A stretch of DNA of 64,000 bases from Candidatus Eiseniibacteriota bacterium (lineage in GTDB: Bacteria > Eisenbacteria > RBG-16-71-46 > CAIMUX01): NCBI GenBank assembly GCA_903844735.1, contig CAIMUX010000014.1, forward strand, positions 1 to 64,000, given 5' to 3'. Positions 1 through 64,000 of the stretch are shown piece by piece (positions within the stretch are counted from its first letter, which is position 1; the number at the start of each line of letters is the position of its first letter). The translations under genes and the position numbers were made by a program. Under the pieces are notes generated by a model. It worked only from the letters and a program-made list of their open reading frames with translations. It made no database searches and was not told the origin of the DNA.

Positions 1-42
1 CCCCCCCCCAGGAGACCCCGCGCGGCCCTTTCTTGACCGCCT

Positions 43-81
43 GAGATTCGGGCTTCGGGCTTCGCGCTCTCTCCGAATCTC
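43..81. repeat. Inverted repeat upstream of the SLBB gene
   Basis: A perfect 9-bp inverted repeat (GAGATTCGG at 43-51, CCGAATCTC at 73-81) encloses a short loop that holds GGCTTC hexamer repeats. It could be a stem-loop in the leader of the SLBB gene at 187 or the end of a preceding transcript. No T-run follows, so a classical terminator is not supported. Confidence 0.35.
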
Positions 82-186
82 AACTTGATCACCGGCCTTT
101 TGACCGCCGGCCCGGCGTCCCGTATCCTCACCGAGTTGTTTCCCCGCACCCTTTCAGGCGGGGAACCCTTACCGGAGGAGGACCCG

Positions 187-1545
187 ATGCAAAGAGAGGC
201 TGCGCGCACACCCAGCCTTGCGGAGAAGACCGCGGCCCGCACGACTGGCGTGGCTGCCCGAACCGCCGGCACCCGCCTTGCTCCCGCGCTCGCCGCTCTT
301 GCCGCTCTCTTGCTTGCGGGTATCGTGTACGCCCAATCGCCCTCCGAATCGCTCCTCGAACCCCAACAGCCGCCACACGGAAAGGACCAGACCCCACTAG
401 GTGAGTCTACCGCCTCGGTCCCGTCCACGCCGTTGGAGACTCTCGTCAACCCGGACACCTACCGGCTCTTTTCCGGGGACGAGCTGCAGCTCGGCATCTG
501 GGGCGAAATCCCACGCACCTTCTTGCTCACCGTGGGACCCGAGGGCGACGTAGTGCTGCCGGGCAAAGGACCGCTCCGCGTGGGCGGACTCTCGCTCCGC
601 GCAGCGGAAGAGACCGTCGTCGCGATCATGCGCCCGCTCTACGGCCAGGCCAGACTCACCCTGCGGCTGACGCGGCAGGCGAGGATTCGCATCATGGTCA
701 CCGGGATGGTGGCTAAACCGGGCATCTACGAGGTCACCGGCGCGGACCGTCTCTCTTCGCTGCTGGAGATGGCGGGAGGTGTCCGGCCCGGAGGGAGCGT
801 CCGGCGGATCGTGGTGCGCCTATCCGATGACCCTAGCGGCCGCGGAGCGCCACGCGAGATCGACATGCTCCCCTGGTCCCTGCACGGAGAGATCGACTCA
901 AACCCGTTCTTAGAGCGCGGCATGCGCGTCGAGGTTCCCGCGCAAGGGGCCGCGGTGCGCGTCCGCGGCCCGGTCTTCTCTCGCGGAGCGCTGCAAACTC
1001 CGGTCGTCGCGGCGGTCCGCGTCGGCGACCGGCCCGAGGAAGAACCGGATCTGCTCATCGAAATGCGCATCGGAGACACCGTCGGATTGCTCCTCGATCA
1101 AGTGGGCGGACTCTCTGACCGCGCCACCGGCCGCGGCACCCTGCAACGGGGAAATGAGCCGTCGCGTTTGCTCGACCTGTCCTCCCCGGATGGGCGTTCA
1201 CTGCTTCTGCGCCCTGACGATACCCTGGAGGTCGAGTACGCCATGCGCTGGGTCTTCGTCACCGGGTCGGTCCGCTCGCCGGGACGGTTCCCTTACCTGC
1301 CGGGGTTAGGCGCGCACGACTATGTCTCCCTCGCCGGCGGGCCGACCGAAATCGGGCGCACGTCCGGCTGGACGATCGAGAGTCCGGATGGAACCCGGCG
1401 GCCGGTCAAGCACGCCGGTCCGGTGCTGCCCGGTTCCACGTTGCGGGTGCCGGAGCAGCGGTCCTACAAGACAACGACCTGGCTCTCTCCGCTGAGCACC
1501 GCCACGGCGCTCCTCATCTCGATCGTCGCTCTGACCCGAAGGTAG
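187..1545 (+). CDS. Polysaccharide export protein with SLBB domains (Wza-like)
   Basis: Envelope protein of the Wza/Gfc type that would help move polysaccharide across the outer membrane. The ATG at 187 is chosen because GGAGGA lies just upstream; a longer frame opens at a TTG at 85 without such a site. An N-terminal hydrophobic stretch (LAALAALLLAGIVYAQS) looks like a signal peptide. After it comes a polysaccharide-export domain (from 'FSGDELQLGIWGEI') and then SLBB-type beta-grasp segments ('VTGMVAKPGIYEVTG', later 'VTGSVRSPGRFPYL'). A hydrophobic segment near the C terminus (STATALLISIVAL) may be a membrane helix. There is no lipobox Cys. It runs convergently into the glycosyltransferase operon and overlaps the tail of that gene by 32 bp. 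It probably serves the same polysaccharide system; the family is clear, the exact polymer unknown. Confidence 0.85.
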   Translation: MQREAARTPSLAEKTAARTTGVAARTAGTRLAPALAALAALLLAGIVYAQSPSESLLEPQQPPHGKDQTPLGESTASVPSTPLETLVNPDTYRLFSGDELQLGIWGEIPRTFLLTVGPEGDVVLPGKGPLRVGGLSLRAAEETVVAIMRPLYGQARLTLRLTRQARIRIMVTGMVAKPGIYEVTGADRLSSLLEMAGGVRPGGSVRRIVVRLSDDPSGRGAPREIDMLPWSLHGEIDSNPFLERGMRVEVPAQGAAVRVRGPVFSRGALQTPVVAAVRVGDRPEEEPDLLIEMRIGDTVGLLLDQVGGLSDRATGRGTLQRGNEPSRLLDLSSPDGRSLLLRPDDTLEVEYAMRWVFVTGSVRSPGRFPYLPGLGAHDYVSLAGGPTEIGRTSGWTIESPDGTRRPVKHAGPVLPGSTLRVPEQRSYKTTTWLSPLSTATALLISIVALTRR

Positions 1546-2740
1546 CTCGGGCAAACGCCGCTTCCCATGCCGCCGCCGTGTGGTCCCACGTGTGCCCGGC
1601 CTCGATGAACCGCCGTCCGGGGCCCTGTCCCTCGAGCCAGGGCCAGTCGCAGAGCGGTTGCCCCGCACGCCGCCACTCCCCCATGTGCGCCCGGATCGCG
1701 TCGGCCCAGGCCCCGGTGTCTCCCGCCGCGACGAGGGTGACCGACGCAACCTCCCGCAACGACTCCAGCCCCGGCGCGTCCGTCAAAAGGAGCGGGCGGT
1801 CGCAGGCCAGCGCCGTGAGGACCTTCAACGAGCTGGGCCCCCCGACGATGCGGGCATAGTCGTCCGCACGATACGGGGCGACCACCACCTGCGACGCCTG
1901 CAGGTGGCGGGCCGTCTCTTCCTCGGACAAGGCGCCCAGGAACTCGACCTGCGCACCCAGGCTCCTCGCGTGTTCCTCTAGGGCCGCGCGCTCAGGCGCA
2001 TCACCGATGATCCAGCCCCGGATCGAGCCCGGATACGCCAGGGTCAGAACGGTGAGAAGCAGATCGACCCCCTGCACCGCGTTCAGATTTCCCGCGAAGG
2101 TGACTAGGAACTCGGCCTCGCCGACGCCATGCACTCGCCGCAGGTCCGACGACGACGATCCCAGCGACGGCGGGATCCACGCCCCGTTCGGGACACAGAA
2201 CAACCGGTCCTCTGCGACGCCGTACTCGCGGGCGTGGCTGGCGGCCAGCGCGGCGGTCACCGCCCCCACGGCGTCGGCGGCGCGCAGCAGTCGGCCCTCC
2301 CACGACGCAAGCCAGGCCACCCGCGCCGGTGATGAAAGCGCGGAAAGCGCCACTGCCGGCAGCGACGAGTTCGACTCCACCACCAGCGGCACGGGCCGCC
2401 GCCGAGACGTCATTCCGGCAAGCCATGGCGCGACGGACAGCGCCTCCTGGCGCACCAGCAGCAGATCGGGCCGAAAGCTCCGCAATTCCCGGCGCAGCGC
2501 CCCGGCCAGCGCCCACTCCGAGGCGAAGTGCCGCAACCGTGGCAGGAGGAACGCATCCGATCCCCCTGGGAGGACGAGGCCTCCGTTTGGCCCGGCCCAG
2601 GTACACTCCCGCTTGGGTCGATGCACAAGAAGCCGCACCTCGTGCCCACGGCCCTCGAACGCCGCACAGATCCGCCGCACGTGCACCGCCTGCCCGCCGG
2701 CACGGGATAGATCCACCGGTGCTGCGTAGAGAATCCTCAC
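1514..2740 (-). CDS. GT4-type glycosyltransferase
   Basis: Retaining GT-B glycosyltransferase, group 1/GT4. The start is a GTG at 2740 whose bases overlap the stop of the upstream ligase gene (GTGA), which suggests translational coupling; the protein then opens with 'VRILYAAPVDLSRAGGQAVHVRR', the usual N-terminal Rossmann strand and Gly-rich loop. A longer frame from 2794 would overlap the ligase. The C-terminal half has the donor-binding pattern expected of the family ('VTFAGNLNAVQGVDLLL', then 'EFLGALSEEETARHLQASQVVVAPYR'). It is the last gene of an operon with BNR protein, Wzz-like and O-antigen-ligase genes, so it most likely adds a sugar during surface polysaccharide assembly. Substrate cannot be read from sequence. 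Confidence 0.88.
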   Translation of the reverse strand: MRILYAAPVDLSRAGGQAVHVRRICAAFEGRGHEVRLLVHRPKRECTWAGPNGGLVLPGGSDAFLLPRLRHFASEWALAGALRRELRSFRPDLLLVRQEALSVAPWLAGMTSRRRPVPLVVESNSSLPAVALSALSSPARVAWLASWEGRLLRAADAVGAVTAALAASHAREYGVAEDRLFCVPNGAWIPPSLGSSSSDLRRVHGVGEAEFLVTFAGNLNAVQGVDLLLTVLTLAYPGSIRGWIIGDAPERAALEEHARSLGAQVEFLGALSEEETARHLQASQVVVAPYRADDYARIVGGPSSLKVLTALACDRPLLLTDAPGLESLREVASVTLVAAGDTGAWADAIRAHMGEWRRAGQPLCDWPWLEGQGPGRRFIEAGHTWDHTAAAWEAAFARATFGSERRSR

Positions 2741-4158
2741 CGTGCGTCCCGGGGCGCCCAGGCCACAACAATCCCCGCCGCCACCCACACCCACTCGTTC
2801 ACCCAGATGTCCCCGCTGAACTGTGCATTGATCAGGGCGAAGAGCAAGACAGCGCCGACCGTGCGGTGCAGCGCCGTGTCCTCCGACGCAGCGAGTGACT
2901 CCGGCCGCGCGCGCAAGTGCCGTTTCCAGCCTCGCCAGCGCACGAAGACGGCGGTCAGAAACCCGAGGAACAGCAGCAGGCCGATGAGTCCGTTCTCCAG
3001 CAACACCTCCAGGAAGATGTTGTGCGGGTACTGGCGATCATCAGGAAGGTGGAACAGACTCGGGAAGCCGCCGGTGCCGAGGCCTTGCAGGGTCACTCCC
3101 GACAACGCATGGACCGAGACCTCGATCAGGCGCGTGCGCACGAAATTGGATACCCGCCGACCGGCTGCGAAGAGCCCGGCGATGCGCTGTGCCATCATAA
3201 CAGCGCCGAAAACCGCCATCCCGGCCCCGATCCATAGCGCGCGCGTGAGACCTAGACTGCGCCGGGCGCGCGGCGCCGTGAGCGCCCAATACCCCAGGAT
3301 CACAGCCACCGCAAGCAAGGGGCCGCGTGATCCGGTGCGCAGGAGAACCCAACCGAACAGCACCAGCGCGGGGACCAACACCGCGAACCGCAGCCTGCCC
3401 ATGGCCTGCAACCCGAGGAGCACCACGATGCCGAGCCCGGCGTGCCGCGCGCTCCAGATCGGATTCATCCCGAGGGTGCGCAGGCGATCATCGCGGAACA
3501 TGTAGAACCGCGTGAACCAATTCCACAGGGCCGTGAGCGCGATGGCCACCTGAAGCCAGAAGAGCGCCCGCAGGAACTGCGGTGCGGCCGCCGGAATCGA
3601 TACGGAACCGGACTCCCGACCGAGCGGCCCGTCCTCCCATTGCTCCCGGCCGAGGTAGAACGCGGCCCCCGCATAGAGAAGCAGGTTCACTCCGAAGTAC
3701 ATCTGCGTCTTGAACGCGCCATACCAAGGCCCCGGCGTCCAGGCGAGCCCGCACATCAGCCACGCGCCCAGTGCCGCGGCCAGCCAGGAGGCCGAGTCTT
3801 GCAACACCGGACGCAGCGAGGGACCGCCGCGCGAGCCCCACAGTCGCCCCCAAGCCAGAGCCATCCCGGGCAGCAGCACGAAGAGGATCAGTGCAACGAA
3901 GGTGGTCCGGTCATCGCCCGAGGCTTCGCCGACGGGATAGAGGAGGGGCATCCCAGCGGCAGCCACGGCGAGGGAAACAGGTGAGCGCCGCACCATCCAA
4001 ACGAGCGCGACCAACGCGACCGATGTCAGCGCTGCCCCGGCGGCCCGGGGCAACAGAGCCAGCAGCAGGGCGTCAAGAACGAGGATCGGGATCCAGAAGA
4101 GGCGCGCCGGCAGCGCACGCCCCGGGTCCGCACAGGACGCGTCCGGGAGCGCGGTCAT
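2737..4158 (-). CDS. O-antigen ligase/polymerase-like membrane protein (Wzy_C)
   Basis: Polytopic inner-membrane protein of about 473 residues with roughly a dozen hydrophobic segments. The signature loop of the O-antigen ligase/Wzy family is visible near the C terminus: 'YPHNIFLEVLLENGLIG', followed by a hydrophobic stretch. Such proteins transfer or polymerise undecaprenyl-linked polysaccharide on the periplasmic side. It starts 3 bp after the stop of the Wzz-like gene and its stop overlaps the next glycosyltransferase start, so the three form one tight operon. WaaL-type ligase and Wzy polymerase cannot be told apart here; the adjacent chain-length regulator favours a polymerase-dependent pathway. 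Confidence 0.85.
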   Translation of the reverse strand: MTALPDASCADPGRALPARLFWIPILVLDALLLALLPRAAGAALTSVALVALVWMVRRSPVSLAVAAAGMPLLYPVGEASGDDRTTFVALILFVLLPGMALAWGRLWGSRGGPSLRPVLQDSASWLAAALGAWLMCGLAWTPGPWYGAFKTQMYFGVNLLLYAGAAFYLGREQWEDGPLGRESGSVSIPAAAPQFLRALFWLQVAIALTALWNWFTRFYMFRDDRLRTLGMNPIWSARHAGLGIVVLLGLQAMGRLRFAVLVPALVLFGWVLLRTGSRGPLLAVAVILGYWALTAPRARRSLGLTRALWIGAGMAVFGAVMMAQRIAGLFAAGRRVSNFVRTRLIEVSVHALSGVTLQGLGTGGFPSLFHLPDDRQYPHNIFLEVLLENGLIGLLLFLGFLTAVFVRWRGWKRHLRARPESLAASEDTALHRTVGAVLLFALINAQFSGDIWVNEWVWVAAGIVVAWAPRDAR

Positions 4159-4161
4159 CGC

Positions 4162-5343
4162 TCAGAGCCGTTCCAGGGCTCGGGCCAAACCGAACTCCGC
4201 GGCCAAGCGGCGCAGACCGGCGAACCGCTCCGGATCCTCGCGTCGAATCCGCGCAACGGCCTCAAAGCCCGAGGCGAGCAGGAGGCTGCCGAGGAATGCC
4301 AGGCCGGTCGCCGTGAGGCAGATTAGCCACCGGATCGGCCTGACCTTCATCGTGGCCGGCACCGCCGTGTCGAGCACTTGTACGGTCGGTGTCTCGCGGT
4401 CTTCCTGGATCCGATACCGCTCGTACTGCTCTGTGAGCATCGCGTAAAGCATCTCTTGTACCTTCACCTCGCGAGAGGCGCGCAGATAGGCCACCGTGAG
4501 CGCTGGATAGCGGTCGAGAGGCAGGGCAAGCGGCCCGGGGGCGGCGCCCGGCCGGACCTCCACCTCGCGGATGCGGCGGCGCAGCGCCTCCACCTCTCGT
4601 TCGGTGGCGCGCAGTTCGGGGTTCTCCGGTCCGACCTGGGCGCACAGCACCGCCAGATCGGTCTCGCGCAACACGAGCTTAGCCTGCAGTTCGGACGCGG
4701 CGGTGATGATCGCCTTCAACTGTTCCTCCGGCACCAGGACACCGGTCCGTTCTTGCAGGGCACGCAGCGTGTCCTCGGCGGCTGACATGTCGGAGCGATT
4801 TTGTGCCAGCCGTTGCTCCAGGAAAATGCGCGCGGTCCGGGCCGATGTGTGCCGCTTCTCTCGGTTCACGCGGTCTAATAGCTCGATAAAGGTGTTGGCG
4901 ATGGCAGCGGCCCGGGCCGGCTCTCGGTCGAACACCTTGACCCGAACCACCCCCTCACCCCCAACGCTGACCTGTAGGTGCTTCCCGAGGACCTTCAGGG
5001 CGTGGTCCATGTCCGGGGCCTTGTAGACGCGCAGGAGGTCGTGGCGGCGGATCACCTCCTCGCACACCCCCCTGCTCTCCAGCACCACCGCGAGGATGTC
5101 GGACGGGCTGGCCAATACCGGGAGGTTGGAGCGACCGATCCCCACGGCAACGAGAGATGCCAGCCCGGTCGATGCCCCAGGAAGAAGTAAATCTTCGTCA
5201 GGCGGGAAAACCGACGCTGTCGAGCAATACCACTTGGGCAGCAGAAGCGCCACGACCACGGATGCCGCGGCCACAAGAAGGGTATTGGCAAAGATGAGGC
5301 GCTTCCACCGGAGGAGCGCGAGGCATTGGTCGAGCATCGTCAT
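4162..5343 (-). CDS. Wzz-family chain-length determinant protein
   Basis: Polysaccharide co-polymerase of the Wzz type, without a tyrosine-kinase domain. The protein has the expected two membrane helices, one near the N terminus ('FANTLLVAAASVVVALLLP') and one near the C terminus ('WLICLTATGLAFLGSLLLAS'). Between them lies a periplasmic, helix-rich and partly coiled-coil region. A conserved Pro-rich segment precedes the second helix ('VQVLDTAVPATMKVRPIRW'). Three closely spaced starts are possible (GTG 5352, ATG 5343, ATG 5337) and none has a strong ribosome site; ATG 5343 is used. It lies 33-42 bp after the BNR gene and 3 bp before the ligase-like gene. Expected role: setting polymer chain length for the polysaccharide exported by the convergent SLBB protein. 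Confidence 0.88.
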   Translation of the reverse strand: MTMLDQCLALLRWKRLIFANTLLVAAASVVVALLLPKWYCSTASVFPPDEDLLLPGASTGLASLVAVGIGRSNLPVLASPSDILAVVLESRGVCEEVIRRHDLLRVYKAPDMDHALKVLGKHLQVSVGGEGVVRVKVFDREPARAAAIANTFIELLDRVNREKRHTSARTARIFLEQRLAQNRSDMSAAEDTLRALQERTGVLVPEEQLKAIITAASELQAKLVLRETDLAVLCAQVGPENPELRATEREVEALRRRIREVEVRPGAAPGPLALPLDRYPALTVAYLRASREVKVQEMLYAMLTEQYERYRIQEDRETPTVQVLDTAVPATMKVRPIRWLICLTATGLAFLGSLLLASGFEAVARIRREDPERFAGLRRLAAEFGLARALERL

Positions 5344-5385
5344 GACCCGCACAGCCTAGCGGTCGCCGAGGCGTTCGGCTACCTC

Positions 5386-8300
5386 TTATCTCACCAGCAT
5401 CATCTTTCGCTGCAACACTCGGTCCGTCGCCGCGAGGTGATAGAAGTAGGTTCCGTTGGCGGCCTGGACGCCCCGCTGATCCCGGCCGTCCCACACCACG
5501 GCATGGGTCCCGGCATCCTGCACGCCTGACACCAGCGTCCGCGTCAGCCGGCCGCTTACATCGAAGATGCTCAGGGTCACCGGGCCGCTCCGGGGCAGGG
5601 CGTACCCAATGACCGTTTGGGAACGGACCGGATTCGGCATGTTCTGGTCCAGCGCCAACGCTGCCGGCAGCGCCCGCTCCGGGGCGCTCGATATGGCGGC
5701 GGGCTGGATCTCCAGATTGTCGATCATCCACCCCCAGCCATTCGCCGCCCCGTCAGCGTACAACCGGAAGCGGATCAGCACGGTCTCGTCCGCGGCGAAA
5801 GTACCGAGCAGATTGATGGACCGCCTCCGCAGTAACGACGGACTCGGGGAGTTCGCGTTGTAGGCAGTCTCCCATTCAGGATACGCCCGACAATCATACC
5901 CCGGTGCCAACGGAATCCACGCAGCGCCGTCCCGGCTCCCTTCCACGACCACGTAGTCATAGAAGTTTGCATCGCCGAACACGCTTCCCGCCTCCCCCGG
6001 CTCCACCAGAGCCAACTCGTCAAATGCCAGGTCGGCATTCAGGGAGGCAACGCGGATCGGCACCGTCAGCATGTAGGTGGGACTTGAGCTATCGCCGTAC
6101 GGGTGCAAGGAATGGATCGCGCTCCCCGTGAACCCTGTCTCGGACCCGATCCGGAATAGCGAGCCGTAGAAATCGTCGGTAGATGTCTCGAAATCGTTCT
6201 GGTAAACATACACCGGCGTCCGGGATGCAAACACATCCAGAGACTTGGTTACTGACGGATAGACCGCGCCCCCCTTGAAGGCATGCAGCACAACCTGCTT
6301 CGTACCGGCGGTGGCAACCGGGATCTCGACGGTCTGCCCCTGCCGCGCCGCGTTGGCCGGGAACGTGGTGAAGACGACGCCGTCAACCAGCACCCGGGTG
6401 GAATCGTATTCCGAACGGAGGTTGAAGTCCGCCTTCAGAAAGCCGCTTGGTGCCTGGTAGAGCTGTTCGATCAGAGGCTTGAATGTCTTTCCCGCGACCA
6501 GGTCCGGCATCGTCACGCTCCAGACGCCCCGCCCGTGCGTAGCGACCACGATCTCGTCCTCCACTTCGGCCAAAAACCAGATGGCCACGTGCGGCAAGCC
6601 ATTATCGGCGATGGCCCAGGTGGCGCCGCCGTCCAGCGATTCGACGATCCCGACTTCCGTGGCAGCCCAGAGCCGGTTCGTGTTGTTGGAAAATACCAAT
6701 AGGTCGTAGACGGCTATGTCCGGAAAGCCGCTCGTGCTCGGCGAACCGCCCGTAAAGCCGGTGATGTCCTGCCAGTTGGCGCCGGCGTCCGTCGTGCGGA
6801 GGATCTTCGGGCGCCCGGCAAAGCCGAACAGCACATAGGCGGTGTTGGCATCGGTCGGGTGCGTGGCCAAACCCGAGATGCCTCCCATGGTCACCGTCGT
6901 GTAGTTCGGCACCGTCGAGAAGGTCGCGCCACCGTCCGCCGAGCGGTGAATCATGCCGGTCCCGCCCATCCGCGCACCACCCCAGACTACGTTGGGATCG
7001 GCCCGCGATATCTTGACGCAATGGAACGAGCTGATCGCCCCCCATGTCGCGGAAGGAATGGCGGCCAGGGACCAGGTGGCACCGAAATCGTTCGATCGCC
7101 ATACCCCCTGCACTCCCGCGGCGCAGAGGCGTTCGGGATTGATCTGGCTCTTGGCGATCTTGGTGATAAACGGCGCATTGCCGGAACCATTGTCGATCGT
7201 GCCGGCCGGGCTGACACTCGTAATGGCCGAGGACCAGGTGGCGCCGCCATCCGTCGAGCGCTGCAGGCCGTTGTACTGGTACCCGCCGATCAGTTTCGTC
7301 GGATCGTCGAAGTTCCACGATGTCTCGTAACCATCTCCGCCGATGCAGAAGGTCCACGGAGTCGTCGAGGCGGGGTCGATCGGCGACAGCCAGGTGCTGT
7401 TGTCCTGCATGCCGCCGACGTAGGCGCTGGCCCCCGGACGCTTGTCGATGCCGTAAAATTGGGTGGTCACCATGCCGTCGATGACCTGGTTGAAGCCGGT
7501 GTCGGTGCTGGTCGACACTGCGACGCCGCCGTCGTTGGTGTCCAGAATTCGCCAGCCACCCGGCGCATTGATGATGGCCAGACCGTGATGATCCACGTGC
7601 GGGCCGTTCAGCCAAGCGTACGTGCGCGACGTGGTACTGGTCATCGTTAGGCGCGCCAGGTAGACGCCCCCGACATACACGATGTTCACATTCGTCGGGT
7701 GACAAACGATCGTGTTGTCGTACCAACCCTGGGCACCGAGCCAGTTCGGTTCCCCGGTGGAACCGACAGTGTGCAACCAACCGGTCCCGCCGTTGGTGGT
7801 GACCCAAAGTTCCGAGTGACTGGCCCCTTCGGCGGAGGCATACAGCCGGTTGTGGTCGACCGGTGAGATGGCGAGCTCAAAGCGACCGCTGAGATTGGTG
7901 ATGCCGGTGTTGATCAAGGTCCACGTCTCGCCGCGGTTGGTGGACTTCAGAACCCCGGCCTCGTCCACCGTGGCGTACAGAATGTTGAAGTCCGTGGGGT
8001 CCGCGACCAGTTGCAGCACCTTCTTGACATAACCGTTGGCGCCGATGGTGGTGCTTGCGTACTTCTCGGTCCAGGTGATGCCGCCGTCGATCGACTTGTA
8101 GATGCTCGAGCGCGGACCCAGGAACTCCTTGTACCGCCCGTTGGTCGCGGCGGCGAGAACCAGATTGGGATTCGATGGATCCACGATGATCCGCGCCACG
8201 TTATTGAAGGCCGCATTGTCCACGGTGGAAGCCAGATGCGTCCAGGTTACCCCGCGGTCGGTCGATTTCAGGATGCCGTTACCATTGATGGCGTCAACGT

Positions 8301-8928
8301 TGTAGAAGCTCTCCCCGGTGCCGACGTAAAGGACATCGTGATTCGAAGACGCCATGGCGATAGTACTGGTAGACAACACCGGGAAACCGGGCGTGAGCCA
8401 GGTCCAGGTCGCACCGCCGTCGGTGGTCTTCCAGACGCCGCCGCCGACGGTGGCGATGAACCAGGTTTGGTTGGTGGCATCGTCGGGATCCACCACGATC
8501 CCGCGGGCCCGGCCCGCCACGTTGCCCGGACCGCGACTGACCCAGGGCAACGCCGTATCCGTCGTCGACTTCCCCCGGGCCCGCAGCGCCTGCTGCAGCT
8601 CCCGATTCTGGTAGCCAGGCACGTATTCAGAGACAGTCCGATCGTCCGGAATCCTCATCTCCGCCAGGATGCGGGCAAACTCGCCCGGGTTGTCGAGCTG
8701 CGGCTTCCCCGCGACATAGGCCCGAATCCGGTCAATCTTGCGTTGGAATTTGAACGCCTCAGCGGAACCGGAGCGCGCGTGGGCCCGCAAGCGCTCCAGA
8801 CGGGCGATCTCCTGCGTGAACGGCGCGGATGGCGCGGTAGTACCGACGGCGAAATGAAGGATCGCAAGGGCGATGGTGACCGAAAACGCTGCGGACGCAA
8901 GGATGAAAGACCAACGGCGCATGTGCAT
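5386..8928 (-). CDS. Secreted BNR/Asp-box beta-propeller protein with FlgD-like C-terminal domain
   Basis: Large (about 1180 aa) exported protein. The ATG at 8928 follows GGGGGA; a TTG 12 bp earlier is less likely. The N terminus is basic then hydrophobic ('RRWSFILASAAFSVTIALAILHF'), a signal peptide or anchor. Residues from about 110 to 800 carry many Asp-box repeats (S/T-x-D-G/R-G-x-T-W, as in 'STDRGVTWTH', 'SIDGGITWTE', 'STDGGATWSS', 'TTDAGANWQD'), the sortilin/VPS10-like multi-bladed propeller. A jelly-roll-like region follows. The last ~85 residues are a FlgD-like Ig fold ('QNMPNPVRSQT', 'IFDVSGRLTRTL', 'WDGRDQRG', 'GTYFYHL') used as an export or anchoring signal in FCB-type bacteria. 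It heads the Wzz/ligase/GT operon. Function of the propeller is unknown. Confidence 0.85.
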   Translation of the reverse strand: MHMRRWSFILASAAFSVTIALAILHFAVGTTAPSAPFTQEIARLERLRAHARSGSAEAFKFQRKIDRIRAYVAGKPQLDNPGEFARILAEMRIPDDRTVSEYVPGYQNRELQQALRARGKSTTDTALPWVSRGPGNVAGRARGIVVDPDDATNQTWFIATVGGGVWKTTDGGATWTWLTPGFPVLSTSTIAMASSNHDVLYVGTGESFYNVDAINGNGILKSTDRGVTWTHLASTVDNAAFNNVARIIVDPSNPNLVLAAATNGRYKEFLGPRSSIYKSIDGGITWTEKYASTTIGANGYVKKVLQLVADPTDFNILYATVDEAGVLKSTNRGETWTLINTGITNLSGRFELAISPVDHNRLYASAEGASHSELWVTTNGGTGWLHTVGSTGEPNWLGAQGWYDNTIVCHPTNVNIVYVGGVYLARLTMTSTTSRTYAWLNGPHVDHHGLAIINAPGGWRILDTNDGGVAVSTSTDTGFNQVIDGMVTTQFYGIDKRPGASAYVGGMQDNSTWLSPIDPASTTPWTFCIGGDGYETSWNFDDPTKLIGGYQYNGLQRSTDGGATWSSAITSVSPAGTIDNGSGNAPFITKIAKSQINPERLCAAGVQGVWRSNDFGATWSLAAIPSATWGAISSFHCVKISRADPNVVWGGARMGGTGMIHRSADGGATFSTVPNYTTVTMGGISGLATHPTDANTAYVLFGFAGRPKILRTTDAGANWQDITGFTGGSPSTSGFPDIAVYDLLVFSNNTNRLWAATEVGIVESLDGGATWAIADNGLPHVAIWFLAEVEDEIVVATHGRGVWSVTMPDLVAGKTFKPLIEQLYQAPSGFLKADFNLRSEYDSTRVLVDGVVFTTFPANAARQGQTVEIPVATAGTKQVVLHAFKGGAVYPSVTKSLDVFASRTPVYVYQNDFETSTDDFYGSLFRIGSETGFTGSAIHSLHPYGDSSSPTYMLTVPIRVASLNADLAFDELALVEPGEAGSVFGDANFYDYVVVEGSRDGAAWIPLAPGYDCRAYPEWETAYNANSPSPSLLRRRSINLLGTFAADETVLIRFRLYADGAANGWGWMIDNLEIQPAAISSAPERALPAALALDQNMPNPVRSQTVIGYALPRSGPVTLSIFDVSGRLTRTLVSGVQDAGTHAVVWDGRDQRGVQAANGTYFYHLAATDRVLQRKMMLVR

Positions 8929-8952
8929 AAATTCCCCCAAAGGTTGTGTTTC

Positions 8953-8963
8953 ATTCTAGCACA
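8953..8963 (-). promoter_or_regulatory. Extended -10 promoter for the BNR operon
   Basis: On the minus strand the bases read TGTGCTAGAAT, a TG-N-TAGAAT extended -10 element, 25 bp upstream of the ATG at 8928. No good -35 box is seen, which fits an extended -10 promoter. The same motif occurs upstream of three other genes in this window. Confidence 0.45.
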
Positions 8964-9133
8964 AAGCCTGCCGCCAGTCGTGGAATGATTCTCCGTAGAG
9001 GTGGAAGTGACTTCCCCTACTGGGGTTCGGACAGGTGAACTCCGGAAGGACGGGCCGGCTATCTGCGTGGTTACGCTGCATGTTCCGCCAGCCGTGATAC
9101 GATCGTCGCCAAAGCCACGGGGAGGACCGTCGG

Positions 9134-9415
9134 ATGGCCGACCACGAGCAGTTCCGAGCCTTGGTGCGCGGCCGGGTGCAGGGAGTCTGCTTCCGGTCCA
9201 GCACCGTGGATGAAGCCCGGCTTCTCGACCTCGCGGGATACGCCCGCAACCTCGACGACGGGAGTGTTGAGGTGGTCGCGCGCGGTCCGCGAGAAGACCT
9301 GGCACGACTCCTCGATTTTCTCCACCACGGCCCGAGCCTGGCCCGCGTCACCGGTGTCGAAATCGAGTGGGGGAATCAGTCCGCGGCGCCAAGCCCCTTC
9401 GACATCCGCTTCTGA
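9134..9415 (+). CDS. acyP: Acylphosphatase
   Basis: Small cytoplasmic enzyme hydrolysing carboxyl-phosphate bonds such as acetyl phosphate or carbamoyl phosphate. The 93 residues match the family in length. The phosphate-binding loop 'GRVQGVCFR' ends in the expected Arg (residue 21), and the catalytic Asn is present in 'GYARN' (residue 39). The strand 'DGSVEVVARGP' is typical of the ferredoxin-like fold. The ATG is preceded by GGGGAGG at good spacing. It is divergent from the BNR operon, and its last 40 bp overlap the tail of the convergent AlaX-type gene. Confidence 0.95.
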   Translation: MADHEQFRALVRGRVQGVCFRSSTVDEARLLDLAGYARNLDDGSVEVVARGPREDLARLLDFLHHGPSLARVTGVEIEWGNQSAAPSPFDIRF

Positions 9416-10773
9416 AGAAAGATCCCGGCATCTTCACCCGGACCGTCGGAACGCGGAGCCGCTAGACCCGGAGTCGATGAATCCCGAGACGCCGATCCTG
9501 GAGGCGCCGGACCCGGAGACGCCGACCCCGATCGTGTCGGCATCGCGCGGGGTGCGCCGCCTTGAGCAAACGTCTCGGTGCCGCCCCCCTTGCCGCCGCG
9601 CGTCGCGAGCCATTCCCGGAGCCATTCCCCCGCGTGCGGGGGTGGGCCGGCGGCCTCGGTCCACGCCGCGCTCCGCGCCGCCACCCAGACCTCACGCTCC
9701 CCCTCCGAGCAGCCCGCCAGGACGACCGCTGTTCCCGACGCCACGAAACGCGAAGCCAGTGCCCGCAATTCGTCCGGCCCGGCGTCCCCTCGAAGGGGGC
9801 CGCGCCCCCCATCGGAGAAATCCTCCAGCCAGATGCCGAGCAGCCGCACACCGCCGGATCCCGGCTTCGTGGCGAGGAATAGCCGCTCGGCCTCTTTCTC
9901 CCCGCGTTCGGCGCGCAGGCGGCGCACCTCGCGCGTGAGCTCCGCAATCTCGGCAGTCCACGCGCGCGCAGCCTCCGCCAGGCCGTCCCACCGCAGCGAG
10001 TGCGCTCGCGCCGTGTCGTCGAGCACGCGGTGGGCGCGGGAGAGGTAGCGCAGGGTGCGCCCACCCGCGAGGAAACGCACCCGCCAGAGGCCGCGGACCT
10101 TTTCCACCCCGAGAAGATGGATCGCCCCCACTTCTCCGGTACGTTGCGCATGGGTGCCGCCGCAGGCCGACCAGTCCCACCCCTCAATCTCGATGAGTCG
10201 AAGAATCTCGTGCTCCGCGCCCGGATCGCGCCGAAGGGGGTATCGATCCAGTTCCTCCCGCGGTACCTCATGGATGCGAATCAGCCGGTCGGAGAGTACA
10301 CAATCGTTGGCCGCCGTCGCGACCGACTCACATAGATCGCTCGGTGGTTTGTCGCCGTCGAGGTCTATGGTCGATTCCTCCGCCCCGAGGTGGAAGCCAC
10401 GTGTGTTCCGCGCTCCCTCGCGCACGAACGCCTGCGAGAGGATGTGTTGCCCGGTGTGCTGCTGCATATGATCGCGCCGCCGCGCGGCGTCGATGAACCC
10501 TGTCACCACGTCCCCCGGGACGAGCCCACCCTCCGTCACCGCGTGCCAGACCACACAGCCTTCGTGCCGAAGGCCGAGGACCGGCCGGCCCGCCAGCACA
10601 CCGTGATCCGCTGGCTGCCCACCCGACTCGGTGTAGAAGGCGGTTCGATCGAGTGCAATCTCGCAACCGTGCTCCAGAGGCCGCACCGCGGTGACTGTCG
10701 CCTCGAATGCGAGCAGTCCGGTGTCTTCGTGGTGGAGGAGCCGCGTGGGCTTAGGTCCGGCTTGGTCCATCAT
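9376..10773 (-). CDS. AlaX-type alanyl-tRNA editing protein with DHHA1 domain
   Basis: Freestanding relative of the C-terminal half of alanyl-tRNA synthetase. Such proteins hydrolyse mischarged Ser- or Gly-tRNA(Ala). The N-terminal part (1-100) is the synthetase-like beta-barrel ('FYTESGGQPADHG'). The editing domain has the zinc ligands in 'HTGQHILSQAF' and 'CGGTH'. Residues ~280-410 form a DHHA1-like domain ending in the recognisable 'GGKGGGTETFAQGG'. There is no aminoacylation domain, so it is not AlaRS itself. The last ~50 residues are a Ser/Pro/Gly-rich tail encoded by degenerate tandem repeats (about 9465-9545) with no match to the family, and its end overlaps acyP convergently. It starts 8 bp after the remnant of an NTF2-like gene. 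Confidence 0.88.
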   Translation of the reverse strand: MMDQAGPKPTRLLHHEDTGLLAFEATVTAVRPLEHGCEIALDRTAFYTESGGQPADHGVLAGRPVLGLRHEGCVVWHAVTEGGLVPGDVVTGFIDAARRRDHMQQHTGQHILSQAFVREGARNTRGFHLGAEESTIDLDGDKPPSDLCESVATAANDCVLSDRLIRIHEVPREELDRYPLRRDPGAEHEILRLIEIEGWDWSACGGTHAQRTGEVGAIHLLGVEKVRGLWRVRFLAGGRTLRYLSRAHRVLDDTARAHSLRWDGLAEAARAWTAEIAELTREVRRLRAERGEKEAERLFLATKPGSGGVRLLGIWLEDFSDGGRGPLRGDAGPDELRALASRFVASGTAVVLAGCSEGEREVWVAARSAAWTEAAGPPPHAGEWLREWLATRGGKGGGTETFAQGGAPRAMPTRSGSASPGPAPPGSASRDSSTPGLAAPRSDGPGEDAGIFLQKRMSKGLGAAD

Positions 10774-10781
10774 GAGGACGG

Positions 10782-10991
10782 CTACTCCGCTGCCGGTGGC
10801 GACTGGTCGGACCGCATCCGTTGCAGCAGGTCCTCTTCCGAGTAAGAAAAGTGCATCTGCATGATCATCCAGACGCCGTCACGTTTCTCCAGGACGCCTG
10901 TCCAGCGGACGTTCTCCCAGTTGGCGAGCTTGCCGTTCCAGGTGTTGCGGTCAGCGAAATCAGTCCGATGGTACTTCCTGCGCCGCGGAAG
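10782..10991 (-). pseudogene. Remnant of an NTF2/SnoaL-like protein
   Basis: A frame of 69 codons reads 'RNTWNGKLANWENVRW', then 'GVLEKRDGVWMIMQMHFS' and ends at a TAG 8 bp before the AlaX start. That resembles the last third of a SnoaL_3/NTF2-like domain (the family ends with 'vLekrdGrWlivqmHfS'). A TGA at 10992-10994 closes the frame upstream and no start codon with a ribosome site lies inside. The upstream part of the domain is not readable in any frame, so I regard it as a degraded gene. Confidence is limited because the match is from memory of the family. Confidence 0.4.
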
Positions 10992-11379
10992 TCAACGGCC
11001 GGAAAAGATCGGATCACGTCCGTCTCCCCCGTACTCCGCGACTATTGCATCGACGATGAGTTCCACCCAGGTTTCTCTGGGACGATGGTTTCCGACCGCC
11101 CGGTGGGTCGCCTGATTTCGAGGGTAGACTCGTTGTGCGGGGGCCATCGGTACGCCGGACCATGTAGCGCCGAATCGTGTTCGCCGAGTGGTGCATTGCC
11201 AACCTGGTGGTGGACTACGAGGTCTTCGCGGACCACGGCTCGTTGTCTCAATGTCAGGTGCGGTTTCCGCCGCCAGCACGAAATCCGGCGAGACGTCGCC
11301 TTCCACGGAACCATTGGGATTCTCGGGATCAGGGCTAGTTGGCCCCAGATCCGGCATCGTTCCTGCAGGTTCCCGCGGC
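10992..11379. other. Non-coding or decayed stretch before the XPB gene
   Basis: Several overlapping open frames exist here but none has convincing protein character or a ribosome site. A minus-strand frame ending '...GGDGRDPIFSGR' leads into the NTF2-like remnant and may be its lost 5' part. The XPB frame is open from 11188, but its N-terminal 64 codons look like shadow sequence rather than protein. Confidence 0.4.
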
Positions 11380-12978
11380 ATGCGTCTGCTATTCGACCTC
11401 GGCACGGTTATTCTCGAAGACCCACCCGAAGAATTCGATCCTCGCCGGTTTCCCGGCGTCGTGTGGGATAACCGGGTGGGTCTGTTCCGCGCACCGGGGT
11501 ATCGATACCGGCAGCTAATCGGCGAGCTGACGGCGCGCCGGATTCCGTTCGAGGATCTCATCAGGCAAGTGCCGGCGTGGCCTTTTCGGCCGGTATCTTC
11601 CTGGGCTGCGTCTTCGGGGCCTGCCTCTTCTCGGCCTACATCATCTTGGCCGGTATCCCCAGAGCGGTTCCCTGTCGGCCCGGCGACGGCGGCCGGGGAT
11701 TCATGGGAAAACATCGAACTTCGGCCTTACCAAGCCGCGGCCCTTGCAGCCTGGGATCTGGCTGATCGACGCGGCCTGATCGTCCTTCCCACCGGCAGCG
11801 GCAAGACCCGGCTGGCTCTAGCCGCGATGGCGGCGGGAACAGCGTCGAGGGCAGAGACCGGAGCAGAGTCGGCGGCTGAGTCGGCGGTCGAAAAAGGGGC
11901 GAAGACCGGATCCCCCCGCCGCGCGCTGCGTTGCCTGTGTCTCGTCCCGACTCGCGTGCTTCTCACCCAATGGCAAGCCGAGATCGCCCGTGTCTACCGG
12001 GGACAGGTCGGAATCTGGGGAGACGGCGCACGCGAGGTCGCCGCCGTGACCGTCATCACCTTCGAAAGCGCCTACCGTCACATGGACCGCCTGGGAAACC
12101 AGTTCGATCTGTTGGTCATCGCCGAAGCGCACCACTTCGGTCTCGGACCTCAGGACGAAGCACTCGAACTCTCCGTGGCCCCATACCGACTCGGCCTGAC
12201 CGCGACTCTCCCCGACCATCCCGATCGGCTCCGACGACTTGAGCATCTCGTCGGACCTGTTTTGTACGAGTTGGCCGTGGGGGACCTGGCGGGTCTGTTT
12301 CTCGCCCCGTTCGACCTGGTCACACTCACCACTCCCCTGACACGCAACGAGCAGGTCGTGTACCGCCGCGAGGTAGCGGGCTTCCGCCCGTTCTTCCGGG
12401 CGTTCTTCGGGCGATCGCCGGGAGCGGGCTGGGAGGATCTCTGCCGCGAAGCCGGTCGTTGCGAGGCGGGGCGCCAAGCCGTCGCAGCCTGGCGCCGAGC
12501 CCGGCGACTCGTCAGCTTTCACACACACAAAGCGGATATGGTTCACCTCCTATTGGAACGACATCGCGCGAACAAGGTCTTAGTCTTCACCGCAAGCAAC
12601 GAGGCCGCTTACACCATCGCACGTCGTGAACTGATCATGCCGATCACCTGCGACATCGGCCGTTCGGAGAGGCGTTCAGCTCTCGACCTCTTTGCCGCCG
12701 GGAAGTTGCGGGCGCTGGTCTCCTCCCAGGTGCTCAACGAAGGGCTCGACGTGCCGGATGCCGATGTCGCCGTGGTCGTCGGGGGCAGCGGCAGCGAGCG
12801 GGAACATGTGCAGAGGATCGGCCGCCTCCTGCGACCGTCCCCGGGAAAGCGAGCGGTGATCTATGAGCTGGTCACGCGGGGAACCTCGGAGGTCGAGCAG
12901 GCGGTGCGGCGGCGAGGGATTCTGACGCGCCGAACGGGACGGCTGTCCCCGGAAGTGCGCGGTGCCCCTATCCCATGA
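11380..12978 (+). CDS. XPB/Rad25-type superfamily 2 helicase
   Basis: DNA helicase/translocase of the XPB family, expected to open DNA in repair with its Bax1 partner. The ATG at 11380 begins 'MRLLFDLGTVILEDP'. The N-terminal ~65 residues would be the damage-recognition-like domain. A Ser/Pro/Trp linker follows, then 'LRPYQAAALAAW', motif I 'LPTGSGKTRLAL' (about 135-146), motif Ia 'LVPTRVLLTQW', motif II 'LLVIAEAHHFG', motif III 'GLTATL', and C-terminal 'LVFTASNEAAYTIA', 'SSQVLNEGLDVPDA' and 'QRIGRLLRPSPG'. The conserved Asp of motif II is Ala248 (codon GCC at 12121), one base from Asp. An Ala/Glu-rich insert follows motif I ('ETGAESAAESAVEKG'). Its stop overlaps the next start by 4 bp (ATGA). 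Confidence 0.88.
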   Translation: MRLLFDLGTVILEDPPEEFDPRRFPGVVWDNRVGLFRAPGYRYRQLIGELTARRIPFEDLIRQVPAWPFRPVSSWAASSGPASSRPTSSWPVSPERFPVGPATAAGDSWENIELRPYQAAALAAWDLADRRGLIVLPTGSGKTRLALAAMAAGTASRAETGAESAAESAVEKGAKTGSPRRALRCLCLVPTRVLLTQWQAEIARVYRGQVGIWGDGAREVAAVTVITFESAYRHMDRLGNQFDLLVIAEAHHFGLGPQDEALELSVAPYRLGLTATLPDHPDRLRRLEHLVGPVLYELAVGDLAGLFLAPFDLVTLTTPLTRNEQVVYRREVAGFRPFFRAFFGRSPGAGWEDLCREAGRCEAGRQAVAAWRRARRLVSFHTHKADMVHLLLERHRANKVLVFTASNEAAYTIARRELIMPITCDIGRSERRSALDLFAAGKLRALVSSQVLNEGLDVPDADVAVVVGGSGSEREHVQRIGRLLRPSPGKRAVIYELVTRGTSEVEQAVRRRGILTRRTGRLSPEVRGAPIP

Positions 12979-14114
12979 CAGGTCCCTATCGCATCTGCGA
13001 CGACCTCGTCGTGGCGGAGTACTTTCAAGACACGGACCGGCCGTGGTTGCGCTGCGTCCTCGATGAATACGCCCGATTCGTGGACCGTCCACGCCGGGAA
13101 CTAAGGCGGCGTTGGTCCGAACCGTTGCCGGTTCCCTGCCCTCCGACCAAGCGGCGACTCGTCATCGCCTACCTCGACCGCCTGGGTCGAGACCGCACGC
13201 GCACTTTCGTTCCACCGCGCCGGATTCGGGAGACGGTCTTCCTGGCCCGGGCCGCGCACGCGGGACCAAGGCACGTCGGTCTCGAAACCGCTGCCGGAAG
13301 TCTCGGCATGACACCGGACGTCGCCATGGCGTTTCTCTTCGCGGACTTGCCCGAGGAGCGCTCCGTCGGTCTACTGCCGGGTGCTCTCACCCCCACCTCC
13401 CTCATTCCCTTGGCCAATCTCGAGGTGGTCCAGTTCCTGCTTCGGCGCACGGTCCGCTTGACGCTCTCCGTCGACAGCCAAAGCCGCACCCTGATCCGCG
13501 CGGCCCGCCTGCGGGGCCTCATTTGTGCGGTACACAAGAGCGCACCCTTCGAGCCCGCCGTCCTGAGCCTGTCGGGTCCGCTGGCCGTCATCCGTCACAG
13601 CACTCTTTACGGCCGTGCTCTCGCGGGCCTGGCCCGGTATCTGCCAGAGTGCGGACGGTATCATCTTCACGCAAAGTGCCTGATCGACGGGCAATTGTTG
13701 ATCTACGAATTGCGGGCCGGAGAGGTCGATTTTCCCGGCTTAGAACCCCGTCACTTCGACAGCCGCCTGGAGGAGCGGTTTCACAAAGACTTTCAGCGCC
13801 TCGCACCGGACTGGGATATCCTGCGCGAACCGGAGCCGGTGGAAGCCGGCCGCCATCTGATCTTTCCGGACTTTCTCCTTCGGCACCGTCATGACCCAGA
13901 GCGACAATGGTGGCTGGAAATCGTGGGGTTCTGGACTCCGCAGTACCTGGAGAAGAAGCTGGCCGGACTGCGGCAAGCCGGGCTGCGACGCATCATCCTC
14001 TGCGTGGACGCGGATCGGGCTTGCAGCGAAGAGGAGCTGCCGCGAGGGGCGGAGTTGGTGCGCTTTCGTCGGCGGATCGATGTCGCGGAGGTGCTCGCCG
14101 TGATGCAGGCTTGA
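12975..14114 (+). CDS. Bax1-like nuclease (DUF790 family), XPB partner
   Basis: Protein of 379 residues matching the DUF790/Bax1 family, which in archaea binds XPB and cuts bubble or overhang DNA. The nuclease core is near the C terminus: 'IFPDFLLRHRHDPERQWW' followed by 'LEIVGFWTPQYLEKK', giving the Pro-Asp and Glu of a PD-(D/E)xK-like site plus the family's characteristic 'GFWT' strand. The helical middle contains 'NLEVVQFLLRRTVRLTLSV'. ATGA overlap with the helicase gene indicates coupled translation and a stoichiometric complex. This pair is best known from archaea and a scattering of bacteria. Function is inferred from that family knowledge. Confidence 0.85.
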   Translation: MTGPYRICDDLVVAEYFQDTDRPWLRCVLDEYARFVDRPRRELRRRWSEPLPVPCPPTKRRLVIAYLDRLGRDRTRTFVPPRRIRETVFLARAAHAGPRHVGLETAAGSLGMTPDVAMAFLFADLPEERSVGLLPGALTPTSLIPLANLEVVQFLLRRTVRLTLSVDSQSRTLIRAARLRGLICAVHKSAPFEPAVLSLSGPLAVIRHSTLYGRALAGLARYLPECGRYHLHAKCLIDGQLLIYELRAGEVDFPGLEPRHFDSRLEERFHKDFQRLAPDWDILREPEPVEAGRHLIFPDFLLRHRHDPERQWWLEIVGFWTPQYLEKKLAGLRQAGLRRIILCVDADRACSEEELPRGAELVRFRRRIDVAEVLAVMQA

Positions 14115-14215
14115 GGCGCCGGCGCGCCGTCAGGGCGGCGACTTCCCCCCGTACAACTCCGCCGATGTATGCCACCTCACCTCACCCTCGGCCGCTGCCG
14201 CGCGCGGCCCGGAAC

Positions 14216-16231
14216 CTACCCCCGCACTGACTCCAACTCATCCCACCGGATGAACGCCGCCTCCAGCTCCCGTTCCAGCTCTTCGAGCCGGGCACGCAGC
14301 CCCGCCACCGTCGCCCCCCCGCTCCGATAGATCTCCGGAGCGGAAAGAGCGGCATGCAGTTCTTCCCTCTCCTTCTCCAAGGCCTCGATCCGCGACGGGA
14401 GCGCTTCCAGCTCCCGCTCTTCCTTGAACGTGAGCTTGCGAGGTTTGTCAGTTTGGCGTCTCGCCTTCTCGGTCGGCTTCTTCTCCCGCGCCGGGGTGCC
14501 CCGCGCCTCCGCCACAGCCTGCGCGGCAACCTGCGCCTCGGCTTGCGCGACCCGAAGCCAGTCGTCGTACCCTCCCGCGAACTCCCGCACCGAACCGTCG
14601 GCGGCCACGGAAAGCGTGCTGGTCACGGCGTTGTTCAAGAAATCGCGGTCGTGACTCACCAGAAGAAGCGTTCCCGCATACTCCATGAGAAGATCCTCCA
14701 GGAGATCGAGAGTTTCCGCATCCAGATCGTTGGTCGGTTCATCCATCACCAACACGTTGCACGGCCGGGCGAAGAGCTTGGCCAGCAGGAGCCGGTTGCG
14801 CTCCCCGCCGGAGAGAATGTGCACCGGTGTATGCGCCCGCTCCGGGGTGAAGAGGAAATCCTGAAGGTAGCCCATGATGTGGCGGGGCTCGCCGTTGACG
14901 GTCACCGTGTCGCTTCCCTCGCCCACGTTCTCCCATACCGTCTTGTCGAGGTCGAGCTGTTCACGAAGCTGATCGAAGTAGAGCACTTCCAGGCCGCCGC
15001 CGAACCGGATTGCGCCGCCTTGCGGCGTTAGATCACCGACAAGCAGTCGCAGCAGCGTGGTCTTGCCTGAGCCGTTGGGACCGATGATCCCCACCTTGTC
15101 GCCTCGCATGATTGTGGTGGTAAGGTCCCGAATGCTCCATCGCTCGTCGTACGCGAACGACACCCCCTTGGCCGCAACCACGAAGCGACCGGACTGCTCG
15201 GCCCCGGAGATCTGCAGCCTGACCTGCCCGGTCCGATCCCTCTGTTGCCGCCGCTCCTCGCGCAGCGCCTGCAGCGCGCGTACGCGCCCCTCGTTGCGGG
15301 TCCGGCGGGCCTTGATTCCCTGGCGCACCCAGGCCTCCTCCTGGGCCAGTTTCTTGTCAAGCAGTAGCAAGCGCACGGCCTCCGACTCCAGCAACGCCTC
15401 CCGACGCTGCTCATACACCTCGTACCCGCAGGCAAAAGCGAAGATCTTTCCCCGGTCCAGCTCGACCACACGGTTGGCCAGCCGTCGGGCGAAGGCCCGG
15501 TCGTGGGTGACGAAGAGGACCGTCTTGACCTGCTTGAGGAGAAACTCCTCCAACCAGACGATGGTGCCGATGTCCAGTTGATTCGTCGGCTCGTCCAGCA
15601 GCAGGATGTCGGGGGCGGCTACGAGAGCCCGGGCGAGGAGCACGCGGCGCTTGGTGCCGCCGGAAAGGCTGACAAACTCGGCATCAGGATTGAGCGAAAG
15701 CCGCGACAGGATGCGCTCCACCTCCTGGTGCAAATTCCAGCCGCCGGTGTCCTCCAGCACCTTGTGCAACCGATCCAGCCGGGCCAGCAGCACATCGCTC
15801 GTGCCCATCGAGGCATCCGTCTCGGCATCCACCGCAGCATCCGCCGCAACACCCGTCGCGGCATTCGTCCCAACACCCATCGGCGCGTCTGTTGCCGTCT
15901 CCGTCGCCAAGTGATGACTCACGCGGTGGTATTCGGCCAGGACCTCGGCCGCGTTTCCCATGCCGGCGGCAACCACGTCAAACACCGTCCCGACCAGCGC
16001 GGGGGGAACATCCTGAGCCACGAGCGCCACGCGCAGCCCCTGTTGCCGGGAGACCTCGCCCGTGTCCGGCAGGAGTTCGTTGTTCACCAGCCGCAGCAGG
16101 GTTGACTTGCCGGACCCGTTGCGCCCCACCAGACAAAGCCGGTCACCCGGCTCCACTTGAAGGTCTACGCCGTCCAGAATCGGCGATCCGCCAAAGGCGA
16201 TGGCCAGGTTGCGGAGGGTGAGAAGCGCCAC
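14216..16231 (-). CDS. uup: ABC-F family ATPase, Uup type
   Basis: Soluble ATPase with two ABC domains and no membrane segments, the ABC-F class that acts on ribosomes (Uup also affects DNA transposon excision). First domain: Walker A 'GRNGSGKST', signature 'LSGGTKRR', Walker B 'LLLDEPTNQLD'. Second: 'GPNGSGKTT', 'LSGGERNR', 'VMDEPTNDLD'. The linker is charged and helical, and the C terminus is a Lys/Glu-rich coiled coil as in Uup. An unusual ~40-residue Ala/Thr/Val/Asp insert ('TDAPMGVGTNAATGVAADAA' and similar), encoded by degenerate GCATCCGCC-like repeats around 15800-15905, interrupts the first ABC domain. It is convergent with the Bax1 gene. Confidence 0.9.
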   Translation of the reverse strand: MALLTLRNLAIAFGGSPILDGVDLQVEPGDRLCLVGRNGSGKSTLLRLVNNELLPDTGEVSRQQGLRVALVAQDVPPALVGTVFDVVAAGMGNAAEVLAEYHRVSHHLATETATDAPMGVGTNAATGVAADAAVDAETDASMGTSDVLLARLDRLHKVLEDTGGWNLHQEVERILSRLSLNPDAEFVSLSGGTKRRVLLARALVAAPDILLLDEPTNQLDIGTIVWLEEFLLKQVKTVLFVTHDRAFARRLANRVVELDRGKIFAFACGYEVYEQRREALLESEAVRLLLLDKKLAQEEAWVRQGIKARRTRNEGRVRALQALREERRQQRDRTGQVRLQISGAEQSGRFVVAAKGVSFAYDERWSIRDLTTTIMRGDKVGIIGPNGSGKTTLLRLLVGDLTPQGGAIRFGGGLEVLYFDQLREQLDLDKTVWENVGEGSDTVTVNGEPRHIMGYLQDFLFTPERAHTPVHILSGGERNRLLLAKLFARPCNVLVMDEPTNDLDAETLDLLEDLLMEYAGTLLLVSHDRDFLNNAVTSTLSVAADGSVREFAGGYDDWLRVAQAEAQVAAQAVAEARGTPAREKKPTEKARRQTDKPRKLTFKEERELEALPSRIEALEKEREELHAALSAPEIYRSGGATVAGLRARLEELERELEAAFIRWDELESVRG

Positions 16232-17425
16232 AACGACTCCAATCGAAATGGAAACGGGAAGCGCCGGGACTCTTCCACCCCCGCGTTCCCCTGCGCCGAG
16301 ATCCGCGACAGGTAGCTCCCCAGGAGCCGACCGTAACGCAGACTACTACAATACATGTTTCGTGACGACCGAGGTAGACGGGATTCAGGAGTCAGAAGTG
16401 TCGAGTCGAGGGAGTGATAGAGACGGGCGATAGACCTCCAGCGCAAACAAGTCGACCCTGCTCCACACTACTACGTTTTCGCGTCTCATCGAAGAGCGTC
16501 CTCATCTTGACTCCTGGACTCTGACTCCTGGACTGTGACCCTTGGACTCTGATTCCTGGATTCTGACGTCAGCGCGAGCGTCCACTCGACTTGTATACTA
16601 CATCTGCCCACCAGCACCACTTTGGACATCTCCAGGGCGACGTTCTTCCAGCCGCCATGTGTACAACTTTTATCAAGGCCAAGGAAGCGGCAGGAACCGC
16701 TACAGTCGGCCAATCAGGTTGCGACGGCTTTCTCGATGAAGGTCGGTCGCATCACAGCCATGGTGTCTCTCCCTCTCTTCTCGCACCCTCCCCGCAAGCC
16801 AATCCGGACCGGACGTTCGCTCGACCATCGCGACAAGCAAACCGAGATGCTGTCCCTGTATCCCAACGAGTGTCCGTGCGGGATCCAAACCACCGGACCA
16901 ATTGCTGAACTCCCTGCGCCACTGATAATTCAACGACTATCGAACCGCGGGTACGTCGCGCGGATCTTACTACCGAAGCCGACGCCGGTGCGGCATAACG
17001 TGATGTTTTCTGCCGAAATGTCTCTTCCCGTCTTCACATCGCGCGCCTGCTGTCGAGATGGTGACCCGCAAAACTGCGGACCGAAGGACCTCTGGGCCGA
17101 AGTGCCCGTTCGGGCGAAGTGCAACGTTCTGCCTTCCGGCGATAGCTGAGCGAGTTAGGCAAACGACCATCTCGTCTGGGGGCGGGCGTTCGCTATCTGA
17201 AACAAGTCGGGGCAACAACAGACCCGCATGCACGGACTTTTTGGAGCCACTCCCAAAACAGTCGAAGCTGAGCGGAAAGCGGAGTCTTCACCGAACGGTA
17301 GAACGTCTATATGTCGTGCAAGGCCCAGTGCTCATCTCCGGTGGAGGAATCTCCTTGACACCGCATGCGGGCGATCTATGATCCCTGGTGCGGCGAGCGG
17401 GGCTGCCGCAGAACGGGAGGGCGTC
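16232..17425. other. 1.2-kb poorly coding island
   Basis: No frame here has both protein-like composition and a ribosome site. Base composition looks less GC-rich than its flanks. It contains a 4 x 14-bp tandem array (16508-16563) and, at about 16383-16395, a related segment in the opposite orientation (TTCAGGAGTCAG). A very short minus-strand frame (MAVMRPTFIEKAVAT then stop, at about 16715-16762) has a GGGAGAG upstream and may be the start of a lost gene. No insertion-sequence ends or transposase were recognised. Confidence 0.4.
16508..16563. repeat. 14-bp tandem repeat, four copies
   Basis: Four contiguous 14-bp units: TGACTCCTGGACTC, TGACTCCTGGACTG, TGACCCTTGGACTC and TGATTCCTGGATTC. The first two differ at one base, the others at two or three. 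The unit is not a multiple of three and lies outside genes. Confidence 0.85.
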
Positions 17426-18004
17426 GTGACAAGGGGCGAGACGGTTCTCCATTCGTGTAACTGCACACTGGACGGTGTGGTGAGGTGGAATCCTCCCGGC
17501 GTGAAGCTGTACTTTGAGGGAATAGAGGCGCCGAAGGATTCCGCTTCGTGGATTGAACGCAGCCTGACGTTTTCCATCGAGACATGTGCCCGGCGATATC
17601 TCGGCTCGGCGGACCCGTCGGCCGACCCACTCGCCGACCTCGCGCGGTTGATTGCCCGCGTCTGCCGGGAGCATCCCATCTTGCAGGTGGGACCGTGCTT
17701 GTGGGTGTATTCGGAGCAAGCTGAGGTTCAAGCCTGGGAGGACGCGGCACAGTCTCGCGTACAAAGACAGCGCGACCGCTCGCCAAGCACGTATCCCGCC
17801 CCCCCCCTCTCGGTGATCTCGGAGGATCTAGTCGAAGCAGGGCTGGGATCATCTTTCCCGGTCTATGTATCGGCCCCCCGCTTGTCGATGCGGATGCCGG
17901 TCATGTCCGGACCGAGAGCAACAGCGATCATCCGGGAGCACGAGGCAACCGCACTGAACCGGCAGGGCGGCGGGGGTAGTGAGGAGAAGGACCAGGCGGG
18001 CTGA
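17426..18004 (+). CDS. Hypothetical protein
   Basis: I do not recognise this 192-residue protein. The GTG at 17426 is chosen because GGGAGG lies just upstream; the frame is open from 17228 and an ATG at 17378 is the alternative. The N-terminal half looks like real protein ('LDGVVRWNPPGVKLYFEG', 'WIERSLTFSIETCARRYLG', 'LARLIARVCREHPILQVGP') with several cysteines and a helical stretch. The C-terminal third is low-complexity and polar. No membrane segment or signal peptide. It is convergent with kbl, 26 bp away, and isolated from other plus-strand genes. Confidence 0.5.
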   Translation: MTRGETVLHSCNCTLDGVVRWNPPGVKLYFEGIEAPKDSASWIERSLTFSIETCARRYLGSADPSADPLADLARLIARVCREHPILQVGPCLWVYSEQAEVQAWEDAAQSRVQRQRDRSPSTYPAPPLSVISEDLVEAGLGSSFPVYVSAPRLSMRMPVMSGPRATAIIREHEATALNRQGGGGSEEKDQAG

Positions 18005-18030
18005 ACCCGCTCCTCACCCCCGCACGGTCT

Positions 18031-19290
18031 CTACTGCCCGTACTTGCCGATGATCCCCTTCTTGTCGAGCCCGAGAATGCCGTGCTTGGCCCCGACCTTC
18101 TTGAACGCCGCCAATGCCCGCTCCAGCATCGGCCGGTCGTGGTCGGCCGACATCTGCGTGCGGATTCGGGCCTGCCCCGCCGGTACCACCGGGAAGAAGA
18201 ACCCGACAGCATAAATCCCCTCGGCGAAGAGATCGCGCGAGACATCCTGCGAGAGCTTGGCGTTGAAGAGCATGACCGGGACGATGGGGCTGTCCCCTTC
18301 TTTGACCACGAAGCCGGCCTCGATCAGACCGTGGCGCCAAAACTTGGCGTTCACCTCCAGCTTGTCGCGTCGCACGGTGGAACTGCTGAGCAGGTCGAGC
18401 ACCGTGATGGCCGCGTAGGCGATCGGCGGCGGAACGGCGTTGCTGAAGAGATACGGCCGCGCCTTCTGCCGGCAGAGCTCTACGATCTCTTTGCGGCCGG
18501 AGACGCAGCCGCCGCTGGCGCCGCCGAGACCCTTACCGAGGGTGGTGGTGATGATGTCGATCTTCCCGAAGACCCCCTTCGCCTCGTGCGTACCCCGGCC
18601 GGTCTTGCCGATGAAGCCGGAGGCGTGACTGTCGTCAAGGAAGACGAGGGCGCCGTACTGCTCGGCCAGGCGAACGATCTCGTCCATCGGAGCCAGGTCA
18701 CCGTCCATGGAAAAGACGCCGTCGGTGATGATTACCTTGACCCGCTTGTCGGCGTGCTCCTGGAGTTTTTGCTCCAGGTGCTTCATGTCGGAGTGTTTGT
18801 AGGTGTCGTGGATCGCGTTCGTCCCCGCTTTGGCGAGGCGGATGCCGTCGATGATCGAGGCGTGGACCAGACGGTCGGAGATCATGATGTCCTGGGGCCC
18901 AAGGATCGCCTCGAAAACGCCCGCATTGGCGTCCATGCAGCTCGGAAACAGGATGGTGTCCTCGGTGCCGAGAAACTCGGTCAATTTCCTCTCGAGGGTG
19001 CGATGCACGTCCTGCGTGCCGCAGATGAAGCGGACGCTGGACATGCCATAGCCGCGCTCGTCGAGACCGCGGTGCGCTGCCGCCACCACCTCCGGATGGC
19101 TGGAGAGCCCGAGGTAGTTGTTCGAGCAGAGGTTGATGACCTCCTTGGGTGCCGCCCCGGCCGGAAACTCGACCATGATGTCGGCCGCCTGCGGGGAGTG
19201 GATGAAGCGCTCTTCCTTGTAGAGGCCGTCGCCGCGAATCTTGTCCAGGTCCGCCCGCCAGGTGTCCTTTACGGTTGTAGGATAGGCCAT
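18031..19290 (-). CDS. kbl: Glycine C-acetyltransferase (2-amino-3-ketobutyrate CoA ligase)
   Basis: PLP enzyme of the alpha-oxoamine synthase family that joins glycine and acetyl-CoA to 2-amino-3-oxobutyrate (or the reverse, in threonine breakdown). It tracks E. coli Kbl over its length: 'LYKEERFI', 'NLCSNNYLGLSSHPE', 'GYGMSSVRFICGTQDVH', 'DGVFSMDGDLAPM', 'DDSHASGFIG', and the PLP-lysine loop 'TTTLGKGLGGASGG' (Lys near 252). The C terminus 'GFFFPVVPAGQARIRTQMSA' is also diagnostic. It starts 4 bp after the stop of an acyl carrier protein gene, so an acyl-ACP donor, as in some sphingolipid-type synthases, is possible. No threonine dehydrogenase gene is adjacent. Confidence 0.88.
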   Translation of the reverse strand: MAYPTTVKDTWRADLDKIRGDGLYKEERFIHSPQAADIMVEFPAGAAPKEVINLCSNNYLGLSSHPEVVAAAHRGLDERGYGMSSVRFICGTQDVHRTLERKLTEFLGTEDTILFPSCMDANAGVFEAILGPQDIMISDRLVHASIIDGIRLAKAGTNAIHDTYKHSDMKHLEQKLQEHADKRVKVIITDGVFSMDGDLAPMDEIVRLAEQYGALVFLDDSHASGFIGKTGRGTHEAKGVFGKIDIITTTLGKGLGGASGGCVSGRKEIVELCRQKARPYLFSNAVPPPIAYAAITVLDLLSSSTVRRDKLEVNAKFWRHGLIEAGFVVKEGDSPIVPVMLFNAKLSQDVSRDLFAEGIYAVGFFFPVVPAGQARIRTQMSADHDRPMLERALAAFKKVGAKHGILGLDKKGIIGKYGQ

Positions 19291-19293
19291 GGC

Positions 19294-19545
19294 TCACCCC
19301 TTCTTTGCGACGTGCCGATTGACCAGCGCGATGATGCTATTGACGGTGTCGAACGCCTCGGGCGAGGCCTCCTCGTCCGGGATGCTGATGGCGTACTTTT
19401 TCTCGATGAACCGCTTCAGGCTGACCATGCTGAAGCTGTCGACGATGCCGCCGGAGATCAGCTTGGTGTTCTCGTCCAGTACAACGTCGTCGTCATCGTC
19501 GTCGATGTACTCGTTGCGAATGTAGTCGAGGATCATCTGCTTCAT
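19294..19545 (-). CDS. Acyl carrier protein
   Basis: Acidic 83-residue carrier protein. The phosphopantetheine-attachment Ser is Ser37 in 'GGIVDSFSM', the counterpart of the usual DSL motif with Phe in place of Leu. A run of six Asp (15-20) precedes it. The ATG at 19545 follows AAGGAA at 8 bp; an upstream in-frame start at 19617 would add an unrelated basic stretch. It is coupled to kbl (4-bp gap), and an acpS gene lies at the head of the same strand run, about 2.6 kb upstream. This is probably a specialised ACP rather than the fatty-acid-synthesis one, since no fab genes are present. Confidence 0.88.
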   Translation of the reverse strand: MKQMILDYIRNEYIDDDDDDVVLDENTKLISGGIVDSFSMVSLKRFIEKKYAISIPDEEASPEAFDTVNSIIALVNRHVAKKG

Positions 19546-19716
19546 CGTGCGTTCCTTCCGCGGGGCGCTGCCACCCCTCGCCTTTGCCTGGCCCAGGCCG
19601 AGGATCTCCCCGACCACCCTTCGGCGCCGCCACTGCGGCGAACCCCGCGCCGGAGCGAATCACTCCGGCAAGACCTTCGTTCCCACCGAGGCGATACATC
19701 CGCCCCGCCGGCGAAT

Positions 19717-20115
19717 CTACGCGCTTCCGAGGCGCTGCGCTATCCGGTCAGCCAACCGCTGCATCACCGCGAGGTAGCCCGCCGCGCGGCCGAATACCGC
19801 TTCCGCAGTTGCAACCTGGTAGGTGTGGGTCGTGCGATTCCGATCGTCCGTCATTCTGAGGCAGAGTTCGGTTTCCTCCGCGTCCAAGAGTCCGACTCTC
19901 ATCGCCTCCCGGAAGCAGGACTTGGGAGAGTTGCAGATACTTCCGTCCTGCTCCTGCAGATAGGCGTGAGCCAGCTTCCAGACCGCCTCGAAGCTGTACT
20001 CAAACCGCTGGATGCCCGCGTCGCGCACGATAACGCCCGGTGGTTCGAGCAGGATCTCGTTCAGCGTGAGAAGCGCCTGCCGGGCAGATTCCAGGCGAAA
20101 GCTCAGGTCTTCCAC
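19717..20115 (-). CDS. HEPN/HI0074-like nucleotidyltransferase substrate-binding protein
   Basis: Helical protein of 132 residues in the HI0074 family, which pairs with MNT-type minimal nucleotidyltransferases. It begins with a GTG at 20115 overlapping the MNT gene by 13 bp. The HEPN-type Rx4H element is visible in 'RNRTTHTY', and the helix 'RFEYSFEAVWKLAHAYLQ' is typical of the family. Such pairs act as toxin-antitoxin modules in several bacteria: HEPN as an RNA-targeting toxin, MNT as an AMP-transferring antitoxin. Whether this pair is active is not shown. Confidence 0.85.
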   Translation of the reverse strand: MEDLSFRLESARQALLTLNEILLEPPGVIVRDAGIQRFEYSFEAVWKLAHAYLQEQDGSICNSPKSCFREAMRVGLLDAEETELCLRMTDDRNRTTHTYQVATAEAVFGRAAGYLAVMQRLADRIAQRLGSA

Positions 20116-20423
20116 AACAGGATCCCCTTCCTGTTCACCTGCTCGATCAACGCCACGGACGCTTCCCGAAGGTCGACCAGATCGACCACGAACGGGATCG
20201 TCGACTCATCGAGTTCCTCCCGCGCGAACCCCAGCTCGGAGGAGATGTCTCCGTCGGCCCGGACCGCAAGATCGAAATCGGACACCGGAGTGGCTCGCCC
20301 GGTCGCCCGGGAGCCGAAGAGCCAGACGGAACAGGAGGCATCTTCCAGCGCCCGTCGTACGACCTCGACGATCCTCGGGAGGTACGCCCGCGTCTGCGCA
20401 TCGAGCTGGTCGAAAGCGATCAT
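20103..20423 (-). CDS. MNT-type minimal nucleotidyltransferase
   Basis: Small 106-residue nucleotidyltransferase of the HI0073/MNT type. The Pol-beta-fold signature is clear: 'WLFGSRATGRATPVSDFDL', with the Gly-Ser and the two metal-binding Asp (D-x-D), and a third acidic strand 'VVDLVDL'. GGAGATACC precedes the ATG. It partners with the overlapping HEPN-like gene and is embedded between acs and the ACP/kbl genes on the same strand. Expected role: modification of the HEPN partner, for example by AMPylation. Confidence 0.87.
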   Translation of the reverse strand: MIAFDQLDAQTRAYLPRIVEVVRRALEDASCSVWLFGSRATGRATPVSDFDLAVRADGDISSELGFAREELDESTIPFVVDLVDLREASVALIEQVNRKGILLWKT

Positions 20424-20451
20424 GGTATCTCCGGCTACTGGTTAGCGCCGC

Positions 20452-22155
20452 TCAATCGTCATCCAGCGTACTCGTATCCCCGATCTCCTGCCCCAACTCC
20501 TTGGCCTTGAGCAGCCGCCGCATGATCTTTCCGCTGCGGGTCTTGGGCAGCTTATCGACGAACTCGATTTCCTGCGGCATGGCCAGCGGCGAGAGCCGCT
20601 TGCGGATGAAGTTCATGATGGAAAGATCGAGGTCGTCGCTGGCTGTGAAACCTGGCTTCAATGCCACGAAGACCTTCACGACCTCCATGTTCACAGGGTC
20701 GGGCTTGCCGATGGCGGCCGACTCGGCAACCGCCTCGTGTTCGAGGAGCGCGCTCTCGATCTCGAATGGCCCGACCAGATGCCCGCCGGTGTTGATGACG
20801 TCATCGTCACGGCCGGAGAACCAGAAGTAACCGTCGGCGTCGACGCTGGCCCGGTCACCGCAGATGTACCAGCCATTGAGGAACTTCTTCAGGTAGGTGG
20901 CCGTGTTGTTCCAGTAGGCCCGCATCATCGAGGGCCATGGCGGCTGGATCGCGATCATCCCCACGCGTCCGACTTCGGTGATCCGCTCGCCGGTGATCGG
21001 ATCGACCACCGCCGCGGTGAGGGCCGGAAAGGGACGCCCCATGCTGCCCGGCTTCACCGGCATCCCCGGAAGGTTGGTGATCATGATGGAGCCGGTTTCG
21101 GTCTGCCAGAAAGTATCGTGGTAGTCGAGGCCGAACGCCTCGCGCCCCCAGTGCACCCCCTCGGGGTTCAGCGGCTCGCCCACGCTGCACATGTGGCGGA
21201 GCGAGGAGAGGTCGCGCCGCTTCACCGGCTCTATCCCGTCCTTCATGAGCATGCGGATGGCGGTGGGTGCCGTGTACCAGACGGTCACCTTGTGCTTTTC
21301 CATCGTCTCGTACCAACGGTCGCTGGAGAAGCCCGCGTCGACGACGACTTGGGTCACGCCCAGAGCCCACGGGCCGATGATGCCGTAGCTGGTGCCGGTG
21401 ACCCAGCCGGGATCGGCGTTGCACCAGTAGATATCGTCATCCTTGAGGTCGAGGACGAGCTTGCTGGTAAGCAACTGCGCGAAGATGCTCGAGTGAACAT
21501 GGAGCGCCCCTTTCGGCTTCCCGGTAGTGCCGCTGGTGTAGTGCAGCACGCTCGGGCTCTCGGCGTAGGTCTTGAAGATCGGGAACTCGGGGATCCGGTG
21601 GGCATCCATGTCGAACCCGACCTCTCCCTCCGCCTCGCGCAGGCGCTTCTTCGCGTCGTCGTGGTCGACCACGATGACGTGTTTGAGGTCGGGCAGCCGG
21701 TCGCGGATCTTGCGGATCTTGCCGAGGTGCTTGTGCTGGGTGATCACGGCCACCGCGCGGCTGTCGTCGGCCCGCTGGAAGACCGACTCCTCGCCGAAGG
21801 CGGAGAAGAGCGGCTGGACCACGGCGCCGGACTTGAGCACGCCCATGAAGCCGATGTACAACTCAGGAAGGCGATCGAGGAAGATGCAGACCCGGTCGCC
21901 CGGCGCGATCCCCTGTTTCCCGAGGAAGTCGGCCCAGCCGTTGGTCAGAAGCTGGAGGTCATGGTAGGTGTAGTTGCGGATTTCCCCCTCGTGGTTCTCA
22001 TGCACAAGCGCGAGCTTTTCCCCTCGACCCTGCTCGACATTGCGGTCGACGCAGACATACGCGAGGTTGATCGTGTCGCCGTCCTTGTACCCCAGTTGCT
22101 TCTTCGCTATGTCCCAGGAAATGTCCCGGCGCAGTGTCTCGTAGTCGAAGGCCAT
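20452..22155 (-). CDS. acsA: Acetyl-CoA synthetase (AMP-forming)
   Basis: Adenylate-forming enzyme of 567 residues that activates acetate, or a similar short acid, to its CoA thioester. Motifs in order: A3 'HYTSGTTGKPKGALH', A5 'DTFWQTETGS', A7/A8 'GYFWFSGRDDDVINTGGH', and the catalytic-lysine motif A10 'LPKTRSGKIMRRLL'. The length is nearer to the AcsA type (about 570) than to the 650-residue Acs. A strong GGGGAGGGGAG site precedes the ATG. It lies 21 bp after acpS and 28 bp before the MNT gene. Acetyl-CoA made here is the co-substrate of Kbl, encoded downstream on the same strand. Confidence 0.9.
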   Translation of the reverse strand: MAFDYETLRRDISWDIAKKQLGYKDGDTINLAYVCVDRNVEQGRGEKLALVHENHEGEIRNYTYHDLQLLTNGWADFLGKQGIAPGDRVCIFLDRLPELYIGFMGVLKSGAVVQPLFSAFGEESVFQRADDSRAVAVITQHKHLGKIRKIRDRLPDLKHVIVVDHDDAKKRLREAEGEVGFDMDAHRIPEFPIFKTYAESPSVLHYTSGTTGKPKGALHVHSSIFAQLLTSKLVLDLKDDDIYWCNADPGWVTGTSYGIIGPWALGVTQVVVDAGFSSDRWYETMEKHKVTVWYTAPTAIRMLMKDGIEPVKRRDLSSLRHMCSVGEPLNPEGVHWGREAFGLDYHDTFWQTETGSIMITNLPGMPVKPGSMGRPFPALTAAVVDPITGERITEVGRVGMIAIQPPWPSMMRAYWNNTATYLKKFLNGWYICGDRASVDADGYFWFSGRDDDVINTGGHLVGPFEIESALLEHEAVAESAAIGKPDPVNMEVVKVFVALKPGFTASDDLDLSIMNFIRKRLSPLAMPQEIEFVDKLPKTRSGKIMRRLLKAKELGQEIGDTSTLDDD

Positions 22156-22176
22156 GATTGGCTCCCCTCCCCCCTG

Positions 22177-22608
22177 TCAGCCCCTACCCGTCTCCGCCCG
22201 CGGCGGAGATCCTTCCAGCACCACCATGGCCGCCGCCAGGCTACCTGCCCGCGCCAAGCCCAGAAACACGCGCCGCACCCCGAGGCCGGCCGCGATCCGT
22301 GCGGTCTCGCCGCGGAGATCCAGCCCCGGAGCCGCCAAGGATCCCGTGGATGCCGCGGATCCCGTGAATCCCTTCATCTCGGCATCCAGCCAGGAGACCA
22401 GCCCGATCCGCCCCGTGCCGAGAGCCTTGAAGAGCGCTTCCTTGGCCGCAAACGCAGCGGCACAGGCGGGGAGGAAACGGGAGGACCGCCGGAACCGGTC
22501 GATCTCCCCCTGGCTGAGGATCTCCGTGAGGAAACCCTCGCCGTAGCGGGATACAGCGCGCTCCAGCCGCCCCACCTCCACCAGGTCCACTCCCACCCCC
22601 AGGATCAT
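22177..22608 (-). CDS. acpS: Holo-ACP synthase (4'-phosphopantetheinyl transferase)
   Basis: Transfers phosphopantetheine from CoA to the conserved Ser of acyl carrier proteins. The start ATG at 22608 gives 'MILGVGVDLVEVGRLERAV' with the Mg-binding Asp8, and 'AAFAAKEALFKALGTG' carries the second acidic residue and Lys. The frame is open far upstream, but that part has no homology character. At 143 residues it is longer than usual (~120-126) because of a Ser/Ala/Gly insert ('GFTGSAASTGSLAAPG') encoded by GGATCCCGTGGATGCC-like repeats near 22335-22375. It heads the acs-MNT-HEPN-ACP-kbl run, so it likely activates that ACP. Confidence 0.9.
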   Translation of the reverse strand: MILGVGVDLVEVGRLERAVSRYGEGFLTEILSQGEIDRFRRSSRFLPACAAAFAAKEALFKALGTGRIGLVSWLDAEMKGFTGSAASTGSLAAPGLDLRGETARIAAGLGVRRVFLGLARAGSLAAAMVVLEGSPPRAETGRG

Positions 22609-22713
22609 CTTGCGTCTTGCCTTGCCTTCCACGGCTTCCGGGAATGCGGGGCGCCGAAGAGGGAGTCTAGCAGAAGAACCGGGGGCGAGAAACCTACAGA
22701 AACAGCTCGGGAG

Positions 22714-22722
22714 TGGTAGACT
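22714..22722 (+). promoter_or_regulatory. Extended -10 promoter candidate
   Basis: TGGTAGACT fits a TG-N-TAGACT extended -10, about 120 bp before the ATG of the PMT-like gene. No -35 box is obvious. It matches the motif seen upstream of the BNR, MarR-GNAT and PEP-CTERM genes. Confidence 0.35.
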
Positions 22723-22844
22723 CCTCGCAGTTGTTTCGCCCGGCCCATCGTTCCCAGCGCGGAGCAGATCGCTCTCTTCCGCGACTGCGGCGCGGACACA
22801 TGTGGGCTGAGCCGGGTCGGTTCCCCCGAGGGAGGTTCCTGGCG

Positions 22845-24710
22845 ATGGACGAAGGAAAGGAAGCGCCGTCCCGCATGCGCGCTCGCCCACGGCACGCGGA
22901 GCAGGACGGCCCGTTCCCCGTCGTGCGATCCGGGGCGGGATCCCGCTCCGTCTTGCTCGGACCGCGTTCGGGTCTCTGGACCGCTCTGCTGGTGACCTCA
23001 GCCCTGGTGTACCTTGTCCTCACCATCCACGCGGCCCGCATCGAGACTCCAACCGTCGATGAATTCGCGCACCTTCCCGCGGGAGCGGCCTACTGGAGAC
23101 ACGGTGACTTCGACCTGTATGCGAAAAACCCGCCCCTGCTCAAGCTCTGGATGAGCGCCCCGGTGGCTGCCGATCCCACCGTATCGGTGCCGCGGCCCAC
23201 ACGACACGCCGATGCGTGGGCCCCCTGGGACTATGGCACGGTCTTCATGAACGCGAACCGGCCCCACTACCTGGACATCTTCTTCCGAGCCCGCCTCATG
23301 GTGATTCTCCTCGGTCTGCTCACCGCCGGCATTCTCGTTCTATGGGCTCGGCGGTTGTACTCCCCACCGACCGTCGCGACGCTCGGCTCTCTTTTCCTCC
23401 TCTCTCCGACGATTCTGGCCCACTCCCATCTGGCGACCGTCGACATCGGATGCGCTCTAACCGTTCTGTTGTCGGTTTGGACCCTGCGCTGGGCGTTGCA
23501 GGCAGGGGCGCGTCAGCCGACGCGATCTCCGGCAGAAAAGGCGAAGCGCTCAGCACGGCGGCAGCCGGGATGGTGGCGCATGGCCATCGCGGGGGGGGCC
23601 ATGGGGCTGGCTCTATCGGTGAAGTACACCGCTGTGCTGCTCGTGCCGGTCGTGATCGCGCTCGTGCTTCTCACTCACGCGCGCCGGTCGGGGTGCCCGG
23701 CCGGATCGCGAGCAAGATCCGCCATGCGGGATGTCGGGATCGTTCTGCTGGTGGCGCTCCTGGTCGTCAACGCCGCGGCGGGGTTCGCCGGCTGTCTTCG
23801 ATCACTTGGGGCCTACGAATTCTCATCGGCCTTCGCCGGGGAACTGCAGTCGCACCTTCCGGCGTGGCTGCCGGTGCCGCTTCCATCGTCCTACATCGCC
23901 GGGTTCGACTCCCTGAAGCAGGATGCCGAGAAGGGGGAGTATGGAAGCTACCTCATGGGACGATGGTCAGAAACGGGCTGGTGGTACTACAACCTGTTCG
24001 CGCTCCTGGTGAAGGAACCGGAGACGTTTCTGATCGTGCTGATCCTGACCCCGCTGTTCTTCGTTCGGTTCTGGAGGAACCGCGCGGATCGGGAAGATGC
24101 GTGGTTTCTTCTGATTCCGGCGATCGTGCTCTTCGTCTCGCTCTCGATGCTCAGCCGCCTCAATTTCGGACTCCGGTACGTGCTGCCCGCCATGCCGTTC
24201 TTGTACCTGCTGATGGGGCCGGCCGTGGAAGCAATGTTTTTCCGAGGCGGCAAGTGGCTGGTTCGTCTGGGCACCGGACTGCTGATCGGATACTCCGCCG
24301 CGGCGGCGATCGCCACGCACCCGGGACATCTGTCCTACTTTAATCTGATCTCGGGGGGACCTCGAAACGGCCCGAATCTCCTCTTGGACTCGAACACCGA
24401 CTGGGGTCAGGATCTATATCGGGTGCGGGGTCTTTCCTCACAGCTCCGAAGCGGCGAGAGGCTCGGTCTCCTGTACTTCGGTCACGTGGATCCCGGAATC
24501 TACGGTATCGAGTATGACCCCGTCCCGCCCCAACCGGTGCCGGGGCTTCTCGCCGTGAGCGTGAACTTCCTCTACGGATACCCGTACTTCACGCCGCTTC
24601 CGGGGGGGCAACTCGGCATGGTCGAACCCGAGCATCTCCAGTGGCTGCGCTCCCACCGACCGGTGGCAAAGCTCGGTTCGATCTGGGTCTTCGACACGCG
24701 AGAGCCATAA
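22845..24710 (+). CDS. PMT/ArnT-like membrane glycosyltransferase (GT-C)
   Basis: Polytopic protein of 621 residues with at least ten hydrophobic segments. The first periplasmic loop has the GT-C acidic motif ('ETPTVDEFAHLPAG'), followed by 'YAKNPPLLKLW', as in dolichyl-phosphate-mannose:protein mannosyltransferase and ArnT-type enzymes that use polyprenyl-phosphate sugars. The C-terminal periplasmic part ('NLLLDSNTDWGQDLYRVR') is common in uncharacterised bacterial members. The ATG at 22845 has GGGAGG 8-9 bp upstream; the open frame extends back to 22713 without support. It is divergent from acpS. Acceptor (protein, lipid or polysaccharide) unknown. Confidence 0.85.
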   Translation: MDEGKEAPSRMRARPRHAEQDGPFPVVRSGAGSRSVLLGPRSGLWTALLVTSALVYLVLTIHAARIETPTVDEFAHLPAGAAYWRHGDFDLYAKNPPLLKLWMSAPVAADPTVSVPRPTRHADAWAPWDYGTVFMNANRPHYLDIFFRARLMVILLGLLTAGILVLWARRLYSPPTVATLGSLFLLSPTILAHSHLATVDIGCALTVLLSVWTLRWALQAGARQPTRSPAEKAKRSARRQPGWWRMAIAGGAMGLALSVKYTAVLLVPVVIALVLLTHARRSGCPAGSRARSAMRDVGIVLLVALLVVNAAAGFAGCLRSLGAYEFSSAFAGELQSHLPAWLPVPLPSSYIAGFDSLKQDAEKGEYGSYLMGRWSETGWWYYNLFALLVKEPETFLIVLILTPLFFVRFWRNRADREDAWFLLIPAIVLFVSLSMLSRLNFGLRYVLPAMPFLYLLMGPAVEAMFFRGGKWLVRLGTGLLIGYSAAAAIATHPGHLSYFNLISGGPRNGPNLLLDSNTDWGQDLYRVRGLSSQLRSGERLGLLYFGHVDPGIYGIEYDPVPPQPVPGLLAVSVNFLYGYPYFTPLPGGQLGMVEPEHLQWLRSHRPVAKLGSIWVFDTREP

Positions 24711-24755
24711 GGTTTCTCCGAAGGTCCGGCCTCGTGAAAACCACTTACGCTTTTC

Positions 24756-24766
24756 TGTGCTAGACT
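24756..24766 (+). promoter_or_regulatory. Extended -10 promoter for the MarR-GNAT gene
   Basis: TGTGCTAGACT, a TG-N-TAGACT extended -10, ends only 6 bp before the ATG at 24773. Transcription would begin at or next to the start codon, giving a leaderless or nearly leaderless mRNA. No Shine-Dalgarno sequence is present, consistent with this. Confidence 0.45.
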
Positions 24767-24772
24767 GCGTGC

Positions 24773-25816
24773 ATGAATCGTCGCCCGCCCGACGTGATCG
24801 GTCAGCTCGGAGAGCTCGCCCTGGCCAGCAGGCTACGGCGGCTCAGCGAGCGGTTATTCCGGGACATGTCCCGGGTCTACCATGACCTCGACACCGAGTT
24901 CGAGGCGCGGTGGTTCCCGCTCCTGCAAACGCTGCGAAGACATTCGCCGCAGGGAGTGACGGAATTGGCGGCCATCCTTCGCCTCACCCATCCGGCGGTG
25001 TGTCAGTTGGTGGATGCCATGGAGGCCAAGGGGCTGGTGCGCAGACGGCGCGATCCACACGACGAACGCCGACGACGTATCGAGCTCACGGCGGCGGGGC
25101 GGCAGATCGCGACGACGCTCGATCCGATCTGGGAGGAAATCCGGCTCGCCAACAGGGAACTCCTGGGGGAGCTCGCCGCGAAAGGCCACGATTTCCTCGC
25201 CGCCCTGGGGGACTTGGAGTCGCTGCTCGATCATCGCGATATGCACGAGCGCGTTACCGGCCACCTTCGCGCGCGCCGCGCCCTGAGGCCCGACGCCACG
25301 GGTCCGCGCGAGAGGCTGGAAATTCTTCCGTACCGCCCGGCGTGGCGGCGCCATTTCGAGGCGCTGAACCGTGAGTGGCTGGAGAAGGGGTTCGCCGTCG
25401 AGGCACCCGACGCGGCGCTCCTGTCCGACCCACACGGAAAGATCGTCAAGCCGGGCGGCGCCGTTTTTTTTGCCCGGCTTGACGGACGGATCGTGGGCAC
25501 CGGCGCCCTGATCCGCCACGGCGAGGGGGTCTACGAGTTGGCCAAGATGGCGGTCACCGAGTCCGAACGCGGCCACGGCATCGGCCGGCGGCTGGCCGAT
25601 GCTCTGTTGGCCGAGGCGCGACTGCGGGGAGCCACGACGTTCTTCCTGGAGACGAGTCCCCGCCTCGTGGCGGTGCGGCGCTGGTATGAACGGATCGGAT
25701 TCCGTCGGGTTGCCAGCCATCCCCTCGGCACTTCCAAGTATGTGCGGCGTTCGTTCGCGATGGTGATGGACCTCGGCGACTTAACCGGGGCCACAGAGAG
25801 CGGAGCGCGGTCGTGA
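24773..25816 (+). CDS. MarR-type regulator fused to GNAT acetyltransferase
   Basis: Two-domain protein of 347 residues. Residues ~1-150 form a MarR winged helix: recognition-helix region 'VTELAAILRLTHPAVCQLVDAM', then wing 'LVRRRRDPHDERRRRIELTAAG'. Residues ~170-335 form a GNAT domain with the acetyl-CoA-binding motif A 'ESERGHGIGRRLADALLAEA' and the C-terminal 'VRRWYERIGFRRV'. Fusions of this kind are known in bacteria and archaea, with unknown targets. There is no ribosome site before the ATG, but an extended -10 sits directly upstream, suggesting leaderless translation. It is convergent with the MshEN gene. Confidence 0.9.
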   Translation: MNRRPPDVIGQLGELALASRLRRLSERLFRDMSRVYHDLDTEFEARWFPLLQTLRRHSPQGVTELAAILRLTHPAVCQLVDAMEAKGLVRRRRDPHDERRRRIELTAAGRQIATTLDPIWEEIRLANRELLGELAAKGHDFLAALGDLESLLDHRDMHERVTGHLRARRALRPDATGPRERLEILPYRPAWRRHFEALNREWLEKGFAVEAPDAALLSDPHGKIVKPGGAVFFARLDGRIVGTGALIRHGEGVYELAKMAVTESERGHGIGRRLADALLAEARLRGATTFFLETSPRLVAVRRWYERIGFRRVASHPLGTSKYVRRSFAMVMDLGDLTGATESGARS

Positions 25817-25869
25817 ACCCAGCGGTCCCTGCCGCGCAGGCCCGATCGCGCACCGAAGGACCCGACGAT

Positions 25870-26577
25870 TCAGGCTGCCCGCTGCAGGTCTCCCTCGGTC
25901 TCCATGTAGAGAATACGGATCCGTTCCTCGATTTCGCGGCGCGTCGTCAGCACCGGTAACACCTGCAGGTGGGTGACCTGCTCGACTTCCTGCGTCGCGG
26001 GCAGGTCCTGAGGACGCCAGAGCGCCAGAACCAGACACTTGTCGCGGCAGGCCACGGGCACGATCCCCCGTGTGACACAGAACGCGGCACCGACAAGCTT
26101 GGCCAGTTCAGGCGTGACCGGAATGCGATGGATAGGGATGCAAGCGATGCCGGTCTGTTCCGCCAGCCCTTCCGCGAGTGCCCACGGGTCGATCAGCCCC
26201 AAGCGCAGGAGCACCTCGCCGACCATCTCCTTGCCATCCCCCTCACACATGGCGCGGTGCAGATCGGCCGGCCGGAGCAGCCGCCGGAGGATGAGCAGTT
26301 CACCGATATGAAGACGACACCCGTGCCGGTCTAGGAGGGAGAGGAGCCGTGCCTCGCCGATGTGTCCCATGCGCACGGCGAGGTGGCCCACCGGCGTGCG
26401 TTCTTCCAACGGTAGAGCGCGCTGGCTGCGGATGAGACTGCGAAGCTCGTCCCGGCGAAGAATTCCTTCCTCCACCAGGATCTGGCCAAAGAACGCCGCA
26501 CCGGACTTTTCGGCCAGCCCGGCCCGACGGGGTAACGCCGCGAGCGAGGGTCGATCGTTGTTCCTTGTTCCGCTCAC
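25870..26577 (-). CDS. MshEN (GspE N-terminal)-domain protein without ATPase
   Basis: About 235 residues built from repeated GspE/PilB N-terminal elements: 'FGQILVEEGILRRDELRSLI', 'RLHIGELLILRRLLRPADLH', 'VGEVLLRLGLIDPWALAEGL' followed by 'AEQTGIACIPIHRIPVTPEL'. That fold binds c-di-GMP in MshE-type proteins. No Walker motifs follow, so it is not a secretion ATPase. The GTG at 26577 is the most plausible start after the stop of the upstream GT4 gene at 26610; the open frame goes back to 26745. As last gene of the Wzi-LpxL-GT operon it may be a nucleotide-responsive regulator of the pathway (inference). Confidence 0.75.
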   Translation of the reverse strand: MSGTRNNDRPSLAALPRRAGLAEKSGAAFFGQILVEEGILRRDELRSLIRSQRALPLEERTPVGHLAVRMGHIGEARLLSLLDRHGCRLHIGELLILRRLLRPADLHRAMCEGDGKEMVGEVLLRLGLIDPWALAEGLAEQTGIACIPIHRIPVTPELAKLVGAAFCVTRGIVPVACRDKCLVLALWRPQDLPATQEVEQVTHLQVLPVLTTRREIEERIRILYMETEGDLQRAA

Positions 26578-26609
26578 ATCGCCATCATCGGCCGCCCCGG
26601 GCCGCTTGT

Positions 26610-27914
26610 TCAGTCGGAACTGCCTTCCCGCACGCTTTTCATGCCCGGAGCCGTGACCCCCAGAGAGGCCGACCGGTCCGCCGTGCCCATGTCTGCGGGT
26701 GGAACCCGGATCCCGACCGGCTCCTCGGTGCGAGGCAGGCCGCAAGCCTCCTGATAGGCAGCCTCTACCACACTTGCGATCCGTTCCCAGCGCAAACCGG
26801 CAGCCTTGCGCCGCCCCGCCCGAACGAGCCGTGATCGCAGACCCGGGTCACCCAGGAGATAGTCCATGGCTCCCGCGAGCGCCACCGGATCTCCCGGGCT
26901 GACAAGTAGACCGTCCACCCCAGGGTCGACAACCTCGACATAGCCGTCGATGTCCGAGGCAATGACCGGCACGCCAGCGGCCATCGCTTCCAGCAGAACC
27001 ATACCGAAACTCTCGCGCCCCAGGCTGGGAGCACAGAAGAGATCGGCGAGAGAGAGACAGGTGCGCAGGGTCCGCCGGTCGCACGACCCCAGGAGCCGGA
27101 CTTCGCTGCGCAGCCGTTCCGGCACGGCGCGGCGCACCCGCTCCAATAACGGGCCGTCCCCCGCAACCCAAAGCTCGAGCCCACGGCGCCGATCCCTCAG
27201 AAGGCCGTATGCCTCCAGCATGACCGGTAACCCCTTGCGCGGGACGGCCGCTCCGACGAAGAGGATGCGCTGCGGAGAGATCCCGCCCTGCTCGCAGCGC
27301 ATTCCCGGCACCGGAAAATCATCGGGAATGTCGACCGGGCAGGAGATGCTGGGGCGATCCGGCGCGGTCGGCCTAGCTCCGGCGAAAAAGTCGAAGTCCA
27401 CCCCGTTGGGGATGATGCGGTAGTTGCCTGGAAAGAAAGGCTCCACGGCACGGCGGGCCGATCCGCTCACCGGCAGTAGCAGGCTGGCCCGATCAAGCAA
27501 TCCGCGAAGCGGTCCGCGGAAGATCTCGGCAAGACGATCCCGCGGGTAACCGCTGTGGAGGGTCGCCACCACCGGACATCCTGCGTTACGAAGGGCGAGA
27601 TACGGCAGCGTCGGCATGAGCGGGTTGTGCAGGTGCAGCAGGTCGAATCGACCGTCTCGGAGGGTACGTCGGACCGCGTGCCCCAGCCCGACCCCGATGG
27701 TGACGCGAGAGACGCTTCCGTTGTAGCGAAGCGCCACGCTGCGACCCAGCCTCACGACCGGCGGGCCCGGCTCCATCGGGCCTGCGGGCATTCCGCCGGT
27801 GATCACGGTCACCGAATGCCCGCGCCGCATCAACGCCAGCGAGAGCGAGCGGACATGCTCGCTGATGCCGCCGCGATGCGGGTAGTAGAACTCCGTCACC
27901 ATGCCGATGTTCAT
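26610..27914 (-). CDS. GT4 glycosyltransferase, PimA/PimB-like
   Basis: GT-B enzyme of 434 residues. The ATG at 27914 overlaps the acyltransferase stop (ATGA). The N terminus 'MNIGMVTEFYYPHRGGISEHV' has the acceptor-side Gly-rich loop of PimA-type mannosyltransferases, with 'LLHLHNPLMPTLPYLAL' and 'VVATLHSGY' following. The C-terminal donor site shows 'ILFVGAAVPRKGLPVMLEAY' and the E-x7-E motif ('ESFGMVLLEAMAAGVPVIAS'). The last ~40 residues are a non-conserved tail. Adjacent to an LpxL/PatA-like acyltransferase, it suggests synthesis of an acylated glycolipid, in the manner of phosphatidylinositol mannosides. Confidence 0.88.
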   Translation of the reverse strand: MNIGMVTEFYYPHRGGISEHVRSLSLALMRRGHSVTVITGGMPAGPMEPGPPVVRLGRSVALRYNGSVSRVTIGVGLGHAVRRTLRDGRFDLLHLHNPLMPTLPYLALRNAGCPVVATLHSGYPRDRLAEIFRGPLRGLLDRASLLLPVSGSARRAVEPFFPGNYRIIPNGVDFDFFAGARPTAPDRPSISCPVDIPDDFPVPGMRCEQGGISPQRILFVGAAVPRKGLPVMLEAYGLLRDRRRGLELWVAGDGPLLERVRRAVPERLRSEVRLLGSCDRRTLRTCLSLADLFCAPSLGRESFGMVLLEAMAAGVPVIASDIDGYVEVVDPGVDGLLVSPGDPVALAGAMDYLLGDPGLRSRLVRAGRRKAAGLRWERIASVVEAAYQEACGLPRTEEPVGIRVPPADMGTADRSASLGVTAPGMKSVREGSSD

Positions 27915-28864
27915 GCCGTGGCCGCCTTCCCCTGGACGGGCAGGATCCGCGCAGGCAGCGTGCCGGGCGCGGAGGAGTGCAGAGGATAGAGGAGACAGTA
28001 CTGCGCCGCAAACAATCGAGCCTCCGCCCCAAGGACGCGGGCAAAGGCGACGACCGGATCCTCCCACCGGGGAAGCTCCGGGTGAATGCGCAGGCGATAA
28101 CCGTTCTCTTCTCGCACGAGAAAGACAGGGACAAGGGAAGCACCGGCACGGCGCGCTAAGTCCATCCCTGCAGCGGGGAACTCCCGTGTGCCGCCCAAGA
28201 AAGGTGCCGTCCGCGAGCCCGCTCCGAAGACGCGGTCCGCCACGATCCCGGCGTGCCCACCCCCGCGCAGGTGCCGATATAGGCGCACGCCGCCCCGCTC
28301 CGCCGCGATGACGACGCATCCGGCTCCCTCCCTCGCACGCACGAAGAGACGGAAGAGCGCCGGTGGCTGCAATTCTTCCGCCACGACCGCGAAGCGCGGC
28401 AACCGCCGGGCCACGAGACGCGCCGCCATATCCCAGTTGCCGAGGTGCCCGGTGAAGGCGCAGACCGGGCCACGTGCGGCGGCAGCGCGCAGGTGCTCCT
28501 CTCCCTCCACATGGACGGCGAGGCGGTCGAGCCGCTCCGGGCGCGCGGTCAGCGCCAGAAGCTCGCCCCAGTAGCGGCCGTAGGCGGCGAAGACCGACGA
28601 CGCGCGAGGCAAGCGGGAACATCGGGGAACCGAGCATGGAATCGCATCTTCACGGAGGTCGCCCGGGATCCACGACTGCTCACTGCCGTCCCCCGTGGCC
28701 GCGATGGCCCGCAGATTCGCCGCGACGAGCCTACGGTGAGGGGCAAACCAACCGGCGAGCCACCCACCCGCCGCCCCGCCCGCGACGCAGACCCGAAAGG
28801 GCAGCCAACGGGCCAGCCCGATGCCGAGCCGAAAGAGTGCAACGGTGACCATCCCCTTTGTCAC
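27911..28864 (-). CDS. LpxL/PatA-family lysophospholipid acyltransferase
   Basis: Membrane-associated acyltransferase of the LpxL/HtrB family (also PatA of PIM synthesis). The GTG at 28864 overlaps the preceding stop (GTGA) and has GGAGG 8 bp upstream; an ATG at 28852 has none. A hydrophobic N-terminal anchor precedes the catalytic motif HxxxxD seen as 'FTGHLGNWDMA'. Later comes 'GGHAGIVADRVFGAG' and 'TAPFLGGTREFPAAGMDLA', the second conserved block, then 'ASLVPVFLVREENG'. It overlaps both neighbours by 4 bp. It could acylate lipid A or the product of the adjacent GT; the pairing with a PimA-like GT favours a glycolipid other than lipid A. Confidence 0.87.
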   Translation of the reverse strand: MTKGMVTVALFRLGIGLARWLPFRVCVAGGAAGGWLAGWFAPHRRLVAANLRAIAATGDGSEQSWIPGDLREDAIPCSVPRCSRLPRASSVFAAYGRYWGELLALTARPERLDRLAVHVEGEEHLRAAAARGPVCAFTGHLGNWDMAARLVARRLPRFAVVAEELQPPALFRLFVRAREGAGCVVIAAERGGVRLYRHLRGGGHAGIVADRVFGAGSRTAPFLGGTREFPAAGMDLARRAGASLVPVFLVREENGYRLRIHPELPRWEDPVVAFARVLGAEARLFAAQYCLLYPLHSSAPGTLPARILPVQGKAATA

Positions 28865-30762
28865 GCGCCGATCCTCCGTGCTGAACGACAGGTAAGCCGC
28901 AACTCGGCCTGCCAGCCGGCGCGCGTGCGCATCCCGGAGCGGTCCACTCGGGCCAATCGTGTCTCTGCGTCGAGGACGAGCCCTGCCGCCAGGCGAAACC
29001 CCTCGCGCCGCCACTCAGCGGCCAGAATCCTTTCCTCCTCGATCTGGCCGGTGATCCAGCGCTTATCCTGCTTGCGCAGGCCGAAGAAGCCGAGCTCGGT
29101 GCCGCGCCGCCCGTCGATAACACCCCAGCGCGAGCGCTCAAACAACATGGCGGCGGTGCCGAACCGCGCCCCCACCGGCATCGCCAGGCGAGCATGGAAC
29201 GAGTCGGCATTGGGCCCGAGCCAGTGACCCAAGATCTCTCCTTCCGAAAGGAGCGCCAGGCCCGGATCGTGATCCTTGTGGAAATAGACCTCCGGATCGA
29301 GATGGGCGTATTCGAGGTCGAGATCGGCCCCCCCGAGTCCGAGCGGGTTGGCGAGGCGCAGCCCGACAAGTTGGGCCCATGTGGTCGCATCGCTATCCGG
29401 CCCGTGATCGGCATCGAGAGTGACGATGCGGTTGATGAGCAACTCGCCGTAGAGCGAAACGGGTGCGATATCCGCGGCGAAATCAAAACCGATGGTCTTC
29501 TTGTCATCGATGTTGGCACCCTCGGCCGCAGCGGCGCGGTCGAAGAGATCCTGGGTTACCGCAAGGAGAAACGCCACGGGATTGGCGTAACCGAGATCGA
29601 TCCCGCGGCCGCTCCACGCCACCGCTTCGTAGATGCCAAGGCGCACGGGTCCGGGTGGACGCACCTCAATCCGGTGCGCCGCCAGCCACGCGTCACCGGT
29701 GGTCACGGTGACGGGCGGGTCTGCTTTGGAGTCCGCCACCGTGACGCGGTCGTTCCCGCGGCGTCGTTGAGCCAGCAGACTCGACCCCGCGAGAAACCGC
29801 GTGTCGAAGCGCGCGGAGATTCCATCCAGCGGGAACGGGTTCTCTGAGAGGAAGAGGGTCCCCTGGTGGCCGGTTCCCCAGCGCCGATCCTCGCGGCCGA
29901 AGCGGATGTCACCCCACTTCCAGCCGGCGCCGATCACAGCCCGATCGTTGCGCGCACTCGGGGCGGTCACAAGGCCTCGCAGGTTCAGCGGTAGGTTATC
30001 GGTCCACCGGTCGCCGCGGCGGAAAGGGGTGAGCCGGTCGTAGTCCTCATAGGCGCGCCATTGCAGAAATGCCGTGGCGCCCACGGCCGCGTCAGCCGAG
30101 AGCATCACGAACTGTTCACGACGCGACCGGCGGTCGAGGTTGGCCAGAGAATCGAGATCGGACGCGTTGCCGACCATGCTGAGCGAGAGCGAGATCTCGG
30201 CTCGGGCGGGAGGATCGTCGCTGGATTCCCCAGGCGGCACGGCCAGGGTTGACGCAGCTCCGGGCGGCACGACCGGGGGGGCGGCGGGCACATCGGCGAC
30301 AGACACAGGGGTGGGCATCTGTCCTGCCACCATCCCGCGGCCAGGAGCCCCGCGGGCCGCCCACCCGGCAACCGCTTCTTCGAGCCGGCGCAGGCGCAGC
30401 TCGTCCCGAGAAGAAAGACGGTGCTTCCCGGTGGCGGCGCGGATGGACGCCGCGGCCCTCGTGAAGACCCGGCGACGGATCGGCCGCATCTCCAGGCTGC
30501 CCCGCCAGAAACCGAGCGCGCGGAAATGCTCGATGTCATCGTAGAGAGGGCTATCGAGCGGGACGGCGAGGTAAACGGCGGCAAGTGCAGGCTGGCGCGA
30601 AGTCGAGGAGAACGAGGCGGCGACGGAATCGACGGGAGGCGGCGCGTCGGAGAGATTCCGGACGGTAGCCAGGGCAGGGAATCCCCAGCCTATGAGGAAG
30701 ACCGATGCCACGATGTAGATGGTTACGCGCCCGCCGGCGAGTCGATGCCTGCGTCCCCTCAA
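28861..30762 (-). CDS. Wzi-like capsule-assembly outer-membrane protein
   Basis: Predicted outer-membrane barrel of the capsule-assembly Wzi family. A signal peptide is visible ('VTIYIVASVFLIGWGFPALA'). Start: TTG at 30762 with GGAGGGA 6 bp upstream; GTG at 30780 is an alternative. An N-terminal helical region ('DDIEHFRALGFWRGSLEMRP') and a Pro/Ala/Val linker precede the barrel. The barrel carries 'VIGAGWKWGDIRFGREDRRWG' and many alternating hydrophobic strands, ending 'AGWQAELRLTCRSARRIGA'. Known Wzi binds capsule at the surface. It heads the four-gene operon with the acyltransferase and GT4. Confidence 0.8.
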   Translation of the reverse strand: MRGRRHRLAGGRVTIYIVASVFLIGWGFPALATVRNLSDAPPPVDSVAASFSSTSRQPALAAVYLAVPLDSPLYDDIEHFRALGFWRGSLEMRPIRRRVFTRAAASIRAATGKHRLSSRDELRLRRLEEAVAGWAARGAPGRGMVAGQMPTPVSVADVPAAPPVVPPGAASTLAVPPGESSDDPPARAEISLSLSMVGNASDLDSLANLDRRSRREQFVMLSADAAVGATAFLQWRAYEDYDRLTPFRRGDRWTDNLPLNLRGLVTAPSARNDRAVIGAGWKWGDIRFGREDRRWGTGHQGTLFLSENPFPLDGISARFDTRFLAGSSLLAQRRRGNDRVTVADSKADPPVTVTTGDAWLAAHRIEVRPPGPVRLGIYEAVAWSGRGIDLGYANPVAFLLAVTQDLFDRAAAAEGANIDDKKTIGFDFAADIAPVSLYGELLINRIVTLDADHGPDSDATTWAQLVGLRLANPLGLGGADLDLEYAHLDPEVYFHKDHDPGLALLSEGEILGHWLGPNADSFHARLAMPVGARFGTAAMLFERSRWGVIDGRRGTELGFFGLRKQDKRWITGQIEEERILAAEWRREGFRLAAGLVLDAETRLARVDRSGMRTRAGWQAELRLTCRSARRIGA

Positions 30763-30979
30763 CCGCGATCCCTCCCTCACTGCCACCGCGCCGAGGCGAA
30801 ATTGTAGGGGATTGGCGGGCGCCGGGCAAGAGACGGGCCTTGCCCGCGATGAGGCCAAGCATGGGCGCAATCGGCTCAACATGGGCCGGCGCGATGCCAC
30901 CCGAGCCTCGGAGAATCGGCGATACCGCACCGAGGATGCTCTGTGGATGCTCGCCATCAGGCCACAATTCATCGCGTCT

Positions 30980-31135
30980 CTATTCGTCCAGGAACATGGC
31001 CGTGAGATGCGCTTGGAGATCCAGGTCGGCCGCGACTACCGGGATGCCGAGTTCCGCGTACATCCGAGCCAGGTGGTACACGAGCGAGGTCGTCCCCACC
31101 CCACCGCTGTTGTTGAAGAAGGCGATGGCTCTCAT
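30980..31135 (-). pseudogene. Truncated ParA-like ATPase fragment
   Basis: Fifty-one codons encode only the N terminus of a ParA/MinD-type ATPase: 'MRAIAFFNNSGGVGTTSLVY', then 'ELGIPVVAADLDLQAHLTAM' and a stop. Intact relatives read 'NNKGGVGKTSL' and continue another 150-250 residues. Here both P-loop lysines are replaced (Ser and Thr), so ATP binding is lost as well as most of the protein. It overlaps the upstream AlbA_2-type remnant by ATGA, the trace of a former two-gene operon. Confidence 0.75.
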
Positions 31136-31760
31136 GCCGACCCTCGGGTGGTGGCCAGAAAGTGGGTCAGCTCAAACGTGAAGGAAGCCTCGGGGTTGCC
31201 GTTCTTCCTCAACGCCTCCTGAGCACGCAGGACACCACGGCCATAGCGGTTGACGTATCCAAGTGCGGCCATGGCCTCGGAGACCACGGGGTTTCGATAG
31301 TCAGTCTGACGGGGGAAGTTCTCCGGCAAAGCCATGCCATAAAGACCTCCCGGATTCTGGATCTCGATCCGGTCGGCAAATCGGTGGAACCGCATGGGAG
31401 CGTTGGAATCGTAGGAGCGGTGCATGATCGCGTTCATCAGCAGCTCGCGGATGGCTACGACCGGGTAGTCGGCCACCCTCCCCTCGCGCAGGACCGTATC
31501 CTGGACGGGATAATCGTGCAGGATCAGGGGCAGAAACGCGTCAAGATCCCTCAGCACGGTCAGGAGATCGCCCGTGAATCGTCTCTCGGCTTCGGGCGGG
31601 GCCGCGACCGGGGGGTTCCACCGAAGCTCACGAAATGCACGTACGCAACGGGTACCCACCGCAACGGGTCCCGGCCGAACAGGAGAGCGCCGGCATTCGT
31701 GGGGCAATCATCACGAAGGTCGAAGAACCGCAGCGACGCAAGCTGTTCCTTCGGCGTCGA
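31132..31760 (-). pseudogene. Degraded AlbA_2/HATPase_c_4-type ATP-binding regulator
   Basis: Two frames together give the middle and C terminus of a COG2865-type protein. One carries 'TPKEQLASLRFFDLRDDCPT' to 'VHFVSFGGTP' (31757 down to about 31620). The other carries 'RRFTGDLLTVLRDLDAFLPL', 'VAIRELLMNAIMHRSYDSNA', 'IEIQNPGGLYG' and 'GYVNRYGRGVLRAQEAL' (about 31590 to the stop at 31132). A frameshift therefore lies near 31600. The N-terminal AlbA_2 domain is not readable upstream. The ATP-binding 'ELLMNAIMHR' and 'NPGGLYG' boxes are intact, so decay is recent. The ParA fragment follows with a 4-bp overlap. Confidence 0.75.
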
Positions 31761-32035
31761 GGTCCATGATAGGCACTGGGGCTGTTCGATTCCAGCAGCG
31801 TCCATCCCTGGCTGGTCACGGCGCGGCTGTGGATCCCGCCGTGTCCCTTGCGGGGGAGAATCCGAAGAACACTCCCAGCAGGGAGTTGTGGAAGGTAACC
31901 CAACGTCCCGCGGTCGCTCCGGGCGGCCGCGCCGGGGTCGTGGAGAGCGGGAAGCGAACGAATGTGCACCGTGGTCTGTCGGCGTGCGGTTTCGACTTGG
32001 CGGAGGCGGCTCGGGACATACGTAACCGCCTCTTC

Positions 32036-32046
32036 TGTGATAGAAT
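32036..32046 (+). promoter_or_regulatory. Extended -10 promoter for the PEP-CTERM gene
   Basis: TGTGATAGAAT, an extended -10 of the TG-N-TAGAAT form, about 100 bp upstream of the ATG at 32145. No -35 box is evident. Confidence 0.4.
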
Positions 32047-32144
32047 TGCCAGAGGGGTAGGAGGCTACCCAACGTACTGGCGGCACCGTCGAAGGCTTTG
32101 GCGGCTTCCAGAGTCGAGTTTGGATGTACGGAGAGGCCTCATCA

Positions 32145-32909
32145 ATGTGGAAATCATTTCTCCTAACCCTATTCCTTGGAAGTTTCGTGGGCTGCCCTAT
32201 CGTCTCGACGGCGCAGGCGGCGCCTCTGGCTTGGTACTCGGTGGATGGCGTGGTCACCACCGTAAACAGCAGCTTCTGGTTCGAAGACCTCGGCTACCAC
32301 TACCTGGGGTACGCGGTGTCCAACTCCCAATTCAGCCTCACGGCGTCGGCCACGGGCAAGGTTGATCCGTATCTGTCCTATGATTTGACCGTGGCCAACC
32401 GGACTGGCGAAACCCACTCCTATGCCTTCGGGGTCAGCACGCCCATCACGCCCATCACGACCCGGAACGAGGTTTCGTCTTTCTTTGCCGGAAGTATGAC
32501 GGATGCCTCGGGCGACGGGGTCACCGTTGCCCCCCAAGGGCCGGACTACGATCTTGATGGCGTGGTGGAGATGCAGGCCAACTTCGTCAACGGCTTCCCC
32601 ATAGGCTTCCCCAACCCCACCGGCACAAACATGGGTATCGACGTGGGCCTTGGTTACAGCCTACCGGCTGGGCTACAGGGCCAGTCGGTCGACATCGGTG
32701 GGATGGTGAGCGGACCCCAGCCCGGCCTGCTTGGCGAATGGACCGAGCTCGGCTCCGTCATCTCGTTCTCGCTTACGGGCCAGAGAGACCACGTCACGCT
32801 GAACGGACAGGTCGTCATCAACCCCGTGCCGGAACCGGAAACCATTCTCTTGCTGGGCTTGGGTCTGGTGGGGATGTCGGCAGCACACAGGCGGCGTCGC
32901 CGCGTCTGA
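32145..32909 (+). CDS. PEP-CTERM sorting-domain protein
   Basis: Exported 254-residue protein. The ATG at 32145 begins a signal peptide ('MWKSFLLTLFLGSFVGCPIV', processed near 'AQAAP'). The middle is beta-rich with no family I recognise. The C terminus is the tripartite exosortase signal: 'NPVPEPE', then a hydrophobic helix (TILLLGLGLVGM), then 'HRRRRRV'. Such proteins are cleaved and anchored by exosortase EpsH/XrtA-type enzymes and are often co-produced with exopolysaccharide. No exosortase gene lies in this window. An ATG 21 bp earlier is the alternative start. Confidence 0.85.
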   Translation: MWKSFLLTLFLGSFVGCPIVSTAQAAPLAWYSVDGVVTTVNSSFWFEDLGYHYLGYAVSNSQFSLTASATGKVDPYLSYDLTVANRTGETHSYAFGVSTPITPITTRNEVSSFFAGSMTDASGDGVTVAPQGPDYDLDGVVEMQANFVNGFPIGFPNPTGTNMGIDVGLGYSLPAGLQGQSVDIGGMVSGPQPGLLGEWTELGSVISFSLTGQRDHVTLNGQVVINPVPEPETILLLGLGLVGMSAAHRRRRRV

Positions 32910-33032
32910 GTTTCGGGCATCACCGCCATGAGTCACGGCGGCGCGAAGTGCTGGTCTTCGTCCCGTAGTCCGCGAAAATCCCGTAACCCAGTGCCCATAC
33001 TGCTCTATCGCCCACCCATACCCACGCCCGCT

Positions 33033-35309
33033 CTACCGATATTTCTGCCGAAGGAGGTTCAGCGCCGAGCCGGCCTTGAACCAGCCGATCTGCTCCGCGT
33101 TCAGCGTGTGCCGGAGCTGGATCTCCTCCGTGGACCCGTCGCCGTGGTGGAGCTTCGCGGTGAGGGCGTGGCCGGGGGCGAGGTGAGCAAGCCCGACTAG
33201 GCTCACCTTGTCGGTGGCCCGCACCCGATCGTAGTCGGCCGGGCTGGTGAACGTGAGCGGCAGCATCCCCTGCTTCTTCAGGTTCGATTCGTGGATGCGG
33301 GCAAAGCTGCGCACGATGATGGCGGCCCCACCGAGGAAGCGGGGCGACATGGCTGCGTGCTCGCGGCTCGACCCTTCACCGTAGTTCTCGTCGCCGACCG
33401 CGACCCAGCGCAGCCCCTTGCCCTGGTACGCGCGGGCGATGGCCGGAAGCGGCTGCTCGGTCTCGCCGGTGAGTTGGTTCACACCGGTCCCGGGTCTGCC
33501 TGAGAAAGCGTTGACCGCGCCGGTGAACATGTTGTCACTGATGCGGTCTAGATGCCCGCGGAGGCGGAGCCACTTCCCGGCCGGCGAAATGTGATCCGTG
33601 GTGCACTTTCCCTGCGCCTTGAAGAGGACCGGCATCCCGGTGAAATCCTGCCCATCCCACGGCGCAAACGGGGCGAGGAGCTGAAGTCGCTCGCTGGCGA
33701 GGTCCACGAGAACGGACACGGCCGAGCCGTCCTCCGCCGGCGCCACGTACCCGGCTGTGTCACGCACGAAGCCGTTCGGCGGCAGTTCGGGTGCTGTCTT
33801 GGGCGGCGTGAGGCGAAAGCGCTTCCCCCCGGCCCCCTCGATCTCGTCGGTGAGCGGGTTGAAGGAGAGTCGGCCGACGAGCCCGTAGGCCATGACGATC
33901 TCCGGAGAAGCTATGAAGGCCAGTGTCTCTTTGTTCCCGTCGTTGCGGGCCGGGAAGTTGCGGTTGAAGCTGGTGAGGATGGAGTTCTTCTCACCGGGCT
34001 TGAGCTCCTCGCGTTTCCACTGGCCGATGCACGGGCCGCAGGCGTTGGCCAGCACCGTCGCGCCGACTTTCTCCAGGTCGGCCATCTGCCCGTCGCGGCG
34101 GATCGTGGCGTGAATCGCCTCCGAGCCCGGGCTGACCAGAAGCGGGCAGCGCATGGTGGCGCCATGGGCGGCCGCCTGTCGTGCCACATCGGCGGCGCGC
34201 TCGATGTCCTCGTAGGAGGAGTTGGTGCACGAGCCGATCAGGGCCACCGAGATCATATCGGCATACCCCTGGGCGGCGACATCGGCGGCCATCCTGGAAA
34301 CCGGCCGCGCCAGGTCCGGCGTGTGCGGACCGACGATATGCGGCTCCAGCGTCGAGAGGTCGATCTCAACCACCCGGTCGAAATAGCGTCCCGGTTCTTT
34401 TTCCACCTCGGGGTCGGCGGTGAGCAAATGGGCGTGATGTCGCGCCTGCTCGGCCAGTCCGCCGCGTTCAGTGGCGCGAAGAAACGCCTCCATCCGCTCG
34501 TCCCACGGGAACATCGACGTCGTGGCGCCGAGTTCCGCTCCCATGTTGGTGATCGTCGCCTTGCCTGTGCAGCTTAGAGAGCGGGTGCCGGGGCCGAAGT
34601 ACTCCACCACCCGGTTGGTACCGCCCTTCACGGTGAGCTTGCCGGCAAGGTAGAGGATGACATCCTTCGGCGAGGTCCAGCCCTTCAGCTCGCCGGTGAG
34701 GCGGACACCGATCAGCTTGGGGTACTTCACTTCCCACGGCAGGCCGGCCATGACATCCACGGCGTCGGCGCCGCCCACGCCGGAGGCGAACATGCCCAAT
34801 CCGCCCGCGTTGGGCGTGTGCGAGTCGGTGCCGATCATCATCCCGCCGGGAAAGGCGTAGTTCTCAAGAACCACCTGATGAATGATCCCGGAGCCGGGTT
34901 TCCAGAAGCCGATGCCGTACTTCCGCGAGGCTGACGCGAGGAAGTCGTAGACCTCGCGGTTGTCTTGGGCCGCCTGCACCAGGTCGGACGCCGCGCCGGT
35001 GCGGGCCGCAATGAGATGGTCGCAATGGACGGTGGTCGGGGCCGCGGTGCGCGGGATCCCGGCGCTCATGAACTGGAGGATCGCCATCTGAGCGGTGGCA
35101 TCCTGCATGGCAACCCGATCCGGCCGCAACTGAAGGTAGCTCTCCCCCGGCGTGAGTTCCTGCCCCGACGGGTCGTCCAGATGCGACAGCAGCACTTTCT
35201 CGGCGAGTGTGAGGGGCCGACCCAAGCGGCGGCGCACCATCGCGAGACGCTCCTCCATCCGCGCATAGACCGTGGCCACGAATTCGGGCGTGCTTTCGAT
35301 CGTCTTCAT
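33033..35309 (-). CDS. acn: Aconitate hydratase
   Basis: TCA-cycle [4Fe-4S] enzyme interconverting citrate and isocitrate. The 758 residues match the length and order of the mitochondrial-type (ACO2) aconitases rather than the ~890-residue AcnA/IRP type. Cluster cysteines are seen in 'IGSCTNSSYED' and 'NACGPCIGQW'. Active-site blocks include 'GTDSHTPNAGGLGMFASGVG' and the swivelling domain 'GDENYGEGSSREHAA'. AAGGAG lies 6 bp before the ATG. It follows nadA by 50 bp on the same strand. Confidence 0.95.
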   Translation of the reverse strand: MKTIESTPEFVATVYARMEERLAMVRRRLGRPLTLAEKVLLSHLDDPSGQELTPGESYLQLRPDRVAMQDATAQMAILQFMSAGIPRTAAPTTVHCDHLIAARTGAASDLVQAAQDNREVYDFLASASRKYGIGFWKPGSGIIHQVVLENYAFPGGMMIGTDSHTPNAGGLGMFASGVGGADAVDVMAGLPWEVKYPKLIGVRLTGELKGWTSPKDVILYLAGKLTVKGGTNRVVEYFGPGTRSLSCTGKATITNMGAELGATTSMFPWDERMEAFLRATERGGLAEQARHHAHLLTADPEVEKEPGRYFDRVVEIDLSTLEPHIVGPHTPDLARPVSRMAADVAAQGYADMISVALIGSCTNSSYEDIERAADVARQAAAHGATMRCPLLVSPGSEAIHATIRRDGQMADLEKVGATVLANACGPCIGQWKREELKPGEKNSILTSFNRNFPARNDGNKETLAFIASPEIVMAYGLVGRLSFNPLTDEIEGAGGKRFRLTPPKTAPELPPNGFVRDTAGYVAPAEDGSAVSVLVDLASERLQLLAPFAPWDGQDFTGMPVLFKAQGKCTTDHISPAGKWLRLRGHLDRISDNMFTGAVNAFSGRPGTGVNQLTGETEQPLPAIARAYQGKGLRWVAVGDENYGEGSSREHAAMSPRFLGGAAIIVRSFARIHESNLKKQGMLPLTFTSPADYDRVRATDKVSLVGLAHLAPGHALTAKLHHGDGSTEEIQLRHTLNAEQIGWFKAGSALNLLRQKYR

Positions 35310-35359
35310 GGGAGGCTCCTTCCGCGAGATTTCCCGACGTCTCCGAGGCTTTCCTAAAG

Positions 35360-36349
35360 TCAGCCCAGCGCCAGCATCCGCTCGATCGGCACGAGCGCCT
35401 GCACCCGGATCTCCTCCGGCACCGTCACCTCGGGCGTGCCATCACGCAGGCATAGATAGAGCTTTTCCACCGTGTTTCTTTTCATGTGCGGGCAGACCGC
35501 GCACGCCTCACAAGCCCCCTCGATGGGGGCGGGCAGGAAGATCTTCCCCGGCGACGACCTTTCCATCTGATGGATGATGCCCGGCTCGGTCACGATGATG
35601 AACTCGCGCGCCGGGTCGTCCTGCACGAACTTGAGGAGGCTGGAGGTCGACCCCACATGGTCGGCCACGTCCAGCACCCGCTGGTCGCACTCAGGGTGCG
35701 CGGCAACCTTCGCCCCGGGGTGACGCACCTTGAGCTGGACGATCTTCTTTTCTGAGAAGACCTCGTGCACCTGGCAGGTACCGGGCCAGAGGATCATGTC
35801 ACGGCCGGTCTTCCTGATGATGTAGCGGCCGAGGTGTCGATCGGGCGCGAAGACAATCCGCTGCCCCTCGGGGATGCTCATGACCACACGCTGTGCATTC
35901 GACGACGTGCAGATGATGTCGGAGAGCGCCTTCACTGCCGCACTACAGTTGACATAGCTGACCACAGCGGCCCCGGGGTAGTTCTCCAGCCAGCGGGCGA
36001 ACGCGTTGGCGGGACATCCCTCGGCGAGCGAGCAACCGGCTTCACGGTCAGGGATCCAGACGGGTTTACTCGGGTTTAGGATCTTCGCCGTCTCGGCCAT
36101 GAAGTGCACCCCGCAGAAGACGATCGCCTTCGCGTCGGTGCGGGCCGCGGCCTGGGCGAGCTGGAGCGAGTCGCCGACAAAATCCGCCAGGTCCTGAATC
36201 TCCGCGTCCTGGTAGTAGTGCGCCAGGATCACAGCCTGCCGCTCGCGACGCAGGTGGTCGATCTCAGCCCTCAGGTCGATCGCGGCCCGCGAATCGATCA
36301 CGGCCCGCATGCCGATCGCAGGATCCGCGCTCCTTTGGTCCGCGTCCAT
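35360..36349 (-). CDS. nadA: Quinolinate synthase
   Basis: De novo NAD synthesis: condenses iminoaspartate with dihydroxyacetone phosphate to quinolinate using a [4Fe-4S] cluster. Motifs: 'ILAHYYQDAEIQDLADFVGD', 'GVHFMAETAKILNP', 'SYVNCSAAVKA', 'FAPDRHLGRYI', 'HPECD', and 'GACEACAVCPHMKRNT' with the terminal cluster Cys. The ATG at 36349 gives 329 residues, close to family length. The first ~25 residues ('MRAVIDSRAAIDLRAEIDHL') come from short repeats and look like an added tail. The open frame upstream to 36577 is not protein-like. nadB and nadC are not nearby. Confidence 0.94.
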   Translation of the reverse strand: MDADQRSADPAIGMRAVIDSRAAIDLRAEIDHLRRERQAVILAHYYQDAEIQDLADFVGDSLQLAQAAARTDAKAIVFCGVHFMAETAKILNPSKPVWIPDREAGCSLAEGCPANAFARWLENYPGAAVVSYVNCSAAVKALSDIICTSSNAQRVVMSIPEGQRIVFAPDRHLGRYIIRKTGRDMILWPGTCQVHEVFSEKKIVQLKVRHPGAKVAAHPECDQRVLDVADHVGSTSSLLKFVQDDPAREFIIVTEPGIIHQMERSSPGKIFLPAPIEGACEACAVCPHMKRNTVEKLYLCLRDGTPEVTVPEEIRVQALVPIERMLALG

Positions 36350-36759
36350 CAAACCGTTTCCCTCTCTCCTCTTGCCGCCCCGAACGACACGAGACCGATC
36401 GGCGCCGCTTCTCGTCCGGGCTCCTTCTCCGGTCACGGCGCCGCCGAGATCCCCGCCATCCCGCCGGATCGCAGCAGGATAGCCCACCCCCCCCGGTTCG
36501 GCAAGGGGCACCGCCCCAGCCCCCCATGCGGTCTGCACGAATGCATTTGCGCATTTTGCTAAAGCCGCTCCTCCCACCGGACGAACTGTGGACTGTCAGG
36601 AGCCGGAGTGAACCGGTCACTCCGCTCTGGGCCACGAAGGCCCAGGGGACTTAGGACTCGACAAGGGAGTGAGCGATGGAAAGCGGAAACCGGCAGCCGA
36701 TCGCCCCGACTCGGGCGCGACAGACTGAAGCCTACTCAGCTTTCCCCGGGAGTTCAAGG
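36350..36759. other. Intergenic region between nadA and the surface-protein island
   Basis: A 410-bp divergent intergenic stretch. Its left part would carry the nadA promoter, though no clear boxes were found. Its right part is the leader of the lipoprotein gene and contains two adjacent stem-loops (36605-36645). An in-frame ATG at 36676 would add 28 unrelated residues to the lipoprotein and is not used. Confidence 0.5.
36605..36645 (+). promoter_or_regulatory. Two adjacent stem-loops in the lipoprotein leader
   Basis: Two perfect 7-bp stems with 5-nt loops stand back to back: GGAGTGA-ACCGG-TCACTCC (36605-36623) and CTGGGCC-ACGAA-GGCCCAG (36627-36645). They lie ~115-155 bp before the ATG at 36760. 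I could not match them to a known riboswitch class. Confidence 0.5.
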
Positions 36760-37911
36760 ATGAATCGTTGGAGTTGGATCGTGGTGCTCTCGGTGTCGGT
36801 GCTCGCGGCTTCACTGATGACGACTTCGTGCGGCATCAGCGGCAAGACCAATGGCAAAGACCCGGACAAGAGCGAGCTCGCCATCCTCGACCTGCGGGCC
36901 GACCCCACGGACAGCTCGGCGGTCATCACTTGGCACACCCCGATGCAGACGGTGGGCACGCTCGCTTGGGGACTGGTCGGCGGCGCGCCGGGACGCCCCT
37001 TCTCCTCCACGCCCACCGGACAGCACCTGGTCACGATCCCCGACCTCAAGTCGGACACCCGCTACTGGTATCAGGTGACCGCGGCCTCGCCACTGGGCGC
37101 GCGTGTGACATCCATGCCCGACACGTTTCGCACCCTGGTGAACCCGGACATTTACGACACCACGCCACCGGTCATCACGGGCCTGGCGGTGGTGGGCGTC
37201 ACGCCGAACAGCGCCACCGTCGTCTGGAACACCGATGATCGGACCATCGGGCTGGTCTTCTACGGCTTCAACGCCGGGACGTATGGCAGCACCGCGACAG
37301 ACTCCGCTGCCTACGCCAGACCTCATACCGTGACGCTCACCGACTTGACGGAAAACGAGGACTACAATCTGCTGGTCCGGGCCACGAACCGGGCGCGGCT
37401 GACTACCGACAGCGACAATCTGACCTTCCATACCTCGGATCGGCCATGGGTCGAGGTCGTGCCCGACACCGTCCACGTCGTCGGGAACGGCGATTTCGAA
37501 TTCGATATCAACCTGCGCGGCGCCCAGAACGTCGCCGGGCTCACATTCATGCTCTCCTACGACCCCTCGGTCATGGAAATCATTTCGGTCCGCCAGGCCA
37601 CATGGTTCGGCCAGACCGAGGGCCATATCTTCATCAACGAAATGGACGATCCGTCGCGCGGCCAAACCAAGTGGGACGCGACCTGGACCGTGATCTTCCA
37701 GAACGGTCTTCCGGTGGGCACTCTCGCGAACGGCGGGGGCGAGGTTGCCCACATCCGTGCCCGGGCCAAAGGCACCGGCACCAGCAGCCCCCTCCGGTTG
37801 GTCGACACCGATTTCGACGGCGACGGCAAACCGGAAACCCGCCTTCTCGACCACAACCGCCGCGACATTCCACTTCACGTGCGCGGTGGCGTGGTCATCA
37901 GGGTGATGTAG
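36760..37911 (+). CDS. Fn3 and cohesin-like domain lipoprotein
   Basis: Predicted lipoprotein of 383 residues. The ATG at 36760 begins 'MNRWSWIVVLSVSVLAASLM', followed by the lipobox 'MTTSC'. Two fibronectin-III/purple-phosphatase-like modules follow ('SSAVITWHTPMQTVGTLAWG', 'DTRYWYQVTA'; then 'NSATVVWNTDDRTIGLVFYG'). The C-terminal ~150 residues resemble a cohesin/Ig-like module ('FEFDINLRGAQNVAGLTFML', 'SYDPSVMEIISV'). It is the first gene of a five-gene plus-strand run of envelope proteins and probably sits on the membrane facing the periplasm or surface. Role unknown. Confidence 0.8.
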   Translation: MNRWSWIVVLSVSVLAASLMTTSCGISGKTNGKDPDKSELAILDLRADPTDSSAVITWHTPMQTVGTLAWGLVGGAPGRPFSSTPTGQHLVTIPDLKSDTRYWYQVTAASPLGARVTSMPDTFRTLVNPDIYDTTPPVITGLAVVGVTPNSATVVWNTDDRTIGLVFYGFNAGTYGSTATDSAAYARPHTVTLTDLTENEDYNLLVRATNRARLTTDSDNLTFHTSDRPWVEVVPDTVHVVGNGDFEFDINLRGAQNVAGLTFMLSYDPSVMEIISVRQATWFGQTEGHIFINEMDDPSRGQTKWDATWTVIFQNGLPVGTLANGGGEVAHIRARAKGTGTSSPLRLVDTDFDGDGKPETRLLDHNRRDIPLHVRGGVVIRVM

Positions 37912-38139
37912 GAGGTTGCCGCCATGTCCAAGGTTCGGTCTCGTTCGATGTCCGCGCAGGCTCATTCCGCTCAGCAGAAACGGCAACGCGACGGTCCCCG
38001 GGGCTCTCCTCCCCGGGAGCGTGCGTCGCCAGGGACGAGCCGCCTGTCGATAGCAAGGTTCGGTTGTACCCAGGGAGGAAGCCCGGTGCAAGGGCTCGCA
38101 AGCAGGGATAGCAAGAGGGAATCGCAAAGGAGGACTGAA

Positions 38140-41100
38140 ATGTCGAGATTCACAGGCATCCTGCTCGGGACGTTGATCGTCCTGGCGCTGGGTGCGATCA
38201 CGGTCGCGAATGCGGCGGTGGCCTATGAAGCGATCCTGGAGTGGAACGGTCCGTACTTCAAGATCATCAACAACACGGCCGTCGATCAGATGGTCAACGA
38301 TCCGGTCACGGACATCCCGTTCGTCCAGCCGACCTCGGTGGCGGCGGTCGAGCACGTCCCGGGCGGTGCGCTGTTCCGGGACGTGGTCTACGTGCTGGAC
38401 TCCGGCCACAACCGGGTGCAGGCATTCGAGGTAAACGGAAGCTACTACACCGACACGTTCGTTGCCGCCGACTTCGTCCTGGCCGGAGCGAACGCCGCGG
38501 GCTCCTACGGCACCGCTGACATCTGGCTCACCCAATACGTCACGGGGCTCGCCGCTGTCGGCGACAAGTACCAGTTTATCGTGCCCGGATCCGAGTCGGT
38601 CATTGTCGACGGGACGGTCTGGAGGCCCGTGGCGGACCTCACCGGGTTTGTGGCGGCGGACAAGGTCTACAACATCTCCTACGCCTACGCCGGGACACCG
38701 ACGGGCGTCCACGAAGGAGGGCCGACCATCGACTTTCCGGCGGCGTCGCTGTCGGCGGCCTCCTCCATCAGCCTGCGGTACGCCCTGACCGACTACCAGG
38801 GAACCTGTGTGCCGGTCACCGACGACTACCTCCTCGGCGCCGGCGACGTGGACTACGGTGTCGACGCCGGCGCCGGAACGAAGGTGCTGGCGGAAATCGA
38901 CGAGTCCGTCGCGACCGGCCCGTCCACCTGGGGGTTGGTCCGCTCCATCGCGGCGATCGCCAACGAGCCGCTTGCAACCAGCGACGACATCTTCCTGCTG
39001 GATGCGACCGATCTCACGGAGCAGTTGTTCTCCTACAAGGTCACCTCGGCCGGCGTTGTCACCGCGGTCGAGAAGTACGACGACCTGCTGACCACGCCGT
39101 ATGACGTGGCCGTGGCGAACGGCGGCCCGACGGAGGTGACGGCGGATGACGGTCTGACGGGTGTCGTGGTCATCGCCACGGCGTCTGTCTATGACGCCAA
39201 TCAGGTCACGGGGCACATCTACGATGTCGTGGGGGCGGCTGGAAACATCACGATCACGGACAGAACCACCGGCCAAGCTCTCGTAACCAGCACGCTCTTT
39301 GCCAATATCCCCGCCGCCTGCTTCGCCATCCCGGGTCTCCAGCTCGACAAGGCGGTCGTCGGAGCCGCGACGTCCGTTCTGACCACCGTCAAGCAGGTGC
39401 CCGACCGATACCTCTTCGTCGCCGACACCGGGAATGACCGGATCAAGGTCATCGCCGCCAGCGACGACACGCCAACCGCGACCGACACCTGGTTGCCGGG
39501 TGATGTGCGCACCGTAGAGGCGCAGCCCGCCGTCGCCAACTTGGTGGGAGCCACGGTCGGGAAGGACTACGCCCAGTTGTACACCATGCCCGCCTCGGTT
39601 CCCGAGGACTATGCGCTCCACACCCTGGTCACCCCGCTCAAGGAGGGGACGCTTGCGACCATGACCATGTCCCTTCCCGTCGGTGGGCCGGTCTGGACTC
39701 GGATCGATGACCTCGCCACCGCCGGACCCACCGACAGGGTCTACACGGTCGACTGGATGACCGGGACGATCACCTTCGGCGATGACGTCCACGGGAAGAT
39801 CCCCACGGCCCTCGCGGTCCCTCAGTTCACCTACACGACGAGCCCGGACGTTGTGCGTTACGGTTCTTCCGGCACCGGCCCCGGCCGCTTCTCGGCCCCG
39901 CGCGGCGTCACGGCCCGCTGGAACTCCTCGCTGGGCGTGTATGACGTGTATGTGGCCGACACCGGCAACAACCGGATCCAGAAGCTCGCCTTCACACCGG
40001 CCAATGCCGGTCTCAATCTGCCGGCCAAGATGGACTTCGTCTGCGAGTGGAACGGCGCCAGCTCGGCGGCCGACCTGCTGAACAACCCGGTCGACATCGC
40101 CGTGGCGAAGGACGTGAACGGGGCCGCCACGGGCAAGGTCTACGTCGCGGTGTCCGACCAGGGCAACAACCGGGTCGTCACCTACCAAGACCTGGCGGCA
40201 ACCAGCGGCGGCGGCACCACCGCGCCGGCCTTTGACGCGATGGCCGGCAGCCTCGGCAATGGCCTGGGCCTCTACACCCAGATCGACGGCCTTTGCTTCC
40301 TGCGCAACGGCAACGACCTCGACCTCTTTACTTGCGACAGCCAGCGCGGCGTCGTGACGAAGTACGAGGAGTCGGTGGCGCCGGAGCTTCTCCTCAACCT
40401 GACCAACCTCAACTCTCCGGCTAACCCGTGCCGCCCGCAGAGCAGCAGCTACACCTTCAACTTCACGACCACGAATGCGCCGGTCGGCGGCCACATCGAC
40501 TTCTACTACGACACCGTCGGCACCTTCGACCCGCTCACGGCGAAACGCTGCTTCGCCGCGGACGCGATCCTGTCCACAGCCACCACGGCCGTGTGGACAT
40601 TAGCGAACAGCCCGGACGGTGCGCCGGTCGACCGCTCCATCGCCGACGGTGGTTACTACCTCTTCGCCCGCATGAAGAACAGCGCAGGAACCGTGGTGGC
40701 CTATGACCAGAGCGCCAGTGGTGTCCCCAATGAACTGCTTTGCTTGGACTCCACCCTGCTGCCGGGCTTCCGGGGCGTCGATCGGATCGACGGCGACCGG
40801 ACGCTCTACCTCCAGAACGGTCTTGAGCGGGTGGTGGACCTGACGCTGGCGTTCCCGCAATATGTCATCGGCGTCGCCATCGGCGGGACCTTCCCGGACA
40901 GCATTCTGCAGGTGACGGCGATCAACCCGGGAAACGGCTGGGACCCCACCGGCTACATCAACCCGATCTTCAACCAGGTATTCACGACCGGCGACCCCGA
41001 TACGGTGAATCCTGGGGTCTTCCTGATCAACTCCTCGATCACCGGCTCGCCCTTGGGCCTGACCGGGTCCGGCCCGTTCGTCATGGCTGAGATGACGGTC

Positions 41101-42279
41101 AAGTCGAACGCCGCCGTCTTGACCCCGACCCGGAGGTTCCTAAACGGCACGATCGCCATCCTGCAGGCCAACTCTGACATGGTGGACACCCTGGGCGCCT
41201 CCCCCGCCTCCGCCTTCTGGACGACCCGGAATGTGAGTCTGCGCTGGGGCTACCTCGGTGACCTCGCCACCAGCGGAGTCGGGGCCGATTCGACCTTGCC
41301 GGCCCTCGTGGTAAAGCCCGACGGACTGATCAACTTCGAGGACCAGATGGTCCTCACGCTCGGGTGGAACGGCGTGGGCAACGTTCAGGACCCCATCGCT
41401 GACATCGGCCCGACCGAGGGCGAGGTGCCGAATCTGCGGCCGATTCCGGACGGGAAGTGGAACGTCGACGACCTGCTTGCCTTCACGGTGATGCACTCGT
41501 GGGCCGCGAGCGAGGGCTACTACAAGGACGCCTCCGGCCTCAATCGGACCAACGAGCCGCGCCCGGTGGCGCTCGGGGCGCCGGTCCTCGGCCCGGCGGC
41601 GGTGCGCTCGGTCAGCGTTCTCGAGATGCCGAAAGCGGGCGAGTTCATGACCGTGGACCTGAACGTCGACGGCGTGCGCAACCTCAGCGGCGCCTTGATC
41701 AACGTGGGCTTCGACCCAGCCCGCCTCGAGCTGGTCTCCGTGGAAAACGGCGGCTTCCTCGATGGCAAGAGCGGCAGCCTCTTCTTCAAGAAGAGCGGCC
41801 AGGGCTGGCTTGAGGTCTCCACCACGCGTCTGGACCAGGAGCACCCGGGGGTGAGCGGCAGCGGCAGCGTTGCCCGCGCCACCTTCCGGATCCTGGACGA
41901 GAACGCGGGTGACCTCAGCGTGCAGTATGACCTGCGCTCCTCCACCGGCAAGGTTCTCGGCCGCGGCACAAGCCAGGCGGGTGCCTACACCGGCGGCGCA
42001 GTTGGCTTCCAGCTTTACGCCGCGCATCCGAACCCGACGCGGGGCAGCGCGAACATCGTCTATTCCGTGCCGACGGCCACCGCCCTGTCGCTCAACGTCT
42101 ACGATGTCACCGGCCGCCAGGTCCGCTCGCTCTTCAGCGGGCGGTGCGACGCCGGTTACCACGTGGCGCAGTTCGACGGACGCGATGACGCCGGCAACTC
42201 GCTCGCGGGTGGTATTTACTTCTATCGCTTGCAGGCGAACGGCAAGACGGCGACGCAGAAACTAACCCTCAGCCGTTAA
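38140..42279 (+). CDS. Giant secreted NHL-propeller/cohesin/dockerin-like/FlgD-like protein, copy 1
   Basis: Secreted protein of 1379 residues. The ATG at 38140 has AAAGGAGG 6 bp upstream and begins a signal peptide ('FTGILLGTLIVLALGAITVA'). An in-frame ATG at 37924 also has GGAGG but adds 72 basic residues. Order: NHL propeller blades ('VVYVLDSGHNRVQAFEVNG', 'LFVADTGNDRIKVI', 'VYVADTGNNRIQKLAF'); a first cohesin-like module (~885-1040); a dockerin-like pair from ~1060 ('PDGLINFEDQMVLTLGW', 'PDGKWNVDDLLAFTVM'); a second cohesin module (~1165-1275, 'DGVRNLSGALINVGFDPARL'); and a FlgD-like end ('HPNPTRGSANIVYSV', 'DVTGRQVRSL', 'GIYFYRL'). It is paralogous to the next gene along its whole length. 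Confidence 0.85.
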   Translation: MSRFTGILLGTLIVLALGAITVANAAVAYEAILEWNGPYFKIINNTAVDQMVNDPVTDIPFVQPTSVAAVEHVPGGALFRDVVYVLDSGHNRVQAFEVNGSYYTDTFVAADFVLAGANAAGSYGTADIWLTQYVTGLAAVGDKYQFIVPGSESVIVDGTVWRPVADLTGFVAADKVYNISYAYAGTPTGVHEGGPTIDFPAASLSAASSISLRYALTDYQGTCVPVTDDYLLGAGDVDYGVDAGAGTKVLAEIDESVATGPSTWGLVRSIAAIANEPLATSDDIFLLDATDLTEQLFSYKVTSAGVVTAVEKYDDLLTTPYDVAVANGGPTEVTADDGLTGVVVIATASVYDANQVTGHIYDVVGAAGNITITDRTTGQALVTSTLFANIPAACFAIPGLQLDKAVVGAATSVLTTVKQVPDRYLFVADTGNDRIKVIAASDDTPTATDTWLPGDVRTVEAQPAVANLVGATVGKDYAQLYTMPASVPEDYALHTLVTPLKEGTLATMTMSLPVGGPVWTRIDDLATAGPTDRVYTVDWMTGTITFGDDVHGKIPTALAVPQFTYTTSPDVVRYGSSGTGPGRFSAPRGVTARWNSSLGVYDVYVADTGNNRIQKLAFTPANAGLNLPAKMDFVCEWNGASSAADLLNNPVDIAVAKDVNGAATGKVYVAVSDQGNNRVVTYQDLAATSGGGTTAPAFDAMAGSLGNGLGLYTQIDGLCFLRNGNDLDLFTCDSQRGVVTKYEESVAPELLLNLTNLNSPANPCRPQSSSYTFNFTTTNAPVGGHIDFYYDTVGTFDPLTAKRCFAADAILSTATTAVWTLANSPDGAPVDRSIADGGYYLFARMKNSAGTVVAYDQSASGVPNELLCLDSTLLPGFRGVDRIDGDRTLYLQNGLERVVDLTLAFPQYVIGVAIGGTFPDSILQVTAINPGNGWDPTGYINPIFNQVFTTGDPDTVNPGVFLINSSITGSPLGLTGSGPFVMAEMTVKSNAAVLTPTRRFLNGTIAILQANSDMVDTLGASPASAFWTTRNVSLRWGYLGDLATSGVGADSTLPALVVKPDGLINFEDQMVLTLGWNGVGNVQDPIADIGPTEGEVPNLRPIPDGKWNVDDLLAFTVMHSWAASEGYYKDASGLNRTNEPRPVALGAPVLGPAAVRSVSVLEMPKAGEFMTVDLNVDGVRNLSGALINVGFDPARLELVSVENGGFLDGKSGSLFFKKSGQGWLEVSTTRLDQEHPGVSGSGSVARATFRILDENAGDLSVQYDLRSSTGKVLGRGTSQAGAYTGGAVGFQLYAAHPNPTRGSANIVYSVPTATALSLNVYDVTGRQVRSLFSGRCDAGYHVAQFDGRDDAGNSLAGGIYFYRLQANGKTATQKLTLSR

Positions 42280-42740
42280 CGGCGACGGTGAGGCCGGGGA
42301 TGGGTGCCGCCCGAAAGCGGCACCTTCCCGGCCCCCGGAGCCCTTCTTCACACGGGACCGCCTTCCGGGATGACCGGGGGGCGGTTTTGTTTGGGGCTTT
42401 CCGTCGGGTTGAGCGGGGCCGGTCAGGATCCATCCGGGCCGGCCGGTTCTTTTCCAATCAGCCCCTTCGGAAGGCGCCCCGACGGCGTCACGCAGCCCGG
42501 GCTTCCAGGCCTGACCTTCCGGCCATCGGAGGGTCGCAGCCGACTCCGCCGGGCAGTTCTTTCCTCGACGCGGCAAGGATTTCCGGGCGCGGCTCCTCGC
42601 TGAGTGACTTCGCACCCGGAACCTTTGACACCCCAACGCCGCCCGGGGCTCGCCGGTGGTACGCGTTTTGCACACGCACCCCTGGGCCGGTATGGCTAGC
42701 CCGCCGGAGGCGGGAGGACCGAGGACCAGGAAGGACCTTC
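42280..42740. other. Intergenic region between the two giant paralogues
   Basis: 461 bp. It starts with a GC-rich hairpin (GGTGCCGC 42303-42310 with GCGGCACC 42317-42324, extended by GCCGGG/CCCGGC flanks), then an intrinsic terminator. The remainder is an open frame in phase with the next gene but without protein character; nothing else recognised. Confidence 0.6.
42357..42390 (+). terminator. Intrinsic terminator after the first giant paralogue
   Basis: ACCGCC (42357-42362) pairs with GGCGGT (42380-42385) and is followed by TTTGT and more T/G-rich sequence. With the hairpin at 42303-42324 this likely ends or attenuates the upstream transcript. Confidence 0.6.
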
Positions 42741-45700
42741 ATGATGGCACTGAAGTGGCGACAACGGGCCATGAAACCGCGGATAGCCATGATGGTCGCG
42801 GGGGCACTTGCCCAGCTCACCACATCCGCCGGCGCCGCAACTCTCATGGACGCTATCATCGAGTGGAACGGGCCGAACTTCCGGGTCCTCCACGACCCCA
42901 CCGTCGACCAGCTCGTCGACTCGCCGCTTCCCGGCTCGGCCACGTCGTTCTCAGGGCCACAGGGGGTGGCGGTGCGCGAGCACGGCGCCGGGCGGGATGT
43001 CGTGTATGTTCTCGACACCGGCAATTCCCGCGTGCAGGCGTTCGAGGTGAACGGAACCCGGCTCACCGCACACAGCGGGTCGTTCACCTGGTGTCCCGAG
43101 GGCGTCACGCCGCTCGCCTCGGAGTTTGACGACGACCAACTCCTGCTGCCGGAGTGGAAAGGAGCAGCGGACCGCTGGATCGTCCCCTACTCGGAAACAG
43201 TGGAAGTCGACGGCGCAGCCTGGCGCCCGGTGACGGACCTGACCGGGCGCGATCCGACGGACATGGTCTACGCCGTCACCTACAACGATGTCGCGGACGC
43301 CCCGGAGATCCGCTTTCCCGCCGGATCGCTGACGTCAACGACCGCTTTCCGGCTCGAGTATCTTCTCACCGACAACCAGGGGCTGGTGCCAGACGCCTTC
43401 GGGGTCGGGGATGTCGACTACGGTATCTCCAACGACGTCACCAAGGTCTTGGTGGAGATCGATCCGACCTCGGGCGGGCCGGACTCGTGGCAGACAGTGC
43501 GCGGCATCGCCCTCGCACCGCAGGACGCGACGCCCACCTCCGATGACCTTTTCCTCCTGGATGCCGAGGACAATTCCGCGGGGCAGAACCAGGAGTTGTT
43601 CTTCTTCACGGTCTCGCAGGCGGGAGGACTCGCGTATCGCGAGGCTTATGACGACGCGCTCACCACGCCGTGGGGTCTGGCGGTGGCTCGCTCGGGCAAT
43701 TCCGCCGCGGCAACTGTCGTCCTCAGCGGCGACAACGGCCCGTTCGACTTGGCCGGCGGCACCATCCGCGATGCCGGCCAGGTGACCGGTCGCACGTACG
43801 CCGTCACAGTCTCCGGGGGGAATGTAACCGTCGCCGACCAGACCACCGGTCGCGTCCTGGTCGACACGGCTCCGTTCGGCGACCTCGCCGACCCATTCCT
43901 CGCCATTCCGGGGATCTCGCTGGTTAAGAACGGGGGGGTGGGCACCGACATCACGATCGCCACTACACGCGCAACGCCGAACCGCTTTCTCTTTGTTGCC
44001 GACACCGGCGCCAACCGGGTAAAGGTGATCTCCGCCCACGGGGCCACGCCGAACGCCACCGACGACTGGCTCCCGGGAGATGTGCATACCTCGGTCCACC
44101 AGCCGGTGGGCGCGGGGGTCGGCGCCGACGACAACGAGGACTATTACCAGTCGACCCCGGCCATGGTACCACCGAACTGGTCGGCCTGGACCACGACCTT
44201 TCCACTCGCCGAGGGCACCCTAGCCACGCTGATTCTGGATCCGGACGGAACACCACAGGTGTGGAGCCGAACGGACGATCTTTCCACGGCCGTGCCGGGA
44301 GACAAGTTCTATGAGGTCGACTGGCAAATGGGGCGGATTCTTTTCGGGGACGGCACGCGCGGCGACATACCGCCGGCGAGCACCGAGATCTCCTTCACGT
44401 ATACGACCACCCCGGATGTCATCCGCTACGGATCCACCGGGGCCGGGGTCGGGCAATTCTCATCTCCCAAGGGGATTGCAGCCCGCTGGAACGCGGCGCT
44501 CGGACAGTACGATGTCTATGTCGCCGACACCGGCAACGACCGGGTGCAGAAGTTCGCCTTTCTCCCGACCAACGAGGCCCTCAATCTGCCCGCGCGGCTC
44601 GACTACATCTGCTCGTGGACAGCCGTCGCGGCCGGGGGCCGCGCCCTGCTGGCCCCGTTGGCGGTCGCGGTGGCGGCCGACGGGCAGAGCCCATCGAGCG
44701 TATGGGTGGGGGTGGCCGACACGGGGCACGATCGGATCGTCCTCTACGAGGATACCGCGGCCATGGCTGCAGGCGGCACCGCGGCACCCGCGTACCTGGA
44801 CAGTCTCGGGGCCTCGGGCGTGGAGCTGGGATTCTTCGGTGAGTTGAACGGCCTTGGCTTTCTCTCCCACGGGGACGGCCTGGATCTCTACGCCGCCGAT
44901 CGCACGCGAGGCGTCCTCATGAAATTCGAGCAGCCCGCGGTTCCGTCGATCGCCCTGGATCTCTCCGGCGAAAGCCTGCTGCCGGAGTGGTTCCCGCCCA
45001 GCAGTGCGTACACCTTCCGCTTCACCACCGCGAATCCCCCCCTCGGCGGGCACATCGATCTCTACTATAGCACCACCGCGATCTTCGACCCCGGCACGGC
45101 CAAGCTGTGCGTCCCGGCCAACACGGTCGCCGCCACCGCCTCCTCGACCACATGGTGGTTCGCCTCCTCTCCGGCGGGCGCAGCCGTCCCGGGAAGCTAC
45201 TACCTCTTCGCCTGGATGAAGGACGCGGCGGGGACGGTCGTGGCCACGGCGCAGACCACGGGGCCGCAGCTTCTCAGCCTCGATGCTGTGATCGTGCCGC
45301 GACTGCAGGGAGCTGACGCCATCGATGGCGATCGCACACTCTATCTGCAAAACGGAGTCGACCGCGTGGTGGATCTGCAGATCGCCTACCCCGAAAGCGT
45401 GATGGCTGCGGGGTTCGGCGGCGTCTTCGACACCTCGCTGGTGCAGATCACCGGAATCACGCAGGGCAACGGCTGGGACAACACCGGTGCAATCAACCAG
45501 ATCTTCACGTCATCGTGGAACGACACCGCAGGCACGTTCCGAGTGACCACCGCCATCACCGGATCGCCGTGGGGACTGAACGGAAACGGCCCGTTTACCC
45601 TCGCGCGCGTGGCCGTGCGCGCGAAGCCGCACGCCCTGAAGACCGCCTTGAGGACGACCCCGGTCGGTGATCGCTGGCGCAACGGTACGCTCAATATCGC

Positions 45701-46835
45701 CGCGGCGACCTCCGGGATCAGCATGCGAAGCGGCTCAAGCCCGGCAAGCTGGACCACCCGATCGACGAGCCTGCGATTCGGCTGGCTCGGCGACATCGCG
45801 ACAACGGCCAGCGGCGCCGACTCGATCACGCCGCACCTGATGCCGAAGCCGGACGGGAAGATCGATTTCGCCGACCAGATGGCGTTCACCGTGGGCTGGA
45901 ACGGCGCGCAATTCGTGCAGGATCCGATCGCCGACTTGGGTCCGGTCGAGGGCACGGCACCGGATCTTCTCTCCAATCCCGACGGTCGGTGGGACATCGA
46001 GGACATCCTCGCCTTCACCTCCATGTACTCGTGGGCGTCGTCGCTTGCGTTCTCCAAGGAGTTGGCACTCGGCGACGATGGCGACCGGGGCGACGATGGC
46101 GGCGGGACCGGCATGGCCGACACGGCCGCAAAGACCGGCACGACCGGCAACGCCTGGGCGCGCACACTCAGCCATGCCGGCGACCCGCGCGCCGGCGGTG
46201 AACTCACTGTCGACTTCCTGGTGGAAAACGCCGTCGATCTCACCGGAGCCAACTTCGCCCTCACCTACGATCCAGACCAGTTGGAGCCGATGTCGCTGGA
46301 GAGCGCGGGCTTCCTCGAGGGCGCCGACGGGAGCCTCTTCCTGCGCCACGAGTCGCCGGGCTACCTCGAGGCTGCCGTCTCGCGGCTGGACCGGAGAGAT
46401 CCCGGCGTGGACGGGAGCGGAACGGCCGTGCGCGCCACCTTCCGCATCCGGCATCCCGAGGGCGCGCCGCTCTCGCTGTCATACGATCTTCGCTCTTCGC
46501 GGGGCAACGTGATCGGCCGGGGAATCTGGGGCGCAGGCGCGTTCACGGGCGAGGCGGCCCCCTTCACGCTCTTCCCCGCGTGGCCAAACCCAACACGTCA
46601 GTCGACGCGGATTCTCTTTTCCCTGGACGGGGATCGCGCGGTCTCCCTGCAGATCTTCGATGTAACCGGACGCCGGGTGCGTTCCCTCGTGGAAGAGATG
46701 CTGCCACCCGGCTACCACGCGGTGCCATTCGATATGCGCGATGACACGGGAGCGCGATTGCCTTCGGGCGTGTACCTCTGCCGACTGGGCAGCAACGGGC
46801 GGACGGCCACGGGCCGCGTCGTCCTCACGCGCTGA
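42741..46835 (+). CDS. Giant secreted NHL-propeller/cohesin/dockerin-like/FlgD-like protein, copy 2
   Basis: Paralogue of the preceding gene, 1364 residues, same domain order. The ATG at 42741 has AGGAAGG upstream, with a second ATG at 42744; the N terminus is a signal peptide ('KPRIAMMVAGALAQLTTSAG', then 'AATL'). Propeller blades: 'VVYVLDTGNSRVQAFEVNG', 'LFVADTGANRVKVI', 'VYVADTGNDRVQKFAF'. Dockerin-like pair from ~1036 ('PDGKIDFADQMAFTVGW', 'PDGRWDIEDILAFTSM'). A Gly/Asp-rich linker ('GDDGDRGDDGGGTGMA') is specific to this copy. Cohesin (~1138-1260) and FlgD-like end ('WPNPTRQSTRILFSL', 'DVTGRRVRSL') follow. Extensive divergence from copy 1 indicates an old duplication. Confidence 0.85.
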   Translation: MMALKWRQRAMKPRIAMMVAGALAQLTTSAGAATLMDAIIEWNGPNFRVLHDPTVDQLVDSPLPGSATSFSGPQGVAVREHGAGRDVVYVLDTGNSRVQAFEVNGTRLTAHSGSFTWCPEGVTPLASEFDDDQLLLPEWKGAADRWIVPYSETVEVDGAAWRPVTDLTGRDPTDMVYAVTYNDVADAPEIRFPAGSLTSTTAFRLEYLLTDNQGLVPDAFGVGDVDYGISNDVTKVLVEIDPTSGGPDSWQTVRGIALAPQDATPTSDDLFLLDAEDNSAGQNQELFFFTVSQAGGLAYREAYDDALTTPWGLAVARSGNSAAATVVLSGDNGPFDLAGGTIRDAGQVTGRTYAVTVSGGNVTVADQTTGRVLVDTAPFGDLADPFLAIPGISLVKNGGVGTDITIATTRATPNRFLFVADTGANRVKVISAHGATPNATDDWLPGDVHTSVHQPVGAGVGADDNEDYYQSTPAMVPPNWSAWTTTFPLAEGTLATLILDPDGTPQVWSRTDDLSTAVPGDKFYEVDWQMGRILFGDGTRGDIPPASTEISFTYTTTPDVIRYGSTGAGVGQFSSPKGIAARWNAALGQYDVYVADTGNDRVQKFAFLPTNEALNLPARLDYICSWTAVAAGGRALLAPLAVAVAADGQSPSSVWVGVADTGHDRIVLYEDTAAMAAGGTAAPAYLDSLGASGVELGFFGELNGLGFLSHGDGLDLYAADRTRGVLMKFEQPAVPSIALDLSGESLLPEWFPPSSAYTFRFTTANPPLGGHIDLYYSTTAIFDPGTAKLCVPANTVAATASSTTWWFASSPAGAAVPGSYYLFAWMKDAAGTVVATAQTTGPQLLSLDAVIVPRLQGADAIDGDRTLYLQNGVDRVVDLQIAYPESVMAAGFGGVFDTSLVQITGITQGNGWDNTGAINQIFTSSWNDTAGTFRVTTAITGSPWGLNGNGPFTLARVAVRAKPHALKTALRTTPVGDRWRNGTLNIAAATSGISMRSGSSPASWTTRSTSLRFGWLGDIATTASGADSITPHLMPKPDGKIDFADQMAFTVGWNGAQFVQDPIADLGPVEGTAPDLLSNPDGRWDIEDILAFTSMYSWASSLAFSKELALGDDGDRGDDGGGTGMADTAAKTGTTGNAWARTLSHAGDPRAGGELTVDFLVENAVDLTGANFALTYDPDQLEPMSLESAGFLEGADGSLFLRHESPGYLEAAVSRLDRRDPGVDGSGTAVRATFRIRHPEGAPLSLSYDLRSSRGNVIGRGIWGAGAFTGEAAPFTLFPAWPNPTRQSTRILFSLDGDRAVSLQIFDVTGRRVRSLVEEMLPPGYHAVPFDMRDDTGARLPSGVYLCRLGSNGRTATGRVVLTR

Positions 46836-46856
46836 CACCACTGAGATGGGGGAACG

Positions 46857-48440
46857 ATGAACCGGGCCACCAAGCTGCGGAACACGGAAATGGCACCCAT
46901 CCATCGGGTGACGGCGGCCGCCCTGCGCTGGAGCCCGGGCTTGCGGGCGCCAATTCACCGTGTCACGCCACATCCACCGGCATCGGAGCCAAGGCACGAC
47001 GAGCTGGAGCGGCAGATTCTCGAACGCGCGGGCGTCCGGTCGTTTCGCGCCGGGACCCTATCGTTCGCCTCGTTCTTTCTCGCGTGGGCCGTCGCTATCG
47101 GCATGCTGGGCGCGGGGACCGGCTCGGCAGGGGCCCAGGTAGGCTGGCTCAATGCCGAGGACGGCGAGATCCTCAATGTCTCCACCGCCGACGGGCCGCC
47201 CGCCGGGAGCCCGTTCATACAGGTGCGCCGCAGCACCGAGCGCAGCACCCAGCGCGGTACCATGATCATAGGCCGCCTGCGGATGCTGTATGGCGTCACC
47301 CCGGAGGTCACAGTCGGCGTCTCAGCCCTCCACCTCGAACAGCAACTGGGTGACTACCACAAGCGTGGTCTGGGCGACACCAACCTCTCGCTCAAACTCC
47401 ACTTTGCCCCGTGGCCGGATCAGCCGTTCCGCATCGGCGTGCGCCAGACCCTGAGCCTTCCCACCGGCTATGAAATGGAGATGGACGGCCTGGCGCCGTT
47501 CACATCGAGGCAAAACGACTATACGGCCCAGCTTCTACTGCAGTACATGACCCCGGAATTTGCGGCCTACGTCAACCCGGGCGTCGTGCTGCCGGGGGGC
47601 AAGGCCGATAGTTATTTCACGGGCGGCCTTGGTCTGGCATGCCGGCTGCCCCTGGGGCTCGACGCTCGCGGCGAGTACTACGCGCGCTGGAACATGGTGA
47701 CCCGCAAGATCGAGTCGGAGGCCTATCTCGGCATGCGCCGCCATCTCCTGTTCGGAATCGGGGTACAGGCCGGCATGCGTCGCCGCCTGCTGCAGAACGA
47801 GACCGTCGATCCGGAGTTCCAACTCGGCCTCACGCTCGGGCGTGACCGGAAGCAGGAGGGACAGCTCTACGCTTTTCGCGAGCGGGCCGACACCGGACTT
47901 CTCGTCCACCCGGTGCAGACGGCCATCCCCGATCCGTATGGCCTTCGGCGCGAGTTCGCCGAGAGTTTTCGCACGGAGCCGGTCGTAGGACGGACCCAAC
48001 CGGCTGTCTATGTTTCCTCGGTTGGCGCAAACACGCCGGCGACCGGCGGGATCGTCCTCCCCCGGGCGTCGGAATGGGTCACCACCTTGTCCACGCCGCG
48101 CACCTACGAGCTGAATGTCAGAATCCTTGAGATGCGCGACGCCGAGATCGGCGGACTCGATCTTTCGCCTTTGGCGCGGGTGTCGCGCGCGCGGACCACG
48201 GTGGTGGGACAGTGCGAGCTCATCGCTCCCGACGGTTACTCGGTGCTCACCCGCCGACTCTACCAGGGGATCGCCGGCAAGCTCTTGAGCCTGCAACTGG
48301 CGCCGGAATCCGGGTCTCTCGCGGCGACACAGGCCCCCGACGAGGTGCGCAGCCGCCTGCGCCAACAGGCCGTCCGCGACCTCGTGCGCCAGGTGCACGC
48401 CGACGTCATCCACACGATTCAGATGAGGGACTACCAATGA
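46857..48440 (+). CDS. Outer-membrane beta-barrel-like protein of the surface island
   Basis: 527 residues. The ATG at 46857 follows GGGGGA, 21 bp after the paralogue. A hydrophobic signal-like segment ('LSFASFFLAWAVAIGMLGAG', cleaved near 'AGAQ') lies unusually far in, at residues ~68-98, behind a basic stretch with a repeated 'APIHRVT'. From there to ~350 the protein is a predicted barrel with alternating strands ('VTVGVSALHLEQQLGDYHKR', 'GLGDTNLSLKLHF', 'GARGEYYARW'-like turns). The C-terminal ~120 residues are soluble and similar to nothing I know ('TYELNVRILEMRDAEIGG'). It could anchor or export the giant proteins. Confidence 0.65.
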   Translation: MNRATKLRNTEMAPIHRVTAAALRWSPGLRAPIHRVTPHPPASEPRHDELERQILERAGVRSFRAGTLSFASFFLAWAVAIGMLGAGTGSAGAQVGWLNAEDGEILNVSTADGPPAGSPFIQVRRSTERSTQRGTMIIGRLRMLYGVTPEVTVGVSALHLEQQLGDYHKRGLGDTNLSLKLHFAPWPDQPFRIGVRQTLSLPTGYEMEMDGLAPFTSRQNDYTAQLLLQYMTPEFAAYVNPGVVLPGGKADSYFTGGLGLACRLPLGLDARGEYYARWNMVTRKIESEAYLGMRRHLLFGIGVQAGMRRRLLQNETVDPEFQLGLTLGRDRKQEGQLYAFRERADTGLLVHPVQTAIPDPYGLRREFAESFRTEPVVGRTQPAVYVSSVGANTPATGGIVLPRASEWVTTLSTPRTYELNVRILEMRDAEIGGLDLSPLARVSRARTTVVGQCELIAPDGYSVLTRRLYQGIAGKLLSLQLAPESGSLAATQAPDEVRSRLRQQAVRDLVRQVHADVIHTIQMRDYQ

Positions 48441-48856
48441 AGATGAAAATGAATGTCGCGAAGGATTTCCCCGGCGGGCTCGGCCTTCTCGCGGACATGG
48501 CGTTCCTGCTGCTTCTGGCCACGATCCTCGTGCCGGTCTCCTGCAGGTCGACGGCACGTCCGGAGCCGGAGCCGAGCGGCGGGATCACCGTGTCGGTGGA
48601 CGCCGTGCCGCTACTGCTCAAGGCCGATTCCAGCGCAATTTCGACCATCTGGGCAACGGTGCTGGAGAAGGGCCAGCCGGTGCAGGACTCGACACGGGTC
48701 AACTTCGTGACGACCGTGGGCACGATCTCGGCCGAGGCACTAACGCGCGACGGCCTGGCGACGGCGATTTTCAGCCCGAATGGTGAGGCCGGTCTCGCGG
48801 CGATCATCGCCCAGGTGCGGGCGGTCCGGGACACCGTGATGGTCACGGTGTACTGA
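48437..48856 (+). CDS. Small lipoprotein with Ig-like (invasin-type) domain
   Basis: 139 residues, coupled to the preceding gene by an ATGA overlap. The N terminus has a hydrophobic segment ('MAFLLLLATILVPVSC') ending in a lipobox-like Cys. The rest is one Big_1/invasin-type Ig module ('LLLKADSSAISTIWATVLEK', 'TVGTISAEALTRDGLATAIF'). It closes the five-gene surface island and may bridge the membrane and the giant proteins. Confidence 0.7.
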   Translation: MKMKMNVAKDFPGGLGLLADMAFLLLLATILVPVSCRSTARPEPEPSGGITVSVDAVPLLLKADSSAISTIWATVLEKGQPVQDSTRVNFVTTVGTISAEALTRDGLATAIFSPNGEAGLAAIIAQVRAVRDTVMVTVY

Positions 48857-49273
48857 TCCGCTGCGGGCGGAATCGTGCGGCCATGCCGGGTCGGTTCATC
48901 GACCGCAATCTTCGGGCGGATTCGGGCATCTATGGAAAGTGACGCGAGCCACGGTCCGAGATAGACGCCGCACACAGACATCGTGTCGGAAGAAGGAACC
49001 GGTTGTCAGAAAACACCGGTCGTCAGAAAACACCGGACCGGGGCTCCCGCAAAGTACTTGAGAGCTGAGAGCACCGGGTTGTGTCCAGGTTTGAGTGGGA
49101 GGGCGGCTACACGCTTGCCTCACGACTCGCCGAAGCCCCCGCGCTTTCGGCTCTCAATTCCTTAGGCCGGTCGGGCGGGTGACGGGCTCTCCCCTTCCCT
49201 GCCGACAGCGCTTCCCGTACCGTTTCCTCTGGACGGAAGAAACACATTCTTCCCCAAACCGAGGGAGCGCCCC
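48857..49273. other. Intergenic region before ispG with a 17-bp tandem repeat
   Basis: 417 bp with no gene seen. It includes a tandem pair of 17-bp units at 49003-49036. GGGAG before 49274 is the ispG ribosome site. No promoter boxes were convincing. Confidence 0.5.
49003..49036. repeat. 17-bp direct repeat pair
   Basis: Two adjacent units, TTGTCAGAAAACACCGG and TCGTCAGAAAACACCGG, differ at one base. The unit resembles an operator half-site pair, but it has no recognised binding protein. Confidence 0.7.
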
Positions 49274-51361
49274 ATGTCGGAATCGGCCGCAGTCAGCCAC
49301 CCGGGTAACCCTCGTCGCCGCCGTACGCGTGGCGTGCGCGTAGGGACACTCACCATCGGCGCCGGACACGCAGTCGTCATCCAGTCGATGACCGTCTCCG
49401 ACACTTTGAACACTGAGGCCGTGGTGGCCGAGGTGACATCCCTGGTCGCCACGGGATGCCCCCTGGTGCGCCTCACAGCTCCCTCCCTCCGTGACGCCGA
49501 GAACCTGCGCGAAATCCGCCGACGGCTCGACGCCGAGGGGATCCGCGTGCCGTTGGTCGCCGACATCCACTTCACCCCCAACGCCGCCGTCGCCGCGGCG
49601 GCAATCGTGGAAAAGGTCCGTATCAACCCGGGAAACTACGCTGATCGGAAGCGGTTCGCAGCGCGCGAGTACACCGACGTGGAGTACGTTGCGGAGGTAG
49701 CCCGCGTGGCCGAAACGCTGCGTCCCCTCGTGGAAACCCTGAAGCTGCATCGCGCCGTGTTACGCATCGGCACCAACCATGGATCGCTCTCCGATCGTGT
49801 GATGAACCGCTTCGGCGACACCCCGGCGGGGATGGTCGAGTCGGCGCTGGAGTTCGTGCGGGCCTGCGAGTCGATGGAGTTCCGTGAGATCGTGCTCTCG
49901 ATGAAATCCTCCGTGCCCGGTGTGATGATCGCCGCCTACCGTCTGCTCGCAGCGCGGATGGATGAGGCCGGGATGGACTACCCGATCCACCTCGGTGTCA
50001 CCGAGGCGGGTGACGGGCTGGACGCGCGGGTCAAGAGCGCGATCGGCATCGGCTCTCTACTCGTCGACGGGATCGGCGACACCATCCGGGTCTCGCTGGC
50101 GGAGGACTCGGTGCACGAGATTCCGGCCGCGAGGGCGATCCTCGCGGCGGTAGAGGAAGAGACCGGGGCGGGAGTGGGGGCCGGCCACGACAACCTCGAA
50201 GGCCCCGAGGACAGCGCCGGTTCGGCCTGGTGGAAGTCCCGCACCGACCCGCAGCCGCGACGCCCCAGCCAACCATGGGTTCTGGGCGGACTCGGCATCG
50301 GAGGAGCGTTCCCGGTGCGCGTCGAGGCCCGGGTGGTGCTGCCGGTGGGCATGCCCGTCACCTCGTCGCCCGCGACGCTGCTCGTCGAAACCCAGGGGGA
50401 AGCGCCCGAGTTCGTCTCGGTGCAACCGGCCGGCGACGCAGAGACTCGCCCCTCCGTCATCATCGAGGCGCTCGACGCGTTCCGCCTCACCTTCGGTCCA
50501 ACGGGGCCCGCGCTGCCGCTTCTGTTGGAGTGGACTTTCTGCGGCCAGGGCGAGGTGCATCTGCTGGAAGGCGCTCTTCCTTTCGTCGACGGGCTCAGCC
50601 TCACCATCACCCGGCCGTCCGGGCAGCGGGACGAGGACCGCTTTCGCCTGCTGGCGCGGTTACTGCTGCGCGCCCGCAAGCCGGTCCGCTTCCGTCTACC
50701 CGCGTCCGCGGCGGCACCCGGCGCGATCGCAGCTCAGGTGGCGTCGCTGTGCCGCGGAGAAGGGCTCGACACCGTAGGATTCCTCTGCGCCCCCGGCCCG
50801 CATTGGATCGAGCGCACGCGTGATCTGACCCTCGGGCTCACCGAGACGATGGACCCGATCTTTCTTGAAGTACCGCCCGCCGGACCGCTCGCCGCGCTCC
50901 GGGCGGGCTCGATGCTGCTCGACGGGATCGGCGACGCGCTGTGCCTCGATCCTTCGATCCCGGCAACCCCTTGGCCCGCGGGTGGCCGCACCTGGAGCGA
51001 GGATCCGGTGCGCTCTGCGTGGACCATCCTGCAGGCCTGCCGCTTGCGGCTCACGCGCGCCGAGTTTATTGCCTGCCCCTCGTGCGGACGCACACAGTTC
51101 GATCTGCAAAGCGTGACGGCGAAGATCCGCGCACGCACCGAGCACCTCCGGGGCGTCAAGATCGCCGTCATGGGATGCATCGTGAACGGCCCGGGCGAGA
51201 TGGCCGACGCTGACTTCGGCTATGTCGGCTCGGGCCCAGGCAAGGTCGACCTGTATGTCGGGCGAGACCGCGTGCGACAGGGCGTGGCGGAGGCCGAGGC
51301 CACCGAACGGCTCGTCGAGCTCATCGGCGAACATGGGCGATGGGTCGAGCCGGGGGGCTGA
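49274..51361 (+). CDS. ispG: 4-hydroxy-3-methylbut-2-en-1-yl diphosphate synthase, three-domain type
   Basis: Penultimate enzyme of the MEP isoprenoid pathway, reducing MEcPP to HMBPP with a [4Fe-4S] cluster. The N-terminal TIM barrel is clear ('VVIQSMTVSDTLNTEAVVAE', 'PLVADIHFTPNAAV', 'VRINPGNYAD', 'EIVLSMKSS', 'YPIHLGVTEAG', 'LLVDGIGDTIRVSL'). A central insert of ~250 residues (about 300-560) follows, as in plant, Chlamydia and Bacteroidetes enzymes (~600-740 aa), here 695 aa. C-terminal cluster Cys lie in 'CPSCGRTQFDL' (~600) and 'GCIVNGPGE' (~634). GGGAG precedes the ATG. The last 133 bp are duplicated downstream at 52587. Confidence 0.95.
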   Translation: MSESAAVSHPGNPRRRRTRGVRVGTLTIGAGHAVVIQSMTVSDTLNTEAVVAEVTSLVATGCPLVRLTAPSLRDAENLREIRRRLDAEGIRVPLVADIHFTPNAAVAAAAIVEKVRINPGNYADRKRFAAREYTDVEYVAEVARVAETLRPLVETLKLHRAVLRIGTNHGSLSDRVMNRFGDTPAGMVESALEFVRACESMEFREIVLSMKSSVPGVMIAAYRLLAARMDEAGMDYPIHLGVTEAGDGLDARVKSAIGIGSLLVDGIGDTIRVSLAEDSVHEIPAARAILAAVEEETGAGVGAGHDNLEGPEDSAGSAWWKSRTDPQPRRPSQPWVLGGLGIGGAFPVRVEARVVLPVGMPVTSSPATLLVETQGEAPEFVSVQPAGDAETRPSVIIEALDAFRLTFGPTGPALPLLLEWTFCGQGEVHLLEGALPFVDGLSLTITRPSGQRDEDRFRLLARLLLRARKPVRFRLPASAAAPGAIAAQVASLCRGEGLDTVGFLCAPGPHWIERTRDLTLGLTETMDPIFLEVPPAGPLAALRAGSMLLDGIGDALCLDPSIPATPWPAGGRTWSEDPVRSAWTILQACRLRLTRAEFIACPSCGRTQFDLQSVTAKIRARTEHLRGVKIAVMGCIVNGPGEMADADFGYVGSGPGKVDLYVGRDRVRQGVAEAEATERLVELIGEHGRWVEPGG
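51222..51354 (+). repeat. Parent copy of a 133-bp segmental duplication
   Basis: The 3' end of ispG (51222-51354) is nearly identical to 52587-52719, same orientation, 1365 bp apart, with about ten substitutions. The copy starts inside the codon series for 'YVGSGPGKVDL'. Confidence 0.9.
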
Positions 51362-51653
51362 CCGGCGACCAACGGTGTAGTCTCCATCCCCGTGGTTCCG
51401 AAGATCGTCCCGAGCCGGCCCAGCCCCGAGCTCCGGAATTTCCCGCTCCCCCCAAAAAGCCCAAAGTCCGAAGCCTCCAAATATGGGGTCGAAACTTGCC
51501 GCTTGACACGATCAGGGCCCACCTCAATCATTCGCCCGGTGCCGAATGGGAACCATCCGGTGCCATTTCGGCAGCTTGCGGGGTCTGGAAGGATTCCAGG
51601 CCCGTGCGTCATCGTCATCGATGGCCAGGGAGTTACTTGAAGGAGGTTCACGT

Positions 51654-52337
51654 ATGAAGCGGTTTGTCCTTTGCCTGATTTGCCTTCTGTTCGTCGCCTC
51701 GATGGCCCAGGCCGCAGAGGTCAAGACCAGTGCCGGAACCAAGGCGATGGTCTTCCGATTCAGCGGCTTGTCCAGCCTGGGTCTCTCTGGGTATAGCAGT
51801 CTGCCGGACCTGGGTGACCTGGAGGTCCCCGTCAACGTCGGGGCCGCCGTGCGTTACTACATCAGTGACGGCCTGGCTATCCGCCCGGGGCTCGACATCG
51901 GGGTGGCGAGTTCCTCGGAAAAGGGATCCGGGGGCTACACCGACGACAAGACGAGTGCCAGCGTGATCGGGGTCAGCGCGGCGCTGGAGAAGCACCTGCC
52001 TGGGCCGGCAAGCGTGTCACCCTACATGGGCGCCGGTTTCGGATTCACGATGCTCAAGGCCACGTTGGAGCCATCCCGGTCGCTCCCAACCGAGCCTGGC
52101 GAGATGCTGAAGCAGACCAGTAAGGCCACCGTTCTAGGCGTCTTCGCCATGCTGGGGTTCGAGTGGGGCTTCACCGAGTCCTTGACCCTGGGAGGGGAGT
52201 ATCGACTCGGCCTTGACTCTGCTTCCGGATCATCCGAGGCGGAGCGGCAGAACCAGCCCACCGTCAAAGGCAACGAGATCAGCGGGACACGTCTGGGCTT
52301 CAGCACGGCATCGGTGTATCTGTCCGCAAGCTGGTGA
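51654..52337 (+). CDS. Outer-membrane beta-barrel protein
   Basis: 227 residues with a signal peptide ('RFVLCLICLLFVASMAQAAE'). The mature part has alternating strands ('VNVGAAVRYYISDGLAIRPG', 'VSPYMGAGFGFTMLK', 'GVFAMLGFEWGFTESLTLGG') and ends in an aromatic residue ('SVYLSASW'), as outer-membrane barrels do for BamA recognition. Perfect AAGGAGG before the ATG at 51654. An intrinsic terminator follows. It is flanked by the ispG 3' end and its duplicate, so it may have been inserted or duplicated along with that segment. Confidence 0.8.
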   Translation: MKRFVLCLICLLFVASMAQAAEVKTSAGTKAMVFRFSGLSSLGLSGYSSLPDLGDLEVPVNVGAAVRYYISDGLAIRPGLDIGVASSSEKGSGGYTDDKTSASVIGVSAALEKHLPGPASVSPYMGAGFGFTMLKATLEPSRSLPTEPGEMLKQTSKATVLGVFAMLGFEWGFTESLTLGGEYRLGLDSASGSSEAERQNQPTVKGNEISGTRLGFSTASVYLSASW

Positions 52338-52397
52338 CGAGCTCGAGCCGCGAGCCGAGTCATCGAAAGTGACCGGAGCCGACGACGGCAGAGTGAG

Positions 52398-52432
52398 AGG
52401 CGGGCTTCTTGTAGGCCCGCCTCGTTTCTTTA
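52398..52432 (+). terminator. Intrinsic terminator
   Basis: AGGCGGGC (52398-52405) pairs with GCCCGCCT (52415-52422) around a 9-nt loop, followed by CGTTTCTTT. It ends the outer-membrane protein transcript. Confidence 0.85.
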
Positions 52433-52586
52433 CGCTCCCCCGGACTCCGCTCAGAACGACTCCACCTGACCTCGGTGCCTCGGTACCTGTCCATGGGCAT
52501 TCCCGAACGGGGCGGCATTCAAGCTCGGGCGAAACCTGGCAGCGGCCAAATCGGTCGCTAATAGGTTCTTGATTGATTGTGCAGAC

Positions 52587-52740
52587 ATGTCGGCTCGGGC
52601 CCGGGCAAGGTCGACCTGTGTGTCGGGCGAGACCGCGTGCGACAGGGCGTGACGGAGGGCGAGGCCACCGAACGGCTCGTCGAACTCATCCGCGAACATG
52701 GGCGATGGGTCGAGCCGGGCGTCGAATCGTCGCCCCATGT
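52587..52740 (+). pseudogene. Duplicated 3' fragment of ispG
   Basis: In the ispG frame this reads 'VGSGPGKVDLCVGRDRVRQG' and 'RLVELIREHGRWVEPG', then runs past the original stop into unrelated residues. It lacks start, barrel and cluster cysteines, so it is a non-functional fragment. Near-identity to 51222-51354 points to recent duplication. The rest of the 52338-52793 interval holds only the terminator at 52398. Confidence 0.88.
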
Positions 52741-52793
52741 CTGTCCGCCGACGGCCACAGCGCCCGCGCGCTCCCTGCGTCCGTGCCGTCCTG

Positions 52794-53396
52794 TCAGAAG
52801 TAGATCCGGCCCATCGCGGTGATCAGGTTCGTCGACTCGACCTCGGTCATGATCAAGTGGAAGCGGGCGTCGAAGCCGAATCGCATCGGGCTGCGCGAGG
52901 TGCCGAAGAGAAACCCGCCGCCGAAGTTCAGCCCGAGGTCGGTAGTCGTCAGATCGAGTGCCCTCTGGCCGAAGGCGCCACCGATGCCCGCCTCCTCCGA
53001 GTAGTTTAGCTTGATTGGATAGAGCCCGAGCCCAACCGCCAGGACCGGCGTAGGGCCCTTCAACTGCGGGAAGTAGTAGATCTCCGCCATGACCGGGATC
53101 GACGACCACTTGGCCGTCTCGGTGTAGTAATTGCCAAAACCGTCAGAGATGGAGTTCGTCACACTACCCAGCATCAAGTACCCGATCTCCGCGCCGATCC
53201 CGACCCGGGGACTGGAGGGGATCCGGTAGATCATCCCGGCCTCGAGGCCGAGAGAGCCTCCGGGCGCACCGTCATTGATGACTTTGCAGTAGCCCAAGCC
53301 GGCGTGAATCAGATACGGCTTCTCCTGCGCGGACGCGCCCACCGGCTGGCTGAGCAGCGCCACGGCCACGAGCAGGACAAGGGGAAGATGTCGCAT
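52794..53396 (-). CDS. Outer-membrane beta-barrel protein
   Basis: 200 residues. Signal peptide 'MRHLPLVLLVAVALLSQPVG' then 'ASAQ'. The mature part is Gly-rich with alternating strands ('YLIHAGLGYCKVINDGAPGG', 'VGIGAEIGYLMLGS', 'LGLNFGGGFLFGTSRS') and ends in Phe ('MGRIYF'), the usual barrel-terminal signature. GAAAGGAAC precedes the ATG. It stands alone, facing away from the small basic protein gene. OmpW/porin-like fold likely; function unknown. Confidence 0.8.
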   Translation of the reverse strand: MRHLPLVLLVAVALLSQPVGASAQEKPYLIHAGLGYCKVINDGAPGGSLGLEAGMIYRIPSSPRVGIGAEIGYLMLGSVTNSISDGFGNYYTETAKWSSIPVMAEIYYFPQLKGPTPVLAVGLGLYPIKLNYSEEAGIGGAFGQRALDLTTTDLGLNFGGGFLFGTSRSPMRFGFDARFHLIMTEVESTNLITAMGRIYF

Positions 53397-53751
53397 GGGG
53401 GTTCCTTTCTTATGGCTTGCCTATCTTTCTGGCCGTCGATCCGGCGATCCCGGTCGAGATGGCCACCGGGAGTATCAGGAAACCCTGCCGGGCTGTCAAC
53501 CGCGGCCTGCCAAACTGAGATTCGAAGCATTCGTTCCCTGCTCTGTAACTCAGTGCCGAACGCCCCATCACGTTCTGAATGCCGCATTCCCGATCCGCCA
53601 TTTGGGTCGGTCATCCCATGACTCGTCGACAATACAGCGATTGATCGATCCCTTCGGTCGCTCTTTTTGATTGAATATGCTGCTGTCATCCGATATCTAT
53701 AACGCGGATCGCGCAATCAACGGAGATCACGAAGAAAGGAAGGATAACCGA
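53397..53751. other. Divergent intergenic region
   Basis: 355 bp between the minus-strand barrel gene and the plus-strand basic protein. Its right part is AT-richer and holds a sigma70-like promoter at 53671-53699. No other feature recognised. Confidence 0.5.
53671..53699 (+). promoter_or_regulatory. Sigma70-like promoter for the small basic protein
   Basis: TTGAAT (53671-53676) and TATCTA (53694-53699) are separated by 17 bp, in an AT-rich patch unlike the surrounding DNA. The leader before the ATG at 53752 would be about 45 nt. Confidence 0.5.
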
Positions 53752-54066
53752 ATGGTAAAGAAAGCAACCGACGCGACGTCCCGACGGGGACCGGGTTCCC
53801 GTGAAGAGCAGCTCACCCGCCTGAAGGAGATTGTCGGCCCGAAGGGGGAGGCCGAGGCCCGCAAGATCTTGGAGACCTACGAGCGGGATGTGATCCGCTA
53901 TGCGGCCAAGCTCGACGACCGCCGCGCGGCGGTGGTCCGAGACGCTCTGGGCCGGCGGGAGAGGGAGGTCTTCGAGAGCCTGAAAGCCGATCTGGGCATC
54001 GAGGAAGCGGAGAACTGGAAGCGTCTCACTCTGGCAGGCAAGAAGGCTCGGAGATCGAGGGGGTAG
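53752..54066 (+). CDS. Small basic helical protein, unknown
   Basis: 104 residues with no family I recognise. The ATG at 53752 has AGGAAGGA 8 bp upstream; a start at 53671 would lie in the promoter. The N terminus is basic and disordered ('MVKKATDATSRRGPGSREE'). The rest is charged and amphipathic, likely a coiled helical hairpin ('RLKEIVGPKGEAEARKILET', 'DVIRYAAKLDDRRAAVVRDA'), with a basic end ('GKKARRSRG'). This composition suits a nucleic-acid-binding or small regulatory protein. It is convergent with the lasso-type cluster. Confidence 0.65.
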   Translation: MVKKATDATSRRGPGSREEQLTRLKEIVGPKGEAEARKILETYERDVIRYAAKLDDRRAAVVRDALGRREREVFESLKADLGIEEAENWKRLTLAGKKARRSRG

Positions 54067-54351
54067 GTTTCGGGCTCGGGGCACCGGGGAAGGTCGCCGC
54101 GTGCGCGCCGCGCACAGTAGGTCGGCGCGCACGTGGCGGATCGGGGTTGATCACATACACAGCGTCGACAGCAGCGACTGGGCCTGCTTGCCTGCCAGGC
54201 AACGCCAACGGCCACGGCCCAGCAGTCGATCCGGGCACGCATCCGGGGCGCCCGAGTGGAATCCGAAACCAGCCCGCAGTCAGAACGCGGAGCGCGAAAA
54301 CCTAGAGGACCCCGGACCGCACCGCTGTGACGAGTTGCGAGGAGCAGGCGG

Positions 54352-54462
54352 CTAGGACATCAATCCGCCACCGCCATCGTCGTCGGGGCCTAGGCCAGCG
54401 AGCGTTTCCTCGATCGGTGTGACCTTCAATTCCGGGCGTTCCCAGTCCATACGATCGTTCAT
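54352..54462 (-). CDS. Lasso-type RiPP precursor peptide
   Basis: 36-residue peptide, last gene of the RiPP operon, 70 bp after the C gene. GGAGG stands 4 bp before the ATG at 54462. The leader carries 'WERPELKVTPIEETL', close to the lasso leader pattern Y-x2-P-x-L followed by a penultimate Thr (Thr20 at -2). Cleavage after Leu21 gives the core AGLGPDDDGGGGLMS: N-terminal Ala, Asp at core 6, 7 and 8 (ring acceptors for 7- or 8-residue rings), and C-terminal Ser. That Ser could be the target of the neighbouring kinase, as in paeninodin, whose core also starts Ala-Gly. The Gly-rich tail with only Leu and Met as bulky plugs is unusual. Confidence 0.7.
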   Translation of the reverse strand: MNDRMDWERPELKVTPIEETLAGLGPDDDGGGGLMS

Positions 54463-54532
54463 GATTCCTCCGAGGTGGCTTGACTGCACATGACAAGTCC
54501 TGACCCGTACTACGATCGGCCGATTCCGGAAG

Positions 54533-56509
54533 TCATGCAACATCTTTTTTTTCGGCTTTCACCTCCGGATCCGGCCCGCCCAAAGAGCCATGCCATCCGA
54601 GCAGGAAGCGCCCGACGCCCAGCCCCCTGGTGAGAACAGTGACGCCCTGAGCCGTGCCGTCGGAATCTACCCGGATCTGCAGTGCGTGGAGAATTTGGCG
54701 CATGCGCGGCAGGTCGAGGCGTTCCCTGCAGGCGGCCGATTGGTCCATGGAATCAAGCCACCCATGGCAAGACTCAGCCTGAGCTCTGAGGCGATGGCCC
54801 AGATCCGCGGCCTGGAGGCCTCGTCGGTGGTTCCACTGGACCTCGGAGGGCAGCAAGCCTTCCATGGCCCGGCGATTCAGCCAGCGATCCTGCCCCCGAC
54901 GGGTGAACTGGTCATCCGGGGTTCCGAGGCAGAACTCCAAGAGTCGCGAATCCGCCGTGGGATCTCGAACCTCCAGCCCATAGGCGGCCCCGGTCTCATG
55001 CCAGATGGCACCAACGATGCCACCGCCCTGTTCAAGAAACGCAATGCGTTTGGCTAGCGAGGGCAGGCCGCCAAAGCGAGGATCGTGCCCCGCGGCCCTC
55101 ATGAGCTTCCCCAAACCCAAGCGCCGCGCGAAGGCGGGATGAATGGCGGAGTAGGGTTCCCAGACCGGCCTGAACGGGTGGCGAAGAAGACGCCGCCGAA
55201 CCCACAAAGGCCGAAGAAGCGGGCGCAGGATCTGGCTCTTGAAAGCGGCCGTCCAGGATCGCTGCCGTGCTTGCTTCCAGGCAGCAAGTTCTCGGGCGGC
55301 ACCCGTGAGGTTCCCCGACCAGAACTCATCCCAGACCCGAGTTGCGCTGCCGGTCCAAGACACCGCCAAGTTGCCCATCTGACCTGTGAGCAGAACCCCC
55401 AGGCGGTGATCCCGGGCTGACTCCAGCAAGGCCGAGATCCAAAAGAAATTGCCGGCGGCATGCCCAGGCTCGTCGGCCATCCACAATTGCCGAGCAATGC
55501 CGTCCAGGGGGGTGGAATGAGCCGCCGAGACGGCTAGATGGGTAATGGAGGGCCACCGCGCGGCCACGGCCTGGGCCAGCGGCCATTCGTCCCCAAGACG
55601 ATTGGGTCCTGCCCCGTCGGGTGGGTACAGAGGCACCGAGGTGAAAGCGATCAAGGGGGCGCCCTGCGCCTGGAGCTCGCGGGCGCTAAGAACCGTGACG
55701 GAGCCGCTGTCCAGACCGGCGCTAAGCGTGCTGCCGACGGGTCGGACGGCGCGAAGTCGGGACCGGACCGCACGGGTGTAGAGCTCAAGAAAGGCCTCTA
55801 CATACGCATCGTCTGAACCCAAACGGATGTCCGGTGCGTTCTCCAAGCTCCAGTACTTCTCGACGCGGATCCTTCCATCCTCCCACCGGAGAAGGTGCGC
55901 CCAAGGAAGGCGGCGGATGGCCCGATATGCGGTGGCAATACCGTCTCCGGGCCACGAGGTTAGGATCTGGGCCAGCCGCAGCTCGTCCAGATCCCGGGGC
56001 AGATCCGGGAGGGCAAGCAGGGCCTTCTGGCAGCTCGCGAAGGCGAATCGGCCGGGGGTGGAGGCGTAATACAGGGCCGTCTGGCCACAGGGGTCCCGGG
56101 CCAAAACGAGACGCTGATTCCGTGGATCCCAGAGGGCGAAAGACCAATCCCCACGGAGGCGGGGAAGAGCACGCTCGTCCCAGCGAAGCCAGGCCTTCAG
56201 GAGCAAGGTGGTATCCGGAGTCGACGCACGCTCTGCCTGGAGCAGATCGAGGGCATCGCAGAGCTCATCGCGATCATCCAGGCGGGCACTGGCTGTGAAG
56301 ACCAACCCGGAGCCGGGATCCTGAATGGGCAGATGCTCGTCCACAGCCTCCGGAGTGGCAAGCAACTTGAGGTGCCCGAGGCCTGCGGTACCTTGGGCCC
56401 ATCCTCCGCGGCCATCGGGGCCCCAGTAGGCCATGGCCTGCTCCATGGCCTCCAGATCCGTCCCCACAGGGACGCCGTGCAGGCCGATGGTTCCGAAGAT
56501 CCCGCTCAA
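54533..56509 (-). CDS. Lasso peptide cyclase-type asparagine synthetase homologue (C protein)
   Basis: 658 residues with asparagine synthetase B architecture: N-terminal amidotransferase-like domain and C-terminal ATP-pyrophosphatase. In lasso systems this enzyme adenylates the ring Asp/Glu and closes the macrolactam. The TTG start at 56509 overlaps the B2 stop (TTGA) and has GGAGG just upstream; the protein begins 'MSGIFGTIGLHG'. Position 2 is Ser, not the catalytic Cys of glutamine-dependent synthetases, as expected when no ammonia is needed. 'RDPCGQTALYYA' and the ATP loop 'LSAGLDSGSV' (~262) are present. It precedes the precursor gene. Confidence 0.88.
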   Translation of the reverse strand: MSGIFGTIGLHGVPVGTDLEAMEQAMAYWGPDGRGGWAQGTAGLGHLKLLATPEAVDEHLPIQDPGSGLVFTASARLDDRDELCDALDLLQAERASTPDTTLLLKAWLRWDERALPRLRGDWSFALWDPRNQRLVLARDPCGQTALYYASTPGRFAFASCQKALLALPDLPRDLDELRLAQILTSWPGDGIATAYRAIRRLPWAHLLRWEDGRIRVEKYWSLENAPDIRLGSDDAYVEAFLELYTRAVRSRLRAVRPVGSTLSAGLDSGSVTVLSARELQAQGAPLIAFTSVPLYPPDGAGPNRLGDEWPLAQAVAARWPSITHLAVSAAHSTPLDGIARQLWMADEPGHAAGNFFWISALLESARDHRLGVLLTGQMGNLAVSWTGSATRVWDEFWSGNLTGAARELAAWKQARQRSWTAAFKSQILRPLLRPLWVRRRLLRHPFRPVWEPYSAIHPAFARRLGLGKLMRAAGHDPRFGGLPSLAKRIAFLEQGGGIVGAIWHETGAAYGLEVRDPTADSRLLEFCLGTPDDQFTRRGQDRWLNRRAMEGLLPSEVQWNHRRGLQAADLGHRLRAQAESCHGWLDSMDQSAACRERLDLPRMRQILHALQIRVDSDGTAQGVTVLTRGLGVGRFLLGWHGSLGGPDPEVKAEKKDVA

Positions 56510-56994
56510 ACCGCCTCCTCCGATTTCCGCGCATGGTCCGCGAAACAAGCGACCGCTGTGAACCCCGCCTGTTCCTTTCCGCCCGTGACCATCAGGGGGC
56601 CACTCCGAAGCCAGGCGTGGGCGTTGAGTGCCCTGGGGTCGGAGGAATCCGGGGTCACCCCGAGATAGAGGGTGCCCGAGATACCCCGGCGATGCAGCAT
56701 CGCGTGGCCCGCCAACGCTCGGACGAGGCATGTGCTCTGCCATGGCGTACGCCGGGCGGCAGCGCCCAGCGCCCAGGTGATCTGCCGGACTTGATCATGA
56801 AGGGCAGGAATCAACGATCCGGGGCTCTCCTCCTTGGGTACACCCAGGAACCGACTGATCCGGCGAAAGCACACCAGGAGGATCGCCGCGCGGGCGATGC
56901 CGAGATACAGATACGCCTCCGCGAATCGGCACCAGTCTCCCGGAGGGTGTGCGAGCATCCGCTGGAAACGCCGTCCCTTCACCGATGGGATCAC
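56506..56994 (-). CDS. Lasso leader peptidase, B2 protein (transglutaminase-like)
   Basis: 162 residues of the PF13471-type transglutaminase-like family, which removes the lasso leader. Catalytic Cys89 lies in 'PWQSTCLVRALAGHAMLHRR' and His126 in 'ALNAHAWLRSG'; 'GTLYLGVTP' is the typical strand between. The GTG at 56994 overlaps the B1 stop (GTGA); GTG at 56982 with GGAG upstream is an alternative. It overlaps the C gene by 4 bp. Requires the B1 protein for leader recognition. Confidence 0.87.
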   Translation of the reverse strand: MIPSVKGRRFQRMLAHPPGDWCRFAEAYLYLGIARAAILLVCFRRISRFLGVPKEESPGSLIPALHDQVRQITWALGAAARRTPWQSTCLVRALAGHAMLHRRGISGTLYLGVTPDSSDPRALNAHAWLRSGPLMVTGGKEQAGFTAVACFADHARKSEEAV

Positions 56995-57284
56995 TCCACC
57001 CGCACGATCAACCGCTCCTGCCAAAGCTGCTGGAGAAACGGAATGGTGTCCTCCTTGCAGGTCGCCTCGTCCACCTTGTACTCCTGTTGCAGCCGGGCAC
57101 ACAGGCTCCCGAAGTCGATGGGTTGAGCCAACAGTTCCCAGATCCGGCTACCGACACGACCGAACCCGTAGTAACAGTTGGTCTCCAGACTGATGACCAC
57201 GGTTTCGTCCTGCACTTGCGTCGCGAAATGCGTGTCCTGTCGTACCCATCGAATGTCAGGGCTCATGAGAAACGGAGCATCCAC
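56991..57284 (-). CDS. PqqD-like RiPP recognition element, B1 protein
   Basis: 97 residues with the PqqD/RRE fold that binds the leader peptide: 'TVVISLETNCYYGFGRVGSR', 'IWELLAQPIDFGSLCARLQQ', then a helix 'DTIPFLQQLWQERLIV'. The GTG at 57284 has GAGGT 5 bp upstream; ATG 57266 is the alternative. It lies 12 bp after the kinase and overlaps B2 by 4 bp. Its separation from B2 is the split-B arrangement of most non-proteobacterial lasso clusters. Confidence 0.87.
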   Translation of the reverse strand: MDAPFLMSPDIRWVRQDTHFATQVQDETVVISLETNCYYGFGRVGSRIWELLAQPIDFGSLCARLQQEYKVDEATCKEDTIPFLQQLWQERLIVRVE

Positions 57285-57296
57285 GATGACCTCGTT

Positions 57297-58241
57297 TCAT
57301 GCGGGTGTGGTTGGCAGGGCTTCGAGTCTGAGGATGAGGTCCGCCAGCGGGCGGAGGCTGGAAAGGTCCTCCGGCCGCTGGATTCGAAAGAGACGGGCGG
57401 AGCGGGCGACTGCCGCGACCTGCCGGAAATGACTCTCCAGCCGACCCATGGGCCGAAGATAGATGGGTCGATAGGTGTTTGCAGCGATCGCCACTACTTT
57501 CCGCATTCCCGAAAACTCCTCATAGCAAGGCTGATCCACATCCGCGGATTCTAACAGGAAAATCGTTTTCAAGGGGGCAGCTTCCCGAGGGAAGGAAGCA
57601 TGGACATCCATGGCGTACTTCTCGATGGCCTTTCGAGCAGGCCTCAGCGTTTCCGCAGAGGCCCCGACCTCGTCGAGCACGTCAGGGCAAAGATGAAGCC
57701 GGGGATAGGCGGGGTGGAGGAGCGGGGGCGAGTCGGGCGACAGTGAGACGGCGCATACATCATCCGAAAGGACAGGCAGGCCACGGGCGTGGAGGACAGC
57801 AGCCAGGGTGGATTTCCCGATACCGGACGCGCCAGCAAGCACGAAAGCGCCTTGGACTCCCAGGAGAGCGCTCCCGTGAAGGGGAAGCCGGCCGCGTTGA
57901 TGAAGCAACGCCCCGAACGCGGAACCAAAGAGATAGATCCTCCATCGACCGGAGTCAGCTTCCGGGGTGGCATCCACCGTGATCTTTCGCCCATCTTCGA
58001 CGAGGAAAGAAACCCCATCGGGAGTTCGCATGAGGAAACGACTCCCGTCGACTTCAAAGAACCGGCAATCTCCGCCGAGCTGGAAAAGATGCCGCGGAAC
58101 CTCACCTCGGCGAAGCAACACATCCCCGTCTCCCGAACCGACGACCAATTCGGGGCAGTCCACCTCCGAAGCGATTTGGAGTCCGAAGGCGGAGTAGTGG
58201 AATATCCGGTGACTTGAGGTGGGGTTCAACACGAGAGACAT
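57297..58241 (-). CDS. HPr-kinase-like RiPP tailoring kinase
   Basis: 314 residues. The P-loop is 'LAGASGIGKSTLAAVL' (137-145), preceded by the HPr-kinase-type 'LHGSALL' and followed by the acidic 'LSDDVCAV' (160-161). Homologues in lasso clusters (PadeK, ThcoK) phosphorylate the C-terminal Ser of the precursor; the precursor here ends in Ser. The N-terminal ~100 residues ('RIFHYSAFGLQIASEVDCPE') are typical of this subfamily. ATG 58241 is used, though no strong ribosome site precedes it, and the frame is open to 58424. It heads the K-B1-B2-C-A operon. Confidence 0.83.
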   Translation of the reverse strand: MSLVLNPTSSHRIFHYSAFGLQIASEVDCPELVVGSGDGDVLLRRGEVPRHLFQLGGDCRFFEVDGSRFLMRTPDGVSFLVEDGRKITVDATPEADSGRWRIYLFGSAFGALLHQRGRLPLHGSALLGVQGAFVLAGASGIGKSTLAAVLHARGLPVLSDDVCAVSLSPDSPPLLHPAYPRLHLCPDVLDEVGASAETLRPARKAIEKYAMDVHASFPREAAPLKTIFLLESADVDQPCYEEFSGMRKVVAIAANTYRPIYLRPMGRLESHFRQVAAVARSARLFRIQRPEDLSSLRPLADLILRLEALPTTPA

Positions 58242-58578
58242 AGGGTCTGTTACGGATTGCCGGCGGGCCCTCGGCCCGAATGACACCAAGCCGACGGATT
58301 TGGCCTTCTCAATCTGCCCTCCCGGTTCCCGGAACAACAGCTTGAGTGTAATCACACGGCGGGGTCGAGGGGAGATAAATCGTTGTCCAGACGAACCGTT
58401 GCCCCCGAGCTGCGACGCTGCCAAGGGCTGGGCGGCGGCTCCGTGAGAGTCGTACCTGGGGTTCGGTGTAGGCTTCGGGCTTCAGGCTTCAGGTCACACG
58501 GAGCCGCTGCCAATGCGGTGACGAGTCGCTCTTCTCTCATCCGGCCGACGATCCGAGCCGCGCTCCCGAGATCGATTG
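58242..58578. other. Region upstream of the RiPP operon
   Basis: 337 bp between the kinase start and the end of the MglA-like gene. It should carry the RiPP promoter. A short inverted repeat GTGTAATCACAC (58346-58357) is present, and GGCTTC-type hexamer repeats lie near 58471-58492. No gene or clear -35/-10 pair was found. Confidence 0.45.
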
Positions 58579-60333
58579 TCACGCCGCGTACTGATCCGTC
58601 TCGTCCTCCTCCCCGCCCGCGATTTGCTGCATGCGGATCGCCACCTTGAGGACCACACCTTCGGCAAGATCATCCGGGGTCAGCTCCAGAGGCACGATGA
58701 TCTCCCGTGGGCGGCGGCGGCGCGGCGGCGGCTGGGTCGCGCACGCCGGCGGCGGCGCGAACGAAACCAACGACGGTGTCGGCCGGGGAACGGGCGGGAG
58801 TGGCGACCCGTCCGTCCACGAGCCAGCCTCCGGCGGCGGCGTCGACGGGCTTGTCACCTCCGCGATCGTGATCTGAGAGATCGCGGACGGCTGTGCGGCG
58901 AGGGAGGGAACCAGGACTTCCGGCGCCGTGGACACAGCAACCACCGGGTCTACGACCGCCGGTTCCATGATCGTCAGCTCCGCGACCGCCGGTTCCACGA
59001 TCGCCAGCTCCGCGACCGTCGGTTCCGCGACCGCCAGCTCCGGGACCGTCGGTTCTTCCGCACCCACGAACTCACCGCGCGGTGAAAACGGGCTCAGGTC
59101 CGGTTGAGGCAACGGCGTGGGCATCGACGGCATCTCGGCCAAGACAGTCGGGGCCGGTGGGGGCTCGGCCATCTCCGGCCCACGGGCACGCAGCTCGGCG
59201 GCGGCAGCGTCATCCGGCTCCGGCGACCTCGACAGCCAGCGTCGCAGCCGCTCGCCCACGGAAACATGGTGATCGGACTGCTGGTCGTCATCACCCCGAG
59301 AGGCCCAAACCGACGTGTCATCCGACCCGGGCCGGCGCATCCGCACCGGCTCGGCCACCGGGGGAAACTGCGCACGGGGATCGGCAATCGCCGTCTCGCG
59401 GGCGGGCGGGAATGAACGGTCCTCACTCACAACGAGCGGCTCTGCCTCGAATCGGACAGCCTGAGGAACGACGTCCGCCTCCGCCGTCCAAGCCGAGTCC
59501 GCGGCATACACGGTGACGGGGGCGTCAGGAACCACCGGGGCCGGGGATGCCCATGCCGGGGCGGCAGAATCCTCCGCGAACACGGTGACCGGAGTCTCCT
59601 GCACTGCCGGTGCCGGTGAAGCCGCGCCCCAATCTACAGGAGCTGCAGGAACGACGGCGATCGGCGGGGCGATCGGGTTCGCGGCGACGGCGGCAGGCGC
59701 CGGGAGACTCGCCTCGGCTTCCACCGTCGATGCCACCACCGGCACGCCGACGTCCTTGGCCAGTTTCCGCAGCAGGAGGCGCGAGACCCCCTTGAAGGTC
59801 TCGACGACGCCCACGCCGGTACTCGCCACCCCTTCGTAGGCCGGAACGCGGCCCGGGTTGAGCACCGCCTCCAGCTCCTCCAGCGAGTAGATTTCGGTCA
59901 GATCCCGCTTGTTGTACTGGATCACCCAGGGGAGCCTATCGAGGGTGAGCCCGAGGTCCTTCAGGTTTTCCCTCAGGTTTTCCAGGCTCTCCACGTTCTC
60001 GTCCATCTTGCCGCGCTTGGAGTCGGCCACGAAGACGACCGCGTCGACCCCCTTCAGCACCAGCTTCCGAGTGGCGTTGTAGTAGACCTGCCCGGGCACG
60101 GTGTAGAGCAGAAATCTGGTCTTGAAGCCCGACAGCTCGCCTAAGTGGACGGGCAGGAAATCGAAGAAGAGCGTTCGCTCCGTCTTCGTCTTCATGGAGA
60201 CCATCTTTCCTCGTTGTCCCTGAGGGATCGAGCTGTAGATGAACTCCAGGTTGGTGGTCTTGCCGCTCAAGCCCGGCCCGTAGTAGACGAGCTTGGCGTT
60301 GATTTCCCGGCCCGAGTAACTCACCAAAACCAT
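58579..60333 (-). CDS. MglA-like small GTPase with long disordered tail
   Basis: 584 residues. The first ~195 form an MglA-type GTPase: 'LVYYGPGLSGKTTNLEFIYS' (P-loop 19-27), 'FKTRFLLYTVPGQVYYNATR' (switch II), and 'VIQYNKRDL' (NKxD). GGAGG precedes the ATG at 60333. The remaining ~390 residues are Pro/Ala/Val/Glu-rich and disordered, with 10-residue repeats ('EPAVAELTIM', 'EPTVAELAIV'). They end in a structured-looking piece ('PREIIVPLELTPDDLAEGVV', 'LKVAIRMQQIAGGEEDE'). MglA sets polarity for motility or protein localisation. No MglB/roadblock gene is visible nearby. Confidence 0.87.
   Translation of the reverse strand: MVLVSYSGREINAKLVYYGPGLSGKTTNLEFIYSSIPQGQRGKMVSMKTKTERTLFFDFLPVHLGELSGFKTRFLLYTVPGQVYYNATRKLVLKGVDAVVFVADSKRGKMDENVESLENLRENLKDLGLTLDRLPWVIQYNKRDLTEIYSLEELEAVLNPGRVPAYEGVASTGVGVVETFKGVSRLLLRKLAKDVGVPVVASTVEAEASLPAPAAVAANPIAPPIAVVPAAPVDWGAASPAPAVQETPVTVFAEDSAAPAWASPAPVVPDAPVTVYAADSAWTAEADVVPQAVRFEAEPLVVSEDRSFPPARETAIADPRAQFPPVAEPVRMRRPGSDDTSVWASRGDDDQQSDHHVSVGERLRRWLSRSPEPDDAAAAELRARGPEMAEPPPAPTVLAEMPSMPTPLPQPDLSPFSPRGEFVGAEEPTVPELAVAEPTVAELAIVEPAVAELTIMEPAVVDPVVAVSTAPEVLVPSLAAQPSAISQITIAEVTSPSTPPPEAGSWTDGSPLPPVPRPTPSLVSFAPPPACATQPPPRRRRPREIIVPLELTPDDLAEGVVLKVAIRMQQIAGGEEDETDQYAA
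58951..59056. repeat. 30-bp in-frame tandem repeat in the MglA-like tail
   Basis: Units 58951-58980, 58981-59010 and 59011-59040, plus a partial fourth, share the core GACCGCCGGTTCCACGATCG with a few changes each. Thirty bp equals ten codons and produces the 'EPAVAELxIx' series. Confidence 0.85.
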
Positions 60334-60491
60334 GCTGCCTCCGGGGCGCCCGCTTTCGGGGCCCGCGTTCCGGTCGCGTCGCCGCACGCCTGCCGCGGAA
60401 CGCGGCAGGGCAGGGGGACACACATCCTTGGTGAAGATATCGACCGTCGACGCGCGGGTCTTGACTGTGGTGTTGCTGGAATCCGGTCCGC

Positions 60492-62609
60492 TCAGCCGAC
60501 TTCGTAGAGACGCATGCGCGCCCCGTAGAGGTACTGCACCAGCGCGCGGAGCTCGGCGTGCTCGGGAGCGGTTAAGTCGGGGTCTTCGGCGAGGATCCGC
60601 TCGGCCTCGGCGCGGGCGCGAACCGGCAAGTCCCTGTCGCGAACCAGATCAGCGACTCGGAAGCGGGGCAGGCCGCTTTGGGCTGTCCCGAGGAACTCCC
60701 CCGGGCCCCGCAGGCGGAGGTCTTCCTCGGCCACTTGGAAACCGTCGGCGTGACGCACTAAGACCTGCAGCCGCGCGTGCGCCGGTCCCTTCGCCGACGC
60801 CATGAGGAAAAGGTGCGACGCACCTCCCCCGCGGCCGATACGCCCGCGGAGCTGGTGGAGCTGGGACAGCCCGAAGCGATCGGGATGCTCGATGACCATG
60901 ATGGTGGCCCGGGGGATATCGACGCCGACCTCGACCACGGTAGTCGTGACGAGGCAGGGAACCTTCCCATCGCGGAAACGCTGCACCACGAGGTCTTTCT
61001 CCGGTCCTTTCATCCGGCCGTGCAGGAGGCCGATCTCGATCCCGGCGAAGGACGGATGTTGCTTGAGTTCCTCGACCGCACTCGTGGCGTCGCGCAGGTC
61101 GACCAGCTCCGACTCTTCCACGAGAGGGTGGACGAAAAACGCTCTTTCTCCCTCGCGAAGTCGGTCGGCGATCCAGCGCAGCATCGGCGCTCGCCTGCGG
61201 TCGTCGACAAGCCGGGTGATCGGCGACACCCGTCCGGCAGGCATCTCGCGCAGAAGCGAGACGTCTAAGTCACCGTAGAGCGTGAGCGAGAGCGTGCGCG
61301 GGATCGGCGTGGCGCTCATGACGAGACAGTGCGGGCTGACCTCACCGGCGGCAGCGGCGCGTTCGCCCACGACGGCGCCGTGTTCACCCTTGTCGCGAAG
61401 CCGTTGCCGCTGGAGCACGCCGAAACGGTGTTGCTCGTCCACCACCACGAAACCGAGCCGGGAGAACTCCACCCCAACGCCCAGGATGGCATGCGTGCCG
61501 ACGAGCACGGCAATCTCCCCCGCCGCCAAGGCAGCGTGGAGGCGCCGCCGCTCCGCCGCCGGGGTACGCCCCAGCAGAAGTGCGCTCTTCACGCCGAGCG
61601 GACCGAACCACTGCTCGAAGAGCTGAGCCTGTTGGGCTGCCAGAATCTCGGTGGGGGCCAGGTAAGCGGATTGCACCCCAACCTCCGCGGCCGCGAGAAT
61701 CGCCAGTGCTGCCACGACCGTCTTACCCGAGCCGACATCGCCCTGCAACAGGCGATTCATCGGTCCCGGTCGGGCCATGTCGGCCAGAATCTCGCTAAGG
61801 ACATGCTCCTGTCCATCGGTGAGGGCGAACGGCAGTGCGGTCCGAAGCTGTTGCTGGAGCAGGCCGGCTGGGCACAGCGGAATCGCTGCCTCCGCCCGGT
61901 CGCGGCGCCGCCGCGCGAGCCCGAAGGCGAGCTGCAACGCGGCGAACTCGTCGAAGGCGAGCCGGTCGCGCGCCTTGTCCGCGTCTTCCGGGGCAACCGG
62001 AAAGTGGACCCGTTCGAGGGCCCAGGACAGGTCGGGCAGGCAGAGTCGTTCACGCAACGCCGGGGGAAGAGGATCGCGGAGATGAACCGCCGCCTCATCG
62101 AGGGCCGCACGCACCAGCACGCGGAGCATCCGCTGCGTCAGACCCGCCGTGAGCGGGTAGACCGGCACAATCCGCCCGCCCGAGAGCGCGTCGTCGGTGC
62201 CTCCATCGGCCAGGATCTCATACTCGGGATGCGTGAACTGACGCGCGTCTTGATCGACCCTGACCTGTCCGCTCAAGAGCAGGAATTGCCCGGGGCGGAT
62301 CCTGTCGGCGAGAAACGGTTGATTGAACCAGGCGGCTGAGGCATGCCCGCCGTCACCCTCCAAGTCCGCCTCGAAGATGGTCATCCCGCCGCGCGCGCGG
62401 CGGAGTCGGGCTGAGCGCACCATGGCAACGGCGGTCTGCTGGGCACCGGGAACGAGCTGCGGCAGGGGCGTCAAACGGCTGCGGTCGAGCCATGCCCTGG
62501 GAAGATGCCAGAGCAGGTCCCGGACGGTCTGGACTTCCAACCGCTTCAGGAGAGACGCTTTGCGCGGTCCGACTCCCTTTAGGTATTGGACCTGCGTGTT
62601 GGGATCCAT
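60492..62609 (-). CDS. recG: ATP-dependent DNA helicase RecG
   Basis: 705-residue branch-migration helicase that rescues stalled forks. N-terminal wedge/OB region ('YLKGVGPRKASLLKRLEVQT', 'LLLSGQVRVDQDARQFTHPE'), then 'LLQGDVGSGKTVVAALAIL' (motif I), 'VVVDEQHRFGV' (motif II, DEQH as expected), 'VMSATPIPRTLSLTLYGD', 'TTTVVEVGVDIPRATIMVIE' and 'QLRGRIGRGG'. C-terminal 'DLRLRGPGEFLGTAQSG' is the RecG signature. It is divergent from rpmB and followed 158 bp later by the MglA-like gene. Confidence 0.96.
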   Translation of the reverse strand: MDPNTQVQYLKGVGPRKASLLKRLEVQTVRDLLWHLPRAWLDRSRLTPLPQLVPGAQQTAVAMVRSARLRRARGGMTIFEADLEGDGGHASAAWFNQPFLADRIRPGQFLLLSGQVRVDQDARQFTHPEYEILADGGTDDALSGGRIVPVYPLTAGLTQRMLRVLVRAALDEAAVHLRDPLPPALRERLCLPDLSWALERVHFPVAPEDADKARDRLAFDEFAALQLAFGLARRRRDRAEAAIPLCPAGLLQQQLRTALPFALTDGQEHVLSEILADMARPGPMNRLLQGDVGSGKTVVAALAILAAAEVGVQSAYLAPTEILAAQQAQLFEQWFGPLGVKSALLLGRTPAAERRRLHAALAAGEIAVLVGTHAILGVGVEFSRLGFVVVDEQHRFGVLQRQRLRDKGEHGAVVGERAAAAGEVSPHCLVMSATPIPRTLSLTLYGDLDVSLLREMPAGRVSPITRLVDDRRRAPMLRWIADRLREGERAFFVHPLVEESELVDLRDATSAVEELKQHPSFAGIEIGLLHGRMKGPEKDLVVQRFRDGKVPCLVTTTVVEVGVDIPRATIMVIEHPDRFGLSQLHQLRGRIGRGGGASHLFLMASAKGPAHARLQVLVRHADGFQVAEEDLRLRGPGEFLGTAQSGLPRFRVADLVRDRDLPVRARAEAERILAEDPDLTAPEHAELRALVQYLYGARMRLYEVG

Positions 62610-62658
62610 GGAGTTATAGCCCCCGGGGTGACCGCAGTGAGAAGAAAGGAAATCCTGC

Positions 62659-62687
62659 TTGCCAACTGCCCCCCGGATCGATAGTCT
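62659..62687 (+). promoter_or_regulatory. Sigma70-like promoter for rpmB
   Basis: TTGCCA (62659-62664) and TAGTCT (62682-62687), spaced 17 bp, stand 30 bp upstream of the rpmB start codon. Confidence 0.45.
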
Positions 62688-62716
62688 CGGCTTTCGTCTT
62701 GACCCAGGAGGAATCG

Positions 62717-62944
62717 ATGTCCCGCGTTTGCGAAATCTGTAGCAAAGGAATCCAGTTCGGCAATCGGCGTAGCCACGCTAACAATGCCAGCCGCCGTGTC
62801 TGGCAGCCGAACCTGCAAAGGGTCCGGGCGGTGGTGGAAGGACGTGCGACGCACCTGAAGGTCTGCACGTCGTGCCTGCGGTCCGGCCGGGTAGTCAAGA
62901 ATCCCCGTCTGCCGAAGGGCGAGCCTACTCCGACCGAGAGTTGA
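62717..62944 (+). CDS. rpmB: 50S ribosomal protein L28
   Basis: 75-residue large-subunit protein: 'MSRVCEICSKGIQFGNRRSH', 'NASRRVWQPNLQRVR', 'LKVCTSCLRSGRV'. Two C-x2-C pairs mark the zinc-binding form of L28. AGGAGG at good spacing precedes the ATG. It is monocistronic here and does not carry the usual rpmG neighbour. Confidence 0.96.
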   Translation: MSRVCEICSKGIQFGNRRSHANNASRRVWQPNLQRVRAVVEGRATHLKVCTSCLRSGRVVKNPRLPKGEPTPTES

Positions 62945-62970
62945 CCAACACCGGGTTGACGCCCCGCGAC

Positions 62971-63260
62971 CTGGCGTGCGAGCGCTGACGACAAGTCCAG
63001 GGTGAACCCGTGCTGGGGTCTTGGGCTGAGCCACGGGACTGCGATCTGAACGATCTCCAGGCGATCGTCGAGGAGCGCCACACCCACCGAACCCCCACCG
63101 ATCGCGTAATCGCGATGCACGAGTGCGTTGGCCAGAGCCTGGCGCGGCGCCTCCACGGGCAGCGGGGGGTGCCTTCCCGATCCATCCGGCCAGGCACGAT
63201 GGCCCACGCCACGGGCATCGATTCGATCAGGAAGCGCTCCAGGCAGTTCCGCTCGGGACG
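62971..63260 (-). pseudogene. Degraded HATPase_c_4/AlbA_2-type regulator fragment
   Basis: Two frames together resemble the ATP-binding part of an AlbA_2-type regulator. One reads 'FLIESMPVAWAIVPGRMDRE' (down to about 63170), the next 'PVEAPRQALANALVHRDYAI', 'GGGSVGVALLDDRLEIV' (from about 63165). A frameshift near 63168 joins them, and no start or intact C terminus is found. It is a second remnant of the same superfamily as that at 31132-31760, but not a copy of it. The rest of 62945-63437 holds nothing recognisable. Confidence 0.6.
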
Positions 63261-63437
63261 GCCCACCCGGGAAAGACACATCCTCGCGGGTCCGACCCCG
63301 GCCAAGCCGGACAGGGCTCGCGGTCGGGGCTGTGCCGGTCTCTCGCTTCCCGTAACTGGCCATGCCCGAGTTCCTTCAGATTGGCGGCGATGGCACCCCG
63401 ATCCGGCCCCTCTCTCTCTACAGCCCCCTTGGCTCGT

Positions 63438-64000
63438 TCAGTCCATCCTCTTACGCATGAAGGTCGGCTTGTCCAGCGGGTGGTGCTTCCCCAGCCGCGG
63501 CTCGAGACTGATTTCCCGACGCCCCGGGAAAGGAATGACACGGTCCGCTCCCCATTCCGGCTCGCGGCCCGCGGCCGCCGCGGCGCGCGGACGATGGTCC
63601 GAAACGGGCCGTGCGATACGCCCCGTCTCCGGCAGGCCCGGCCCGGAACCAAGTGTCTCAGCGCGGAACGGATCGGAGCCGAGTGGCATGGAACGGACAG
63701 AATCGGCACCGAACGGCACCGAACGGCCGGGCTCGCCGCGGAGCGGCTCGGAACGGACAGGCGTGACAGGAACGGGCTCTGCGTGGCCCAGCTCGGTTCG
63801 CTCCGGGGCAAGGAAGATCTCTGCCTCGATGTCGCGCTCCCAGCCAGCCCGCGACGGGCGGGTCAGATCATCGAGGTCCAGGTCGTCGCCGATCCCGACA
63901 TGCACCGGCTCGGCTTCACTGCTCGGCAGCGAAAGCGGCGCGGCGGGGATGGCTGGAACGGACGGTGGCGGCGAGACGGGGCCGCCGGACACGACGGTCG
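63438..64000 (-). CDS. ftsZ: Probable C-terminal end of FtsZ (partial at window edge)
   Basis: The frame is open to the right edge, so only the 3' end is present. The visible ~187 residues are a disordered Pro/Ser/Arg/Glu-rich linker with short repeats ('SVPFGADSVRSMPLGSDPFR'). They end 'HHPLDKPTFMRKRMD'. The motif D-x-P-T-F-x-R-K matches the FtsZ C-terminal conserved tail that binds FtsA/ZipA-type partners (typically D-x-P-x-F-L-R-R), and FtsZ has a linker of this kind. No GTPase sequence is inside the window, so the identification rests on the tail. Confidence 0.55.
   Translation of the reverse strand, partial: TVVSGGPVSPPPSVPAIPAAPLSLPSSEAEPVHVGIGDDLDLDDLTRPSRAGWERDIEAEIFLAPERTELGHAEPVPVTPVRSEPLRGEPGRSVPFGADSVRSMPLGSDPFRAETLGSGPGLPETGRIARPVSDHRPRAAAAAGREPEWGADRVIPFPGRREISLEPRLGKHHPLDKPTFMRKRMD

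Follow-up and report, generated by a model that had tools for sequence, protein, structure and literature searches.

Clusters for phosphorylated lasso peptides of the paeninodin type encode, besides a precursor peptide (A), a discrete RiPP recognition element (RRE; B1), a leader peptidase (B2), an asparagine-synthetase-like cyclase (C), and an HprK-like kinase (K). PadeK, one such kinase, modifies the linear precursor at its C-terminal Ser (PMC9266682), and B1 accelerates K and also serves B2 (PMC10368454). An alphaproteobacterial kinase, SyanK of Sphingobium, is likewise in the literature (PMC8498205), and a K cluster without the exporter gene D has been published in Microvenator marinus (PMC10368454). 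The leader consensus has been given as [Y/W]xxPx[L..] (PMC13381572).

We analyzed a locus in a stretch of 64,000 nucleotides (the window) from a Candidatus Eiseniibacteriota bacterium. The locus is likely a complete kinase-tailored (paeninodin-type) lasso-peptide cluster, probably acquired horizontally, whose proposed steps would lead to a phosphoserine-ended macrolactam that is presumably threaded. The kind of cluster is known; distinctive here are the short glycine-rich core, the permuted gene order, and the lack of an adjacent exporter.

Gene content of the cluster

Five consecutive open reading frames lie on the minus strand at 54352-58241 in the order K, B1, B2, C, A, as a preliminary description of this DNA had read them. 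That description also held that the core genes are coupled by 4-bp overlaps. This is correct for B1/B2 (56991-56994) and B2/C (56506-56509), where the start codons of B2 and C overlap the preceding stops, but K/B1 and C/A are separated by gaps of 12 nt and 70 nt, respectively, so that overlaps occur at two of the four junctions. No promoter consensus was found, and terminator-like sites were no more frequent than expected by chance.

B2 (56506..56994, minus strand, GTG start) is a transglutaminase-like leader peptidase of the lasso family. It scored 91 bits against NCBIfam NF033537 (lasso B2; cut-off 33) and 82 bits against PF13471, to which it is the only match in the host genome, and its residues C89, H126, and W128 are invariant in an alignment of 8 lasso B2 proteins. 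B1 (56991..57284, minus strand, GTG start, 97 aa) is a discrete PqqD-like RRE that exceeded the cut-off of Pfam PqqD PF05402 (60.5 bits), remained below that of NF033536 (74.6 bits; cut-off 80), and matched the solved lasso RREs 9x90 (9e-12) and TbiB1 5v1u (4e-9).

For C (54533..56509, minus strand, TTG start), the top NCBIfam family was the lasso cyclase NF033535, with 345 bits, below the curated 525; the next, TIGR01536, scored 165. The PP-loop S263-x-G265-x-D267-S268 of C is invariant in the alignment. The nucleophile Cys2 is replaced by Ser, and the glutaminase Cys is likewise missing in the other lasso cyclases of the alignment. We therefore assign C as an asparagine-synthetase-like lasso cyclase despite its sub-cut-off score. 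The HMM searches bore out the families that the preliminary description had named for B1, B2, and C, and gave weak matches of K to HPr-kinase models.

K (57297..58241, minus strand, 314 aa) shares 27-38% identity with K proteins from Bacillota and from the nearest K-clusters of Alphaproteobacteria. Its AF2 model, built from 24 sequences, had a pLDDT of 90 (an earlier model from 4 sequences had reached 60), and the top Foldseek matches were PEPCK (E 6e-9), which are fold relatives of HprK. Both the fold and the His-Lys-Asp-Asp motif residues (H122, K143, S144, D160, D161) mark K as an HprK-like peptide kinase. The full motif, H122-G137-G140-G142-K143-S144-D160-D161, is intact and is that of characterised lasso kinases (PMC10368454, PMC9266682).

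The precursor and its core peptide

The 36-aa precursor A (MNDRMDWERPELKVTPIEETL / AGLGPDDDGGGGLMS; 54352..54462, minus strand, ATG start) is preceded by a Shine-Dalgarno sequence, GGAGG, at 54467..54471 (minus strand), four bases before the ATG. A could also be read as 63 aa (54352-54543), but we rejected this longer frame because it overlaps C and the Shine-Dalgarno sequence serves the inner ATG.

The leader of A carries W(-15)ERPEL and Thr(-2) with a W..P.L-x7-T spacing, and the exact spacing [WY]..P.x-x7-T-x occurs in 43 K-cluster precursors as well as in A. This shared spacing fixes the core as AGLGPDDDGGGGLMS, whose inferred 15 codons (54355..54399, minus strand; stop codon 54352-54354) also agree with the AGxG homology to 41 relatives. 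When the peptides of the window were ranked by an HMM made from 14 other precursors (window excluded), A came first of the 1330 stop-to-stop peptides in 64 kb (E = 0.0022). The pattern [WY]..P.x-x7-T with a short tail ending in Ser was found at one place in the window, where a Markov null predicts 0.23 occurrences, and this place lies 70 nt behind C.

The core has 15 residues with Asp at positions 6, 7, and 8, and ends in ...GLMS. Together with the [Y/W]xxPx[L] leader and Thr(-2), the acidic residues within positions 7-9 (Asp7, Asp8) are those of a lasso precursor, and the final Ser is that of a kinase-tailored one. The A1-G2-x-G4 start and the final Ser are common to many Paenibacillaceae cores. 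The tail consists of Gly4 and further residues, none aromatic or large. A feature that the preliminary description had missed is that this 15-aa core, with Asp at 6-8, has Gly at 9, where 40 of the 41 sampled relatives have an acid. From the homologues, a ring A1-D8 (or D7) and phosphorylation at Ser15 are predicted; the calculated monoisotopic mass of the cyclised core is 1299.540, and that of its phosphorylated form is 1379.506.

Gene order and exporter in relatives

As a yardstick unselected for the C-terminus, we searched 151 Paenibacillaceae genomes with the B2 of the window. B2 was found at E < 1e-12 in 80 of them, and 40 loci were fetched. K was present in 40/40 and the exporter D in 39/40 of these loci, the prevailing order being C-A-K-B1-B2-(N)-D. 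The 41 distinct cores recovered were all Ser-ended; 40 had an acid at position 9, and their lengths ranged from 21 to 41 residues (median 23). With the intact K motif, these Ser-ended cores agree with the proposal that K and the C-terminal Ser of A, the likely phosphosite, belong to the phosphorylated lasso class.

A precursor was found in 37/40 Paenibacillaceae loci, always directly after C, and so it was in locus L115, which has a paeninodin-like AGPGTSTPDAF core. The preliminary description had taken the order K-B1-B2-C-A, with the precursor last, to be unlike paeninodin (A first), and this did not hold: a last-placed precursor is not unusual, given the C-A pair in 37/40 relatives. With C-A as a conserved pair, the order K-B1-B2-C-A seen here amounts to the Bacillota order circularly permuted rather than to a displacement of A.

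The reported lack of an exporter next to the cluster was confirmed, since no PadeD-like ABC exporter was found on the 97-kb contig. The 14 ABC matches in the host genome all lie on other contigs, do not exceed ~40% identity, and look like general ABC pumps. An exporter D is usual in such clusters without defining them, and a D-less locus was met once among the 40 sampled relatives. Given the Microvenator marinus precedent, absence of the exporter alone is not new.

Origin of the cluster

In trees, K joined Thalassobaculum (90/84) and C joined Azospirillum/Tistrella (80/89), both outside the Bacillota clade, with moderate supports and long branches; the placement of B2 was not resolved by trees. 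A larger quick tree gave the same grouping for C (89) and put K among proteobacterial rows (80). A paeninodin family drawn strictly (Bacillota, ring acid at 9, K and C in the Bacillota clade) does not take in this cluster, which has Gly at 9 and whose K and C are placed elsewhere at moderate tree support.

No B2 homologue was found in 46 other genomes of the host phylum. In two genomes of the same order (G001 and G003), recG-mglA is followed by a TPR gene-trpA-uppP, whereas the window has the lasso cluster at that point, so that the cluster marks a break in synteny after recG-mglA. No match to trpA was found in the host genome, which may reflect an assembly gap. The GC3 of the cluster is 0.65-0.75, compared with 0.80-0.83 in its neighbours. 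Taken together, the placement of K and C, the absence of B2 from the 46 genomes, the synteny break, and the low GC3 favour horizontal acquisition, and the cluster was probably acquired in this way. A mis-binned contig was rejected because recG-mglA is syntenic in genomes of the same family and of the same order.

By reading and Pfam, the neighbours on the right flank, outside the cluster, are an MglA-like GTPase gene (58579..60336, minus strand), recG beyond it (60492-62609), rpmB, ftsZ, ftsA, ftsQ, and murC; on the other side lie ispG and genes for outer-membrane beta-barrel proteins. In line with the preliminary description, the host would have FCB-like traits, to which the IspG of 695 aa and FlgD-type C-terminal domains near the cluster point.

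Scans of viral contigs for B2 and K gave no relatives. A scan of genome contigs with a K alignment and one P-loop pattern yielded at least 3 loci; as it used a single pattern, the spread of K across phyla is under-sampled. When an actinobacterial order was searched with a K profile, ABC ATPases dominated the matches.

Proposed pathway and alternatives

In a pathway modelled on PadeK, SyanK, and BsfK (PMC9266682, PMC8498205, PMC10368454), B1 would bind the W..P.L leader of A, and K, aided by B1, would phosphorylate Ser15 of the linear precursor. B2 would cut after the Thr(-2)-Leu(-1) pair, and C would adenylate Asp8 (or Asp7) and close the ring on the Ala1 amine. The product would be a macrolactam of 15 residues that ends in phosphoserine and is presumably threaded. 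If it is exported at all, a general ABC pump with its gene elsewhere might serve; alternatively, it may act inside the cell. The families of B1, B2, C, and K and the precursor leader agree with the lasso-type cluster with tailoring kinase originally proposed, and its product is uncharacterised. Against this explanation stand the scores of C and B1 below NCBI curated cut-offs, a core that is shorter than those of all 41 relatives and lacks the acid at 9, and the missing D.

Threading is the step most in doubt. A tail with Gly4 and without aromatic or large residues makes a locked threaded form doubtful. The product may instead be a phosphorylated, branched-cyclic macrolactam whose Gly4 tail is flexible; it may stay inside the cell, and the phosphoserine may be all that holds it. 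This is a serious rival, given that the Gly4-Leu-Met-Ser(P) tail offers no bulky plug, although we hold it to be clearly the less probable outcome. It takes over every enzymatic step of the preferred explanation except threading, and the confidences in the two overlap. In its favour, the core AGLGPDDDGGGGLMS has 15 aa against 21-41 in relatives, no exporter lies near the cluster, and the precursor of an Azospirillum K-cluster also reads D-GGGG-L...S. However, small-ring lassos exist, such as Gly1-Asp7 huascopeptin as cited in PMC13352647, the B1-B2-C set is complete, and stability is not predictable from sequence here.

A more tentative suggestion is that the cluster represents a distinct, partly alphaproteobacterial sub-branch of kinase-tailored RiPPs, in which very short Asp-Gly4 cores would give a small phosphoserine-ended macrolactam that is retained in the cell or unlocked. 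If true, the missing exporter would be accounted for by a product that stays in the cell or does not form a locked lasso.

It is unlikely that the cluster is the decaying remnant of a horizontally acquired one, whose exporter was lost and whose product is no longer made. The absence of D, which 39/40 sampled relatives have, the synteny break with the shift in GC3 (0.65-0.75 vs 0.80-0.83), and the single occurrence in the sampled phylum would all suit such a remnant, but the five frames are open, the catalytic motifs are intact, two of the junctions still overlap by 4 bp, and A retains a good Shine-Dalgarno sequence. A pathway like that of the linear polyphosphorylated peptides (LPP), in which K and the RRE act and no ring is formed, was rejected as very improbable: K, RRE, and the leader motif are common to LPP and paeninodin clusters (PMC13381572), and some K-cluster precursors (L010, L018) lack an acid at 7-9, but LPP clusters use an SpI-type peptidase without a cyclase, whereas B2 and C with conserved motifs are present here and the core of A has Asp at 7 and 8.

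As a probable kinase-tailored lasso cluster, the locus would add a sparsely sampled lineage, whose other sampled genomes have no B2, to those with phosphorylated lasso-type RiPPs. Its five genes form a minimal cassette, and none of the 41 sampled Paenibacillaceae K-cluster cores is as short as its core. This 15-aa core, with a putative ring of 8 or 7 and a Gly4 tail, offers a clean test of the minimal sequence for a lasso cyclase and of the C-terminal phosphate as a possible plug.

Comparison with known systems

The present cluster shares with the LPP clusters (PMC13381572) an HprK-like kinase, a discrete RRE, and the [Y/W]xxPx[L] leader; it differs in having B2 and C in place of an SpI peptidase without cyclase. 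Like the bsf-type clusters of Bradymonadales, it combines K, split B1/B2, and C, and the Microvenator marinus member is also D-less (PMC10368454). In the bsf type, however, the leader has Ile(-2) and BsfK phosphorylates Ser3, whereas the precursor of the window has Thr(-2) and a C-terminal Ser.

The alphaproteobacterial K-clusters, from Thalassobaculum (L010), Azospirillum (L011 and L048), and Tistrella (L014 and L046), include the nearest K (Thalassobaculum, 36-38%) and the nearest C group (Azospirillum/Tistrella). Short cores are common to them and the present cluster, and the D-GGGG-L...S precursor of Azospirillum oryzae (L011, 8941-9117) resembles the core of A. Their genes are scattered and accompanied by extra oxygenase, sulfotransferase, or glycosyl genes, whereas the present cluster has the five genes only. 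Because the list of alphaproteobacterial precursors was filtered for Ser or GG endings, the frequency of Ser in it is not counted as evidence; the annotated precursor of L048 ends in Ser-Gly. The Thalassobaculum precursor of the cluster with the nearest K (L010, 9989-10216) has a core without Asp/Glu, so that homologous machinery need not always yield a lasso. The Halalkalibacter precursor (L018, 6817-6918) has no acid at 7-9, and such cores suggest that K-type machinery may serve products besides classical lassos.

From the paeninodin/pseudomycoidin-type clusters of Paenibacillaceae and Bacillaceae (PadeK, ThcoK, PsmK), the present cluster differs in its permuted order K-B1-B2-C-A without D or N, in its 15-aa core with the acid at 8/7 rather than 9, and in a K and a C that fall outside the Bacillota clade. 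It has in common with them all five proteins, the leader spacing, the AGxG core start, the C-terminal Ser, and the position of A directly after C.

A short way to the left of the lasso cluster, the 3' end of ispG is present twice, at window positions 51222-51370 and 52587-52735 (149 nt, 91% identity), with the two copies separated by an outer-membrane beta-barrel gene. This duplication is possibly the trace of a rearrangement. On the other side of the cluster, 15-bp repeats were found at 58937-59056, where the gene for the MglA-like protein encodes a long tail rich in Val, Pro and Ala. The window also encodes two adjacent large paralogous surface proteins (37924-46835; 1451 and 1515 aa), both of which carry FlgD-like sorting-type C-terminal domains.

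Three precursors of other kinase (K) clusters lack an acid at core positions 7-9. The Thalassobaculum precursor (locus L010, 9989-10216), which ends in ...WSAPRLSLLPIENTLGPSTFSSGQAAHVS, has no Asp or Glu in its core, even though a cyclase gene adjoins it. Two actinobacterial precursors, with the C-terminal ends ...IDIGIGIHIPFPALGS (locus L019, 6258-6470) and ...GIDIGIGIGIGS (locus L028, 742-960), have repeat-like cores with no acid at positions 7-9.

In seven Paenibacillaceae loci (L095-L099, L117 and L124), a single B1-B2 pair is flanked by two C-A-K sets in the order C-A-K-B1-B2-N-C-A-K-D, and one RRE and one peptidase are apparently common to two lasso products.

A plasmid of the archaeon Halopiger xanaduensis carries B1-B2-C (locus L017, 4743-12483), with genes for a nucleotidyltransferase and an ABC protein close by. 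This locus is an archaeal kinase-type lasso cluster in which the HprK-like gene is broken or split.
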